This document shows positions 1 to 46,661 of a stretch of DNA of 46,661 nucleotides, one piece after another. This stretch comes from Bacillota bacterium (GTDB lineage: Bacteria > Bacillota > Clostridia > Saccharofermentanales > Fastidiosipilaceae), in the NCBI GenBank assembly GCA_030057555.1, contig JASGUU010000086.1:1-46661 (forward strand), written 5' to 3'. The notes beneath the pieces were generated by a model. It made no database searches and was not told the origin of the DNA. It was given only the letters and a program-made list of their open reading frames with translations. The first letter of the stretch is position 1. Each line of letters starts with the position of its first letter. Both the position numbers and the translations under genes were made by a program.

Positions 1-45
1 CGTGATGAGCTCGCGCCACTCGGCGCGCGTGCGTTCTTGTTTCAT
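1..45 (-). CDS. tnpA: Partial N-terminus, probable IS66 accessory protein TnpA
   Basis: Only 15 codons are visible, reading MKQERTRAEWRELIT from the ATG at 43-45. A clear ribosome binding site (GGAGGT on the minus strand, 51-56) lies 5 nt upstream. IS66 TnpA proteins typically begin with a short basic stretch and an E/A-W-R-x-L-I helix, which fits, but 15 residues cannot prove it. The gene leaves the window at its left edge. Its place just inside the GTAAGCG end supports the call. Confidence 0.45.
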   Translation of the reverse strand, partial: MKQERTRAEWRELIT

Positions 46-46
46 G

Positions 47-85
47 GGTAACCTCCTGACGCTGTTTGCGTCAGACTACGGTTAC
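47..85 (-). promoter_or_regulatory. Hairpin masking the ribosome binding site of the IS gene
   Basis: On the minus strand the leader folds as GGTAACC, then CTGACGC-loop-GCGTCAG, then GGTTACC directly before the ATG. The inner stem is 7 bp (56-62 with 68-74) and the outer stem 7 bp (47-53 with 79-85). The outer arm includes most of the GGAGGT ribosome binding site, so the folded form should block initiation. Several insertion sequences use such structures to prevent expression from outside transcription. The pairing is seen in the sequence; the regulatory role is inferred. Confidence 0.5.
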
Positions 86-162
86 CGGAAACCTATTTCG
101 AGATGCCGTTTTTTGAGCGCTTACAAAAAACCCGTCATGTATGCACAGTAATTCAACCTGTA

Positions 163-195
163 CACAGAAAAGTGCGCATAACTCGCATTTCTGTG
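163..195. repeat. Imperfect hairpin beside the IS end
   Basis: CACAGAAA (163-170) pairs with TTTCTGTG (188-195) and TGCG (173-176) with CGCA (184-187), leaving a 2-nt bulge and a 7-nt loop. There is no T-run. It lies in the non-coding stretch between the IS66 end and the acetyltransferase gene. Function unknown; no gene was seen in 125-302. Confidence 0.35.
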
Positions 196-302
196 CACTG
201 CATACTCTACCCAGACTGAAGAGTGCTTCTTTTCCGGTTCTGCCAGGTCCCAAAGAGCCAAAGCAGCCCGGGGCCACAGCGCCGGGCCCGGCACTTCAGG
301 TC

Positions 303-821
303 TCAGGAGTCGAGTTCGCGCACCAGAATATAGTCATCCATCACGAAACCACCGCCAATGTCCGCGACCGCCTCGCGCACGATCTGGAAGCCCTCACGCT
401 GATAGAGCCTGAGCGCCGGATTGCTGCGGTTCACGGTCAGCTCGAGATAACAGAGTCCCATGCGGCGCGCCTGTGCGGCAGCGAACCGCAGCATCGCCGC
501 ACCGAGGCCGTGGCCACGCCGGGCGGGGAGGAGGTAGACTTTGCTTAGAAAAAGTGTCTTCTCACGTGGCTGTACACCGAGATAGCCGGCCGTCTCCGCA
601 CCCAGGCGCACGAACCAGTAACGGTAGTTTTCGTCCTCAATCTGCCGGGTCAGAGCCGGTGCTGACTGGAAACGCTCGAGCATGTAGGCGATCTGTTCGT
701 CCGAGATCATGTAGGTGAAGGCCTCCTGCCAGATCTCGGCCGCGAGACGGGCGAGTTCGGCGATCGCTTCGTACCCCGCGACCTCGACGAAGCTCAGGTC
801 GCCCTGGTCATCCGCTGTCAT
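303..821 (-). CDS. GNAT family N-acetyltransferase
   Basis: A 172-residue protein of the GCN5-related acetyltransferase fold, which moves an acetyl group from acetyl-CoA to an amine; the substrate cannot be told. The acetyl-CoA loop is visible as LLPARRGHGLGAAML (Q/RxxGxG/A type), followed by a beta strand (YLELTVNRSN) and the usual ALRLYQREGF motif. The ATG at 821 is preceded by GGAAGGAG at good spacing. A further ATG at 839 lies inside that ribosome binding site region and is unlikely. The start overlaps the end of the upstream MATE gene by 14 nt, so the two are almost certainly co-transcribed and translationally coupled. A joint role in detoxifying or exporting a small molecule is possible but unproven. 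Confidence 0.85.
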   Translation of the reverse strand: MTADDQGDLSFVEVAGYEAIAELARLAAEIWQEAFTYMISDEQIAYMLERFQSAPALTRQIEDENYRYWFVRLGAETAGYLGVQPREKTLFLSKVYLLPARRGHGLGAAMLRFAAAQARRMGLCYLELTVNRSNPALRLYQREGFQIVREAVADIGGGFVMDDYILVRELDS

Positions 822-2169
822 GATGATTTCTCCTTCCATTCATCCACAGGCGGCGCCGCCAGAGACAGACGCCGGTCAGATCCGCGAGCAGCCAGCCCGT
901 CGGGATCGCGATCCAGATCCAGTGCAGTCCGCGGGAGGCCAGTGCGTAGGCCAGCAGCACCCGGGTGCCGAGGGAGATGACGGTGAGGAGGACGCTTTTG
1001 CCTGCATCACCCAGACCGCGAAACAGAGCATAGTGTAGCAGCAGCCAGGCGATCCCGACAAAGGCTGCGCCCTCGATGCGCAGATAGGAGACTCCGACCG
1101 CGAGAGTGGCCGTGGCATCCGGGCCGACGATAAGGCCGATGAGGCGGGGCGCCATGACCACGACCAGCAGCGAGACGGGCAGGGCGAAGGCGGCCGTCAT
1201 CGCGAGGGCGACGCGATAGCCGCGCATGAGCCGCTCCCTGTGTCCGGCACCGTAATTCACGGAGACAAAGACGGAGAAGGCGTTGGCATAGTCCCCGAGC
1301 GGCGTGTGGACCAGGCCGTCGATGCGCAGGCCGGCCGTCATGCCCGCCGTCGCCGCATAGCCGAAGCTGTTGACGAGGCTCTGGATCATGAGGCCGCCGA
1401 AGTTCATGATGGACTGCTGCAGGCTGGTCAGCACCGCGAGGCGGCCGAGCTGACGGGCGAGAGAGGCCGAGCCCCTGAGGTGCCGCAGGGAGAGGCGCGG
1501 CAGTTCGTCGCGCACCAGGAGTGTCATGGCGATCGCCGCGAAGCCCTGTGCACCGACCGTTGCCCACGCCGCTCCCGTGACACCGCCGCCGAGGCCGATG
1601 ACCAGCAGCAGGGCGAGCACGATGTTGAGTCCCGCCGCGGCGCTGAAGACGAGGACCGGCCGCAGCGCGTCGCCCCGGGCCCGCAGCAGCGAGCCGAAGA
1701 GGTTGACAGCCGCGGTGGCCGGCAGACCGAGGCTGATGATGTCGAGATAGCGGTGGACATCGGAGCGGATCAGGGGATCGACGCGGAGGAGGGCGGTCAG
1801 GCCGGAGCGGCCGAGACGGAGGGCGGCGAAGAGCAGCAGAGTCAGGATGGTGAAGAAGAGGGTAGCGAGGCTGTGGCTCCGGTGCTCGAGATCGGGTTCG
1901 CGGCTGCCGTGCAGCAGCGAGAACTGCACCTGGGCGCCCATCCCGAAGCCGATGAGGATGGAATTGATGAAGAGCATCAGGCCAGCTGCGCTGCCGCTGA
2001 CGGCGAGGGCATCGGGGCCGAGGTGACGGCCGACGATCCAGGCGTCGAGGAAGCCGCAGCTCTGCTGCAGGAGATTGCCGACAATCATGGGCAGGGCAAA
2101 GCGCAGCAGAACCCGACCTTCGGGGCCTGCGGTCATGTTAACGCGAAAACGTTCGGCCAAAGTGCTCAC
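808..2169 (-). CDS. MATE family multidrug/sodium antiporter
   Basis: A 453-residue polytopic membrane protein, the usual MATE length. The N-terminus LLRFALPMIVGNLLQQ is typical of the family and about 12 hydrophobic segments follow. The second half shows the matching motif (LTSLQQSIMNFGGLMIQSLVN). MATE transporters export cationic drugs or metabolites against a sodium or proton gradient. A GTG start at 2169 was chosen because GGTGGAG stands 5 nt upstream and the protein then begins just before the first membrane helix. A longer ATG-started version would add an unlikely Arg-rich leader that runs into the 60-bp repeat. It forms an operon with the GNAT gene. Confidence 0.85.
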   Translation of the reverse strand: MSTLAERFRVNMTAGPEGRVLLRFALPMIVGNLLQQSCGFLDAWIVGRHLGPDALAVSGSAAGLMLFINSILIGFGMGAQVQFSLLHGSREPDLEHRSHSLATLFFTILTLLLFAALRLGRSGLTALLRVDPLIRSDVHRYLDIISLGLPATAAVNLFGSLLRARGDALRPVLVFSAAAGLNIVLALLLVIGLGGGVTGAAWATVGAQGFAAIAMTLLVRDELPRLSLRHLRGSASLARQLGRLAVLTSLQQSIMNFGGLMIQSLVNSFGYAATAGMTAGLRIDGLVHTPLGDYANAFSVFVSVNYGAGHRERLMRGYRVALAMTAAFALPVSLLVVVMAPRLIGLIVGPDATATLAVGVSYLRIEGAAFVGIAWLLLHYALFRGLGDAGKSVLLTVISLGTRVLLAYALASRGLHWIWIAIPTGWLLADLTGVCLWRRRLWMNGRRNHHDSG

Positions 2170-2280
2170 GCTGTCTCCACCGGGTCTATATTCTGGTGGC
2201 GCTCTCCGCCTCCGGGATGATGATAAAGGAGAAGTGCGATGTTGGGTACGAAGCATGCACTGGTTCTCGATACCTTTACC

Positions 2281-2484
2281 TGTCCGCAATCGGGGGCACC
2301 AGCGTCATTTTTGTCCATTCGTGGCCAAATTTTCCGTTCCTGCCCGCAATCGGGGGCACCAGCGTCATTTTTGTCCACGCTTGGACAAATTTTCCGTTCC
2401 TGCCCGCAATCGGGGGCACCAGCGTCATTTTTGTCCATCCGTGGCCAAATTTTCCGTTCCTGCCCCGAAACACGGGCACCAGCG
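2281..2484. repeat. 60-bp intergenic tandem repeat, 3.4 copies
   Basis: Three complete 60-bp units (2281-2340, 2341-2400, 2401-2460) and a partial fourth (2461-2484) are almost identical. The differences cluster at the centre of a small inverted repeat. Each unit has CCCGCAATCGGG-type pairing and a second element TTTGTCCA/TGGCCAAA. In the middle copy the second element is a perfect 8-bp stem (TTTGTCCA, CGCT loop, TGGACAAA). The array lies between the divergent MATE and ABC-importer genes. Because 60 is a multiple of three, every frame stays open through it and yields repeated 20-residue peptides, but no frame looks like a protein. The rest of 2170-2702 shows nothing recognisable. Confidence 0.9.
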
Positions 2485-2702
2485 GTTGGAGTAGTGGTTT
2501 GCTGCTCAACAATCCTACTTGCCTGATGTCAGGCCCGTGCCGCGCCGGTCACCTCGTTTCCGTAATCACGCATTCGGAAGCAGGATCCGGAGTGTTTTAG
2601 CTTGGAATCCTCCCCTTTTCATAGAGTGCCACGGCGTTGTGACGGCAGCCCAATTGCGCTGGTGTTAAGATATCCGGAAATGCCTAGCAGGAGGAGATCG
2701 CG

Positions 2703-4334
2703 ATGTCGCGCCTGTTCCACAATAAATCCGTGTCCAGCCTGCACCGCCTGGTGGCTCTGCTTATCGGAGCGCTGCTGCTGGGTGCCTGTGCACCCGTGGC
2801 CCGGCCGACTGAGAATACGACCGCAGTGCCGGCGCCAGCAACGCAAACGACAACGGCACCGGTTTCGGATGGTATCGTGCCGGGCTCCGAGATCGTCGTC
2901 GCAGTGACGCAGGAACCGGACTTCCTTGACCCCTACCTCGCGGAGGCGGCAGGGACGAAGGAAATCCTCTACAACCTCTTTGACGGCCTTGTGCGCCTGG
3001 AGCCAGACGGCAGCCTGAGCCCGGCCCTCGCCACATCCTGGGAAATGTCGGACGATGCCCTGACCTATACCTTCGTCATCCGCGAGGGTGTGACCTTCCA
3101 CAACGGCGCAGCCATGACGCTCGACGATGTCGTCTATTCCCTCGAACGCGCGGCCGGCCTCGGCGCAGAGGACGCGACGCCCCTGATCCCCCAGCTCGGC
3201 GCACTCGCCGCCGTCAGCACCGATGCCGCGAAAGGCACCGTCACCGCGACGCTACGCGCACCGGATCCGGATCTGCTGGCCTTCTTTACCACCGCCATCC
3301 TGCCCCGCGGCTATGAGAAACAGGCGGAGCACCCCATCGGTACAGGCCCCTACCGCTTCGTCTCCTATGAGACACAGCAGCGCATCCTGCTCAGCGCCTT
3401 TCCCGACTACTTCGTCCCCGGCCGCCCCAGTATCGAGACGGTCGAGTTTCGCATTGTCCCCAACGCCGACAGTGCGATGGTCGACCTCGAGGCCGGCCGC
3501 ATCGATGTCTTTCCCTATCTGACACCTGACAACGCGAAGCAGGTCGAGGACAGCTACCAGCTCATCGAGTCGCGCAGCAACATGGTGCACCTGCTCGCCC
3601 TCAACAACGCCCGCCCGCCGCTCGATCAGCGCGACGTGCGCGAAGCTCTGCGCCTCGCCATCAACAAACCTGCCATCCTGGACCTCGTCACCGGCGGCTA
3701 CGGCTCCCCGATCGACAGCGGGATGTCGCCGGCGATGGGCGCTGCCTGGAATGATGCCATCCGCGACGGTGACTCCGCCCCCGATCCGGCAGGCGATCCG
3801 GACCGCGCCCGCGAGCTCCTTGCCGCGGCCGGCTACCCCGACGGCTTCGAACTCACCATCAGCGTGCCCTCCAACTACGTGATCCACGTGCGCACGGCGG
3901 AGGTCATCGCCGAACAGCTGCGAGAGGTGGGCATCGAGGCAAAAATCGAGCCCGTCGACTGGGCCACCTGGCTCTCGCGCATCTACAGTGACAGAGACTT
4001 CCAGTCGACGGTCATTGCCCTGACCTTTGTCTATTCACCCGTCGATGTTCTCGACCGCTACCGCTCGGACGCCGCCAACAACTTCATCAACTTCTCGAGC
4101 GCCGACTTCGACCGCCGCTTCGCCGAGCTGGGCACGACGATCGACGCCGCCCGGCGCAACGCCATCTGGCACGATCTGCAGCAGATCCTCTTCGATGAGG
4201 CGGCCTCGGTCTTCATTCAGGACCCGGCCCTGCTGACGGCGGTGGCACGTGATCTCGGCGGCTATACCATCTATCCCCAGTACGTGCAGGACATCGCGAG
4301 TCTCTATCCTGTCGGGGCGGACGGCGAAAGTTGA
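2703..4334 (+). CDS. ABC importer solute-binding lipoprotein (peptide/nickel family 5)
   Basis: A 543-residue extracellular binding protein of the OppA/DppA/NikA type. The N-terminus is a lipoprotein signal with lipobox LLGAC at about residues 25-29, so the mature protein is lipid-anchored through Cys29. Family features include DFLDPYLAEAAGTKEILYNL near the start, GVTFHNGAAMTLDDVVYSLE, and the domain-hinge region IGTGPYRFVSYE. A strong ribosome binding site (GGAGGAG) stands before the ATG. It is the first gene of a four-gene importer operon, and its stop overlaps the permease start. The ligand (oligopeptide, dipeptide, nickel or sugar-like compound) cannot be set from sequence alone. Confidence 0.9.
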   Translation: MSRLFHNKSVSSLHRLVALLIGALLLGACAPVARPTENTTAVPAPATQTTTAPVSDGIVPGSEIVVAVTQEPDFLDPYLAEAAGTKEILYNLFDGLVRLEPDGSLSPALATSWEMSDDALTYTFVIREGVTFHNGAAMTLDDVVYSLERAAGLGAEDATPLIPQLGALAAVSTDAAKGTVTATLRAPDPDLLAFFTTAILPRGYEKQAEHPIGTGPYRFVSYETQQRILLSAFPDYFVPGRPSIETVEFRIVPNADSAMVDLEAGRIDVFPYLTPDNAKQVEDSYQLIESRSNMVHLLALNNARPPLDQRDVREALRLAINKPAILDLVTGGYGSPIDSGMSPAMGAAWNDAIRDGDSAPDPAGDPDRARELLAAAGYPDGFELTISVPSNYVIHVRTAEVIAEQLREVGIEAKIEPVDWATWLSRIYSDRDFQSTVIALTFVYSPVDVLDRYRSDAANNFINFSSADFDRRFAELGTTIDAARRNAIWHDLQQILFDEAASVFIQDPALLTAVARDLGGYTIYPQYVQDIASLYPVGADGES

Positions 4335-5362
4335 GTTCCGGCAGCGGGGAGAGGGTGATCGGCCGTCGGTCGAGCGGGAGGCTGGGCCGCAGCGCGCGCC
4401 TCGTCGCCGCCCGTCTGTTGCAGCTTGTCGCCACACTGCTGCTGATCCTGCTCTTCGCCTTCGTCGTCTTCTATATCCTGCCCGGCGAACCGGCACGCAT
4501 CATGCTGGGTCCCAACGCCACGCCGGAAAAAGTTGCCGCCCTCGAACGCTCCCTCGGCCTTGACCAGCCATTCCCGCTGCGTCTGGCGCGCTATGTCGGC
4601 AACCTGTTGCGGGGGGACCTCGGCACGAGCCTGCGCTTCGCCCAGCCCGTTACCCGCCTGATCATGGAGCGCCTTGAGCTGACGCTCAGCCTCGCGGCCG
4701 GCGGCCTGCTGCTGGCCCTCCTCGTCGGTGCCCCGCTCGCCTTCATCGCTGCCCGCCATCCTGGCGGTCTTATCGATCGCGTCATCCTCGCTCTCAGCCG
4801 TATCGGCCTCGCTGTACCGCCTTTCTATCTCGCCATCCTGCTGACGCTGGCCGCCGGCGCTCTCTTCCGTTCCTTCGGCGGTGTCCGCTATGTCCCGCCC
4901 CACGTATCCCTCACGGCCTCGCTTCGGAGTCTCCTGCTGCCGGCCATCGCGGTCGCCGTTCCACGCGTGGCCTGGGTCGTCCAGTTTCTACGCGGTGCCC
5001 TCGTCGAGCAGTTCGAGATGGATTACGTCCGCACCGCCCGTGGCAAGGGCCTGTCCCGTCCCGCCATCCTCATCCGCCACCTGCTGCCCAATGCCCTTGT
5101 ACCCCTGATCACGGTTCTGGGTCTCGTCCTCGCCGAGCTCTTCTCCGGCGCCCTGATCATCGAACAGGTCTATAACCTTCCCGGTCTCGGCCGCCTTCTG
5201 GTCACAGCCGTCGAAGCCCGCGACTTTCCCCTTGCCCTGGGAATCATCCTGGTAATAGCCAGTCTGGTTGTTCTCGCCGGCACCCTGGTTGATCTCATCA
5301 ACGGACTCATAGATCCCCGCCTCGCGCACGCCCGTCCCGGCCGCGGCACGGTATTGCGATGA
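4331..5362 (+). CDS. ABC importer permease, DppB/OppB type
   Basis: A 343-residue inner-membrane permease. It has the family's long first periplasmic loop with FYILPGEPARIMLGPNA, then about five further helices. The cytoplasmic coupling (EAA) loop reads YVRTARGKGLSRPAILIRHLLPNAL and ends in the expected RHxLPNAL. The TTG start at 4331 overlaps the previous stop codon (TTGA), which suggests translational coupling. A GTG at 4355 is an alternative start. The stop lies inside the first copy of the 74-bp duplication, where ATGA joins it to the following frame. Confidence 0.88.
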   Translation: MSSGSGERVIGRRSSGRLGRSARLVAARLLQLVATLLLILLFAFVVFYILPGEPARIMLGPNATPEKVAALERSLGLDQPFPLRLARYVGNLLRGDLGTSLRFAQPVTRLIMERLELTLSLAAGGLLLALLVGAPLAFIAARHPGGLIDRVILALSRIGLAVPPFYLAILLTLAAGALFRSFGGVRYVPPHVSLTASLRSLLLPAIAVAVPRVAWVVQFLRGALVEQFEMDYVRTARGKGLSRPAILIRHLLPNALVPLITVLGLVLAELFSGALIIEQVYNLPGLGRLLVTAVEARDFPLALGIILVIASLVVLAGTLVDLINGLIDPRLAHARPGRGTVLR

Positions 5363-5473
5363 AACGGCGCCGGACACTGCCGCGAGGCGGACGCCTCGCG
5401 CACGCCCGTCCCGGCCGCGGCACGGTGTTGCGATGAAACGGCGCCGGACACTGCCGCGAGGCGGACGCCTCGC
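5318..5473. repeat. 74-bp tandem duplication across a gene junction
   Basis: Bases 5318-5391 and 5392-5465 are identical apart from one A/G difference (gtAttg versus gtGttg). The copies are bounded by the 8-mer CGCCTCGC at 5318, 5392 and 5466, so the event looks like slippage or unequal exchange between two 8-bp homologies. One 8-mer lay in the end of the permease gene and one in the start of the next gene. The single difference suggests a recent event. Since 74 is not a multiple of three, it created a separate short frame rather than lengthening either gene. Confidence 0.92.
5359..5436 (+). CDS. 25-residue chimeric frame created by the 74-bp duplication
   Basis: The frame opens at the ATG of the first duplicate copy, overlapping the permease stop as ATGA. 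It reads MKRRRTLPRGGRLA, the start of the fused permease-ATPase, then HARPGRGTVLR, the end of the upstream permease. It stops at the second copy, again through an ATGA overlap. It is probably not a functional peptide. Its interest is that each stop still overlaps the next start, so termination-reinitiation could pass through it. Whether ribosomes use it is unknown. Confidence 0.4.
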   Translation: MKRRRTLPRGGRLAHARPGRGTVLR

Positions 5474-7124
5474 TCTCGTCCTGCTGCTGCTCCTGCTGCT
5501 GGCCGTGCTTCTCGTCCCTGTCATTGATGGCGGCCGCAGCACCGTCATGGATCCCGCCCGGCGCCTGCAGCCGCCCTCCGCCGCCCATCTCTTCGGTACC
5601 GACAACTACGGCCGTGACATCCTCATCTGCCTGTTCGAGGGCGGCCGTGCCACGCTCAGTATCGCCGCCGGCACGATTCTCCTGGGCTGCCTGGCCGGCC
5701 TCGTCATCGGCGCCCTCTCGGGCTTTTTCGGAGGCCGCGTTGACTGGCTGCTGATGCGCTTCAATGACGCCCTGCTCTCCTTCCCCTCGATTCTCCTTGC
5801 CCTGCTCTTCATTACCGTCCTTGGCGGCGGCAGGTGGCAGCTGATCCTCGCCATGGGCCTGATGTTCACACCGTCCTTTGCCCGTGTTGTTCGTACCGGC
5901 TTCATGCAGCAGCGCTCGAGCCCCCATGTCATTCGCGTCCAGGTCATGGGTGCCTCGCCCTGGCGGGTCATGACCGTTCATATCCTGCCCCTGATTCTGG
6001 TCCGCCTGAGCTCGGCGATAGCGATCGGCCTGGCGAATGCCATTCTGACCGAGAGCTCGCTCTCCTTTCTCGGCCTCGGCATTCCGCCGAGCGAACGCTC
6101 CTGGGGCCGCATGCTTCACGATGCCCAGTCCTTTATTTTCGAAGCCCCCTGGTTCGCGGTATTCCCGGGTCTCATCATCGTGTTTACCGTTCTGCTCGCC
6201 TTTATTCTCGGTTCGGCGCTGACCGAGCTGCGCTCCGCCACCATCTCGCCCGGTGATGTCCCGGCCCCGGAAGTGGCGCCAGCCCAACACCCGGTGGTCG
6301 AGCCTCCTGCCGACGCCCTGCTTGGCATCCACGAGCTGACCCTCGCCGCCGACGAGGAAGTCGTTCACGGCATCAGCCTGCATGTCTCGGCCGGCGAAAT
6401 TCTCGGCCTCGTCGGGGAATCCGGCTCCGGGAAGACCATGACCGCCCTCGCCGTCGCCGACCTGCTGCCCCGCGGCGTCCGCCGCAGGGGCGGCCGGATC
6501 CAGATCGCCGGCCAGAATCCCGATCTGCTGTCCGCCCATGCACGGCGCCGCTATCTCGCCAGCAAGGTGGGCTTCTGTTATCAGGATGCTCTCACAGCGC
6601 TCAATCCGCTGCTGCCTGTCGGCCGCCAGATCGCAGAGTCCGTCCGCCTGACAGGGGTCCGCGATACGGAAGCGATTCGCGCCCGTGTTCTGGAGCTGCT
6701 GACAAAGGTCCATCTAGCCGAGCCCGAGACTGTTGCCCGCGCTCTGCCGCATGAGCTGTCAGGCGGCATGCGCCAGCGCGTCCTGCTCGCCATGGCCCTC
6801 GCTGCCGAGCCCGATCTCATTCTCGCCGATGAACCAACCGCCGCCCTCGACGGCGAGACCGCCGACATCGTCCTCGAGGAGCTCGGCCGCCAGCGGGAGC
6901 AGGGTCGCGGCATCCTCTTCATCAGCCACGATATAGACATCGTCCGCCGCCTGGCCGATCGCGTAGCTGTCATGCGCCACGGTCGGATCGTCGAGTGCGG
7001 CCCGACGGAAGAGGTCCTGACCAGACCGCAGACAGACTACACACGCCTGCTGCTGGCCTCGCAGCCGAGCTTTGCCCGTCGCGGCCTGCTGCTGGGGATT
7101 CAGACGGGAGGAGAGAAGCCGTGA
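5433..7124 (+). CDS. Fused ABC permease (DppC type) and ATPase (DppD type)
   Basis: One 563-residue chain carries two components that are usually separate. Residues 1-265 form a DppC-type permease with HLFGTDNYGRDI after the first helix and a coupling loop (RVQVMGASPWRVMTVHILP). After a Pro/Ala-rich linker (about 270-292) comes an ATPase with Walker A GESGSGKT at 328-335, Q-loop CYQDALTALNP near 382, signature LSGGMRQR at 442-449, Walker B LILADEPTA at 462-470 and the switch His in FISHD. All catalytic motifs look intact. The ATG at 5433 is the second duplicate copy; the first copy cannot reach the permease frame. The stop overlaps the GTG of the next ATPase gene. Confidence 0.9.
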   Translation: MKRRRTLPRGGRLALVLLLLLLLAVLLVPVIDGGRSTVMDPARRLQPPSAAHLFGTDNYGRDILICLFEGGRATLSIAAGTILLGCLAGLVIGALSGFFGGRVDWLLMRFNDALLSFPSILLALLFITVLGGGRWQLILAMGLMFTPSFARVVRTGFMQQRSSPHVIRVQVMGASPWRVMTVHILPLILVRLSSAIAIGLANAILTESSLSFLGLGIPPSERSWGRMLHDAQSFIFEAPWFAVFPGLIIVFTVLLAFILGSALTELRSATISPGDVPAPEVAPAQHPVVEPPADALLGIHELTLAADEEVVHGISLHVSAGEILGLVGESGSGKTMTALAVADLLPRGVRRRGGRIQIAGQNPDLLSAHARRRYLASKVGFCYQDALTALNPLLPVGRQIAESVRLTGVRDTEAIRARVLELLTKVHLAEPETVARALPHELSGGMRQRVLLAMALAAEPDLILADEPTAALDGETADIVLEELGRQREQGRGILFISHDIDIVRRLADRVAVMRHGRIVECGPTEEVLTRPQTDYTRLLLASQPSFARRGLLLGIQTGGEKP

Positions 7125-7879
7125 GCGAGCTGCTGCGCCTGACAGACCTGCGCCTCGCCTATACCGGCGAACGTCTCGTCCTGCGTGATATCGACCTCGT
7201 CATCCGCGAAGGCGACGTCACCGGCCTGATCGGCGAGTCGGGTTCCGGCAAAACCACCATCGCCCGCCTCCTCTCCGGTGAACTCGAGGCCGAATCCGGG
7301 CAGATCATCTATGCCGGTACGGATATCACCCACCTGCGCGGGGCGGCGCGCCGCCGCGCCACGCAGGGCATGGCGATGGTCTTTCAGGACCCCTATACTT
7401 CTCTGGATACCTGGCGGCCGGTAGCCGCCCAGGTCGAGGAAAGCCTTATCATCCGCGGCGAACGCGACCGCGATGAGCGCCGCCGCCGTGTTGCCGCGAT
7501 TCTGCGCGCTGTCGGTCTGGACCCCGAACGCTATGGCAGCCGTGTGCCCGCCGAGCTTTCCGGCGGCCAGCGCCAGCGTGTCGCCATCGCGGCGGCCACC
7601 GTCGCCAGGCCCCGCCTCCTCATCGCCGACGAGGCCGTCTCCGCCCTTGACATCCCGGTACAGGCCCAGATCCTCAACCTGCTGGCCCTGCTCAGCGGCA
7701 GCATGGGCTTTGCCTGTCTCTTCATTTCCCACGATCTCAATGTCGTCTCCTGGCTCTGTGACCATGTCGCCGTCCTGCACGAGGGCGAGATAGTAGAATA
7801 TGGTGAGACCGGGCGGGTTTTCACCAACCCGCAGCACCCCCGCACGCAGGCGCTCGTCCGGCGCCTTGCCCGCCCCTGA
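7121..7879 (+). CDS. ABC importer ATPase, DppF/OppF type
   Basis: A 252-residue cytoplasmic ATPase, the second nucleotide-binding subunit of the importer. Walker A GESGSGKT lies at about 38-45, the Q-loop is VFQDPYTSLD, the signature LSGGQRQR, Walker B LLIADEAVSALD and the switch His is in FISHDLNVV. The GTG start at 7121 overlaps the previous stop (GTGA) and has GGAGGAG upstream. Walker B reads ADEAVSALD rather than DEPTSALD, a common variant in DppF-like subunits. The C-terminus is shorter than in typical DppF proteins, lacking the long oligopeptide/dipeptide-type tail. Confidence 0.9.
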   Translation: MSELLRLTDLRLAYTGERLVLRDIDLVIREGDVTGLIGESGSGKTTIARLLSGELEAESGQIIYAGTDITHLRGAARRRATQGMAMVFQDPYTSLDTWRPVAAQVEESLIIRGERDRDERRRRVAAILRAVGLDPERYGSRVPAELSGGQRQRVAIAAATVARPRLLIADEAVSALDIPVQAQILNLLALLSGSMGFACLFISHDLNVVSWLCDHVAVLHEGEIVEYGETGRVFTNPQHPRTQALVRRLARP

Positions 7880-7925
7880 CCGCCCGGTCTGGAGGCGGAG
7901 CCATATACAGACAAAGGAGCCTGGC

Positions 7926-8663
7926 ATGGCCGAAACGCTGTATCTCATCATGCCCGCCTATAACGAGGCCGCGAATCTTCGCGATGTCGTTGCCGACTGG
8001 TATCCCGTCCTCGCCGCCGGCGACGAGGCCAGCCGCATGTTGATTCTGGATGACGGCTCGACCGATGAGAGTGCCGTCGTGCTCACCGAGCTGGCGGCCC
8101 TCTACCCGCAGCTGCACTGGCGCAGCCGCGAGAACCGCGGCCACGGCGCGACCGTGCGCGAACTCTACGAAGAAGCCATCGCCGCCGGCGCCGACTGGAT
8201 CCTGCAGACTGACAGCGACGGGCAGACCCTGTCGAGCGAATTTGCCTCCCTCTGGATGCGGCGCAGCGGCATGGCCATGGTCATAGGCCATCGCCACGAA
8301 CGCCAGGATGGCAGCTGGCGCCGTTTCGTTGCCTGGGTTCTGAAACAGATGATCTACCTGCGTCTCGGCGTCCGTGTCACCGATGCCAATGCCCCCTATC
8401 GCCTGCTGCATGCCGATGTACTGGCCCGGCTGCTGCCGGCCCTGCCCGCTGACGCCCGGCTGGTCAATGCCCTGCTCGCGGCCGCCTGCATCTATGACGG
8501 ACAGCCCTGTACCTGGGTACCCATTACCTTTCGTGCCCGTCAGGGAGGGGTCAACTCGATAGATGTCCCCGCTGTTTTGCGCCATGGACGTCTCTTCTGG
8601 GGCGAGCTCGGCCGCGCCCGAACTCTTTTCCGCCGTGTTCTGGGCCCCCGCTGGCGGGGCTGA
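7926..8663 (+). CDS. Family 2 glycosyltransferase (dolichol-phosphate-mannose-synthase-like)
   Basis: A 245-residue GT-A enzyme without membrane helices. The start MPAYNEAANL is the nucleotide-sugar-binding strand, ILDDGSTDES holds the first Asp pair, and QTDSDGQ is the DxD-type metal site. Such proteins transfer a sugar from a nucleotide sugar, often to a polyprenyl phosphate. AAAGGAG stands before the ATG. It follows the importer operon by 46 nt on the same strand and may be co-transcribed, although a functional link is not obvious. The acceptor is unknown. Confidence 0.82.
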   Translation: MAETLYLIMPAYNEAANLRDVVADWYPVLAAGDEASRMLILDDGSTDESAVVLTELAALYPQLHWRSRENRGHGATVRELYEEAIAAGADWILQTDSDGQTLSSEFASLWMRRSGMAMVIGHRHERQDGSWRRFVAWVLKQMIYLRLGVRVTDANAPYRLLHADVLARLLPALPADARLVNALLAAACIYDGQPCTWVPITFRARQGGVNSIDVPAVLRHGRLFWGELGRARTLFRRVLGPRWRG

Positions 8664-8876
8664 CAGGCAGCGCCGCCAATCCGCCCGATAATCTTCCTGC
8701 AGGCGGCTGCACAACAGTTCACCGGCCATCCTGCCTGTCGTGCCTGCGGCGGTATTCCTGTTCCATCCGGCCCGCTATTTGGCGAAGACCCAGCCTGATT
8801 GCAGATGAACTGGGACAGGACGGAATGATGTTCGTGATTTCGCAGGCAGATAATCCCGCGAATGCCGTCGCCCTTG

Positions 8877-8882
8877 TATAAT
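8877..8882 (+). promoter_or_regulatory. Likely -10 element for hpf
   Basis: A perfect TATAAT lies about 55 nt upstream of the chosen hpf start. No good TTGACA is seen 16-18 nt further upstream, so it may be weak, activated or used by another sigma factor. An ATG at 8881 overlaps this box and so could not be on a transcript starting downstream, which supports the later hpf start. The rest of 8664-8937 holds nothing recognisable. Confidence 0.5.
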
Positions 8883-8937
8883 GGAGACAGAACATCGGCC
8901 GGGCCCGGAACCGGGTCCAGGAAAGAGGCTAGGCGTC

Positions 8938-9504
8938 ATGAGAATCGACGTAACATCACAGGGAATTCGGCCCTCGGAGCGGCTGCGTGACCGCGCTGCG
9001 AAGAAACTGGCGAAGTTTGACCGCTATTTCGGCGACGATGCCGAAGCGGTGGTCCATCTCACTCAGGAAGGCGACCAGAAGTGTGTGGAGATCACGATTC
9101 GTGTCAAAAAACACTACTATCGCGCCGAGACGACCGCAGACGACCCCATTACGGCATTTGACCTGACGATCGATCTGCTCGAACGGCAGATCCGGAAGCA
9201 GAAGACGCGCTTCGAAAAGCGCATCCGCGATTACGCCTACCTGCAGGAGTACCTGAAGACCGCTCCGCCCGCGGAGGAGGAGGAGGAGGAAGACGAGGAT
9301 GATCTGGAGGACGGGGACGGCGAGATCGGCATCATCCGCCACAAGCGCTTCGACCTCACCCCGATGACTCCGGACGAGGCTGTTCTGCAGATGGAGATGC
9401 TGGGGCATTCCTTCCTGCTTTTCCTCTATGCCGAGACCGGCCGTGTGGCTCTGGTCTATAAGCGCCGTGACGGCAACTACGGCATGATCGAGCCCGACTA
9501 CTAG
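8938..9504 (+). CDS. hpf: Long ribosome hibernation promoting factor
   Basis: A 188-residue long-form HPF, which binds the 30S subunit and dimerises 70S ribosomes into inactive 100S particles in starved cells. Residues 1-108 are the S30AE/YfiA domain (MRIDVTSQGI, then VEITIRVKKHYYRAE). A highly acidic linker follows (about 112-128). Residues 130-188 are the C-terminal dimerisation domain (KRFDLTPMTPDEAVLQMEMLGHSF, ending VYKRRDGNYGMIEP). The long form is typical of Firmicutes and Actinobacteria. The ATG at 8938 follows GGAAAGAGG and gives the standard N-terminus. A strong terminator follows. Confidence 0.96.
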   Translation: MRIDVTSQGIRPSERLRDRAAKKLAKFDRYFGDDAEAVVHLTQEGDQKCVEITIRVKKHYYRAETTADDPITAFDLTIDLLERQIRKQKTRFEKRIRDYAYLQEYLKTAPPAEEEEEEDEDDLEDGDGEIGIIRHKRFDLTPMTPDEAVLQMEMLGHSFLLFLYAETGRVALVYKRRDGNYGMIEPDY

Positions 9505-9529
9505 TTTTAGCGCTACGACTGTCAGCCGC

Positions 9530-9563
9530 AGCCGGCGTACCGCTTTCGAGTACGCCGGCTTTT
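9530..9563 (+). terminator. Rho-independent terminator after hpf
   Basis: AGCCGGCGTAC (9530-9540) pairs perfectly with GTACGCCGGCT (9550-9560) around a 9-nt loop and is followed by TTTCAGTTT. It lies 25 nt past the hpf stop. It also sits directly beyond the end of the convergent regulator gene, so it may serve both strands. Confidence 0.85.
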
Positions 9564-9574
9564 CAGTTTGTGTT

Positions 9575-11497
9575 TCAGCTGCACCCCGGAGCAGGGCCGG
9601 GCCGGCCTCCCCGGTCGCCTGTCTCCGGTCCGAGTCCGGCGGCGAGTTCTGCGATTGCCGCGAGGGCTTCCTGGCGTCCTCCATCATGGCACCCGGCGTG
9701 CTGGCTCCCGAAACTGCGCAGCCCGCGATGCAGCCGCTCATCGTTGAGCAGCAGCCCCAGCGGTGTATCGCCGGCGCGTGTCAGCAGTACGGAACCATCG
9801 GACCAGAGCGAGATCGCCATGCTCGCGAGGGCTTCCGGCGAGCGGATGGACAGGCGCCAGTCGGGATGGCAGCGGCAGAGCTCTGCGACACGCGCGAGAT
9901 GGGTCCGGTAGAGCCCCGGTGGGTAGGGGACGGTGCCGAAAGGCAGGCTCAGGCAGGCTTCCTGCGCCTTCACGGCAGCTGGAGTTTCGAGCTCGATCGA
10001 GTCGCTGCGCTGACCGGCGGCGAGGTCGGCGGCGAGGCGCCGGACCATGAGGGCGTGCAGCTGGCGTACGACTTCGCGCTGCATGTCACTGAGACTCTCG
10101 TGAGCCAGCAGGAATTCGAGGTCTTCGCTTTCGAGGCAGGCAAAGGGCAGACCGCTGTGCAGGTGCCTGACTTCGGTACCGGGTTCCGGCAGCTGCTGCA
10201 GGAATGCTTCGACGGCAGCAGCCGAATCGAGCTTTTCGGCACGCAGCAGAGGCTTTGCCTGCTGCAGGAGACATGCGAATTCGTGCTCATAGTAGTCCAG
10301 CTGCTTCTGAACGGTGGTGTACTCAAAGACCGCGTTCTCGTCATCGCCGGCGATGCTCGTGCCGATGACGGCACAGACCCCCGGCAGGACGAAGCGCGTG
10401 TGACGAAAAGGGCTGTCGGAAGCTCCTCCAAGGGTCCAGGAACGCAGCTGGCCGGTGGTGTAGAGGGGCAGCCAGGCCTCGATGCCCCCCTGTATTTCAT
10501 TGCTTTCGCGGTCAATCCGATGGATGATCTCGATATGGTGTCCCTGCTGCAGAGTCATGTGCATCAGCACGCGCCAGAGCTGGGCGTACTCGGGATCGTT
10601 CGTCAGCCAGCTGATCTCGTGGTCGGAGTGAAGCAGCAGCGTACGGGGACTGTCGAGGAGCACGCACTGCAGCAGAAAGTCGCGCACCGCGGCCTGGAGA
10701 CCGGGTATGCCGATATGCTGGACGTTGCGTGAGGACGGACTCGGCAGTTTCCGGATCAGCTGCTCCATATTGGGCGGCAGCTGCGGCAGTGCTTCGCAGG
10801 CCTCGAGCCGGGCGAGAAAACGCCGTGCAGCCTCTGAGGCGCTGCCGCTGTCCGGATCCTGTATCCAGCATTCGAGCGCCTGTTTGATGCTTTCGACATC
10901 GGCGTCGCGGGGGAGGCGGAGAATCTGACGCTGACGCGTGAGGCGCTGCGGCGGCGTGTCATGTATGCGTCGGGCGAGATGTCCGAGTAGTGACTGCAGG
11001 AACCAGTTGTCTTCAGACGGAATGCGCCGCCCGCTGCGGTAGAGACTGACAAGCGAGGGGTCGACATGGAGGGCGGTGGCGATCTGGGCGTTGGTGAGAT
11101 TGAGTGCGCGAATAAGCTGGTCGAGCTTGTCAGCGAAACCGGGCAGCTGCCGGGCTTTGCCGTTGCCGCTTCGTCTCGCCGGCGGCTGCAGATCCGTTGC
11201 CGCTTCGGTCAGCCAGAGCTCAAGGCGGCTGTGGGGAGAAGACGTGTCCCTGCCATGCTCTGAAGCTGGAGCGATTCCAAGGTATTTGAACAGCTGCTCG
11301 AGGCGTTCCTGTTCGCGGGCGACACTGACCAGGCCGTCCACAAGGGCGGAGATGACGGGACTGTCCTCCCGCAGGCAGCGCCTGCCATTACGCAGGCGGC
11401 TGATAAGCGAGGGATCCACTTCCGTGCGCCGCGCCAGGTCGGCGTTCGTTACAGCCAGCCAGTCACAGAGCTGATTGAGTCGTTTCCGAAATGTCAT
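9575..11497 (-). CDS. Large regulator with two helix-turn-helix motifs
   Basis: A 640-residue cytoplasmic protein. Two similar helix-turn-helix units are visible. The first (about 17-40) contains NADLARRTEVDPSLISRLRNG, and the second (about 135-158) contains NAQIATALHVDPSLVSLYRSG. They share DPSLxSxxRxGRR, so they look like an internal duplication of an XRE/Cro-type motif. The remaining roughly 480 residues match no family I can name; they are mixed alpha/beta with no membrane segment. GGAG stands 7 nt before the ATG. The gene is monocistronic and convergent with hpf. The inverted repeat at its start suggests self-regulation. Confidence 0.7.
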   Translation of the reverse strand: MTFRKRLNQLCDWLAVTNADLARRTEVDPSLISRLRNGRRCLREDSPVISALVDGLVSVAREQERLEQLFKYLGIAPASEHGRDTSSPHSRLELWLTEAATDLQPPARRSGNGKARQLPGFADKLDQLIRALNLTNAQIATALHVDPSLVSLYRSGRRIPSEDNWFLQSLLGHLARRIHDTPPQRLTRQRQILRLPRDADVESIKQALECWIQDPDSGSASEAARRFLARLEACEALPQLPPNMEQLIRKLPSPSSRNVQHIGIPGLQAAVRDFLLQCVLLDSPRTLLLHSDHEISWLTNDPEYAQLWRVLMHMTLQQGHHIEIIHRIDRESNEIQGGIEAWLPLYTTGQLRSWTLGGASDSPFRHTRFVLPGVCAVIGTSIAGDDENAVFEYTTVQKQLDYYEHEFACLLQQAKPLLRAEKLDSAAAVEAFLQQLPEPGTEVRHLHSGLPFACLESEDLEFLLAHESLSDMQREVVRQLHALMVRRLAADLAAGQRSDSIELETPAAVKAQEACLSLPFGTVPYPPGLYRTHLARVAELCRCHPDWRLSIRSPEALASMAISLWSDGSVLLTRAGDTPLGLLLNDERLHRGLRSFGSQHAGCHDGGRQEALAAIAELAAGLGPETGDRGGRPGPAPGCS

Positions 11498-11505
11498 AAC
11501 ACGCT

Positions 11506-11558
11506 CCGCAGTATTTTTCCTACCTTATCACAGCGGAAATGGCAGGCAAATACTGCGG
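11506..11558. promoter_or_regulatory. Wide inverted repeat, candidate operator of the double-HTH regulator
   Basis: CCGCAGTATTT (11506-11516) and AAATACTGCGG (11548-11558) are perfect 11-bp inverted arms. Their centres are 42 bp apart, about four helical turns, so they lie on the same face of the DNA. The proximal arm covers the regulator's GGAG ribosome binding site and the distal arm its likely promoter region. This is a natural binding arrangement for a protein, or dimer, with two DNA-binding motifs. The repeat is seen directly; binding is inferred. Confidence 0.6.
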
Positions 11559-11585
11559 ATGCGGCATCCATGTTAAATTTTGGCA

Positions 11586-11622
11586 TCAGGCCGCGCCCCG
11601 GATCTGCCGGAGTGCGGCCTGA
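11586..11622 (-). terminator. Possible terminator of the first subtilisin-like protease gene
   Basis: TCAGGCCGC (11586-11594) pairs perfectly with GCGGCCTGA (11614-11622) around a 19-nt loop that can itself pair (CCGG/CCGG). It is 12 nt beyond the protease stop. On the minus strand it is followed by a weak AAAATTT rather than a T-run, so it may only be a stabilising 3' hairpin. Confidence 0.45.
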
Positions 11623-11634
11623 CGACAGGCATCG

Positions 11635-14600
11635 TCACTCAACCTGTTCCATGCTTTCTGCGATGCGCCGGATGGTTTCGAAGAACTCGGTGCCCTCCTG
11701 TACCCGGTTGACCGCGCGGATCTGGCCGTCCACGATGTCGAAGACATGCCAGGTGGAACCCTGATAGCCGGGCGGAACATGGAAGACCAGCGGGTCGCCG
11801 TCGCCGGCATAAACCGTCACCACGCAGCCGGACTGGCTCAGCTCCTGGTTGTCGTCTTCGTAGATGCTGCTGAAATTGTGCACCCAGAACTGGTACTCAC
11901 CGTCGAGAAGCTGATAGATGGTTGTCGTCTCTGGGCCATAGGAAGAGGTGTCGTCAACATCGAGGGCGAAGACGACCTCGCCATCGATAGCGTGTTCCTT
12001 GTAGAAGAAATAAGTGTAGGCTTCGGTCCCGTCGGCCAGCTTCACGAAGAGATGCGAGTCGAGGTCTCTCGGCAGCTCGCCCCAGGTCAGGACGATGCGG
12101 AACTGGTCGGCCTCCATGGGTCGCGTCAGGATGCAGTCCTGATCGCCCCGCACCTCATCGGCGACGCTGACCACGGTGGCCTGACCTGTGACATAGCCCT
12201 CGGCCCGGGCGAGAAGCGTGTAGGAGCCGGCCGGGAGCTGGGTCTCGTAGGCGCCGCCATCGTCGGAGACGAGGCTGGTGACGATTGTGCCCTGAGGATT
12301 GTCGAGTCCCTCGCGGATCTCAATCTCGGCACCCACGATGTTTTCGCCCGTCGCGGCGTCGATGATGCGTCCGCTGACGGTGCCGGGATTGCTGCTCCCA
12401 CTGACGGGAATCATTTCGATCTTGCCGATTGAGAATGGCTGACCGTCGGCCGGAACAGCAACCTCATGGAGGACGCTCGGCAGGTAGCCCTCGGCGGAGA
12501 TGGTGACGGAGACCGTCATGCCGGCCGCCGGCGGAATGGTTTCTGAGAAGTTGCCGTCTTCGCTCGTGATGCTGAGCACCGGGTTCTGGCCATCGGGCAT
12601 CACGATGGAAATCTCGAAGCTCGTGAGTCCCACCTGTGTCGTGACATCAACCACGGAACCGGTCATCTGGGTGCCATCGCCGTCGACCGGCGGCTCGGTC
12701 CCGTCAGGCTCATCGGGCTCGTCGGGCTCCTCTGTCGGCTCGCCGGGCATGTATTCGGGATTGTCGAGACCCGGGTGCGGGTTGAGAGCCGGCGGTTCGT
12801 CATAGTGGCCGGGGCCGGGGATCTCGGCCTCGGGCGGCAGGACGGGCGGATCTCCAATAAGGGCAAAGCCCGTGCCGAGAGCCGCATTGACCACCGGGAT
12901 CGAGCGGTTGCCGTCGGTGGTCCAGCTGTCGGTCTGCTCCATCAGGATGGCCTTGACCTGGCCGGCATGATATTCGGGATGCGCGGCGTAGATGAGCGAT
13001 GCGACGCCCGCCGCCATCGGCGAAGCCATCGAGGTGCCCGAGAGCGAGTCGTAGGAAGCTCCCGGCATGGTGCTGTAGATGTCCGTGCCCGGTGCCGCGA
13101 CATCGACCATGCCGCCGTAGTTTGAGAAGCGGCTGAGCGCCCAGGCGCGGTTCACCGTTGTCGGCGCTTCGATGGAATCGACCGGCAGAGATGTATTCTC
13201 CACCGAGCCGACAATGACGACATGGCGCCTCGCGGCGGCCGTGCCGGTCATGATGCGGTTCATGGCATAGTTCCCGGCGTCATCATTCTCGTTGCCCGCC
13301 GCCTTCATGATCAGGAAGTCGTAGCCGGCCTCCTCGAGGCGCAGGCAGAGGTCGCCGAAGGCCTGGGTGGCATCCATCTCCTCCTGGCTGCCGGGGCGGG
13401 AGGGGCGGCCGTCGCCGAGACTGTAGTTCAGGACACGGCAGCCCTGTTCGGCGAGGGTCGTTACGGTGGCGTCGAGCTCAAAGGTCGTCGAGACATTGAA
13501 GAACTCGAGACTGCCATCTTCCGCGCTGATATTCATGTGCCAGTAGTGGAAGAACATCAGTTCCGGCGACCAGTGGACGCCGCTGATGCCCTCGCCGTTG
13601 TCGCCGATGGCGCCGGTGATGCCGCTGACATGCGTGCCGTGATCCAGGAAGTCGTAGTACTCGGAGCCGCGGCCGCGCTCGGACTTGGCATAGTAGACCT
13701 CGAGGTCATCGATGGTCTGGATGGTCCAGGTGGGGTGGAGGAAGAGCCTGTCCCTGGCCACCTGCAGGTCGGGATGGTCGTACTCGATGCAGCCGTCGAC
13801 GATGCCGACGGAGACCGGCTGCAGCTGGGCGTTGTCAGCCCAGGCGAGGGGTGCGCGAATGGCCTCGAGCCCCCAGTTGTTGCCGCCCGGCGCCTCGACA
13901 TCCCAGCTGTCCCAGCCGCTGTCGCCGGGATAGACGGCGAGCTCGAGCTGCTCGAAGCTGCGGTTGAACTGCACCAGGGCGACGTTGCTGTCGGTCTGTA
14001 TCTGGCTCATGATGGCCGCCACTTCAGCCTCGGGGAGGCGGAAGCGGAACTGATACCTGGAGATCGAGGGAATCTCGCCGACAATCTCGGCGTTGTAGCT
14101 AAAGGCCAGCTGTTCGACGACGCTGCGGGGCACGCCGGGATAGACGCTGACGATGAGCTCATTGGTCACCGTGCCAAAGCCGTCCTCGCCGCTGCGGATC
14201 GCATCGGGATCCGGTGCGGCCACCTGCGCCGAAGCGCGTTCGAGGATGAAGGGCTTGGGCTCCGAGGAGCCGAAGATGGTATCGAAGACCACATAGAGAC
14301 GGTGGTTGCCGCGTGAGCCGGCGTTGCCCTGACGGGCGAAGGGCCCGGCGCTGCGCCAGGAGCTGTTGATTTCATCGCGCAGCTCGAGTTCCGGGAATTT
14401 GCCGTCACGGGAGAAAATGCCGCCTTCGGTGTCGAGACGCTTGTAAGAGGCGGGGTTGTCCGGATCCGCAGGGTTGAGGGCATAGCGCACGCCGCGAATG
14501 TACTGGTTTGATTTTACGCTCGTCTGCAGATCGCTGATGATGCCGTTGAGGCTGCTGCGTGTGCCGGCGATACGAATATCGGCGCGCAGAGGGAAGCTGT

Positions 14601-14994
14601 AGATGACAAAAGCCACGATGGCAATCAGAAGAACGCCGAGGATGCTGAAGAGAGCCACCAGGCCTCCGCGGCTGCGCTTCTTTCCGGCAGCGGCGCCGGC
14701 GGGATACGGCGGCCGGGGCGGCATGGGCTGAGGCGCACCCGGATAGCCTTGAGCATAGTCCGGAGCGGGTGCCTGCTGGGGAGAGGTATAGGCCGGCTGC
14801 TGGGGCTGCTGCGGTGGCTGGGGATACGGCTGCTGCGGCGGCTGGGCATACGGCTGCTGCGGTGGCTGGGCATACGGCTGCTGCGGTGGCGGCGGCGCGG
14901 CTGCTGCCTGCCTGGCTGCTTCCATGTCGGCACCGCAGTTGCCACAGAAGCGGTCGCGCTCGTCTACATCATGGCCACAGTTGGGACAAAACAT
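11635..14994 (-). CDS. Membrane-anchored subtilisin-like (S8) protease with zinc ribbon
   Basis: 1119 residues. Order: cytoplasmic zinc ribbon (CPNC at 3-6, CGNC at 17-20); Pro/Gln/Tyr-rich repeats (PPQQPYAQ, about 35-100); one membrane helix (about 111-132); an extracellular region; an I9-like propeptide (about 277-345); an S8 domain with Asp400 (IVDGCIEYDHPDL), His452 (DHGTHVSG), Asn568 (AAGNEN) and Ser655 (LSGTSMASP). A Pro/Glu/Asp linker, two carboxypeptidase-regulatory-like beta modules (about 775-865, 871-957) and a C-terminal YfaP-like module (LTWGELPRDLDSHL, then GPET) follow. The catalytic triad is complete, so it is probably an active surface protease. GGAGGAGG precedes the ATG. Its paralogue lies just upstream. 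The combination of zinc ribbon, helix and protease is unusual. Confidence 0.88.
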   Translation of the reverse strand: MFCPNCGHDVDERDRFCGNCGADMEAARQAAAAPPPPQQPYAQPPQQPYAQPPQQPYPQPPQQPQQPAYTSPQQAPAPDYAQGYPGAPQPMPPRPPYPAGAAAGKKRSRGGLVALFSILGVLLIAIVAFVIYSFPLRADIRIAGTRSSLNGIISDLQTSVKSNQYIRGVRYALNPADPDNPASYKRLDTEGGIFSRDGKFPELELRDEINSSWRSAGPFARQGNAGSRGNHRLYVVFDTIFGSSEPKPFILERASAQVAAPDPDAIRSGEDGFGTVTNELIVSVYPGVPRSVVEQLAFSYNAEIVGEIPSISRYQFRFRLPEAEVAAIMSQIQTDSNVALVQFNRSFEQLELAVYPGDSGWDSWDVEAPGGNNWGLEAIRAPLAWADNAQLQPVSVGIVDGCIEYDHPDLQVARDRLFLHPTWTIQTIDDLEVYYAKSERGRGSEYYDFLDHGTHVSGITGAIGDNGEGISGVHWSPELMFFHYWHMNISAEDGSLEFFNVSTTFELDATVTTLAEQGCRVLNYSLGDGRPSRPGSQEEMDATQAFGDLCLRLEEAGYDFLIMKAAGNENDDAGNYAMNRIMTGTAAARRHVVIVGSVENTSLPVDSIEAPTTVNRAWALSRFSNYGGMVDVAAPGTDIYSTMPGASYDSLSGTSMASPMAAGVASLIYAAHPEYHAGQVKAILMEQTDSWTTDGNRSIPVVNAALGTGFALIGDPPVLPPEAEIPGPGHYDEPPALNPHPGLDNPEYMPGEPTEEPDEPDEPDGTEPPVDGDGTQMTGSVVDVTTQVGLTSFEISIVMPDGQNPVLSITSEDGNFSETIPPAAGMTVSVTISAEGYLPSVLHEVAVPADGQPFSIGKIEMIPVSGSSNPGTVSGRIIDAATGENIVGAEIEIREGLDNPQGTIVTSLVSDDGGAYETQLPAGSYTLLARAEGYVTGQATVVSVADEVRGDQDCILTRPMEADQFRIVLTWGELPRDLDSHLFVKLADGTEAYTYFFYKEHAIDGEVVFALDVDDTSSYGPETTTIYQLLDGEYQFWVHNFSSIYEDDNQELSQSGCVVTVYAGDGDPLVFHVPPGYQGSTWHVFDIVDGQIRAVNRVQEGTEFFETIRRIAESMEQVE

Positions 14995-15033
14995 CTAAAT
15001 TCCTCCTCCTGACATTCGTGTTCTCAATCCAGG

Positions 15034-15156
15034 CTAACGGTTCCGGCAAAGAGCGGGGCAGAGGGCCCTGCCTGTGGGAAAGCTGCGGCAGGCGCCGCAG
15101 CTGCCACAAAAGCGATCCCCGTCGTCTGTATTGTGGCCACAGTTGGGACAAAACAT
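15034..15156 (-). CDS. 40-residue zinc-ribbon mini-gene, likely a remnant
   Basis: The frame starts MFCPNCGHNTDDGDRFCGSCG, nearly the same as the first 21 residues of the neighbouring protease (MFCPNCGHDVDERDRFCGNCG). It then diverges into a Cys/Arg-rich tail and stops. GGGAG stands before the ATG, so it could still be translated. It lies exactly between the two protease genes on the same strand. It is most simply the 5' end of a third paralogue lost by deletion, or a copy left by recombination. A functional zinc-binding micro-protein is possible but less likely. Confidence 0.5.
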   Translation of the reverse strand: MFCPNCGHNTDDGDRFCGSCGACRSFPTGRALCPALCRNR

Positions 15157-15203
15157 CGAATCTGCTCCCTGCTCAATCCCTCGTTTCACCTGGCTTGCCC
15201 GGA

Positions 15204-18200
15204 CTAGCGATCGGCGATGCCGAGCGGGCGGCCTTCGTAGTCCATCGTGTTGACCGGCGTGATGACGCCGTTGTTGATGCGGCAGACGGTCCAGAGCGTG
15301 CCCTCCTGATTCGGCACAGCGAACTCCTGCGACGTGCCGTCGGCCAGATAGATCGTGACGCGGGCGCCGGACCGGGCGAGACCGTAGGAGTCGGCCATCA
15401 GCGCCAGGTTGCTGAAGTCGTGCACGAAGAGGGTGTAGCTGCCGCTGTTCCAGTTGCGCAGGGTCAGGGTCTCGGGGCCGTTGCCGTCCTTGTCGTCGAG
15501 ATCAATGGTGACCTCGGGTGCGCCCTCGGGACCCGAGGAGGGATCGAAGGGCCAGACGTGGCAGGCACTGCCGTCCGGCAGCGTGCCGGTCAGGTGGATG
15601 TCGAGATCGTCGGGTGCGTCGCCCCAGGTCAGCACAATCCGCGCTTGACCCGTGGCCAGCTGCGGCACCATCGGCACATCGAGCGTGACAGTCTCACTGG
15701 CCCGGACCGTTACACTGGCGACGCCGTCCTGATAGGCCGGCGAGCGTCCCACGAGGGTGTAGTCACCGGCGGGCAGGTCGACAGAGAAGAGGCCGGCGTC
15801 CTGCTGGGTATTGCCGCTCCTGAGCTCGGTGACGAGCTCGCCTGTGGGGTTATTGAGACCGCGGCGCACCTCGACGGGCGTGTCCATCATCATGCAGCCG
15901 TCGCTGGCGTCGACCACGCGACCGTCCACACGGCCGTTCGCGGCCGGAGGCTGGGTGGTCGTCGGTGGCGGCTGCGTCGGCCGCGGTGTCGGCTGCGGCG
16001 TTGGTGACGGCTGCGGCGGTGTCGGCCGCGGTGCCGGATCGACGACTTCCGGCGGTCCGGGGTAGTCGCCGGGGCCGTCAATGACTTCCTCCGGCGGCAG
16101 CTCGGGCCGCTGGCCGGTGAAGGCATAGGTGACCGCATCGCCGGCATTGATGACCGGTATCAGGTTGGTGCCGTCGGACGTGAAGACCGTGGTCTCATTC
16201 ATCAGGATGGAGCGCACCTCCGCAGCGGTCAGGGAGGGGTTGGCGGCGTAGACCAGCGCCGCGGTACCGGCCACCATGGGCGACGCCATCGAGGTGCCGC
16301 TGTTATCGCCATAGGTCGCATTCGGGTAAGTACTGAAGATCTTCGTGCCGGGTGCGGCGACATCAATGCCCGCACCTATATTGGTGAAGTTGCTGAGCGC
16401 GTAGCCGCGGCGGATGCGCGGGTCATTCCAGTTGGACAGGGAAATAGGTGTGTTTTCGATCGAGGCGACGATCAGGGTGTGGCGACGAGCGGGATCCGTG
16501 CCGGTCATGATACGGTTCATCTCAAAGGCGTGGGAGTCCGCACCTTCTTCGTTGCCCGCGGCCTTACAGATCAGGAAGTCGTAGCCTGCCTGCTCAAGGC
16601 GCAGGCAGAGATCGCCAAAGGCGATGGTCTGCTGTATCTCATCACGGCTTCCGGGGTCGCTTGGTCTACGTTCGCCCACACTGTAGTTCAACACACGACA
16701 GCCCTGTTCGACCATCGTCGTAATCGTAACCTCAAGCTCAAAGATAGTGGAGCGATTCGAGAAAAGCAGCTCACCGGTATTGGGGCTGATATCCATATGC
16801 CAATAGTGGAAGAAGTGCAGCTCGGGACTCCAGTGGACGCCTGATATGCCCTCTCCGTTGTTGCCGATAGCGCCGACGGTGCCGGAAACGTGGGTGCCAT
16901 GAGCCAGATTCCCATAATAATTTGAGCCGGGTGAGCGGTCGGCCTTTGCATAAAAAACTTCAATATCGGCGATGGTCTGAACGGTGTGGGTTGGGAAAAA
17001 ATAGATTCTGGAGGGATCGACCTGCAGATCCGGATGCGAGTATTCGATGCTGCCGTCCGCCACGCCGACGGCAACCGGCTTCAGGTCACGGTTTCTGGCC
17101 CAGGCGCGCGGTGCCTCGATGACCTCGTAGTTCCAGTTGTTGCCGTCGGGATTCTCGAGGCTCCAGCTGTCAAAGCCGCTGTCATTCGGAAATACCGTGA
17201 GCTCCTCATAGTTATGAACATAATTGGGGTGTACCAGCGCGACATTCGGTTCACTCTCTATCATGTTGCGGATGTTTTCCACTTCACTTTCCGGGAGATT
17301 GAAGCGCAGCTGATATTTGTCGATGACCGGGATTTCACCGACGATTTCAGCGTTGTGTCGATAGGCGAGCTGCTCGGCGACACTGCGCGGCGTGCCCGGC
17401 GTCAGACTGACGAGCAGTTCGTTTGTGACCAACCTTCTGCCGTCACCGGTATCACGGATACGGTCCGGATCGGGCGGCGAAGCGAAGGCGGAGGCAAACT
17501 GCAGGTTGAAGGCCCGCGGCTCGGAGAAGCCGAACAGGGTGTCGGCGACGACATAGAGCATGTGGTTCCCGACGCGCGGATCGAGACGGGCGCGGTTGAA
17601 GGGACCCGGGTTGCGGGCGCTGTCGTTGATCGGGTCATCGAGGACAACGTTTCTGAGCTCGCCGTGCTTGTGGAACCAGGAGCCGCTGATGTCATCCAGA
17701 ACATCGTAGGCGTCGATGTTGTTGGGATTGGTCGGGTTCAGCGAGTAGCGGATGCCGCGGATCAGTTGATTCGCGCTGACATCGAGCTCGAGCGTGCCGA
17801 GGTTGCCGTCCAGCGTCTGGGTGCGGCCGCTGAGGCGGATGTCCGGCCGCAGCGGGAAGGAGAAGATGAGAAAGGCGATGAGGGCGATGACGAAGATGCC
17901 GCCGAGAATCCAGGCCACCAGATAGCGTGCCCGGCGCTGGGGGCCGTGAACAGCCGGTCGTGGCGGCCGCGGCGGTCGCGGCGGTCGCGGCGGACGCGGG
18001 GGACGCGGGGGCCGGGGCGGCGTCTGCTGATACGGCTGTTGAGGCGGCGGCTGCTGATACGGCTGCTGAGGCGGCGCCTGCTGATACGGCTGTTGATACG
18101 GCTGCTGGGGCGGCGCCTGAGCCTGCGCGGCAGGCGCACCGCACTGAATGCAAAACTTTGCTCCATCCGGTATCGTGTGACCACAACGCTGACAAATCAT
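15204..18200 (-). CDS. Second membrane-anchored zinc-ribbon S8 protease (paralogue)
   Basis: 998 residues with the same plan as its neighbour: zinc ribbon (CQRC at 3-6, CIQC at 17-20); Pro/Gln repeats and a PPRPPRPPR stretch (about 25-82); a membrane helix (about 93-114); a propeptide; and an S8 domain with Asp382 (VADGSIEYSHPDL), His434 (AHGTHVSG), Asn550 (AAGNEE) and Ser637 (NSGTSMASP). A Pro/Thr linker, one carboxypeptidase-regulatory-like module (about 756-845) and a YfaP-like module (LTWGDAPDDLDIHL) follow. It has one beta module where the paralogue has two. AGGAGG precedes the ATG. The substrate is unknown; maturation of envelope or surface proteins is a reasonable inference. Confidence 0.88.
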   Translation of the reverse strand: MICQRCGHTIPDGAKFCIQCGAPAAQAQAPPQQPYQQPYQQAPPQQPYQQPPPQQPYQQTPPRPPRPPRPPRPPRPPRPPRPAVHGPQRRARYLVAWILGGIFVIALIAFLIFSFPLRPDIRLSGRTQTLDGNLGTLELDVSANQLIRGIRYSLNPTNPNNIDAYDVLDDISGSWFHKHGELRNVVLDDPINDSARNPGPFNRARLDPRVGNHMLYVVADTLFGFSEPRAFNLQFASAFASPPDPDRIRDTGDGRRLVTNELLVSLTPGTPRSVAEQLAYRHNAEIVGEIPVIDKYQLRFNLPESEVENIRNMIESEPNVALVHPNYVHNYEELTVFPNDSGFDSWSLENPDGNNWNYEVIEAPRAWARNRDLKPVAVGVADGSIEYSHPDLQVDPSRIYFFPTHTVQTIADIEVFYAKADRSPGSNYYGNLAHGTHVSGTVGAIGNNGEGISGVHWSPELHFFHYWHMDISPNTGELLFSNRSTIFELEVTITTMVEQGCRVLNYSVGERRPSDPGSRDEIQQTIAFGDLCLRLEQAGYDFLICKAAGNEEGADSHAFEMNRIMTGTDPARRHTLIVASIENTPISLSNWNDPRIRRGYALSNFTNIGAGIDVAAPGTKIFSTYPNATYGDNSGTSMASPMVAGTAALVYAANPSLTAAEVRSILMNETTVFTSDGTNLIPVINAGDAVTYAFTGQRPELPPEEVIDGPGDYPGPPEVVDPAPRPTPPQPSPTPQPTPRPTQPPPTTTQPPAANGRVDGRVVDASDGCMMMDTPVEVRRGLNNPTGELVTELRSGNTQQDAGLFSVDLPAGDYTLVGRSPAYQDGVASVTVRASETVTLDVPMVPQLATGQARIVLTWGDAPDDLDIHLTGTLPDGSACHVWPFDPSSGPEGAPEVTIDLDDKDGNGPETLTLRNWNSGSYTLFVHDFSNLALMADSYGLARSGARVTIYLADGTSQEFAVPNQEGTLWTVCRINNGVITPVNTMDYEGRPLGIADR

Positions 18201-18285
18201 GGCATTCCTCCTGGCGCAAAATGCTTCCGCTTCTTAGCATATATGACAATCGGCTTCAGGTGGGCAAAACGTGACAGTATTTTCA

Positions 18286-18300
18286 TTGACGGATCGTCAA
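18286..18300. promoter_or_regulatory. TTGACG-GAT-CGTCAA palindrome between divergent genes
   Basis: A perfect 6-bp inverted repeat with a 3-bp centre lies in the 232-bp gap between the protease gene (minus) and the helicase gene (plus). Its left arm resembles a -35 hexamer for the helicase direction, but no good -10 box follows at 16-18 nt. On the minus strand a weak promoter (TTGCCC, then TATATG after 18 nt) lies between it and the protease. It could be an operator for either gene. Confidence 0.3.
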
Positions 18301-18432
18301 GGCTCTGTCATCGTCCTTCAGGATCCATGTTACCATGTCAAAAGCAAACATAAATTCGACCCGGCAGAGGCCGTGCCTCGGGTACACAGATCGGGTATGC
18401 CGAGCGGTGTTCTGCGGTGAGGGAGTGTTTAT

Positions 18433-20910
18433 ATGGCAGATAGACTTGAAAGGGAGAGAGACGGCGCGGGTTCTCCGTCTGTGGCCGCTCTTCTCGAGGG
18501 ACTGAATCCCGAGCAGCGCGAGGCGGTCCTGCACGATGAGGGGCCGCTGCTGATTCTCGCCGGGGCGGGCTCGGGGAAGACACGTGTCATCACGCACCGC
18601 ATCGCCTGGCTGATCAGGGTCCGTGGCGTCAGTCCCTGGGCGATTCTGGCGATCACCTTCACGAATAAGGCTGCCGCCGAAATGAAGTCGCGCATCGCCG
18701 ACCTGGTCGGACCGGTGACCCGGAGCATGTGGGTTGGTACCTTCCACTCCATGTTCGTCCGCATTCTGCGCCGCCACCCGCTGGAAACGGGATACTCGAA
18801 GAGCTTTGCCATCATCGACACCGACGATCAGCGCGCTCTGGTGCGCGAAATCATGCGCGATCTCAACGTCGACGAGAAACTGTTTGCCGTCAATGCCGTC
18901 CACGGAGCCATTTCACGGGCGAAGAACCGCATGCAAAGCGCGGCCGAATACCGTGATCAGGCGGGTGCGGACTTCCGCCGGCGTCAGATTGGCGAGGTCT
19001 TTCTGCGCTACCAGGAGCGCCTGCACGCGAACGACACCATGGATTTTGACGACATTCTGGTCGAGACCGTACACCTCTTCGAGCGCCATCCCGAGGTTCT
19101 GGCGGCCTGGCAGGCGCGCTTCCGGTATATTCTGGTCGACGAATACCAGGACACCAACCTCGCCCAGTACCGCGCCGTCCGCCTGCTCGCGGCGGCGCAT
19201 CGCAACATCTGTGTCGTTGGCGACGACGACCAGTCCATCTACAGTTTCCGCGGGGCCGATATCCGCAACATCCTCGAGTTCGAGAAGGACTACCGTCAGA
19301 CCAGGGTGATCAAGCTCGAGCGCAACTACCGTTCGACGGGGACGATTCTGGCCGCGGCAAATGCCGTGATTGCCAACAACGGGTCGCGGAAGGAGAAGAA
19401 GCTGTGGACCGATGCCGGGGAGGGAGAGCAGATCACCTTTCTCCGGGCGGCCGATCATTTCGAGGAGGCACGCTTCATCGCGACCGAGATAGAGCGCCAT
19501 GTGAAGGACCATGTCGGGCATCACTGGCGCGATGTCGCAGTGCTCTACCGTGTCAACGCACTCTCGCGTTCAATTGAGCTCGGTCTGCGCGAGCGCGGCA
19601 TTCCCTACCGCATCCATGGCGGGCTGCGCTTCTATGACCGGCGGGAGATCAAGGACGTTCTGGCCTATCTGCGTCTGATCCAGAACCCCGGTGACGACCT
19701 CTCGCTGACACGGGTGATCAATGTACCGAAGCGCCAGATCGGACTGGTGACGCAGGAGGCGGTTCGCAGTCTCGCACAGCGCGAAGGACTGACGATGTTA
19801 GAAGTCTGCCGCCGGGCCGGCGGTTATCCGGAACTGCGGCGTTCGGCCGGGCGCCTGCTGGGCTTTGCCGCCCTCATCGAACAGCTGCGCCGGGATCTGG
19901 CAGCTTCGGATCTGACACTCCTCGAGTTTGTCGAGCATGTGGTCGACAGAAGCGGTTTGATGGACGAGATTCTGAATGCCGGGGAGAAAAACCGCGAAGA
20001 CAGCGTCGAACGCGTGCAGAACCTGCGCGAGCTCGTCTCCGATGCCGGGGAGTTTGAAAGCAGCTTTTCCCTGATCGGCGAGCCGGAGGAGGGTGCGACG
20101 CTGGAGCTGGTCACCGACGAGGACGGCGGCGAGACGCTCGCAATCCGGCTTCCGGAGGGTTCCGATGCGGCGGAAGCCGACGCTGCGATTGACCTCGCCG
20201 TACTGCTCGAGGGCTTTCTCGAACGCGCCACCCTCTATTCGGCGCAGGATCTCACCGACGAGAATGATGACCATGTGCGCCTGATGACCATCCATGCGGC
20301 GAAGGGGCTGGAATTTCCGCTGGTTTTTCTGGCCTGTGCCGAGGATGGCATCTTTCCGGGACGGCAGGCGATGACATCGCCGGCGAGCCTCGAGGAGGAG
20401 CGACGTCTGGCCTATGTCGCCATCACCCGGGCGAAGGAGAGACTTTATATCACGACGGCCCGCTCGCGCATGCTCTACGGCTATGTGCAGGCTCAGCCGG
20501 TATCGATGTTTGTGAATGAAATCCCGCTGGCGTACATGCGCCAGATCGGGGGAGCGGCGGACGATGTCGGCCCGGGAGCGGCTGGCAGTGCCGGCGCGGC
20601 GGGACAGGAACCGGTCCGGGGCCGGCGTCCCTCCGGAACGGGGCGTCAGCCGGGCTTCGGGGTTTCACCGGTTTCCTTTCTCGAACGACGGGCCGCCCCG
20701 CCGCGGCGCCCGACGCCTGTGCGACGGGCAGTTGAGCCGGATGACTACCGGGTCGGCGGCCGGGTCACGCATCCCCTGTTTGGGCGCGGTGTCATACGCA
20801 GTGTCGAGGCAATTTCAGGGGACGTGATTCTGGAGCTGGATTTCGGCGGCCGAACGAAAACCCTGCTGGCTTCGCAGGCGGATCTGACGCTGGCGGATGA
20901 TGACAGATGA
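18433..20910 (+). CDS. pcrA: ATP-dependent DNA helicase, PcrA/UvrD family
   Basis: 825 residues, superfamily 1A, 3'-5' polarity expected. Visible motifs: Q-motif LNPEQREAV; Walker A AGAGSGKT at 43-50; motif Ia ITFTNKAAAEMK; Walker B VDEYQDTN; motif III VVGDDDQSIYSFRGAD; motif IV ERNYRSTGTIL; motif V/VI MTIHAAKGLEFPLVFLACAEDGIFP and EEERRLAYVAITRAKERL. The C-terminus carries the Tudor-like PcrA domain (GGRVTHPLFGRGVIRSVE), which in related proteins contacts RNA polymerase. GAGGGAG precedes the ATG. PcrA acts in excision repair, replication and removal of stalled complexes. It is followed closely by the HD phosphohydrolase gene. Confidence 0.95.
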   Translation: MADRLERERDGAGSPSVAALLEGLNPEQREAVLHDEGPLLILAGAGSGKTRVITHRIAWLIRVRGVSPWAILAITFTNKAAAEMKSRIADLVGPVTRSMWVGTFHSMFVRILRRHPLETGYSKSFAIIDTDDQRALVREIMRDLNVDEKLFAVNAVHGAISRAKNRMQSAAEYRDQAGADFRRRQIGEVFLRYQERLHANDTMDFDDILVETVHLFERHPEVLAAWQARFRYILVDEYQDTNLAQYRAVRLLAAAHRNICVVGDDDQSIYSFRGADIRNILEFEKDYRQTRVIKLERNYRSTGTILAAANAVIANNGSRKEKKLWTDAGEGEQITFLRAADHFEEARFIATEIERHVKDHVGHHWRDVAVLYRVNALSRSIELGLRERGIPYRIHGGLRFYDRREIKDVLAYLRLIQNPGDDLSLTRVINVPKRQIGLVTQEAVRSLAQREGLTMLEVCRRAGGYPELRRSAGRLLGFAALIEQLRRDLAASDLTLLEFVEHVVDRSGLMDEILNAGEKNREDSVERVQNLRELVSDAGEFESSFSLIGEPEEGATLELVTDEDGGETLAIRLPEGSDAAEADAAIDLAVLLEGFLERATLYSAQDLTDENDDHVRLMTIHAAKGLEFPLVFLACAEDGIFPGRQAMTSPASLEEERRLAYVAITRAKERLYITTARSRMLYGYVQAQPVSMFVNEIPLAYMRQIGGAADDVGPGAAGSAGAAGQEPVRGRRPSGTGRQPGFGVSPVSFLERRAAPPRRPTPVRRAVEPDDYRVGGRVTHPLFGRGVIRSVEAISGDVILELDFGGRTKTLLASQADLTLADDDR

Positions 20911-20926
20911 GGGAGGGACGGAAGAG

Positions 20927-21568
20927 ATGACCGGGATGACGGGTGGCTTCTACGCCATGATCAGCCGCATGCACCTGATCCAGCGCTGGAGCCTGATGCG
21001 CAACAGCAGGGAGGAGAATGTGCAGGAGCACTCGCTGCAGGTGGCCGTGCTGGCCCATGCGCTGGCGCTGCTGCGGCGCCGCCGCCCCGATGCCGCGGAA
21101 ATCCCGCTGCCGGATCCGGAGCATGTGATGGCCCTCGCGGTTTTCCACGACGCATCCGAAATCCTGACGGGCGACATGCCGACACCGATCAAGTACCTGA
21201 ACCGCGATCTCGCCTCTGCCTACCATGTGGCGGAAACGCGGGCCGTTGACCGTCTGCTGGCCATGCTGCCGGCCGGGCTGCGCCCAGACTACGAGCCTTT
21301 GCTGCGCCCCGATCTCGACGACCCGCTCGAAGCCGCCGCCTGGCAGCTGGTGAAGGCGGCCGACCGCCTCGCCGCCCTGAGCAAATGCATCGAGGAAGAA
21401 GCTGCCGGCAACCGCGAGTTCTGTCGTGCCCGTGCCCAGATTGAGGCCCGCCTGGAGACCATGGAGCTGCCGGAGCTGGACATGTTCCGGGAGCGCTTCG
21501 AGGACGACTTCGCCCGCTCTCTGGACGAGCTCCAGACGCTGGTGGAGGGTGAGGGCGACACGGACTGA
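20927..21568 (+). CDS. yfbR: HD-domain 5'-deoxynucleotidase, YfbR family
   Basis: 213 residues. The start FYAMISRMHLIQRWSLMRNSREENVQEHSLQV is characteristic of YfbR, with the first metal His in EHS. The HD pair lies in AVFHDASEILTGDMPTPIKY and the later Asp in KAADRLAALSKC. YfbR proteins dephosphorylate deoxyribonucleoside 5'-monophosphates. The ATG at 20927 was chosen for the GGGAGGG 9 nt upstream; earlier ATGs (20897, 20900) overlap the helicase and lack a site. It lies 16 nt after the helicase stop, so the two are likely one operon. Confidence 0.88.
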   Translation: MTGMTGGFYAMISRMHLIQRWSLMRNSREENVQEHSLQVAVLAHALALLRRRRPDAAEIPLPDPEHVMALAVFHDASEILTGDMPTPIKYLNRDLASAYHVAETRAVDRLLAMLPAGLRPDYEPLLRPDLDDPLEAAAWQLVKAADRLAALSKCIEEEAAGNREFCRARAQIEARLETMELPELDMFRERFEDDFARSLDELQTLVEGEGDTD

Positions 21569-21594
21569 GAGGCCCCGGGGCTGCCCGGGGCCTC
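21569..21594 (+). terminator. Very stable GC hairpin abutting the yfbR stop codon
   Basis: GAGGCCCCGGG (21569-21579) pairs perfectly with CCCGGGGCCTC (21584-21594) around a GCTG loop, immediately after the stop. No T-run follows, so it may be a 3' stabiliser or part of a factor-dependent terminator rather than a canonical intrinsic one. Confidence 0.5.
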
Positions 21595-21928
21595 CGGCGC
21601 GGGCCGGGTGAGCAGCAATCATCCGACTGTACGCGTGTTGGCGTGCAGGAGTCGCATTTCGGCAAATTGGACCGAAATGGCACAGCCGCACGGCGTGTAC
21701 ACGTAAATCCGTGTATTATGTCTTGATTATGTTCACACACGAGACAAGCGGCTCAATTGCGGTTATCATGCATCCTGCTCTTCGTACCATGTGGCCGCAG
21801 CATGACGGAGCTGAATATTACAATTGTGTTACAATTGATCGCCGTTCGTGTTTGATGCGGAACGTCCGTGCCCTGTGCGGAAATCGCCTCAACCGAGGGA
21901 CTGATCCACGAAAGGCTGCATAACCATC
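21595..21928. other. Intergenic leader with a TTACAATTG direct repeat
   Basis: This stretch upstream of the dockerin gene has no gene. It contains TTACAATTG twice (21818-21826 and 21829-21837) with an 11-bp period, one helical turn, which could be a pair of regulator half-sites or overlapping TACAAT -10 boxes. No convincing -35 was found. The local composition is more AT-rich than its surroundings, as expected for a promoter region. Confidence 0.35.
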
Positions 21929-24109
21929 ATGAGAGTCAGGCGGAAGCGGGCCTTTGCCCTTATCCTTCTCATAACCCTGCTGCTGGCACCGCTGGGAGAG
22001 CTCGGAGCGACTGCCGGTCCCTATTACTATCGTGTTCGTCTCAGCTGGGCTGATGCAGCGTCGCAGAAGGGCGCTTTTGTTATCCTGCAAAACGCCATCA
22101 ACATGGCTTCCAGTCTGCCGGGTTATAAGGTTTTTGACGAGGAGGGCAGGGTTGTCTGGCCCGAGGAGGCGACTGAGCCGCCCGAAACCACGCCGATCAG
22201 TCCTGAGGATATCGACCTTTCCCGGCTGACGCCCGCCCTGCGCGACGAATACCATGCTGCACTGACTGCACTCACGGCCGCCAGAGAGGCGGTGACAACG
22301 GCCGACAACAAGCTGCGCAGTTACGGTGGCGTACCGGTGCTGCCGGGCGACTACTACGAAAAGCGTGAATGGCTCGACAGACTCAACGCCGGCGGGACAC
22401 CGATCCAGGCCGCCACGGTCAGATACCATAATCTCTACAACATTGGCACCACGCCTGATACGTCGCGTGTCGACGGTGCCAGAATCAACGGCACCGTATT
22501 CGCCATGGGGGAGAAGGTCAGTGATCCCGCTCTGCGCGAACGCTATCGCCTGCCCTGGACGAGTTACGAGCGGGCGGCGACCGGCGGTGCCATCTATATC
22601 CGCGAGCGCTTCATCGACCGTGGTCAGGACACCAACTATTTCCAGAAATTCAATGTGGCCCATGATTCGCAGACCCCTCTGTGGCACCAGTACATGCAGG
22701 GCATACAGGCTCCCTGGTCGGAGTCGCGGCGGCTTTATGCCGCCTACGCCAACTCGAATACCCTGTCGGGTGAGATATTTTTCGAAATTCCGGTCTTCCC
22801 AGGCCTGCCGAACGCCGATCTGCCGCAGCGGGCCCCGGGCGGAGGCGCAGCTGCGGAAGGAGAGGACGGGACAGCTGCCGAGATGCCGACCGGCTCCGAA
22901 TTCCCGTCCGGAGAGACGGAAGCGTTGGGCGAAGAGCCGGCAGCCACGATAACGGAGGCAGCGGAGCCTGCCGACCCGGAAGCGACCGGGACGCCGGACA
23001 GCCCCGCCGAAGCCTTATCACCGGAGACAAGCGGTGTCGCTGTGCGTTCCGTCCGTTCGCAGCCGCAGACGGACGAGAGCACGATGGGAGAGACCGAGCT
23101 CTTCCCGGGTCAGCTGCTTTCTCCGGTTGACTATTCACAGCTCGACGCTGCCCGCGACGCGGTCTTTATCGGTGAGCTGCAGCAGTTCCCGACCAGCTAT
23201 CATGAGGCGCTCATCGCGCTGCACCTGTCGTACCCGCAGTGGCGCTTCATCGCCGTGCCCGCCCGGGATACCTGGGACAACATCGTGCTTGAGCAGATGA
23301 CGCCGCGGCGCAATCTCATCGAGGACACGCCGGACAATAACGCCGCCGGCTTTGTCGCCAATCATGTTGTCGAGGACGGCTCCAATTTTGTTCAGGTAAC
23401 CCGGAAGGCCGTCGAGTATTACATGGATCCGCGCAACTTCCTGACCGTACCCTACATATTCATGTTTGAGCGCCTGAGTACACTGAGCCCGGCCCAGACC
23501 CTGGCCGGTGTGCAGAAGATCTTTGAGGGCAACAGCGACATGCTGGCCATCGCCCAGATTGTCTTCGATGCAGCCAGGGCGACCAACACCTCGGCCTACA
23601 TGCTGGCCGGCCGCATCCGCATCGAGGTCAGCGAAGGCACGCGCATGGCCAACAACGCCCGCGGAACCATCGACGTCAGGTATCCGCCACTGCGGCCCGG
23701 CGCGGATTCGCTTTCCTTCATGAGCCGCGAGCAGCAGATCGCCGCCCTGAGCGCTTACATCAACGGCTATGAAACAGCCCGCCTGCGCTACGAGCAGTAT
23801 CAGACGGATCTCGCGACCCTACAGACCGCCCGTAGCGCACTCGCCGCCGCCCGGACCCGCTACGATCAGGCCAAAGCCGCCGCGGAAGCCTATCTGGGAG
23901 GATCGCTGCCTCTGGATCCGGGCGACCTCGACGGCAACGGCAGGGTGACAACGACTGACCTGCTGCTGCTGCGTCAGGCCCTCCTCGGCCTGCGCACGCT
24001 GACGGATGCACAGTGCCGCGCCGCCGATCTCGATGGCAATGGACGGGTCAGCACAACGGACCTGCTGATCATGCGCCAGGCTCTGCTTGGCCTGCGCCGG
24101 CTGTACTAG
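21929..24109 (+). CDS. Secreted dockerin protein with a rearranged glucosaminidase domain
   Basis: 726 residues: signal peptide (1-29); SPOR-like segment (31-77, YYYRVRLSW then GYKVFDEEGRVVW); a block matching the C-terminal half of clostridial beta-N-acetylglucosaminidases (about 165-294: YHNLYNIG, GGAIYI, GQDTNYFQKFNV, QYMQGIQAPWSES, FEIPVFPGLP); an acidic/Pro linker (295-400); a block matching the N-terminal half (about 416-570: FPTSYHEALIALHLSYPQWRF, RNLI, YYMDPRNFL, IFMFERLS, YMLAGRIRIEV with candidate catalytic Glu566); a coiled-coil-like stretch (600-655); and a two-repeat dockerin (665-726, DLDGNGRVTTTDLLLLRQAL twice). The halves are in reverse order to the usual family, so the domain appears circularly permuted. 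The next gene encodes a cohesin-like protein, a natural partner. Confidence 0.82.
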   Translation: MRVRRKRAFALILLITLLLAPLGELGATAGPYYYRVRLSWADAASQKGAFVILQNAINMASSLPGYKVFDEEGRVVWPEEATEPPETTPISPEDIDLSRLTPALRDEYHAALTALTAAREAVTTADNKLRSYGGVPVLPGDYYEKREWLDRLNAGGTPIQAATVRYHNLYNIGTTPDTSRVDGARINGTVFAMGEKVSDPALRERYRLPWTSYERAATGGAIYIRERFIDRGQDTNYFQKFNVAHDSQTPLWHQYMQGIQAPWSESRRLYAAYANSNTLSGEIFFEIPVFPGLPNADLPQRAPGGGAAAEGEDGTAAEMPTGSEFPSGETEALGEEPAATITEAAEPADPEATGTPDSPAEALSPETSGVAVRSVRSQPQTDESTMGETELFPGQLLSPVDYSQLDAARDAVFIGELQQFPTSYHEALIALHLSYPQWRFIAVPARDTWDNIVLEQMTPRRNLIEDTPDNNAAGFVANHVVEDGSNFVQVTRKAVEYYMDPRNFLTVPYIFMFERLSTLSPAQTLAGVQKIFEGNSDMLAIAQIVFDAARATNTSAYMLAGRIRIEVSEGTRMANNARGTIDVRYPPLRPGADSLSFMSREQQIAALSAYINGYETARLRYEQYQTDLATLQTARSALAAARTRYDQAKAAAEAYLGGSLPLDPGDLDGNGRVTTTDLLLLRQALLGLRTLTDAQCRAADLDGNGRVSTTDLLIMRQALLGLRRLY

Positions 24110-24130
24110 ACGCCCGGGATATTCTGCCCG

Positions 24131-25069
24131 ATGAAGTCCGGATTGCGTTCCACCTTTCGCCGGCTGTCCCTGTTCCTGCTGCTGTGGCTGCTCGTGGGGC
24201 TGTCTGGGCGGCTGCTGGCCTTTCGTGTCGGGCTCAGTCTCACCCTCGAAGCGCCGGGACAGGTCAGTCAGGGTGAGCAGTTTGAAGTTCTGCTTTCAGT
24301 CGATGCGGATGTGGCCGCAGACGGCGGCAGTCTGCTGCTCTCCTATAATTCTGCCTGTTTCCGATATGATGGCACGCAGGCCGGTCCTGACACCAGCGTC
24401 AGTGTTACCGGAGGCGAAGGGCAACTGACACTGGTTTTTGGTCCGATCCCGAGTGGCGGGAAGCGTCTCGCCGTGCTGCTGATGACGGCTCAGGCGGTGG
24501 GCAGCGGCCGCTTTACGATCGAGAACAGCCGCTTTACGGCCGCAGGCGAAGAACTCGGCTCACCGGCGGCCGTGTACGCTTTTGTTGTTGCGGCCGAGAC
24601 GCCCGAGCCCCTGCCCGAACTGCCGACGGCGGCCCCGACCAGGCCCGATAACGGAGTGCCGACTGTGGAGACGGTGAAAGAGCTGCCGCAGGATCTGGAC
24701 GATCCGCTCCTGCCGGGCGACTCCACCCGGACCCGTGACAGCGGGCGCAGTTCCGACGGGATTCAGACGACAGGAACATCCGCTGCCGGAGCGGATGGGC
24801 AGCTGACCGATTCGCCCCTGGCACTGCCGGACGGCCGGACCCTGCGGTCGACCGCGCCCGCGCAACATGAGACAATAGAGGCGGAAGACCCACTGCCGGG
24901 AGATGTTCAAACCGCCCCCAGCCAGTCGCTTACGGAAAACCCGTATGAGGACGAAGAACTGCTCGCACTCGCTCAGCGTCTCGAGCGTATCGTCCCGCTC
25001 ATCCTGATCCCGCTCATCGTGCTGGTGGTCGCGCTGATCATCTGGCGTATCGTCCGCCGCCGTCCCTGA
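24131..25069 (+). CDS. Membrane-anchored protein with a cohesin-like domain
   Basis: 312 residues: N-terminal signal/anchor (about 12-30); a single beta-sandwich domain (about 34-154) resembling a cohesin (SLTLEAPGQVSQGEQFEVLLSVD, SLLLSYNSACFRYD, then LAVLLMTAQAVGSGRFTIEN); a Pro/Thr/Asp-rich linker of about 130 residues; and a C-terminal membrane helix (about 287-308) with a basic tail. Cohesins bind dockerins with calcium. The dockerin gene ends 21 nt upstream, so the simplest reading is that this protein holds the dockerin enzyme at the cell surface. The cohesin call is by pattern (strand spacing, hydrophobic rhythm) and not certain. The ribosome binding site is weak, suggesting coupling. 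Confidence 0.65.
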   Translation: MKSGLRSTFRRLSLFLLLWLLVGLSGRLLAFRVGLSLTLEAPGQVSQGEQFEVLLSVDADVAADGGSLLLSYNSACFRYDGTQAGPDTSVSVTGGEGQLTLVFGPIPSGGKRLAVLLMTAQAVGSGRFTIENSRFTAAGEELGSPAAVYAFVVAAETPEPLPELPTAAPTRPDNGVPTVETVKELPQDLDDPLLPGDSTRTRDSGRSSDGIQTTGTSAAGADGQLTDSPLALPDGRTLRSTAPAQHETIEAEDPLPGDVQTAPSQSLTENPYEDEELLALAQRLERIVPLILIPLIVLVVALIIWRIVRRRP

Positions 25070-25141
25070 GCAACCGGAAACACGGGAAAGTCGTATGATG
25101 TGGGCAGACCGTGCACCCAAGACACGATGGAGGTTCAAACC

Positions 25142-27205
25142 GTGAAACGTTCGTGGAGACGATTGATACCCCTGTTGGGACTGGTCCTTTTCATGACCAG
25201 TATCATGTCACTCTGGGCTCTGCGCCCCTATCTGGCTCATGCAGAAGAGATCGTAGAGCCGCAGCACCGCTTTGAGCTGATCCGCGTGACCCCGGAAGAG
25301 GCTGCGACCGAAGAATATGAGATCTACTTTGTGCCCGATCTGGAGGAAACCGACACAAAGGGTTTCGCTGTCCTCAAATTCAGCCTGGCGGTCAGTGATC
25401 TTGACCTTGAGGAGAGCTGGTTTACAGATCGCCTCGCTCCCACCTGCAATGTGAGTGAGGATAGCCCCGCTCTGACGATTGTCTGGGAAGCCAATACGGC
25501 AGATGACACCACCTATCTTAGAACCCGCACCAAACTGGGCAGGCTGACTTTCGAGCCGGCTGCGGAAAACGGGACGTTCTCTCTGTACGGTGCTGAAGGC
25601 TCGCTCAGCGATCTGACCACGGAGCCGCCGCTGGCGGAGGATGTCATACTTCCCGATACCTCCGTAAGCATAGGCGAATCGACGCCGACGACTTCGACGG
25701 AAGAGACGACGACCGGCGACGGGACCACCGACGACGGGACCACCGACGACGGGACCACCGACGAGGGCTCAACCACGTCCACCGACGAGGGAACGACCGA
25801 CGAGGGCTCGACCACGACCACCGACGAGGGAACGACCGACGAGGAGCCGACCACGGTCACAGAGGAAGAGACCACGACCACCGGGGAAGAAAGCACTACG
25901 ACCACGGAGGAGCCGGGCAGCGAGGAGACGACCACGACGACCGGGGAACCAGGTACCACGACATCAGAGGAAGAGACCACCACGACCAGCGACGAAGAGA
26001 CCACCCCCACCTCTGCGGAGCCGACCACCACGACCAGCGAGGAAGAGACCACCACGACATCCGGGGAAGAGACCACCACGACCGAGGCGCCGGGCACGAC
26101 GACCGAAGAACCGACCCCCACCACGACCGGGACGGATGAAACGACCAGCGAGGAGCTGACGACCACGACCAGCGAGGCTCCGACCACGACCAGCGAGGCC
26201 CCGACCACGCTGCCGACGACCACGCCGACGAGCACCCCGGCGCCGACCACGCCGCCTCCGCCAACCCCGACACCGACTCCTCCGATCGCGACGGCGCCGC
26301 CGCTGCCGACAATTCCGCCCATCCGTCCCTACATCACGCTGATGCTCAGTGACGCGGATCCCAACCGGCGGCCCTATGATGTCTATCATCCGGATGTTCT
26401 CGATGTCCCGGCCGGTTTCAGCGCCATCGAGCGTGAAGCCCCAGAAGGTCTCGTTGAGATCTGGTTCAGCGAATATACCCTGCAGACCCTGCTCTATGCA
26501 GCACCGCCGAACCGCCTGCCAACCTTCCATATCTACGATATGGTCAACGCGAGAGTCTATGACTACTATGCGCCCTTCGAGGCTGTCTTCGACGGGCAGC
26601 GCTTCACGGTCATTCCGATTGACGGCGATGTCCGGGTGCCGGAAACGTTTACGATCCGTGGCCTGCTGGTAGGCGGCAATCCGACCAGTGTCCTCGCCAG
26701 CAACACATATCCGGATGTCTATATCCTGCAGCTCATCAACTCCGAGGGTCGCCGCGGTGTCTATACCTACCGCCCGAATGCCCCCGAGGGCCAGCGGCTG
26801 ACAGAGGGATTGGATGACTTTGCCGCCCCGCTCACAACGACGACAGAGCCGGTTGTGACTTTCAGCAGTGCGGCGGTGACAGACGGTACAGTGATGCAGC
26901 GTCCTCTTGATGAAAAGCAGAATTCCGGGCTGCTGTCCGCTCTCGCCAATGCGCCCCTCGTCCTGATCGCCATCATTGCCTTCATTCTGGTTGCCATCCT
27001 TGTCGTGGTCATCATCCTCATCAACCGCCGTCAGACGCAGACTGCCCGTGTTGAGGATCTGCGCCGCGGCAGCCAGTACGGCAGCGCCTGGCGGGTGGAA
27101 CCGCCGCCCACTGCGCGTCCCCGCAGAACGGTCGGCAAGCCCGGTTCCGATGCCGCGCCGGACGGCCGTACGGAGCGGGGCTTCCAGTCGGACGATCGAC
27201 TCTAG
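25142..27205 (+). CDS. Membrane-anchored surface protein with Thr/Glu-rich stalk
   Basis: 687 residues from a GTG preceded by GGAGGT. It has a signal peptide (1 to about 33, ending AHAEE) and an N-terminal beta-rich domain (about 36-170). A long low-complexity stalk follows (about 177-393) of TTTSEEET/TDEGTT repeats passing into a Pro/Thr stretch. After a second extracellular domain (about 395-575, unfamiliar, starting PYITLMLSDADPNRRPYDVY) come a membrane helix (about 604-630) and a cytoplasmic basic tail of about 57 residues. The N-terminal domain has the size and LGRLTFEPAAENGTFSL pattern of a degenerate cohesin, but this is weak. It follows the cohesin gene by 72 nt on the same strand and probably belongs to the same surface assembly. 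Confidence 0.7.
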   Translation: MKRSWRRLIPLLGLVLFMTSIMSLWALRPYLAHAEEIVEPQHRFELIRVTPEEAATEEYEIYFVPDLEETDTKGFAVLKFSLAVSDLDLEESWFTDRLAPTCNVSEDSPALTIVWEANTADDTTYLRTRTKLGRLTFEPAAENGTFSLYGAEGSLSDLTTEPPLAEDVILPDTSVSIGESTPTTSTEETTTGDGTTDDGTTDDGTTDEGSTTSTDEGTTDEGSTTTTDEGTTDEEPTTVTEEETTTTGEESTTTTEEPGSEETTTTTGEPGTTTSEEETTTTSDEETTPTSAEPTTTTSEEETTTTSGEETTTTEAPGTTTEEPTPTTTGTDETTSEELTTTTSEAPTTTSEAPTTLPTTTPTSTPAPTTPPPPTPTPTPPIATAPPLPTIPPIRPYITLMLSDADPNRRPYDVYHPDVLDVPAGFSAIEREAPEGLVEIWFSEYTLQTLLYAAPPNRLPTFHIYDMVNARVYDYYAPFEAVFDGQRFTVIPIDGDVRVPETFTIRGLLVGGNPTSVLASNTYPDVYILQLINSEGRRGVYTYRPNAPEGQRLTEGLDDFAAPLTTTTEPVVTFSSAAVTDGTVMQRPLDEKQNSGLLSALANAPLVLIAIIAFILVAILVVVIILINRRQTQTARVEDLRRGSQYGSAWRVEPPPTARPRRTVGKPGSDAAPDGRTERGFQSDDRL
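25672..26322 (+). repeat. Coding low-complexity repeats (Thr/Glu/Ser stalk)
   Basis: The stalk region is built of short direct repeats at DNA level, for example GACGGGACCACCGAC in tandem with 15-bp period near 25719-25765, and repeated units around GAGGGAACGACCGAC. Such repeats can change copy number by slippage, so stalk length may vary between strains. The peptide is likely extended and possibly glycosylated. Confidence 0.8.
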
Positions 27206-27207
27206 CG

Positions 27208-27999
27208 ATGAGGGGCCGAACCGGCTGCGGTCGGATCCCCGGTTATGCGGCGTCTGCGCTGGCCTACGCCTGCATTGCCCTGCCCGCTCTGGGCGCGGCT
27301 GAATCACTGAGTTCCGCCCGCATCTATGGCACGAGCGCCCTCGCGGCGCTCGCTGTCGTCGTCCTGCTGGCGGCGGACTTCTTCCGGCTGGGCCGCCCCG
27401 AACGTGTGCTGCTTCTGCTGCTGCGCCTCGGCTGCAGTGCCGGCGGCGTGTTCGTCTCGAGCTACTATGCCCTTGACCGCCTGGATCTTCCGGCTGTGCC
27501 CGTCATTGTCCTGACGGCCGTTCTGCTCTTTGCGGGACAGCTCCTGCTCAGCCGCATTCCGGTCGAGACGCTGCTCTATCTCGTCTTTGGCCTGCTGACG
27601 ACCGTGGTCGCCATCGGTTCGTTCAACCTCGTCAACTGGCTGCTGTACGGCACGATACTGGGCGGCGGCGACAGCTGGGGCTGGTTTGTGCCGAAGCTGG
27701 TGTCGTGGACGGCGGCGGTGCTCTTTGCCTTCTGGACCAATCGGCGCTGGGTTTTCTACGGCCGCGGTCACTGGTTTCGGGAACTTCTGACCTTCGCCGC
27801 CGGGCGCCTCGCGAGCGGTCTGATTATTGAATTTGCCGGGCTCTATGTGCTGGAGAATCTCATCGGAATGCCGCGCGACCTGGCCAATCTCTTGACAGCT
27901 CTCCTTGTCGTTATCGTAAACTATTTCTTTAGCCGCTTTGTGGTGTTCCGCCGTCATGCGGATGAGCGGAGTCCGCGGCGACAAAAGGAGACTCTATGA
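27208..27999 (+). CDS. GtrA-like membrane protein with N-terminal extension
   Basis: 263 residues. The last ~145 residues form a four-helix GtrA domain (LLYLVFGLLTTVVAIGSFNL, AFWTNRRWVF, and the closing NYFFSRFVVFRR). The first ~115 residues add three or four further hydrophobic segments not seen in ordinary 120-150-residue GtrA proteins. GtrA-type proteins are thought to move lipid-linked sugars or related polyprenyl carriers. The ATG at 27208 directly follows the previous stop and has no good ribosome binding site, so a later start is possible. The stop overlaps the folC ATG. Confidence 0.75.
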   Translation: MRGRTGCGRIPGYAASALAYACIALPALGAAESLSSARIYGTSALAALAVVVLLAADFFRLGRPERVLLLLLRLGCSAGGVFVSSYYALDRLDLPAVPVIVLTAVLLFAGQLLLSRIPVETLLYLVFGLLTTVVAIGSFNLVNWLLYGTILGGGDSWGWFVPKLVSWTAAVLFAFWTNRRWVFYGRGHWFRELLTFAAGRLASGLIIEFAGLYVLENLIGMPRDLANLLTALLVVIVNYFFSRFVVFRRHADERSPRRQKETL

Positions 28000-29399
28000 C
28001 GTATGCGGAGGTACTGGTTTATCTCGAGAAAAGCTGGCGCTTTGGCAGCCGGCTCGGCCTCGAGCGCATCCGTGGCCTCTGTGCCGGCCTCGGTGACCCC
28101 CAGACCCGCTATCCGGTGGTCCATGTCGCCGGTACCAATGGGAAGGGCTCAACCGCCACCATGATTGCGAGCATCCTCGCGGCCTCGGGGCGGCGTGTCG
28201 GCATTTTCACCTCGCCCTATCTCGAGCGCTTTACGGATCGAATCCGTGTGCTCGACGGCCCCCGGGACCTCGAGCGTCGCCTCCGGGATTCCGCCTGCGG
28301 TGAGATCACGCCGGACGAGGTCGCCACGATTTTCAGCGAAGTGGTGGCCACCGACAGGGCGAATCAGGCAGCGGGCGCCGAAGCAGCCACCGAATTTGAG
28401 CTGATCACGGCCATGGGTCTCGAGCACTTTGCCCGCAAAGCATGCGATGCCGTCGTTCTCGAAGTCGGCCTCGGCGGAGACCTCGATTCGACGAATGTCA
28501 TCCCGCCTCCGCGCGTTGCCGTCATCACAGCGCTCGGCTACGATCATCAGGACCGCCTCGGAAGCACGATGTACGATATCGCCCGGGCCAAGGCCGGCAT
28601 CATCAAAGCCGGCACGGAGCGCGTCATTCTCTACGATCCCAACGTGGCCGCCGCGACGGCCGGCGACGCCTTCGCCATTCTCGACACCGTCGCCACGCGC
28701 GCATCCCGTCTCGGTGTGCCGCTCGATGTCGTCGGCCGCGAGCTGATCCGTGAGCTCGACAGCGGTCTCGGCGGACAGTGCTTTCAGCTGCGCGGTCTGG
28801 AGGAGCCGTTTGCGATGCGCCTCGTCGGTGAAACACAGCTGCTGAATGCCGCCGTCGCCGTCCATGCCGCCCTGGCCTTCGATCCCGGGCTCGGCCACCG
28901 GCCGGCTCTCCATGACGGCCTGCGCCTCGCCTGCTGGCCCGGTCGCTTCGAACTCGTGGCACGGGGCCCGGATACGATTGTCGACGGCGCCCACAACCCC
29001 CAGGCCATCCGCGCCCTGGTGGACAGCTGCCTGAAGTATCTGGACGGCCGCCCCCTGGTCGTGGTGAACGGTGTGCTGGGGGACAAGGACACCCGGACGA
29101 TGGCCCGGCTCTTCTACGGCGATCGGCGCCTTGATCTGCGGGCGGTGATCGCGACCCAGCCCACGAATCCCCGAGCGCTGCCGGCAGCCGCGCTGGCCGA
29201 CACCATACGGGCTCATCTGCATGACGATCCGGCCCGGATTCCGGTCGAGGTGCTGCCTGGAAGCGGCGCCGCGCTGCGCCGGGCACGCGGGCTGGCCGTG
29301 GCGATCGGGGAGGAGGCTGCCGTGCTGTGCATGGGCTCTCTCTATCTCGTGAGCGAGCTGCGCCCGCTGCTGCTGGAGGCTGCCGATGCGCTGGCGTGA
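27996..29399 (+). CDS. folC: Folylpolyglutamate synthase / dihydrofolate synthase
   Basis: 467 residues, Mur-ligase fold, cytoplasmic. FolC adds glutamate to folates and, in many bacteria, also makes dihydrofolate from dihydropteroate. Visible: P-loop VHVAGTNGKGSTATM at about 42-56; TSPYLERFTDRI; VLEVGLGGDLDSTNV; and ITALGYDHQDRLGSTMYDIARAKAGIIK, with the usual His and carbamylated-Lys region. The C-terminal domain includes GPDTIVDGAHNPQAI. AAAGGAG precedes the ATG, which overlaps the GtrA-like gene. The downstream gene overlaps its end by 14 nt. Confidence 0.93.
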   Translation: MTYAEVLVYLEKSWRFGSRLGLERIRGLCAGLGDPQTRYPVVHVAGTNGKGSTATMIASILAASGRRVGIFTSPYLERFTDRIRVLDGPRDLERRLRDSACGEITPDEVATIFSEVVATDRANQAAGAEAATEFELITAMGLEHFARKACDAVVLEVGLGGDLDSTNVIPPPRVAVITALGYDHQDRLGSTMYDIARAKAGIIKAGTERVILYDPNVAAATAGDAFAILDTVATRASRLGVPLDVVGRELIRELDSGLGGQCFQLRGLEEPFAMRLVGETQLLNAAVAVHAALAFDPGLGHRPALHDGLRLACWPGRFELVARGPDTIVDGAHNPQAIRALVDSCLKYLDGRPLVVVNGVLGDKDTRTMARLFYGDRRLDLRAVIATQPTNPRALPAAALADTIRAHLHDDPARIPVEVLPGSGAALRRARGLAVAIGEEAAVLCMGSLYLVSELRPLLLEAADALA

Positions 29400-30063
29400 T
29401 GAGATCCTGAATTTCACGGCGCTCGATCCGGACGAGGTCCGCGATTTTGCGGGTCCCTCGCTGAAGGCCGATGCCGTCGCCCGCTACAACCGCTGCATTG
29501 AGCAGATCGCGTCCGACTCCATTGATGTGGCCTCGATCGCCCTGCGCCAGCTCGCGACGGCGCTGCCCGACTTCACCGAGGCGGTGCTGCTCTCGGCCTG
29601 CTGCCAGATGCTCTGGGGCGATGCCGCGACGGCGGTCGCCATGCTCAGGCGCCTCGAAGGCGCGACGCATCTCGACGAAGCGGAACGTTTCACCACCGAA
29701 CGCTACCTGCGGGCGGCCGAGGAGGCCCAGCGCCAGCTCGAACGCCAGAATCCCGTCTCGCGTGCGAGCGGGCGCCTGCCGCGGATCCCGGATCAGGATG
29801 ACTTCGGCAGCCGGCGCACGAGCGAGCTGCCCTCGTTCGGCCAGCTGGTCGAGACGAGTGTGGCGGGGCGTAAGCTCGAGATTGCCAGCCGCGAGGAGCA
29901 GGCCGAGATCTGGCAGCTCGAGAACGGACCGCACATCGGGACGCCTTTGAAGCGTGTGCCCAGCATCGGGCGCCAGCGCCTCGAGGCCCTGCTCGTGCTG
30001 CTCGTGATCGTGGTGGCGGTCGCGGCTTTGATCCTCTGGCTGCTGAAGCGCTTCGGTCGCTGA
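29386..30063 (+). CDS. Tail-anchored protein of unknown function, TPR-like
   Basis: 225 residues. The N-terminal ~120 residues are helical, with alternating short helices (AVARYNRCIEQIA, IALRQLATALPDFTEAVLLSACC, AAVAMLRRLEG) like two or three tetratricopeptide repeats. A charged linker follows. The C-terminus is one membrane helix (about 200-220) with a short basic end, so the bulk faces the cytoplasm. TGGAGG lies 6 nt before the ATG, inside the end of folC, so the two are coupled. No specific family was recognised. Confidence 0.7.
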   Translation: MRWRDEILNFTALDPDEVRDFAGPSLKADAVARYNRCIEQIASDSIDVASIALRQLATALPDFTEAVLLSACCQMLWGDAATAVAMLRRLEGATHLDEAERFTTERYLRAAEEAQRQLERQNPVSRASGRLPRIPDQDDFGSRRTSELPSFGQLVETSVAGRKLEIASREEQAEIWQLENGPHIGTPLKRVPSIGRQRLEALLVLLVIVVAVAALILWLLKRFGR

Positions 30064-30086
30064 CAGCTCGAATCGAAAGGATGGCT

Positions 30087-32375
30087 ATGCATTACATCAG
30101 TACCCGCGGCGATACGAGCCGCTTCACGGCCGCCGAGGCCATCTGCCTGGGTCAGGCCCCCGACGGTGGCCTGCTGGTGCCCGAGAGCATTCCGCATCTC
30201 GATGCCGCCGAACTGGAGAAACTGCGCGAGTCGGGCTACAGCGACCGCGTCGCCCTGATCCTGGAGAAGTATCTGACGGATTTCAGCTCCGACGAGCTGC
30301 ACGAGGCCTGCCGCGCCGCCTACGACAGCGGCAGCTTCGACGGCGAGCCGGCGCCGTTGCGGCGCATTAATCCCTACGGCCGGCGTTCCTGGCTGCTCGA
30401 GCTCTGGCACGGGCCCACTGCAGCGTTCAAGGACATGGCCCTGCAGCTGCTGCCGCAGCTGATGGTGCGGGCGGCCCGGAAGCTCGGTCTGGGACGGGAG
30501 CTGTGCATACTCGCGGCAACCAGCGGCGATACAGGGAAGGCGGCGCTTGAGGGTTTCCGCGATGTGCCGGGAACGAGCTGCATCGTCTTCTATCCTGCAG
30601 AGGGTGTGTCGCCGGCCCAGGAGCTGCAGATGCGGACGACACCGGGAGAGACTGTCGCCGTGGTCGCGGTCGAGGGTTCGTTCGACGATGCGCAGCGGGG
30701 CGTGAAGGAGCTCTTTGCCAATCAGGAGCTCGCAGCCGAGCTCGCTGCCCGGGGACGCATGCTTTCGTCGGCGAACTCGATCAACTGGGGCCGTCTCGTC
30801 GCCCAGATCGCTTACTACTGGTCGAGCTATGCCGAGCTGCTGCAGCGGGGCGAGATTACACCCGACGAGGCCGTGAATTTCGTCGTGCCGACGGGTAATT
30901 TCGGCAACATTCTGGCGGCCTGGTACGCGCGGGAGATGGGACTGCCTGTCGGACGCCTGGTCCTGGCGTCGAATCGCAACAAGGTCCTGAGCGATTTCCT
31001 CGGCAGCGGGGTCTACGATCGCCGCCGCGAATTCCATACCACCATCGCCCCGTCCATGGACATCCTCGTGTCCAGCAATCTCGAGCGCCTGCTCTTTGAG
31101 CTGACCGGACGCGATGCCGGACGGGTCGCGGGCTGGATGCAGAGCCTCGCGGAGGAGGGTGTCTACGAGGTCGGCCCGGGCGTTCTGGAGCGCCTGCAGC
31201 GGCTTTTTGTCGGTGGCCATGCGGACGATGCCGCCATCGCCAGGACGATCCGCGATGTCTACGACGAGACGGATCTCGTCATCGATCCGCACACGGCGGT
31301 TGGCTTCAATGTCTACGAGCGCTATCTGCGCCGCTCCCAGGATGAGGCGCCGGTGGTCTTTGTCTCGACGGCGAGCCCGTTCAAGTTTGCCGAGGATGTG
31401 ATGAACGCGCTGACCACGAGCCGGCCCCAGGCCCCTCAGCGTGGCGGGCGCGAGCGGCCGGAAGAAGGACGCAGTGGGCGGCTGCGGCGTGATGAGCGGC
31501 GCCGGGGCGACGAGCGGGGGGAGGGGCGGCGCGCCTCTGCAGGCCGCCGTGGCCAGACGGCTGCCCGCCGTGTAGTCAGCGGCTTCCGCGACGCCGACGG
31601 GGCGATGATCGCCGATCAGAAAGAGTCGGAAACCCAGACACGCAGCAGACGTGGCGGGCGGCGGCGCAGCGGTCGCCAGCGGACCGCCGAGCAGGGTGAG
31701 ACGGCCCCGCCGCGGCCGAAGAAGAGTGTCGAGAAGTCAGCCGCGAAAACCGAGGCTGTCGGGGACGGTGCGCGCGGGGGCAGCAGCCGTCGCCGCGGGC
31801 GCGGGCGGCGGCGCAGCGGTGGTAGCAGGCGCAGCAGTGACAGCGAGAGGCGCTCCGAAGGTCAGACGATGGCGCTGGCAATGAGCAGCGGGGAGCGTCT
31901 GGAACTTGAGATGCGGGGGGATGAGATGCACGTGGTCTATGACAGCCTGCAGGACGCCGGCAATGCGCCTGTGTCCTCCGAAGCCCGGCGCACCGAAGAA
32001 TTCTTCGCGGACCAGCGCGGCGAAACCCTACCGGGTGCGGTCTACGAGGTTGACGAGAGCATTGACCCGGATACGATCGAGCTGCCGGAGACGGATCTCG
32101 ACCGCATGCTGGCCGAATACGCGGCGCTCGCCAGAGAGAAGAAGCCCGATCTCGCGCCGATAGAGGCCCTCGCGGATGAGAGCGGGATGGCAGTTCCCTT
32201 TGGCCTTGACCGTCTGGAGCTGCGCGGCAGACGGCCCTACATCCGCATCAGGCCGGACGAGATGGAGCGGGTCGTACGGGCCCTTCTGCTGGAAGGGAAG
32301 AGCGAGGAAGAGCTTTCAACCGAACCGCCGCAGGAGGAAGCCGGGGAGCTGGAGCCCTGGATCACATCACTCTAG
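30087..32375 (+). CDS. thrC: Threonine synthase with a large disordered insertion
   Basis: 762 residues; ordinary clostridial ThrC has about 495. It converts O-phosphohomoserine to threonine using pyridoxal phosphate. The catalytic domain is complete: MHYISTRG start, cofactor lysine in HGPTAAFKDMA (about Lys115), phosphate loop TSGDTGKAAL, and VPTGNFGNILAAWYA. After ASPFKFAEDVMNAL (about 440) the family normally continues for about 50 residues. Here roughly 245 residues intervene (about 445-688): an Arg/Gly/Ser-rich part (RRGGRRRSGRQR, RRGRGRRRSGGSRRSS) then an acidic part. The expected C-terminus resumes at PIEALADESGMAVPFGLDRL. The ATG at 30087 has AAAGGA at proper distance and gives the family N-terminus. 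A strong terminator follows at 32507. Confidence 0.92.
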   Translation: MHYISTRGDTSRFTAAEAICLGQAPDGGLLVPESIPHLDAAELEKLRESGYSDRVALILEKYLTDFSSDELHEACRAAYDSGSFDGEPAPLRRINPYGRRSWLLELWHGPTAAFKDMALQLLPQLMVRAARKLGLGRELCILAATSGDTGKAALEGFRDVPGTSCIVFYPAEGVSPAQELQMRTTPGETVAVVAVEGSFDDAQRGVKELFANQELAAELAARGRMLSSANSINWGRLVAQIAYYWSSYAELLQRGEITPDEAVNFVVPTGNFGNILAAWYAREMGLPVGRLVLASNRNKVLSDFLGSGVYDRRREFHTTIAPSMDILVSSNLERLLFELTGRDAGRVAGWMQSLAEEGVYEVGPGVLERLQRLFVGGHADDAAIARTIRDVYDETDLVIDPHTAVGFNVYERYLRRSQDEAPVVFVSTASPFKFAEDVMNALTTSRPQAPQRGGRERPEEGRSGRLRRDERRRGDERGEGRRASAGRRGQTAARRVVSGFRDADGAMIADQKESETQTRSRRGGRRRSGRQRTAEQGETAPPRPKKSVEKSAAKTEAVGDGARGGSSRRRGRGRRRSGGSRRSSDSERRSEGQTMALAMSSGERLELEMRGDEMHVVYDSLQDAGNAPVSSEARRTEEFFADQRGETLPGAVYEVDESIDPDTIELPETDLDRMLAEYAALAREKKPDLAPIEALADESGMAVPFGLDRLELRGRRPYIRIRPDEMERVVRALLLEGKSEEELSTEPPQEEAGELEPWITSL

Positions 32376-32506
32376 GAGAAATGTCACATTCGTTCATATT
32401 TCCTGCAGAGTGAGACCATATTTTCCTGCCATACTGGGGACGAACAAGAAGAACGGTGCCGGCGGCACGACAGCGACTCTTTTTCATTACCTTCCTCCAA
32501 GAGTGG

Positions 32507-32543
32507 GAATCCCGAGAGTAGTGGCTCGGGATTCTCGCTTTTT
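32507..32543 (+). terminator. Rho-independent terminator after thrC
   Basis: GAATCCCGAG (32507-32516) pairs perfectly with CTCGGGATTC (32525-32534) around an 8-nt loop, followed by TCGCTTTTT. It lies about 130 nt past the stop. Confidence 0.9.
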
Positions 32544-32670
32544 ATGCAGCTTTTGACTGTTGCTGCAGGGTGCCGGTCGCCCTGGCCGCGAAGGTTGATG
32601 CTTTGGCCGGCCGCTGGCTCCCGGTGCCCGAGACAGCGGGCCACGAAGCAGTGTTTTTCATTTTTCGTAC

Positions 32671-32750
32671 CCCTGACCGGCAACGGGTCTCCGGTAGTCA
32701 AGATGGGCCCCAGACCCTAATCATTTTTGTCTATGTTCCTGTTTTAATCG
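32671..32750. repeat. Degenerate copy of the 71-bp hairpin repeat
   Basis: Elements found in the intact array downstream recur in the same order: TGACC near 32674, GGTAGTCAAGATG (compare GTGGTCAAGATG), then CTAATCATTTTTGT (compare CAAATCATTTTTTGG) and CCTGTTTTAATCG (compare CTCGTTTTGACC). Many positions have drifted, so this is an old or diverged unit lying about 420 bp before the intact array, on the other side of the decayed gene fragment. Confidence 0.5.
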
Positions 32751-32799
32751 CCCGATTCCAGCATCAGCCACAGACTTCAGCATTCCTGATGTGTATCTG

Positions 32800-33050
32800 T
32801 CATTTCAGCCCCGGCCTGTGAAACTGATAGGGGTGCACGTCATATTGGTCGGGACGGGTGAGACCTTTTTCCAGCCACTCCTCAAAGGCCTGAAACAGCG
32901 AAGTTTTCGCGTAGCCGGCATGCAGGTATATGAAAGATCTCTTCTCCCATTGCCTGCGTAGCGATCAACCTCGCAAACTGCCGGAAAGTGAATGGTATGC
33001 GACAGAATGTCGAGCGACGAGGCTGACAGGCACGACCTGGCACTTTTCAG
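32800..33050 (-). pseudogene. Decayed gene fragment, family unknown
   Basis: On the minus strand the last 46 codons before the stop at 32800-32802 read like real protein (YLHAGYAKTSLFQAFEEW, then EKGLTRPDQYDVHPYQFHRP). The same frame meets a stop at 32965-32967. A different frame just upstream is also protein-like (TFRQFARLIATQAMGEEIF). Joined by one frameshift near 32941 the two would make a continuous C-terminus. No start codon with a ribosome binding site was found upstream, so this looks like the remains of a gene. I do not recognise the family. Confidence 0.4.
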
Positions 33051-33164
33051 GAGATTGTGAAGCGATCCAGGCTCTCTTGCTCTGATGTCATAAGATTAAC
33101 GTGAACCCGACAAGCAGCGCGCTGCATAGCGGCCTGCACGCCGCGCAGCGGTGTGCGTGCCCCA

Positions 33165-33436
33165 TCGTGGTCAAGAAGGCGAGAAATCCAAATCATTTTT
33201 TGGATAACTCTTCGTTTTGACCAGAATCGGCCCTTTTGTGGTCAAGATGAGGACTTTTCCAAATCATTTTTTGGAAAACTCCTCGTTTTGACCAGAATCG
33301 GCCCTTTTGTGGTCAAGATGGCGAGAAATCCGAATCTTTTTTTGGATTACTCCTCGTTTTGACCAGAAAGCACCCTTTTGTGGTCAAGATGGGGAATTTT
33401 CCAAATCTTTTTTTGGAAAACTCTTCGTTTTGACCA
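33165..33436. repeat. 71-bp intergenic tandem repeat of paired hairpins, 3.7 copies
   Basis: Three full 71-bp units (33215-33285, 33286-33356, 33357-33427) are flanked by a partial unit on each side. Each has two hairpins: TTGACCA with TGGTCAA around a 15-nt spacer, and a second with core CCAAA/TTTGG. In the second hairpin the flanks alternate between units (ATCC...GGAT in the first and third, TTCC...GGAA in the second and fourth), so pairing is kept while bases change. The period is not a multiple of three, so it is not coding. It lies between thrC and the DUF4870-like gene. Confidence 0.92.
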
Positions 33437-33611
33437 CCAGAAGTCCACAGGCTGCTTTTTCCACCTTGCCAGCCGTCTTCCTGGCATGCACCCCCGCTTC
33501 CTGACATTCTTGATGTGCACCTAACTGATTGCGACTGGAAGAGAAACGGACGGGATTTTGCGTTATCATGTCTATTGTCGGTCTTTATGACTGCAACAGG
33601 AGATCAATAAC

Positions 33612-34028
33612 ATGTTTGTGGAACGTCAACACGGCCCGGAGACCTCGTCTTTCCTGCCGACGGTTGAGGATCGCTGGATTGCGCTGGCTGCCTATGTCGG
33701 TGGCCTCGTCATCAGCCTGCTGCCACTGTTCGGGAGCTGGGCCTGTTGGGTCGTCCCGCTGGTCATCCTGCTGCTCGAACGCAGCAGCCGCCTGATCCGC
33801 TACAGTGCCGCCCAGGCCCTGACGCTGAGCATTGCCCAGCTGGCCGTATCGATCGTCGTCATCGTGCTCAGTGCCACTGTTATTCTGATCCCGCTCGGCA
33901 TCGCATTGAGCTGGATCGCCAACATCGCGTACTGGGTGCTGCTTGTCGTCGCGTCCTACTTTGCCTGGAAGCGCACCGAGTGGCGCATCCCCTTCCTGTG
34001 CCAGCTGGCCGACCGCATGGCCGGCTGA
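33612..34028 (+). CDS. Small membrane protein, DUF4870/Tic20-like
   Basis: 138 residues with three or four hydrophobic segments. The pattern fits DUF4870: an early helix pair (ALAAYVGGLVISLLPLFGSW, CWVVPLVILLLE), then RYSAAQALTLSIAQL, and an ending YFAWKRTEWRIPFLCQLADRM that matches the family's A-x-x-G-E/T-x-x-R-I-P-F close. Function of the family is unknown. CAGGAG stands before the ATG. It is a single gene between the hairpin array and a tRNA. Confidence 0.75.
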   Translation: MFVERQHGPETSSFLPTVEDRWIALAAYVGGLVISLLPLFGSWACWVVPLVILLLERSSRLIRYSAAQALTLSIAQLAVSIVVIVLSATVILIPLGIALSWIANIAYWVLLVVASYFAWKRTEWRIPFLCQLADRMAG

Positions 34029-34077
34029 GAACGGGACATACCGGCGGTCGGGAGTCTGCTCCCTTCCGCCGACACAT

Positions 34078-34154
34078 GCGCTCATAGCTCAGAAGGATAG
34101 AGCAACCGCCTCCTAAGCGGTAGGTCGCACGTTCGAATCGTGCTGGGCGCACCA
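34078..34154 (+). tRNA. tRNA-Arg (anticodon CCT)
   Basis: Complete cloverleaf: acceptor GCGCTCA with TGGGCGC (one G-T pair); D stem GCTC/GAGC; anticodon stem ACCGC/GCGGT with loop CTCCTAA, giving anticodon CCT at 34112-34114; T stem GCACG/CGTGC with loop TTCGAAT; discriminator A and encoded CCA. It reads AGG arginine codons. Confidence 0.97.
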
Positions 34155-34157
34155 GCT

Positions 34158-34200
34158 GAAGCCCTCCGTGACGGGGTTTGCCGCCGTCACGGAAGGCTTC
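34158..34200 (+). terminator. Long hairpin just after the tRNA
   Basis: A 17-bp stem with one mismatch (34158-34174 with 34184-34200, outer arms GAAGCC/GGCTTC, inner TCCGTGACGG/CCGTCACGGA) starts 3 nt after the CCA. No T-run follows, so it may end or stabilise the tRNA transcript through structure alone. The promoter box of the next gene starts 2 nt later. Confidence 0.55.
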
Positions 34201-34202
34201 GT

Positions 34203-34208
34203 TATAAT
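34203..34208 (+). promoter_or_regulatory. Likely -10 element for the rhodanese-like gene
   Basis: A perfect TATAAT lies 47 nt before the start at 34255. The nearest -35-like hexamer is TTGCCG (34178-34183) with 19-nt spacing, inside the hairpin loop region. This would make the rhodanese-like gene independent of the tRNA. Confidence 0.5.
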
Positions 34209-34254
34209 CAGGCAAAGAACATCGACATCCTGTGCTTCGGGGAGGGAGGCGGTG

Positions 34255-34587
34255 ATGGCCAGAAAACGGGCGCTCCTGCCGATCAATGAAGTCAATCGCA
34301 TCGCGGCCGGACGTGAGGGCAGCCTCATCATTGATGTGCGGACGGAAGCCGAATATGAGAGCGGACATCTGCCCGGCGCCCGCCTGCATCCCCATCAGCG
34401 GATCGCCCTGACACTGACGGAGGAGGCCCCTGATCTCGGCACGCCGCTGATTCTCTACAGCCGCACGGGCAGGCGCTCGTCAAAGGCCTGTCAGCTGCTG
34501 CGGCAGCTCGGCTATACGGATGTCAGTGATGCAGGTGGAATTGTGGACTATACCGGCATTTTGGAGTTCGGCCGGGCGCGCGGCTGA
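34255..34587 (+). CDS. Rhodanese-fold protein lacking the catalytic cysteine
   Basis: 110 residues, one rhodanese domain. Typical features are LIIDVRTEAEYESGHLPGA and the closing DAGGIVDYTGILEFG. The active-site loop should read YCRxGxRS; here it is LILYSRTGRRSSKA, with Ser in the cysteine position. Without the Cys, sulfur transfer is not expected, so the protein may be a sensor, a binding domain, or simply inactive. GGGAGGGAGG precedes the ATG, and the longer upstream reading frame is not needed. It is followed 51 nt later by fucU on the same strand. Confidence 0.82.
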   Translation: MARKRALLPINEVNRIAAGREGSLIIDVRTEAEYESGHLPGARLHPHQRIALTLTEEAPDLGTPLILYSRTGRRSSKACQLLRQLGYTDVSDAGGIVDYTGILEFGRARG

Positions 34588-34638
34588 GATCAGCAGCATG
34601 CGTTCGTGTTTCCGGACAGGAGAAGAAGGAGAAACCCC

Positions 34639-35082
34639 ATGCTCAAAGGCATTCCCGCCATCCTGCCGCCCCGCCTGCTGATGTATCTCAGCGAGATGGG
34701 GCATGGCGACCGTCTGGTGATCGGAGATGCGAATTTCCCGGCCGCCTCGATCGCGGCCACCTCAGGCCGGCTGATTCGCTGCGATGGCCACGGCGCGGTC
34801 GCCCTGCTCGACGCGATCCTCGAACTCATGCCGCTGGACAGCTATGTCGAGCGGCCGGTGGGACTGATGCAGGTGATGCCGGGCGATCCCGTCGCCACCC
34901 CGATCTGGGCTGAGTACGCCGCCGTCATAGCCCGCCATGATCCGCGCGGCAGGGCTGCAATCCGTGAGATCGAGCGCTTCCGATTCTACGAGGAGGCGCG
35001 TGACACCTATGTGACGATCGCCTCCGGCGAGACGGCGCTTTATGCCAATATCATCCTGCAGAAGGGCGTCATTACGGACTGA
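34639..35082 (+). CDS. fucU: L-fucose mutarotase, RbsD/FucU family
   Basis: 147 residues. RbsD/FucU proteins interconvert sugar anomers; FucU acts on fucose. LSEMGHGDRLVIGDANFPA contains the catalytic His (about 22) and the DANFPA motif that favours FucU over RbsD. The end (ALYANIILQKGVI) is also typical. AAGGAG precedes the ATG. It stands before a ceramidase-like and a glycosidase gene, which fits use of host or plant glycans containing fucose. Confidence 0.88.
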   Translation: MLKGIPAILPPRLLMYLSEMGHGDRLVIGDANFPAASIAATSGRLIRCDGHGAVALLDAILELMPLDSYVERPVGLMQVMPGDPVATPIWAEYAAVIARHDPRGRAAIREIERFRFYEEARDTYVTIASGETALYANIILQKGVITD

Positions 35083-35235
35083 AGCGCCAGGTCTGCTGCA
35101 TGGTGCGGAGTACAATGGCACATGGCAGGTGCTGCGGCAGACGCAGCTTATGGCCGGGTGGGGATTGGCAGGATATCCATGTTCGTCGTCCCGGCGCAGT
35201 ATCAGACTGGATCATGAGATGGAGGCGGTGCAGGT

Positions 35236-36621
35236 ATGGGGAAACTGAAGGCAGGCTGGGGACAGGCCGACATCACACCGCGCGGAGGGCCGATCTCCCT
35301 TTGCGGACAATTCGAGACCAGAATCACTTCCGAAATCCTGGACCCCATGCTGGCGGTGGCGCTGATACTGGAAAAAGACGGCGTCCGCAGCATCTGGGTG
35401 GGATGCGACATCATCTCGGCCTATGATGTTCTGACCGCTGAAGTGGAGACGCTGCTGCTGGATCGGCTGCCCGGCTTTGAGCCGGATCAGCTGACCATCG
35501 CCGGCACGCACATCCATACAGGCCCCTATATCAAGCGGGACAACATGTTGTCTCTGACAGGCGACGAGGGCCAAAAAGAAGATCCCGGCACCCTCAGCAC
35601 AGCGGAATGCAGGCGGCAGATCGCTGCCGGGATTTGCCAGGCGGTGCTGATGGCCCGGCAGAATATGGAGGAGAGCGAGCTTAGCCTCTCTGTTGCCCAT
35701 ATCATCACCGGTGTAAACCGGCGCGTGGTCTACAGGGATGGCTCTGCCCGCATGTATGGACAGCTGGATACGGATGCTTTCTCCCATATGGAAAGCCGCG
35801 ACGGCGGGCCATCCCAGTTTCTGTATGTGCACCGGCTGTCGGACAGTGCCCTGACCGGAGTTGTCTGCAATGTACCCTGTACGGCGCAGTGCGATGAAAT
35901 GGCGGACTACGTTACGGCGGATTACTGGGGCGTGGTGCGCGGGCACGTGCAGAGCGGGCTGGGTGACCATGTGCGCATATTGCCGCTGTGTCGGGCGGCG
36001 GGCGACCTTTCCCCGCATCCGATGGTGGACAGGATCGCCGGTTTCGACAGCACACGCTGGGGCCGTCAGCGGTCGCTGGATCTGGGATGCTGGATTGCCG
36101 AAAACATCGTCAGCCACCAGAATCGTATCCTGCGCCGTTATGGCGGGGATGCTGTGCTCAGGCAATATGGCACCAGGATATCTTTGCCCCTGTGGCAGGT
36201 AACGGAGCAGGAATATCAGGATGCCTGCAAATACCTGGTAGACCCCGCCAACTTTGATGACGCTGGCAAACCCCGTGATGCATTTGGCTATGCCAATGCC
36301 TGGACGCGCAAAAAGAGAGTGGAAGAACACCCGGCTCACTATGAGGTGGACGTCCGGGCAACGCGCATCGGGGACATCGCCTTCCTGACGCTGCCGTTTG
36401 AAGCGTACATTGAATATGCGGACCGCATCCGGATGGCAGTGCCCGGGATGGTGGTGTTCGATGTGCAGCTGGCCTGCGACTGCCTGGGCTATCTGCCCAC
36501 CCGAAACGCCGTTCAGGGCGGCCATTACAGCGCCAACATTTTCAATGGCCTGTGCAGTCCGGAAGAGGGCGGCGAGATATTCGTGGAGGAGAGCATCCGC
36601 ATCCTCCGCGAACTGTTCTAG
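35236..36621 (+). CDS. Neutral/alkaline non-lysosomal ceramidase-like hydrolase
   Basis: 461 residues with no signal peptide, so probably cytoplasmic. The start (GWGQADITPRGGPISLCG) and the zinc motif THIHTGP at 91-97 fit the N-terminal domain of the neutral ceramidase superfamily, as does VVCNVPCTAQCDEMAD further on. Many bacterial members lack the C-terminal domain of true ceramidases and sit in carbohydrate-use clusters with unknown substrates. That applies here: the next gene is a GH5-like enzyme. TGGAGG lies upstream of the ATG. The true substrate is not known. Confidence 0.8.
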   Translation: MGKLKAGWGQADITPRGGPISLCGQFETRITSEILDPMLAVALILEKDGVRSIWVGCDIISAYDVLTAEVETLLLDRLPGFEPDQLTIAGTHIHTGPYIKRDNMLSLTGDEGQKEDPGTLSTAECRRQIAAGICQAVLMARQNMEESELSLSVAHIITGVNRRVVYRDGSARMYGQLDTDAFSHMESRDGGPSQFLYVHRLSDSALTGVVCNVPCTAQCDEMADYVTADYWGVVRGHVQSGLGDHVRILPLCRAAGDLSPHPMVDRIAGFDSTRWGRQRSLDLGCWIAENIVSHQNRILRRYGGDAVLRQYGTRISLPLWQVTEQEYQDACKYLVDPANFDDAGKPRDAFGYANAWTRKKRVEEHPAHYEVDVRATRIGDIAFLTLPFEAYIEYADRIRMAVPGMVVFDVQLACDCLGYLPTRNAVQGGHYSANIFNGLCSPEEGGEIFVEESIRILRELF

Positions 36622-36671
36622 GCGCTCTCTGCATTCCGGCTTCTCTCTGCGTGTTCCTGTCAGGAGGTACC

Positions 36672-38648
36672 ATGGCCAGATATATACCGTTTCCGTTCTA
36701 CCATGATGACATGCCCGTTGATATCTCTTCGGCCTTTGGCCGGACTGCCCCTGCGGGCCGGCACGGCTTCCTGCAGGTTCAGGGCGATCGTCTGGTGTTT
36801 GAGGACGGGACTCCGGGGCTGTTCTGGGGCGTTAATTTCAATGGCGGAGCCTGTTTCCCGCCCTTTGACTACTCCGAAAAGGTGGCCGCCCGCCTGCGCA
36901 AAAGCGGCGTCAACCTGGTGCGCTTCCACCAGCTGGATGCTGAGTGGAACACACCGAACATCTTCTCCTTCCAGAAAGGACAGCGGGTTGGCCATACGCA
37001 GTCGCTGCATCCTGAAAGCATGAAACGGCTGGACTATCTGGTTTCCTGTCTGAAAAAAGAGGGTGTCTACTGCTATCTGGACATGAATACCTACCGCAAT
37101 TTCAAAAGCGGGGACGGGGTGGAAAATGCCGCGGCGCTCAAGGACGCAGCCGATCCGTACTGCTATTACAACCGCAGACTCATCGATCTGCAGAAGAAGT
37201 TCATGTACGATATCTGGAACCATGTCAACCAGTTCACCGGACTGGCCTATAAGGATGATCCGGTCTTTGTGCTGACGGAAATCATTAATGAGCGCGATTT
37301 CTTCGGCCGGGAGCGGCTCAGGGTAGAGCCGTATGTGCAGGAATTCCGCGGACTCTATGAAGAATGGCTCAGGGAGCGTCAGCTGCCCGGTGAGGCCTGG
37401 GCCATTGACATCAATGACGACGGCATTGATTCGCTTGTGCAGTTCAAGGTGGAGGTGCAGCGCCGCTTCTACCGCGAGATGTACGACTACATGCGTGAAA
37501 TCGGCGTCAGAATCCCGATTGCCGGCACCAACTGGTACATCAACGGCGCCGTCACCAGATCCAACCAGGCCGTCAATGACTTCATGGATTCTCATACCTA
37601 CTACTATGACTGGAACTGGGGCGAGCATGACAAAAGATGCATGAACCGGGCCATCACGCAGTCTCCGTCTTTTGGCATGGAGTCCATAAGTTCCGTACGG
37701 GCGCTGGACCGTCCGTTGTTCGTCTCCGAATGGGATATGCCCTGGCCCAATGAATATCGGGCGGAGAGCCCTGTGCTGTACGCGGCCATCGGCGCTCTGC
37801 AGGGCTGGAGCGGCTGGGCGATTCATACCTATGCCTATGGCACCCGCCTGCGCGACATGAACATCCTGGGCAAGGAAGTGTCCTCATCCACCATCGGCGG
37901 CGTCCCCTATCGCGAGGGCATCTTCAGCACCTGGAATGATCCGGCCAAGTACGGCCTGTTCTATCATGCGGCGCTGATTGCCCGCCGCCAGGATGTCGCG
38001 ATTGCTCCGGAAACGCTGGCTGTCCGCGTGGAGGATCTGATTTCACGCCAGGAGCATGAGGCTTTGTCCAGGGCGGCGGAATGGAAGCGCGTGGGCGTGA
38101 CATTTGCCGAGAGCGATCCCGTGGCGCAGAAAACCGTGCCCCAGAGCAGCACCGTGCTGGAAGATACCGGGGAGGTCATTTCTGTTACGGGCGAACTATA
38201 TCGCTCCTGGCAGAAAAACTACGGCAGCATCGATACCGAACGCACAAAGTGCGTCTACGGATTCCTGGGCAAACAGGGCGAGATTCAACTGCAGGGCCTG
38301 ACGGTTGCGGCCACGACAGATTTCTGTGTGCTGGCGCTGTCATCGCTGACGGATGCGGGCATCCGCCGCTCTGACAACCTTTTGTTGACAGCCGTAGGCC
38401 GCGCCAGGAACACAGAGGCCCGGTTTGACGGGGATCAGATGCTGTCGTACGGCCGCCCGCCCGTACTGGTGGAAGTCATTGAAGCGTCCATCAGCATAGA
38501 AGTGGACAATCCCAACATGAAAGTATGGTCCGTCAACGCTGAAGGGATGTTTGCCGGCTCGCTGCCCAGCGAGTACCACGATGGCAGGCTGACGTTCAAA
38601 ATCGGAGACACGATGGCCAGCATGTACTATCTCATCCAGGCGGAATAG
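36672..38648 (+). CDS. GH5-like (clan A) glycoside hydrolase
   Basis: 658 residues, no signal peptide. A (beta/alpha)8 barrel of the cellulase/mannanase clan fits: FWGVNFNGGA at the start, KSGVNLVRFHQLD, acid/base LTEIINE with Glu207, and nucleophile FVSEWD with Glu353. After about 480 residues a beta-rich C-terminal domain follows. AGGAGG stands 4 nt before the ATG; earlier in-frame codons would run inside the upstream gene. Likely co-transcribed with the ceramidase-like gene. The lack of a signal suggests it acts on imported oligosaccharides or glycoconjugates. The exact family cannot be fixed by eye. Confidence 0.8.
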   Translation: MARYIPFPFYHDDMPVDISSAFGRTAPAGRHGFLQVQGDRLVFEDGTPGLFWGVNFNGGACFPPFDYSEKVAARLRKSGVNLVRFHQLDAEWNTPNIFSFQKGQRVGHTQSLHPESMKRLDYLVSCLKKEGVYCYLDMNTYRNFKSGDGVENAAALKDAADPYCYYNRRLIDLQKKFMYDIWNHVNQFTGLAYKDDPVFVLTEIINERDFFGRERLRVEPYVQEFRGLYEEWLRERQLPGEAWAIDINDDGIDSLVQFKVEVQRRFYREMYDYMREIGVRIPIAGTNWYINGAVTRSNQAVNDFMDSHTYYYDWNWGEHDKRCMNRAITQSPSFGMESISSVRALDRPLFVSEWDMPWPNEYRAESPVLYAAIGALQGWSGWAIHTYAYGTRLRDMNILGKEVSSSTIGGVPYREGIFSTWNDPAKYGLFYHAALIARRQDVAIAPETLAVRVEDLISRQEHEALSRAAEWKRVGVTFAESDPVAQKTVPQSSTVLEDTGEVISVTGELYRSWQKNYGSIDTERTKCVYGFLGKQGEIQLQGLTVAATTDFCVLALSSLTDAGIRRSDNLLLTAVGRARNTEARFDGDQMLSYGRPPVLVEVIEASISIEVDNPNMKVWSVNAEGMFAGSLPSEYHDGRLTFKIGDTMASMYYLIQAE

Positions 38649-38756
38649 GCTCGCCTGAAGTCCCGGCGCTGGGCCCTGGCTGCCGGCCGCTCTCCTGAAC
38701 CTGGGTGGATCGGGGAAGCCGCGCTTTTCAGCCTGGGTCAGTATGCAATGAACAAT

Positions 38757-38796
38757 AAATCGACTTCTGCACGATAAAGTGTGCAGAAGTCGATTT
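38757..38796. terminator. Bidirectional terminator between convergent glycosidase genes
   Basis: AAATCGACTTCTGCAC (38757-38772) pairs perfectly over 16 bp with GTGCAGAAGTCGATTT (38781-38796) around an 8-nt loop. T-rich ends on both strands allow termination of the GH5-like gene (plus) and the GH3 gene (minus). Confidence 0.85.
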
Positions 38797-38847
38797 CCTG
38801 CTCACAGCCCTGCCATGCACGTGGCAGCGCAGCCGGCAAAGCCTCTG

Positions 38848-41184
38848 TCAGCCACCGATCAGCCGTCCGAGTCCGCGGAAGAAGTGGCCGTTCGCCATGT
38901 CCAGCAGGCCCAGCATCACCTTCTCCTTCAGGCCGCCGAAAATCACGAGACTGCGCAGCGGCGAGCCGGCGGAGGCTGCCATCATCATGCGGAATTCGGG
39001 GGTCTCGTAACTCTTCTCCCCGCCGAAGGCTTTTGCCACCTTTCTCTCCACGGCTCTGTACACGAGTTTCATCACCAGGCTGAATTCCATCATCTCTTCA
39101 ACCGAATTGTCGACGGTGAACTCGCCCCTGCGGAGCACGGGTGCCGTATAGCGGCGCCCCAGCATGGTCTCCCACTCGGCCTGCAGCGGCCGCCCCTGCA
39201 ACGACTCGTACCAGGAACCCGCCTGCCAGGCAGGGACCGCGACTTCTTCTCCCGCGATATCCAGAGCTGCCGCGAGATTCGCGATCTGAATCTCATAGCG
39301 GCCGCCGGGCACCCGCCAGCCGTCCTGCCAGATGGCGAAGCTGCGCTCCTCAAGCTCAAACGAGACTTCCTTCGTCTCGCCGGGCTCAAGCCGGACCTTT
39401 GTGAAAGCCTTTAATTCGCGCAGGGGGCGGTGGATGCCCTCCTGCGGCGGCGCCACATAGAGCTGCACCACTTCGGCACCGGCGACAGGGCCGCTGTTCG
39501 TTACCTGGACACGCACCGTGTGCCCTGAGACCTTGAGGTCAGAATAGGCAAAGCTGGTGTAGCCGAGGCCGTAACCGAAGGGCCAGCGCACCGGCACGCC
39601 GGCCTTTTCGTAATAGCGATAGCCGACATGGATGCCTTCGAGATAGAGGGCATCTTTGGTCCGGCTGAAATACTCCGACGAGGGCACATCGCGGTAGTGG
39701 AGGGGCCAGCTCTCCGCGAGCCTGCCCGAAGGGTTGGTACGGCCGTAGAGCAGGTTGGCGATGGCCTCGCCCCCGGCCTGTCCCGGCAGCCCCATGTAGA
39801 GGATCGCAGGCACCTCGTCCGCCCAGTCGCACTCCACTGCGGAACCGCAGAGCAGAACGACGACCGTGCTGGGGTTGGCCGCCGCGACCGCCCGGATCAG
39901 GCGGACATGGCCCGCGGGCATGCTCATGTCCTCCCGGTCATAGCCCTCGGACTCGTAGTGCCCCGGCAGGCCGGCGAAGACCACGGCCACGTCGGCTTTT
40001 CGGGCCGCGGCCTCGGCCTCGGCCACGAGTTCATCCGTGGTGTCGCCGCGTTCGTCGCAGCCGGCGGCATAGAGAGCGACGGGCAGACTGTCGAGCGGCT
40101 GGCTCAGGTGGGTGGGATTGATGTGGCTCGAGCCGGCTCCCTGGAAACGCATGGCCTTCGCCATGGCTCCGATGACGGCGATCCTCGTCCCCTCGGCCAG
40201 AGGCAGGATCCCGCCCTCGTTCTGCAGCAGCACAGCACCCTCCTCGGCCGCCCGGCGCGCCAGGGCATGGTGCTCCCCGTAGTCGCAGACCGGCTTCTCC
40301 CGCAGGCTCTCTACGTTCCGGAAGACCTGCTTCAGAATGCGCCGGCAGCTGGTGTCGACACAGTCTGCGGGCAGCCTGCCCGAGCGTACCGCCGCCGCCA
40401 CCTGATCTTCCATATAGGCGCTGCCGCCCGGCATGCTGAGGTCGCAGCCGGCTCTGAAACCTTCGATGCGGTCGCTCATGCCGCCCCAGTCGGTGACAAC
40501 GAAACCGTCAAAGCCCCACTCCTCACGCAGGATCTCCGTCAGCAGGCGACGGTGGTCGCTGCAGTGGATTCCGTTCAGTTTGGGATAGGCGCACATCACC
40601 GTGGCGGGCCGGCCTTCCTTGACAGCGATCTCAAAGCCCGTCAGATAGATCTCGCGCAGCGTCCGTTCATCGAGAATGGAGTTGGAGTTGAAGCGGCTGA
40701 GTTCCTGTGAGTTGGCGGCGAAATGCTTGAGACTGGTCCCGACTCCCTCTCCTTCGGCGCCCTGAATAAAGGCGGCAGCCAGCTTCCCCGAAAGGAGAGG
40801 GTCCTCCGAGAAATACTCAAAGTTGCGCCCGCAGAGCGGGTTGCGCTTGATGTTGCAGCCGGGACCGAGGACGACGCCCACACCCTGATCCTTCGCCTCG
40901 ACAGCGATGGCGGCGCCCACCGCCCGCAACAGTTCGGGATCCCAGCTGCCGGCTCCTGTCACCTCCGAAGGAAAGCAGGTAGCTGCCCGGGACACGTTGA
41001 TGCCAAGCATGTCCGTGCCCTCGCCCGGCTCCTGCTTGCGCAGCCCATGAGGGCCGTCACAGACAAACATGGCGGGAATGCCATGCTCGGGAAACGCCTT
41101 CGTTTCCCAGAAGGAGGCGCCGGAACCCAGCGCGATTTTGTCCTCCAGATTCATGCCGGATACGATACGATCAATCTCAGTCAT
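38848..41184 (-). CDS. GH3 family beta-glycosidase
   Basis: 778 residues, no signal peptide. Order: N-terminal barrel with DGPHGLR, the KHFAAN motif (about 153-158) and nucleophile Asp232 in GFVVTDWGG; a C-terminal alpha/beta domain with AVVFAGLPGHYESEGYDRED (acid/base region); and a fibronectin-III-like domain (RPLRELKAFTKVRLEPGET). A further ~110 residues at the end are not typical. Such enzymes remove terminal beta-glucosyl, xylosyl or N-acetylglucosaminyl residues; the specificity is not visible. The ATG at 41184 has AAAGGAG upstream. An ATG at 41208 lies ahead of that ribosome binding site and is less likely. Confidence 0.92.
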   Translation of the reverse strand: MTEIDRIVSGMNLEDKIALGSGASFWETKAFPEHGIPAMFVCDGPHGLRKQEPGEGTDMLGINVSRAATCFPSEVTGAGSWDPELLRAVGAAIAVEAKDQGVGVVLGPGCNIKRNPLCGRNFEYFSEDPLLSGKLAAAFIQGAEGEGVGTSLKHFAANSQELSRFNSNSILDERTLREIYLTGFEIAVKEGRPATVMCAYPKLNGIHCSDHRRLLTEILREEWGFDGFVVTDWGGMSDRIEGFRAGCDLSMPGGSAYMEDQVAAAVRSGRLPADCVDTSCRRILKQVFRNVESLREKPVCDYGEHHALARRAAEEGAVLLQNEGGILPLAEGTRIAVIGAMAKAMRFQGAGSSHINPTHLSQPLDSLPVALYAAGCDERGDTTDELVAEAEAAARKADVAVVFAGLPGHYESEGYDREDMSMPAGHVRLIRAVAAANPSTVVVLLCGSAVECDWADEVPAILYMGLPGQAGGEAIANLLYGRTNPSGRLAESWPLHYRDVPSSEYFSRTKDALYLEGIHVGYRYYEKAGVPVRWPFGYGLGYTSFAYSDLKVSGHTVRVQVTNSGPVAGAEVVQLYVAPPQEGIHRPLRELKAFTKVRLEPGETKEVSFELEERSFAIWQDGWRVPGGRYEIQIANLAAALDIAGEEVAVPAWQAGSWYESLQGRPLQAEWETMLGRRYTAPVLRRGEFTVDNSVEEMMEFSLVMKLVYRAVERKVAKAFGGEKSYETPEFRMMMAASAGSPLRSLVIFGGLKEKVMLGLLDMANGHFFRGLGRLIGG

Positions 41185-41271
41185 GCCGGAATCTCCTTTG
41201 TCGCACACCCCTGCCGAAGGCAGGTACAGACAATCAACGACAGAATCAGCGGAATGCGGCCAGACAGTTTC

Positions 41272-41277
41272 ATTATA
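41272..41277 (-). promoter_or_regulatory. Likely -10 element for the GH3 gene
   Basis: A perfect TATAAT on the minus strand lies about 90 nt upstream of the GH3 start, in the 173-bp gap after the CPBP protease gene. No clear -35 was found. It suggests the GH3 gene has its own promoter. Confidence 0.45.
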
Positions 41278-41357
41278 GATCTACGCGCTGCGAAGAGCAG
41301 CTGCGGACGCGGACGCGGTGAGAACTTTGCAGAAAAGGAAGGGCGGAAAGCTCTGCC

Positions 41358-42269
41358 TCAGCCGCCGCCCGCGCGAATCAGAACAACAACGATGACCAGA
41401 GCGATCTGGAGCCAGAGTCCGACGCTGCCGAAGCTGTCCCGAAGCACGTCTCGCCGCAGGATACCCGTGCTTCCGTCGATCGTGCCCCCGCCGCTGCGGC
41501 GTTCATGGTTCAGGAGCAGAACGCCCAGAAGCCCGGCCCCCATAACGAAAAAGAGATAGACCAGGGCCAGAGGAGCGGCAATGCCCGCCAGCAGAGGCAT
41601 AAGCTGGCCGCAGACATTCGAGAGAATGTGGAGGAGAATCGAGAGGCGCAGATCGCCTGTTTTGACGACGACCGAGGCCCAGATGAGGCCCAGCAGAAAG
41701 GTATAGATCAGCTGGGGCAGGCCATTGAGAGGTGCCCCGCTACGGGCGAAGGGGATCATGTGCAGGATCGCGAAGCTGAAGGCGGAACTGAAGACATAGA
41801 AGCGCTCGCCGTGAGGGAGGAGTGTTTCGGCGAAGGCGCGGCGAAAGACCAGTTCCTCCATGACGGGTGTCAGCAGGAAGAGAGAGACGGCATCAAGCGG
41901 TGCCATGGACATGGACGCTTCCTCCGGCTGCGGCGAGCCGGACAGCCTGGCCAGGATGGTCATGACGATGTTGAGGGCGAGAAAGACCGCGAGCGCCGTG
42001 AACTGCAGCAGGATGCAAAGGAGAATCCCGTGCCCGGAAAGCCGGCGGGACTGCCGCTGGGAGGGGAGGCGGGTGGAGCGGCTGCGCGCCGTGATGACGA
42101 GGAAGAGGCCGTAGCCGACAACATAGATCAGTACAAGGCCGATGGGAGCTCCGAATCCTGAGGGGATGGGCAGCAGACGGGCCAGAAACAGATTGTACAG
42201 CCAGTAAAGACCGTACATCGTGCTGACACCAAGACACAGGATGGAAAGGGCCTTTTGACGTTCGTTCAT
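41358..42269 (-). CDS. CPBP (CAAX/Abi) family intramembrane metalloprotease
   Basis: 303 residues, about eight membrane helices. The three conserved motifs are present: EELVFR (138-143), FAILH with His170, and HILSN (His214, Asn218). Related proteins act in prenyl-protein processing, bacteriocin self-immunity or signalling. The last ~45 residues form an extra membrane helix. AGAGGA lies before the ATG. It stands upstream of the GH3 gene on the same strand but the latter appears to have its own promoter. Confidence 0.86.
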   Translation of the reverse strand: MNERQKALSILCLGVSTMYGLYWLYNLFLARLLPIPSGFGAPIGLVLIYVVGYGLFLVITARSRSTRLPSQRQSRRLSGHGILLCILLQFTALAVFLALNIVMTILARLSGSPQPEEASMSMAPLDAVSLFLLTPVMEELVFRRAFAETLLPHGERFYVFSSAFSFAILHMIPFARSGAPLNGLPQLIYTFLLGLIWASVVVKTGDLRLSILLHILSNVCGQLMPLLAGIAAPLALVYLFFVMGAGLLGVLLLNHERRSGGGTIDGSTGILRRDVLRDSFGSVGLWLQIALVIVVVLIRAGGG

Positions 42270-42734
42270 CTGCTGCTTCCTCTGCCGGCTCGGTAATTCT
42301 CATCCCGGACACAAAAGTCCGCACCTGAAATGATCCGTCTCGTTTGTTATGTCTGTATGGGCGCACTGTTATGCCTTGGCCGAGCGTGGAGCCGGGCCAG
42401 CCTGCCCTGCACAGTGTGAATTCTGCCTTGTATATAGCAGTTCGCCAAGGAAACATGGCCTTGGCCAGGCTTTCCACAGGTCCCATGAGCCACATAGGAT
42501 ATTGGAACCGTACAGTTGAGGGCACCGCTTTTCAAATGGATGGATGGGGATCCGGACACCTCGCCCGGCGATATTTTGCACGAGGAAAGAGTATTATTAA
42601 CATAACAGGAGTGATCATGTATTTCCCTCTGAGAACGCTTTCCTGAACCAGGGGTCGTCAATACCAATTGATAGCAGCTGAACTGCAACCTAATGTCTGA
42701 ATCACAATGATCTTTCCGCATGAGGAACCAGTAT
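42270..42734. other. Intergenic region with a hairpin, no gene recognised
   Basis: This 465-bp gap separates divergent genes and is more AT-rich than most of the window. A 7-bp hairpin GCCAAGG/CCTTGGC (42444-42465) follows a TATATA box at 42431. A further candidate promoter is TTGCAC with TAACAT 16 nt later near 42578-42605. Open frames on both strands here lack ribosome binding sites and protein-like composition. Confidence 0.4.
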
Positions 42735-43919
42735 ATGGAAACAAAATTCACATTGGGTACGGTATTGGATATTATCTTCAGTTATACAACGACGGGTCCA
42801 AGGAAGCTCGCGGAACAGTACGTTGATAGACACAGATCGCTCATCTATAAATGGAGGCTCGATCAGGCTTTTCCCACAAAGGAGCTCTTCCCGGGCATCA
42901 TCGAGTTTGCCGTGAGAGAATCCAGCGAATCGTCGCATCAGGCCATGCGCGGCCGGATCGATGCGTGCATTCTCTCTTCCAGCCTGTCGTCTGCCCGAAA
43001 GCAGCAGATCATGGAAGAGGAGTCCTTTCGAAATTACCTGATGAACGTGTTCAACGAGCTGGCGATTCTGTGGAGAGAAAAGGGAGATACGGTTGATTCG
43101 CCGGAAAAGAACGGTCTTGAAGCCACTGTTTTTTCTGTCATTCCTCGCGTAGCGGAAGACGAAGAAAAGCTAGTATCGCTGCAGACCGGAGAGGCACAGA
43201 CGGAAGATATCCCGTTGAATCCAGAGCCGGAACACCCGCGCTCAGGCGAGTTTGCGATACACATCACGTTATCCCATACCACTCTGCTGACCATGTTTCT
43301 GGCCGCTGTAGCCTGCTTTGCCGGAGATGGCCTCTGGGCTGTATTGAGCTGGGCACTCGGCTGGCCCGGTGATGCATGGATGCGGGGCGGCGGTCTGCCG
43401 GCCTTCCTTTGGGGTCTGCTCTTCGCACTCCCGGTTGTGGAGCTGGCGATGCTGTCGCTACGTGGCAGGGGCCCACGCGGGGTAGGAAAAAAAGGCAGAC
43501 TGCTGCTGGCGGCGGGATTTACTGCAGCCGGTGGCATGGCTGCGCTGCTGTTGGCCCTGTCTGCGCCTGGGCTGTTCCTCGCCGGGCAGGCCGGTTCTGC
43601 CGTGCGTGACCTCCTTCTGGTTTTTATCAGCGCATTTGTAATGACCTTCCTGCCCATTCTTACCTTGCTGGCGCTGCTGCGTTTTCCCAGGGTCAGAACA
43701 GTACCCTTTCTCCTGATGGAACTCGGGCCGGCGCTCATGTGTACGTTGTTTTCCTTCCCGGTGGTTCTCACAGGCACCTGGTTTGACAAGGCGTTCTGGC
43801 TGGGTGGTTTCCTGGCGGGCGCGGCCGCCAAGCTCATGATGTTTTTTGCTGTATGGCTGACGCTCAAAGGATACCCAGACGAAATAGGCATGGACTTCTT
43901 CCGTGTACCACAGGTTTGA
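42735..43919 (+). CDS. Six-helix membrane protein with an N-terminal HTH-like region
   Basis: 394 residues. The first ~130 residues are soluble; GPRKLAEQYVDRHRSLIYKWR (about 22-42) looks like a helix-turn-helix with a recognition-like second helix. A charged linker follows, then six hydrophobic segments, for example LPAFLWGLLFALPVVELAML and VFISAFVMTFLPILTLLALL. A cytoplasmic DNA-binding-like head on a polytopic membrane domain would suit a membrane-bound regulator, but this is inference. The ATG at 42735 has GAGGA upstream; one at 42720 has none. No family recognised. First of three membrane-protein genes on this strand. Confidence 0.6.
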   Translation: METKFTLGTVLDIIFSYTTTGPRKLAEQYVDRHRSLIYKWRLDQAFPTKELFPGIIEFAVRESSESSHQAMRGRIDACILSSSLSSARKQQIMEEESFRNYLMNVFNELAILWREKGDTVDSPEKNGLEATVFSVIPRVAEDEEKLVSLQTGEAQTEDIPLNPEPEHPRSGEFAIHITLSHTTLLTMFLAAVACFAGDGLWAVLSWALGWPGDAWMRGGGLPAFLWGLLFALPVVELAMLSLRGRGPRGVGKKGRLLLAAGFTAAGGMAALLLALSAPGLFLAGQAGSAVRDLLLVFISAFVMTFLPILTLLALLRFPRVRTVPFLLMELGPALMCTLFSFPVVLTGTWFDKAFWLGGFLAGAAAKLMMFFAVWLTLKGYPDEIGMDFFRVPQV

Positions 43920-44052
43920 TCTGTGGAATTTGTGTGAATTCTTGAAATTTCAGCTTTCTTAGACTCTGGTTCGACCACGGTCGTTTCGAAAGTCTCTATG
44001 CTCGCGATGTGGAGAAGCAGAAAGACGCACATCCGACAGGACATTTCACACA

Positions 44053-46038
44053 ATGATAACGGGGGCGGGCAAGATGTCGAACAAAAAAGGTGCGAAGAAT
44101 AAAGAAGGCCTTAGAGGCTTTGCCAGAGGCTGGGTCATTTTTCACATCGTCAACGCGGCGGCAGCCGCGCTTGCCAACGCCAGCTACCTGAACCACAGGG
44201 CCGTCGGCGGGATCGTAGGGCTGTCCATGCTTTACTGCGGCGTGGCGATCGTGGGGCTCTCTCTGCTGCTGAAGAAAAAGGCGTACGGGCTCTGGATCCT
44301 GCTTGCCGGAAGTCTCCTGATCATGACCCTGAGCGGTACTCGCGTTGGCTCTTATTTCATTATCGCCTCCGGCGGTCTGGTCATGACGGGCATCACCTGG
44401 ATCGTCACCAGCAGGCAGATCCGCTATTTTGGTGGCAGAAAACCGGACACCGCTCCGCAGACAGAAAAAGGGGTGCAGGTATCGGTCATGCCTTCATACA
44501 CGAAAGAGCCTGTGGTGTTTCCCGGGGCGGATGCGGCTGGAACGCAGATGTCCCCTGTGTCCGGGAAAGTGGATGAAGCGTCGGGAACGACCATGTCAGA
44601 ACCTGTCTGCAACCAGGGACCCGTCGCTGGGCCGGTACCTGAAAGCGTTCCGCAGTTCTCCGCTGCGCCTTTCTACAGTGAAGAGCCTGAGCGCAATCAG
44701 AGTGGTGCAGGCAAACGCGTCAGCACTCCCATCATCATAGGTATCGGCACGTTCGCGGTGGTCTTCGGTGGATTGCTCCTCCTGCTCATTTCAAGGCCGC
44801 ATCAGGGAGCATCTTCTGCCATATCCACCACCACCGACCCGGCTCAGATCGTCGCTGTCACATCCTCCTCCGCACGTTTGCAGCCAACAGGCGACACGCA
44901 GAGGGTATTTAGCACATCACCTGCCACGAATACTCAGCCGGCAGGCGACACGGAAACAGCTGTTACGACATCCCCTCCAGCAATTACCCGGCCACCCAGC
45001 GATGTTGAAAGAGCTTTTGCCGCTGAGCTGGAGAGCCGCCTGCCGGATGCACTGAGAGCGATGGCGGATATGGGGAACAACAATGATCCGGTTCTCCTGC
45101 AGGCCATCTCGCAGGCGAAGCTTGTCAGCGTCACTTTTCACGATGGCCAGGCGGATGTCAGTTTCTCACTGCCCGATCCGACAGCCGCCAGTCTGGATCA
45201 GCTGGGAATCGCGCAGTATATTCCATACTCAGGCGCGCAGGCATACATACGGGACAACTATGCCAGACTCTGTGATATGGGAAGAGTAACGAGTCTGGTC
45301 CTCCTGGAAGCAACCCTGCTGCCCCGGGAAGATATAGACGGCTCTCTGACGATCGATTGGAATCTTTATGGTCTTTCTCTCGTGTTCACCGAGTATGAGC
45401 AGATCTTTAAGTCTCATGTCGAGGAATACATGATGAATAAGGGCTTCCATACGGCAGCTCTGGAGCTTTTGATGCCGGATTTTCAGAGTTGGGACAGACA
45501 CATGGGCGAAGCACAGGATTTGAGCAGGCTGGAGGGATATTTCCAGTCACTGGCGGAGGCTCTGTCGCTGAAAGGCATTGAGCTCAACGGAAAAATCGTT
45601 GTGGATGTTGAAACCATCAAGCAGACGCTGGAAACTCGGTTTGTCAAGATATGGGTGTTTGATTCTCCCGAATTCACCTCGCACAACCAGACCACGACGC
45701 TCAAAGTCCGATCTATCAACGAAACCATGGTTTTCCAACCCACATGCGACGAACTCTCCGCTCAGTTTAAAGCCGGCACAAAGCCTGTTCCTGCCGATGT
45801 TTCCGCACTGGATGTAATGTTTCTGGCTTATGCGAGGGATAAATTCAATGCACTATTCAAAGAAGACGGCTTGTTCGGGCCGGATTCCGCGTATGACCGG
45901 CGGTATGAGTTCACCTGGGCCGATCTCGGGGAGAAAGGCACTGCCGGCTGCACAGATTTGGTTGAGGACGTGCGGGACTATCTCCACAGTTACGATTTTT
46001 TCCTGATGTTTCTGGCGAGCTGGACGGAGACAAAGTAG
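44053..46038 (+). CDS. Membrane protein of unknown function with extracytoplasmic C-terminal domain
   Basis: 661 residues. Four hydrophobic segments occupy about 24-125, then a Pro/Ser/Thr/Glu-rich linker (130-220), a fifth helix (about 225-247), a Thr/Ser/Pro stalk and a ~350-residue C-terminal domain (from ERAFAAELESRLPDALRAM). The stalk has short repeats (TQPAGDTETA, LQPTGDTQRV). The C-terminal domain is mixed alpha/beta and unfamiliar. Start uncertain: the ATG at 44053 has a distant AGGA and the ATG at 44074 follows a G-rich stretch; neither is strong. It follows the HTH-membrane gene by 133 nt. Confidence 0.6.
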   Translation: MITGAGKMSNKKGAKNKEGLRGFARGWVIFHIVNAAAAALANASYLNHRAVGGIVGLSMLYCGVAIVGLSLLLKKKAYGLWILLAGSLLIMTLSGTRVGSYFIIASGGLVMTGITWIVTSRQIRYFGGRKPDTAPQTEKGVQVSVMPSYTKEPVVFPGADAAGTQMSPVSGKVDEASGTTMSEPVCNQGPVAGPVPESVPQFSAAPFYSEEPERNQSGAGKRVSTPIIIGIGTFAVVFGGLLLLLISRPHQGASSAISTTTDPAQIVAVTSSSARLQPTGDTQRVFSTSPATNTQPAGDTETAVTTSPPAITRPPSDVERAFAAELESRLPDALRAMADMGNNNDPVLLQAISQAKLVSVTFHDGQADVSFSLPDPTAASLDQLGIAQYIPYSGAQAYIRDNYARLCDMGRVTSLVLLEATLLPREDIDGSLTIDWNLYGLSLVFTEYEQIFKSHVEEYMMNKGFHTAALELLMPDFQSWDRHMGEAQDLSRLEGYFQSLAEALSLKGIELNGKIVVDVETIKQTLETRFVKIWVFDSPEFTSHNQTTTLKVRSINETMVFQPTCDELSAQFKAGTKPVPADVSALDVMFLAYARDKFNALFKEDGLFGPDSAYDRRYEFTWADLGEKGTAGCTDLVEDVRDYLHSYDFFLMFLASWTETK

Positions 46039-46269
46039 CCTCGATACCACAATGGAGCGCATGGCTTCCGGGTTGTCCTCCAAAAGACAGGGTATTTCGT
46101 GATGAATAACGCCGATTGGCACGGGTGAAATCCTTTGAACGCAAGGTGGTTGAAGGCTGTCTGGTGAAGGCAGGCGTCGCTTCAGTCTGCGACTGGTAAA
46201 TGCTTGAAGAACTGTGGACAGCACTGGCACAGCTAGTCACAAGCACACTATCAAATCAGGAGGTGCAAA

Positions 46270-46539
46270 ATGTCACAGAATATCCGAGAGAAGTATCGGA
46301 AGGGAGCGTCGTACAAACTCGTCTTCTCCATCATAAGCGGTTTGATTGCTTTGCTGATGGTGATCGGTTTGGCTGTTGGGATCGTCGCGCTTTTTAATGA
46401 GAATTCAGGGGCTTCACCTCTGGTTACAGTTCTGAATGCCTTTTTCAACGTCATCTATCTGCCGAGTATCCTTATTCTGATCCAGGTCATTGTTGGTGCG
46501 TTGCTTTTTGTCACAATAAAAATGATCAAAGAAACGTAA
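46270..46539 (+). CDS. Small two-helix membrane protein
   Basis: 89 residues with two hydrophobic segments (about 17-43 and 57-84) and a basic N-terminus. AGGAGGTG precedes the ATG, a near-perfect ribosome binding site. No family recognised. It ends 23 nt before a strong terminator and may be a partner of the two membrane proteins upstream. The 231-bp gap before it shows no gene. Confidence 0.7.
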   Translation: MSQNIREKYRKGASYKLVFSIISGLIALLMVIGLAVGIVALFNENSGASPLVTVLNAFFNVIYLPSILILIQVIVGALLFVTIKMIKET

Positions 46540-46561
46540 GCGCTCAAAGACCCGCACATCA

Positions 46562-46604
46562 AAAGACCCCGTTCGAGCCTGTTCAGGTTCCGTGCGGGGT
46601 CTTT
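46562..46604 (+). terminator. Rho-independent terminator
   Basis: AAAGACCCCG (46562-46571) pairs perfectly with CGGGGTCTTT (46595-46604). The loop holds a second small stem (GAGCCTG/CAGGTTC). T-rich ends occur on both strands, so it may also end a minus-strand gene entering from the right edge. Confidence 0.8.
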
Positions 46605-46661
46605 GTCATTCGCGTTCTGTGTGGGTGGTTTTCGTCCTGCGTTTCGGTCGGCCCTGTCGTT

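Follow-up and report, generated by a model that had tools for sequence, protein, structure and literature searches.

The window, by which we mean the whole 46,661-nt stretch analysed here, is contig JASGUU010000086.1 of assembly GCA_030057555.1, the draft genome (90 contigs, completeness 96%) of a Bacillota bacterium of the family Fastidiosipilaceae. Its features of interest run in the order helicase, yfbR, glucosaminidase, cohesin-like gene, surface protein gene, GtrA, folC, x and thrC, where x stands for an unnamed gene and folC for the Mur-ligase-type gene, which we take to encode FolC (Table 1). The glucosaminidase reading frame opens with ATG and contains no internal stop. Against Pfam, the only match above cut-off in its product is a dockerin (48.5 bits against a cut-off of 22.9), in agreement with the enzyme–dockerin fusion proposed in the first-pass annotation of this DNA. 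The small N-terminal domain shares 59–67% identity with six phage records (H8–H13), and L002, a LysM cell-wall hydrolase encoded in the window's genome, is 38% identical over residues 8–113 of the window protein; in the window's genus, this phage-endolysin-type domain occupies the N-terminus.

Table 1. Features of the permuted glucosaminidase locus, with positions in the window; residues are those of the window protein.
Feature	Position	Strand	Evidence
UvrD/PcrA-type helicase gene, upstream marker	18433..20910	+	Pfam, synteny
YfbR-like 5'-nucleotidase gene, upstream marker	20897..21568	+	Pfam, synteny
Permuted GH73-type predicted glucosaminidase with C-terminal dockerin, 726 aa	21929..24109	+	ORF, profiles
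Small N-terminal domain, about residues 34-77	22028..22159	+	Common to phage endolysins and a LysM hydrolase
N-terminal helix, residues 102-130	22232..22318	+	AlphaFold, block means mostly 90-95 pLDDT
Half B, residues 164-300: corresponds to the C-terminal half of a normal domain but comes first	22418..22828	+	Profiles
Acidic linker, residues 301-405: would join old C-terminus to old N-terminus	22829..23143	+	Composition, omega, gap lengths
Half A, residues 412-605: corresponds to the N-terminal half of a normal domain, with the insert start, but comes second	23162..23743	+	Profiles
Glu566 codon, invariant Glu column of the family	23624..23626	+	Aligns with Glu of 6u0o, 6fxp and 6fxo
C-terminal helices, residues 600-657	23726..23899	+	AlphaFold; start in the old inter-lobe insert (SFMSREQQ...)
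Type I dockerin, residues 664-720	23918..24088	+	PF00404
Cohesin-like neighbour with hydrophobic C-terminal segment (read from sequence)	24131..25069	+	Profile against PDB
Second surface-type protein with Thr/Glu-rich stretch and hydrophobic C-terminal segment (read from sequence)	25100..27205	+	
GtrA-like gene, downstream marker	27208..27999	+	Pfam, synteny
Mur-ligase-type gene, downstream marker	27996..29399	+	Pfam, synteny
Threonine synthase gene (thrC), downstream marker	30081..32375	+	Pfam, synteny

The first-pass annotation had placed the second motif set of clostridial glucosaminidases before the first in this protein, and both sets lie where it put them: YHNLYNIG (166–173), GQDTNYFQKFNV (232–243), IQAPWSE (259–265) and IPVFPGLP (287–294) come first, followed by FPTSY (420–424), LHLSYPQWRF (431–440), DPRNFL (500–505), FMFE (511–514) and RIRIEV (562–567). 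We compared the protein with a reference profile of 319 positions built from 20 normal-order relatives, none of which comes from the bacterium's own family; the permuted proteins and their closest kin therefore contributed nothing to it. Residues 166–296 matched profile positions 179–313 (4.1e-47) and residues 416–580 matched positions 6–172 (1.5e-35), while none of 20 shuffles of the protein matched at all. The two matches are complementary and reversed, which means that the catalytic domain is present once, almost complete, with its halves exchanged, and the proposed B–A order is borne out by a profile of A–B proteins. Each of the four permuted proteins described below retains 24 of the 25 columns that are invariant in 24 normal-order relatives, the lone change being Tyr to Phe, and 39 of the 44 columns conserved at 90% or more.

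Two details of the first-pass description needed adjustment. Half A, given there as residues 416–570, is indeed homologous to the normal domain but extends to about residue 605 and includes the start of an inter-lobe insert. The linker is acidic, as claimed (21 D/E and 3 K/R among 105 residues), but is not a constant part of the architecture: the gap between the half-B and half-A matches is 117 residues in the window protein, 74 in its congener G001 and 18 in both proteins of a sister genus (G008 and G011).

Assignment to GH73 rests on the relatives as a group. The alignment used (A3) holds 24 of 27 normal-order genes, the second L014 gene, L023 and L030 having been left out for odd gaps or partial matches, and the 24-relative profile matched the solved structures 6u0o (4e-22), 6fxp (6e-22), 6fxo, a bifunctional autolysin (4e-18), autolysin E (4pi7, 1e-17; 4pi8, 3e-16) and the N-acetylglucosaminidase 5wqw (3e-15); the only other match listed was an antibody chain at 0.08. 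Entries 6u0o and 6fxp, named in the structure table as a LYZ2 domain-containing and an uncharacterized protein, are presumably SagB. By itself, the window protein matched solved glucosaminidases weakly (0.03), and the Pfam Glucosaminidase model PF01832 found neither it nor five normal-order relatives at E ≤ 1, so that these relatives also fall outside that model. The halves thus match complementary parts of one profile, of a family that matches solved GH73 enzymes, rather than two unrelated profiles. In the three alignments shown, the family's invariant Glu pairs with a Glu of 6u0o, 6fxp and 6fxo; Glu566, the candidate catalytic residue of the first-pass annotation, occupies this column and is kept in all four permuted proteins, which leaves it a good candidate. 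The catalytic Glu of SagB, AtlA-gl and AtlE is named in PMC7170848 and PMC5330529. Taken together, the reading frame at 21929–24109 very probably encodes a secreted, cell-surface enzyme of the GH73 (SagB/AtlE) type, a predicted peptidoglycan N-acetylglucosaminidase in which the catalytic domain has undergone a true natural circular permutation.

Searching for homologues with the same order brought up three further assemblies (MAG87_KBP, Oscillospiraceae bacterium HV4-5-C5C and STF2_99). The B–A order is therefore seen in four genes from four assemblies and two genera of one family, the window gene (G000) with G001 in one genus and G008 with G011 in the other; according to PMC7330241, HV4-5-C5C is an isolate from anaerobic digestion. 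All 65 other loci checked are A–B, so the reversed order is not the common one in the glucosaminidase family. They comprise all 26 other loci found to carry both halves in a first set, where the half-profiles included the four permuted and four same-family normal-order proteins; 37 of 37 class-wide loci, six of them repeated from the first set; and 8 of 8 further cases, namely seven phage-collection records and a second G002 gene. For the last two sets the half-profiles were built from normal-order proteins alone. An artefact of assembly or binning, which the draft state of the window's genome (90 contigs) might bring to mind, has a negligible probability given that the same order recurs in the three further assemblies, one an isolate with the gene on a 296 kb contig, and that the reading frame is open throughout.

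The class-wide profile search covered 291 genomes, 39 of which matched at 1e-30 in 58 rows: 45 were single contiguous matches, six represented three genes split in normal order, two were the window, and the remaining five covered one half each, at loci that proved to have normal order. Orders are known for the loci that were fetched, in the other searches a subset of the matches. Within the family, the gene occurs in 8 of 12 genomes, four permuted and four with normal order (G002, G003, G005 and G010). In the order-wide search, at least 168 of 188 genomes matched at 1e-14, gene order being read by profile in the fetched loci. When 391 genomes of the class were searched for the G011 core at 1e-27, a threshold that would miss distant permuted genes, the window's genome alone was returned, and the sole matches of a genome contig scan were the three other permuted loci. 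The plasmid collection gave no match, and viral contigs scanned by protein and by DNA pattern gave no locus. Thirteen records of the phage collection matched, seven with catalytic halves (all seven A–B) and six with the small N-terminal domain alone. Among the titles and abstract openings listed in searches of open-licence literature, none reports a permuted GH73 enzyme. On sequence grounds, a GH73-type domain has here been genuinely circularly permuted in nature, an arrangement present in two genera among those searched.

Permuted and normal-order genes occupy the same chromosomal neighbourhood. Every gene of the window's neighbourhood is present around permuted G011, and normal-order G002 has helicase, yfbR, GtrA, folC and thrC, with no ORF of at least 110 residues listed between its glucosaminidase and GtrA. 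These shared flanks make the window gene a positional orthologue of the normal-order G002 gene. In normal-order G005 the helicase lies directly upstream, a cohesin-like ORF lies between, folC and thrC follow downstream, and no GtrA match was found. Permuted G008 has the downstream genes and its contig ends upstream; conservation is restricted to the downstream side in three others, the permuted G001 and the normal-order G010 and G003, for which no helicase or yfbR match was found in the upstream 5.6 kb, 11 kb and 2 kb, respectively. A second glucosaminidase copy was not found in the window's genome (96% complete).

The cut falls in a loop that is unusually long in these orthologues. The gap between the half-profile matches is 13–18 residues in 20 of 23 normal-order genes outside the family, the exceptions being the second L014 gene (39) and, with partial A matches, L023 (105) and L030 (77), and is 63–69 residues in the four same-family normal-order genes of this comparison. 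The second G002 gene, located elsewhere in its genome, has a gap of 22 residues (measured with different profile boundaries); not every gene of the family therefore carries the long insert. In G010 the insert starts with ARGGIDPNWPPLFPTSDSLSFMTAEEQ, and permuted half A ends with ARGTIDVRYPPLRPGADSLSFMSREQQ. In the permuted proteins, similarity to the normal-order insert is seen in the C flank (16 pairs; 0 to 28 of 500 shuffles scored as high) and, unevenly, in the N flank (16 pairs; 0 to 115 of 500). A same-family normal-order profile of 381 positions matched the window protein over positions 199–378 and 3–242, the insert region being matched from both ends; the same holds for G008 and G011 but not for G001 (222–377 and 3–212). 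If the tree described below is right, these comparisons indicate that the new termini lie inside an insert that predates the permutation.

A tandem duplication followed by loss of the outer halves might leave similar sequence at both ends of the protein. Comparing N flank with C flank in the four permuted proteins, we found that 17, 5, 241 and 371 of 500 shuffles reached the observed score, a resemblance that is weak in two of them and not significant in the other two. The flanks are not clearly alike, and a duplication scar is therefore not evidenced; these comparisons gave no clear relic of duplication in the four proteins, and no A-B-A-B intermediate occurred among the fetched loci.

The phylogeny places the permuted genes together. 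In a joint tree of 32 genes (27 normal-order, four permuted and the second G002 gene), they form a single clade (100/99). Its nearest neighbours are G003 and G010, followed by G005, at support that is not strong (84/70 and 85/54), and a branch (88/89) separates all nine same-family genes from the rest. Separate trees of half A and half B each set the permuted group beside G003/G010 (SH-aLRT 74 and 81), and since they agree, the halves appear to share one history. Purifying selection acts on both halves to a similar degree: Nei-Gojobori omega is 0.064 for half B and 0.098 for half A between the window gene and G001, where dS near or above 1 makes the values rough, and 0.063 and 0.103 between G008 and G011. 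The linker has an omega of 0.41 between the window gene and G001, and the 18 linker codons of G008 and G011 give 0.03.

The same final order would result had the halves once been separate genes, or come from two paralogues, and then been fused in the new order. The variable linker that joins them, fast-evolving in the window and G001, and the want of an evidenced duplication scar would suit such a fission and fusion. We nevertheless regard it as unlikely: both halves have identical nearest relatives, no solitary half was seen in the fetched loci (which were chosen by matches), and a lone A match in L012 belongs to a second gene that is truncated where the locus ends, with its B half following. 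The end domains of G008 and G011 also stand where they do in the normal-order relatives. The N-terminal region of these two proteins resembles the SH3 regions of normal-order proteins (8 pairs; 0–2 of 300 shuffles reached the score), although the G011 region, unlike the four normal-order proteins, is not matched by Pfam SH3_3, and the G011 dockerin is C-terminal, like those of G003 and G010. The N-termini of the window protein and G001 show no resemblance to the SH3 regions of normal-order proteins (63 to 283 of 300 shuffles in 8 comparisons, and 63 to 122 for the window protein alone). Compared with the N-terminal regions of G008 and G011, the window protein gave 0 and 4 of 300, a degree of similarity that G001 does not share (52 and 129). 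As the window's N-terminus is unlike that of the normal-order relatives, the case for immobile end domains rests on G008 and G011.

A whole-gene tandem duplication would be expected to leave the dockerin and SH3 domains in mid-protein. The sister genus keeps an SH3-like N-terminus and a C-terminal dockerin, and an internal duplication therefore fits better. We infer that the catalytic domain alone was probably permuted, by internal duplication and loss of outer halves. In this scheme a long insert would first have grown in the inter-lobe loop, the catalytic domain would then have undergone an internal tandem duplication, and finally the outer halves would have been lost, with the end domains left in place.

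What the exchange might mean for the fold can be read from solved relatives. In SagB and AtlA-gl (PMC7170848), the two ends of the chain together form the R-domain and its middle forms the L-domain, which carries the catalytic Glu; the two domains are proposed to slide and close the cleft. The R-core of AtlE likewise holds both chain ends (PMC5330529). Because the R-domain is built from both ends, joining them should cost little. By analogy with SagB and AtlE, the exchanged halves would close into one two-lobed fold, in which the chain would start and end inside the former loop after Glu566 and the linker would join the old C- and N-termini. Permutation would then have made the R-domain continuous and split the L-domain that carries the catalytic Glu, its parts perhaps tied by an N/C-terminal coiled coil.

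AlphaFold models based on the four permuted sequences only had a mean pLDDT of 42 with the window protein first and 48 with G011 first, and confidence was low in the lobes. In both, the long N- and C-terminal helices were confident; the G011 model reached moderate confidence around the B–A join, which is flanked by the strands RINFKIPV and WQFTAVS at moderate or low confidence. Elsewhere, both models are largely unreliable. In a VIA structure comparison of this model, with its low-confidence lobes, stretches from both ends aligned to helical pairs or bundles; no autolysin or glucosaminidase was among the 50 matches listed, which for such a model is uninformative either way. The models suggest a terminal coiled coil of the N- and C-terminal helices, their pairing being seen indirectly, in the G011 model.

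The halves might instead have ceased to work as one catalytic domain and become two separate modules, at least one of which now only binds the cell wall. A linker of about 105 residues in the window protein would leave room for this, and AlphaFold gave no confident catalytic fold from the four sequences. We consider it highly improbable, as 24 of the 25 invariant columns are kept, omega is low in both halves and only 18 residues separate them in G008 and G011. On balance we lean towards a functional GH73 domain permuted in place, whose cut would have been made tolerable by a prior long insert in the active-site loop. The roles of the sliding domains would have been exchanged, with R continuous and the catalytic L split and clamped by the terminal coiled coil, which could alter how the cleft opens and closes.

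The dockerin offers a hint of where the enzyme may act. It is the only type I dockerin found in the window's genome, and the glucosaminidase and cohesin-like genes lie 21 bp apart on one strand. Against PDB, the profile of the cohesin-like family matched NagJ chains at 2.6e-9 to 1.2e-8, over a stretch that we take to be the cohesin module of NagJ, while scaffoldin C scored 0.34 and the cohesin 2xdh 0.75. Pfam cohesin matched the family weakly (three of seven members, best 0.0018, the window's member being absent among the matches listed) and, at 0.1, gave no match in the whole window genome. The neighbour at 24131–25069, whose similarity to cohesins is remote, is likely the partner of the dockerin. 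A sole dockerin next to a cohesin-like protein suggests docking at the cell surface, where the enzyme would be held on the neighbouring surface protein for wall remodelling.

The precursors of natural circular permutations are often missing. Here, permuted and unpermuted genes share one neighbourhood in one bacterial family, the unpermuted relatives have a long loop at the cut, and such close normal-order relatives at the same chromosomal place hint at how a swap of this kind evolves. With both gene forms and the long loop at hand, the steps of loop growth, internal duplication and outer-half loss become testable with real sequences and enzymes. Moreover, because the permutation changes which domain is continuous, it can serve as a natural experiment on the sliding of the two domains that PMC7170848 proposes in GH73 enzymes.

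Among the closest known systems are the normal-order orthologues G002, G003, G005 and G010, which share with the window gene all or part of its neighbourhood and have in common the long inter-lobe insert and an SH3 domain, and of which G003 and G010 also carry a dockerin; unlike the window protein, all have half A before half B. Staphylococcus SagB, AtlA-gl and AtlE and the clostridial 5wqw are alike in profile similarity along the normal-order domain and in the aligned Glu, whereas the window protein has its halves reversed, its termini in the loop after the catalytic Glu, and a dockerin and extra terminal helices. Natural circular permutation within a wall-hydrolase superfamily is also represented by the permuted NlpC/P60 families (YaeF/G6R and LRAT-like; PMC6403190), which differ in their papain-like fold and in the position of the cut. 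Saposin and swaposin are a further natural permutation for which duplication and loss is the route proposed (PMC3320104), as here, but in the window it is a catalytic domain that is permuted, within a multidomain protein and at a conserved locus.

On its downstream side, the surroundings of the permuted glucosaminidase are conserved in the congener G001, and in the 5.6 kb upstream of its glucosaminidase (L035) the helicase and yfbR genes of the window were not matched, so that, judged from sequence, a breakpoint appears to adjoin the permuted gene in this genome. The same-family genome G002, with the normal domain order, carries two diverged glucosaminidase copies, one at the conserved locus and the other elsewhere (L010, L042). 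The small N-terminal domain of the permuted enzyme recurs in a second protein of its own genome (L002), where two LysM domains and a cell-wall hydrolase domain lie C-terminal to it.

Among the neighbouring genes, one encodes a surface-type protein in which Thr and Glu are abundant over a long stretch. The C-terminal part of this protein shows 78% identity in G001 and about 35% in the sister-genus genomes G008/G011, whereas its repeats are not alike. The C-terminal ~315 residues of the threonine synthase were without a Pfam or NCBIfam match. Further downstream, the family 3 glycoside hydrolase frame is overlapped by plus-strand ORFs.

Upstream, both tandem subtilases carry an N-terminal zinc ribbon (Pfam, above cut-off) together with carboxypeptidase-regulatory-like matches, which, on these profile matches, seems an odd pairing.

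Features discussed, with coordinates in the window unless a locus is named
Feature	Position	Strand	Remarks
Large subtilase	11635-14994	-	tandem, Pfam
Large subtilase	15204-18200	-	tandem, Pfam
Surface-type protein	25100-27205		
Threonine synthase	30081-32375		
698-residue ORF	36552-38648	+	cellulase (GH5) match slightly below cut-off; neighbour of family 3 frame
Family 3 glycoside hydrolase frame	38848-41208	-	
L002 hydrolase	G000:C72:9606-12920, ORF 1402-2652		small N-terminal domain, two LysM, PF07486
L035, upstream region	G001:C198:1-5600
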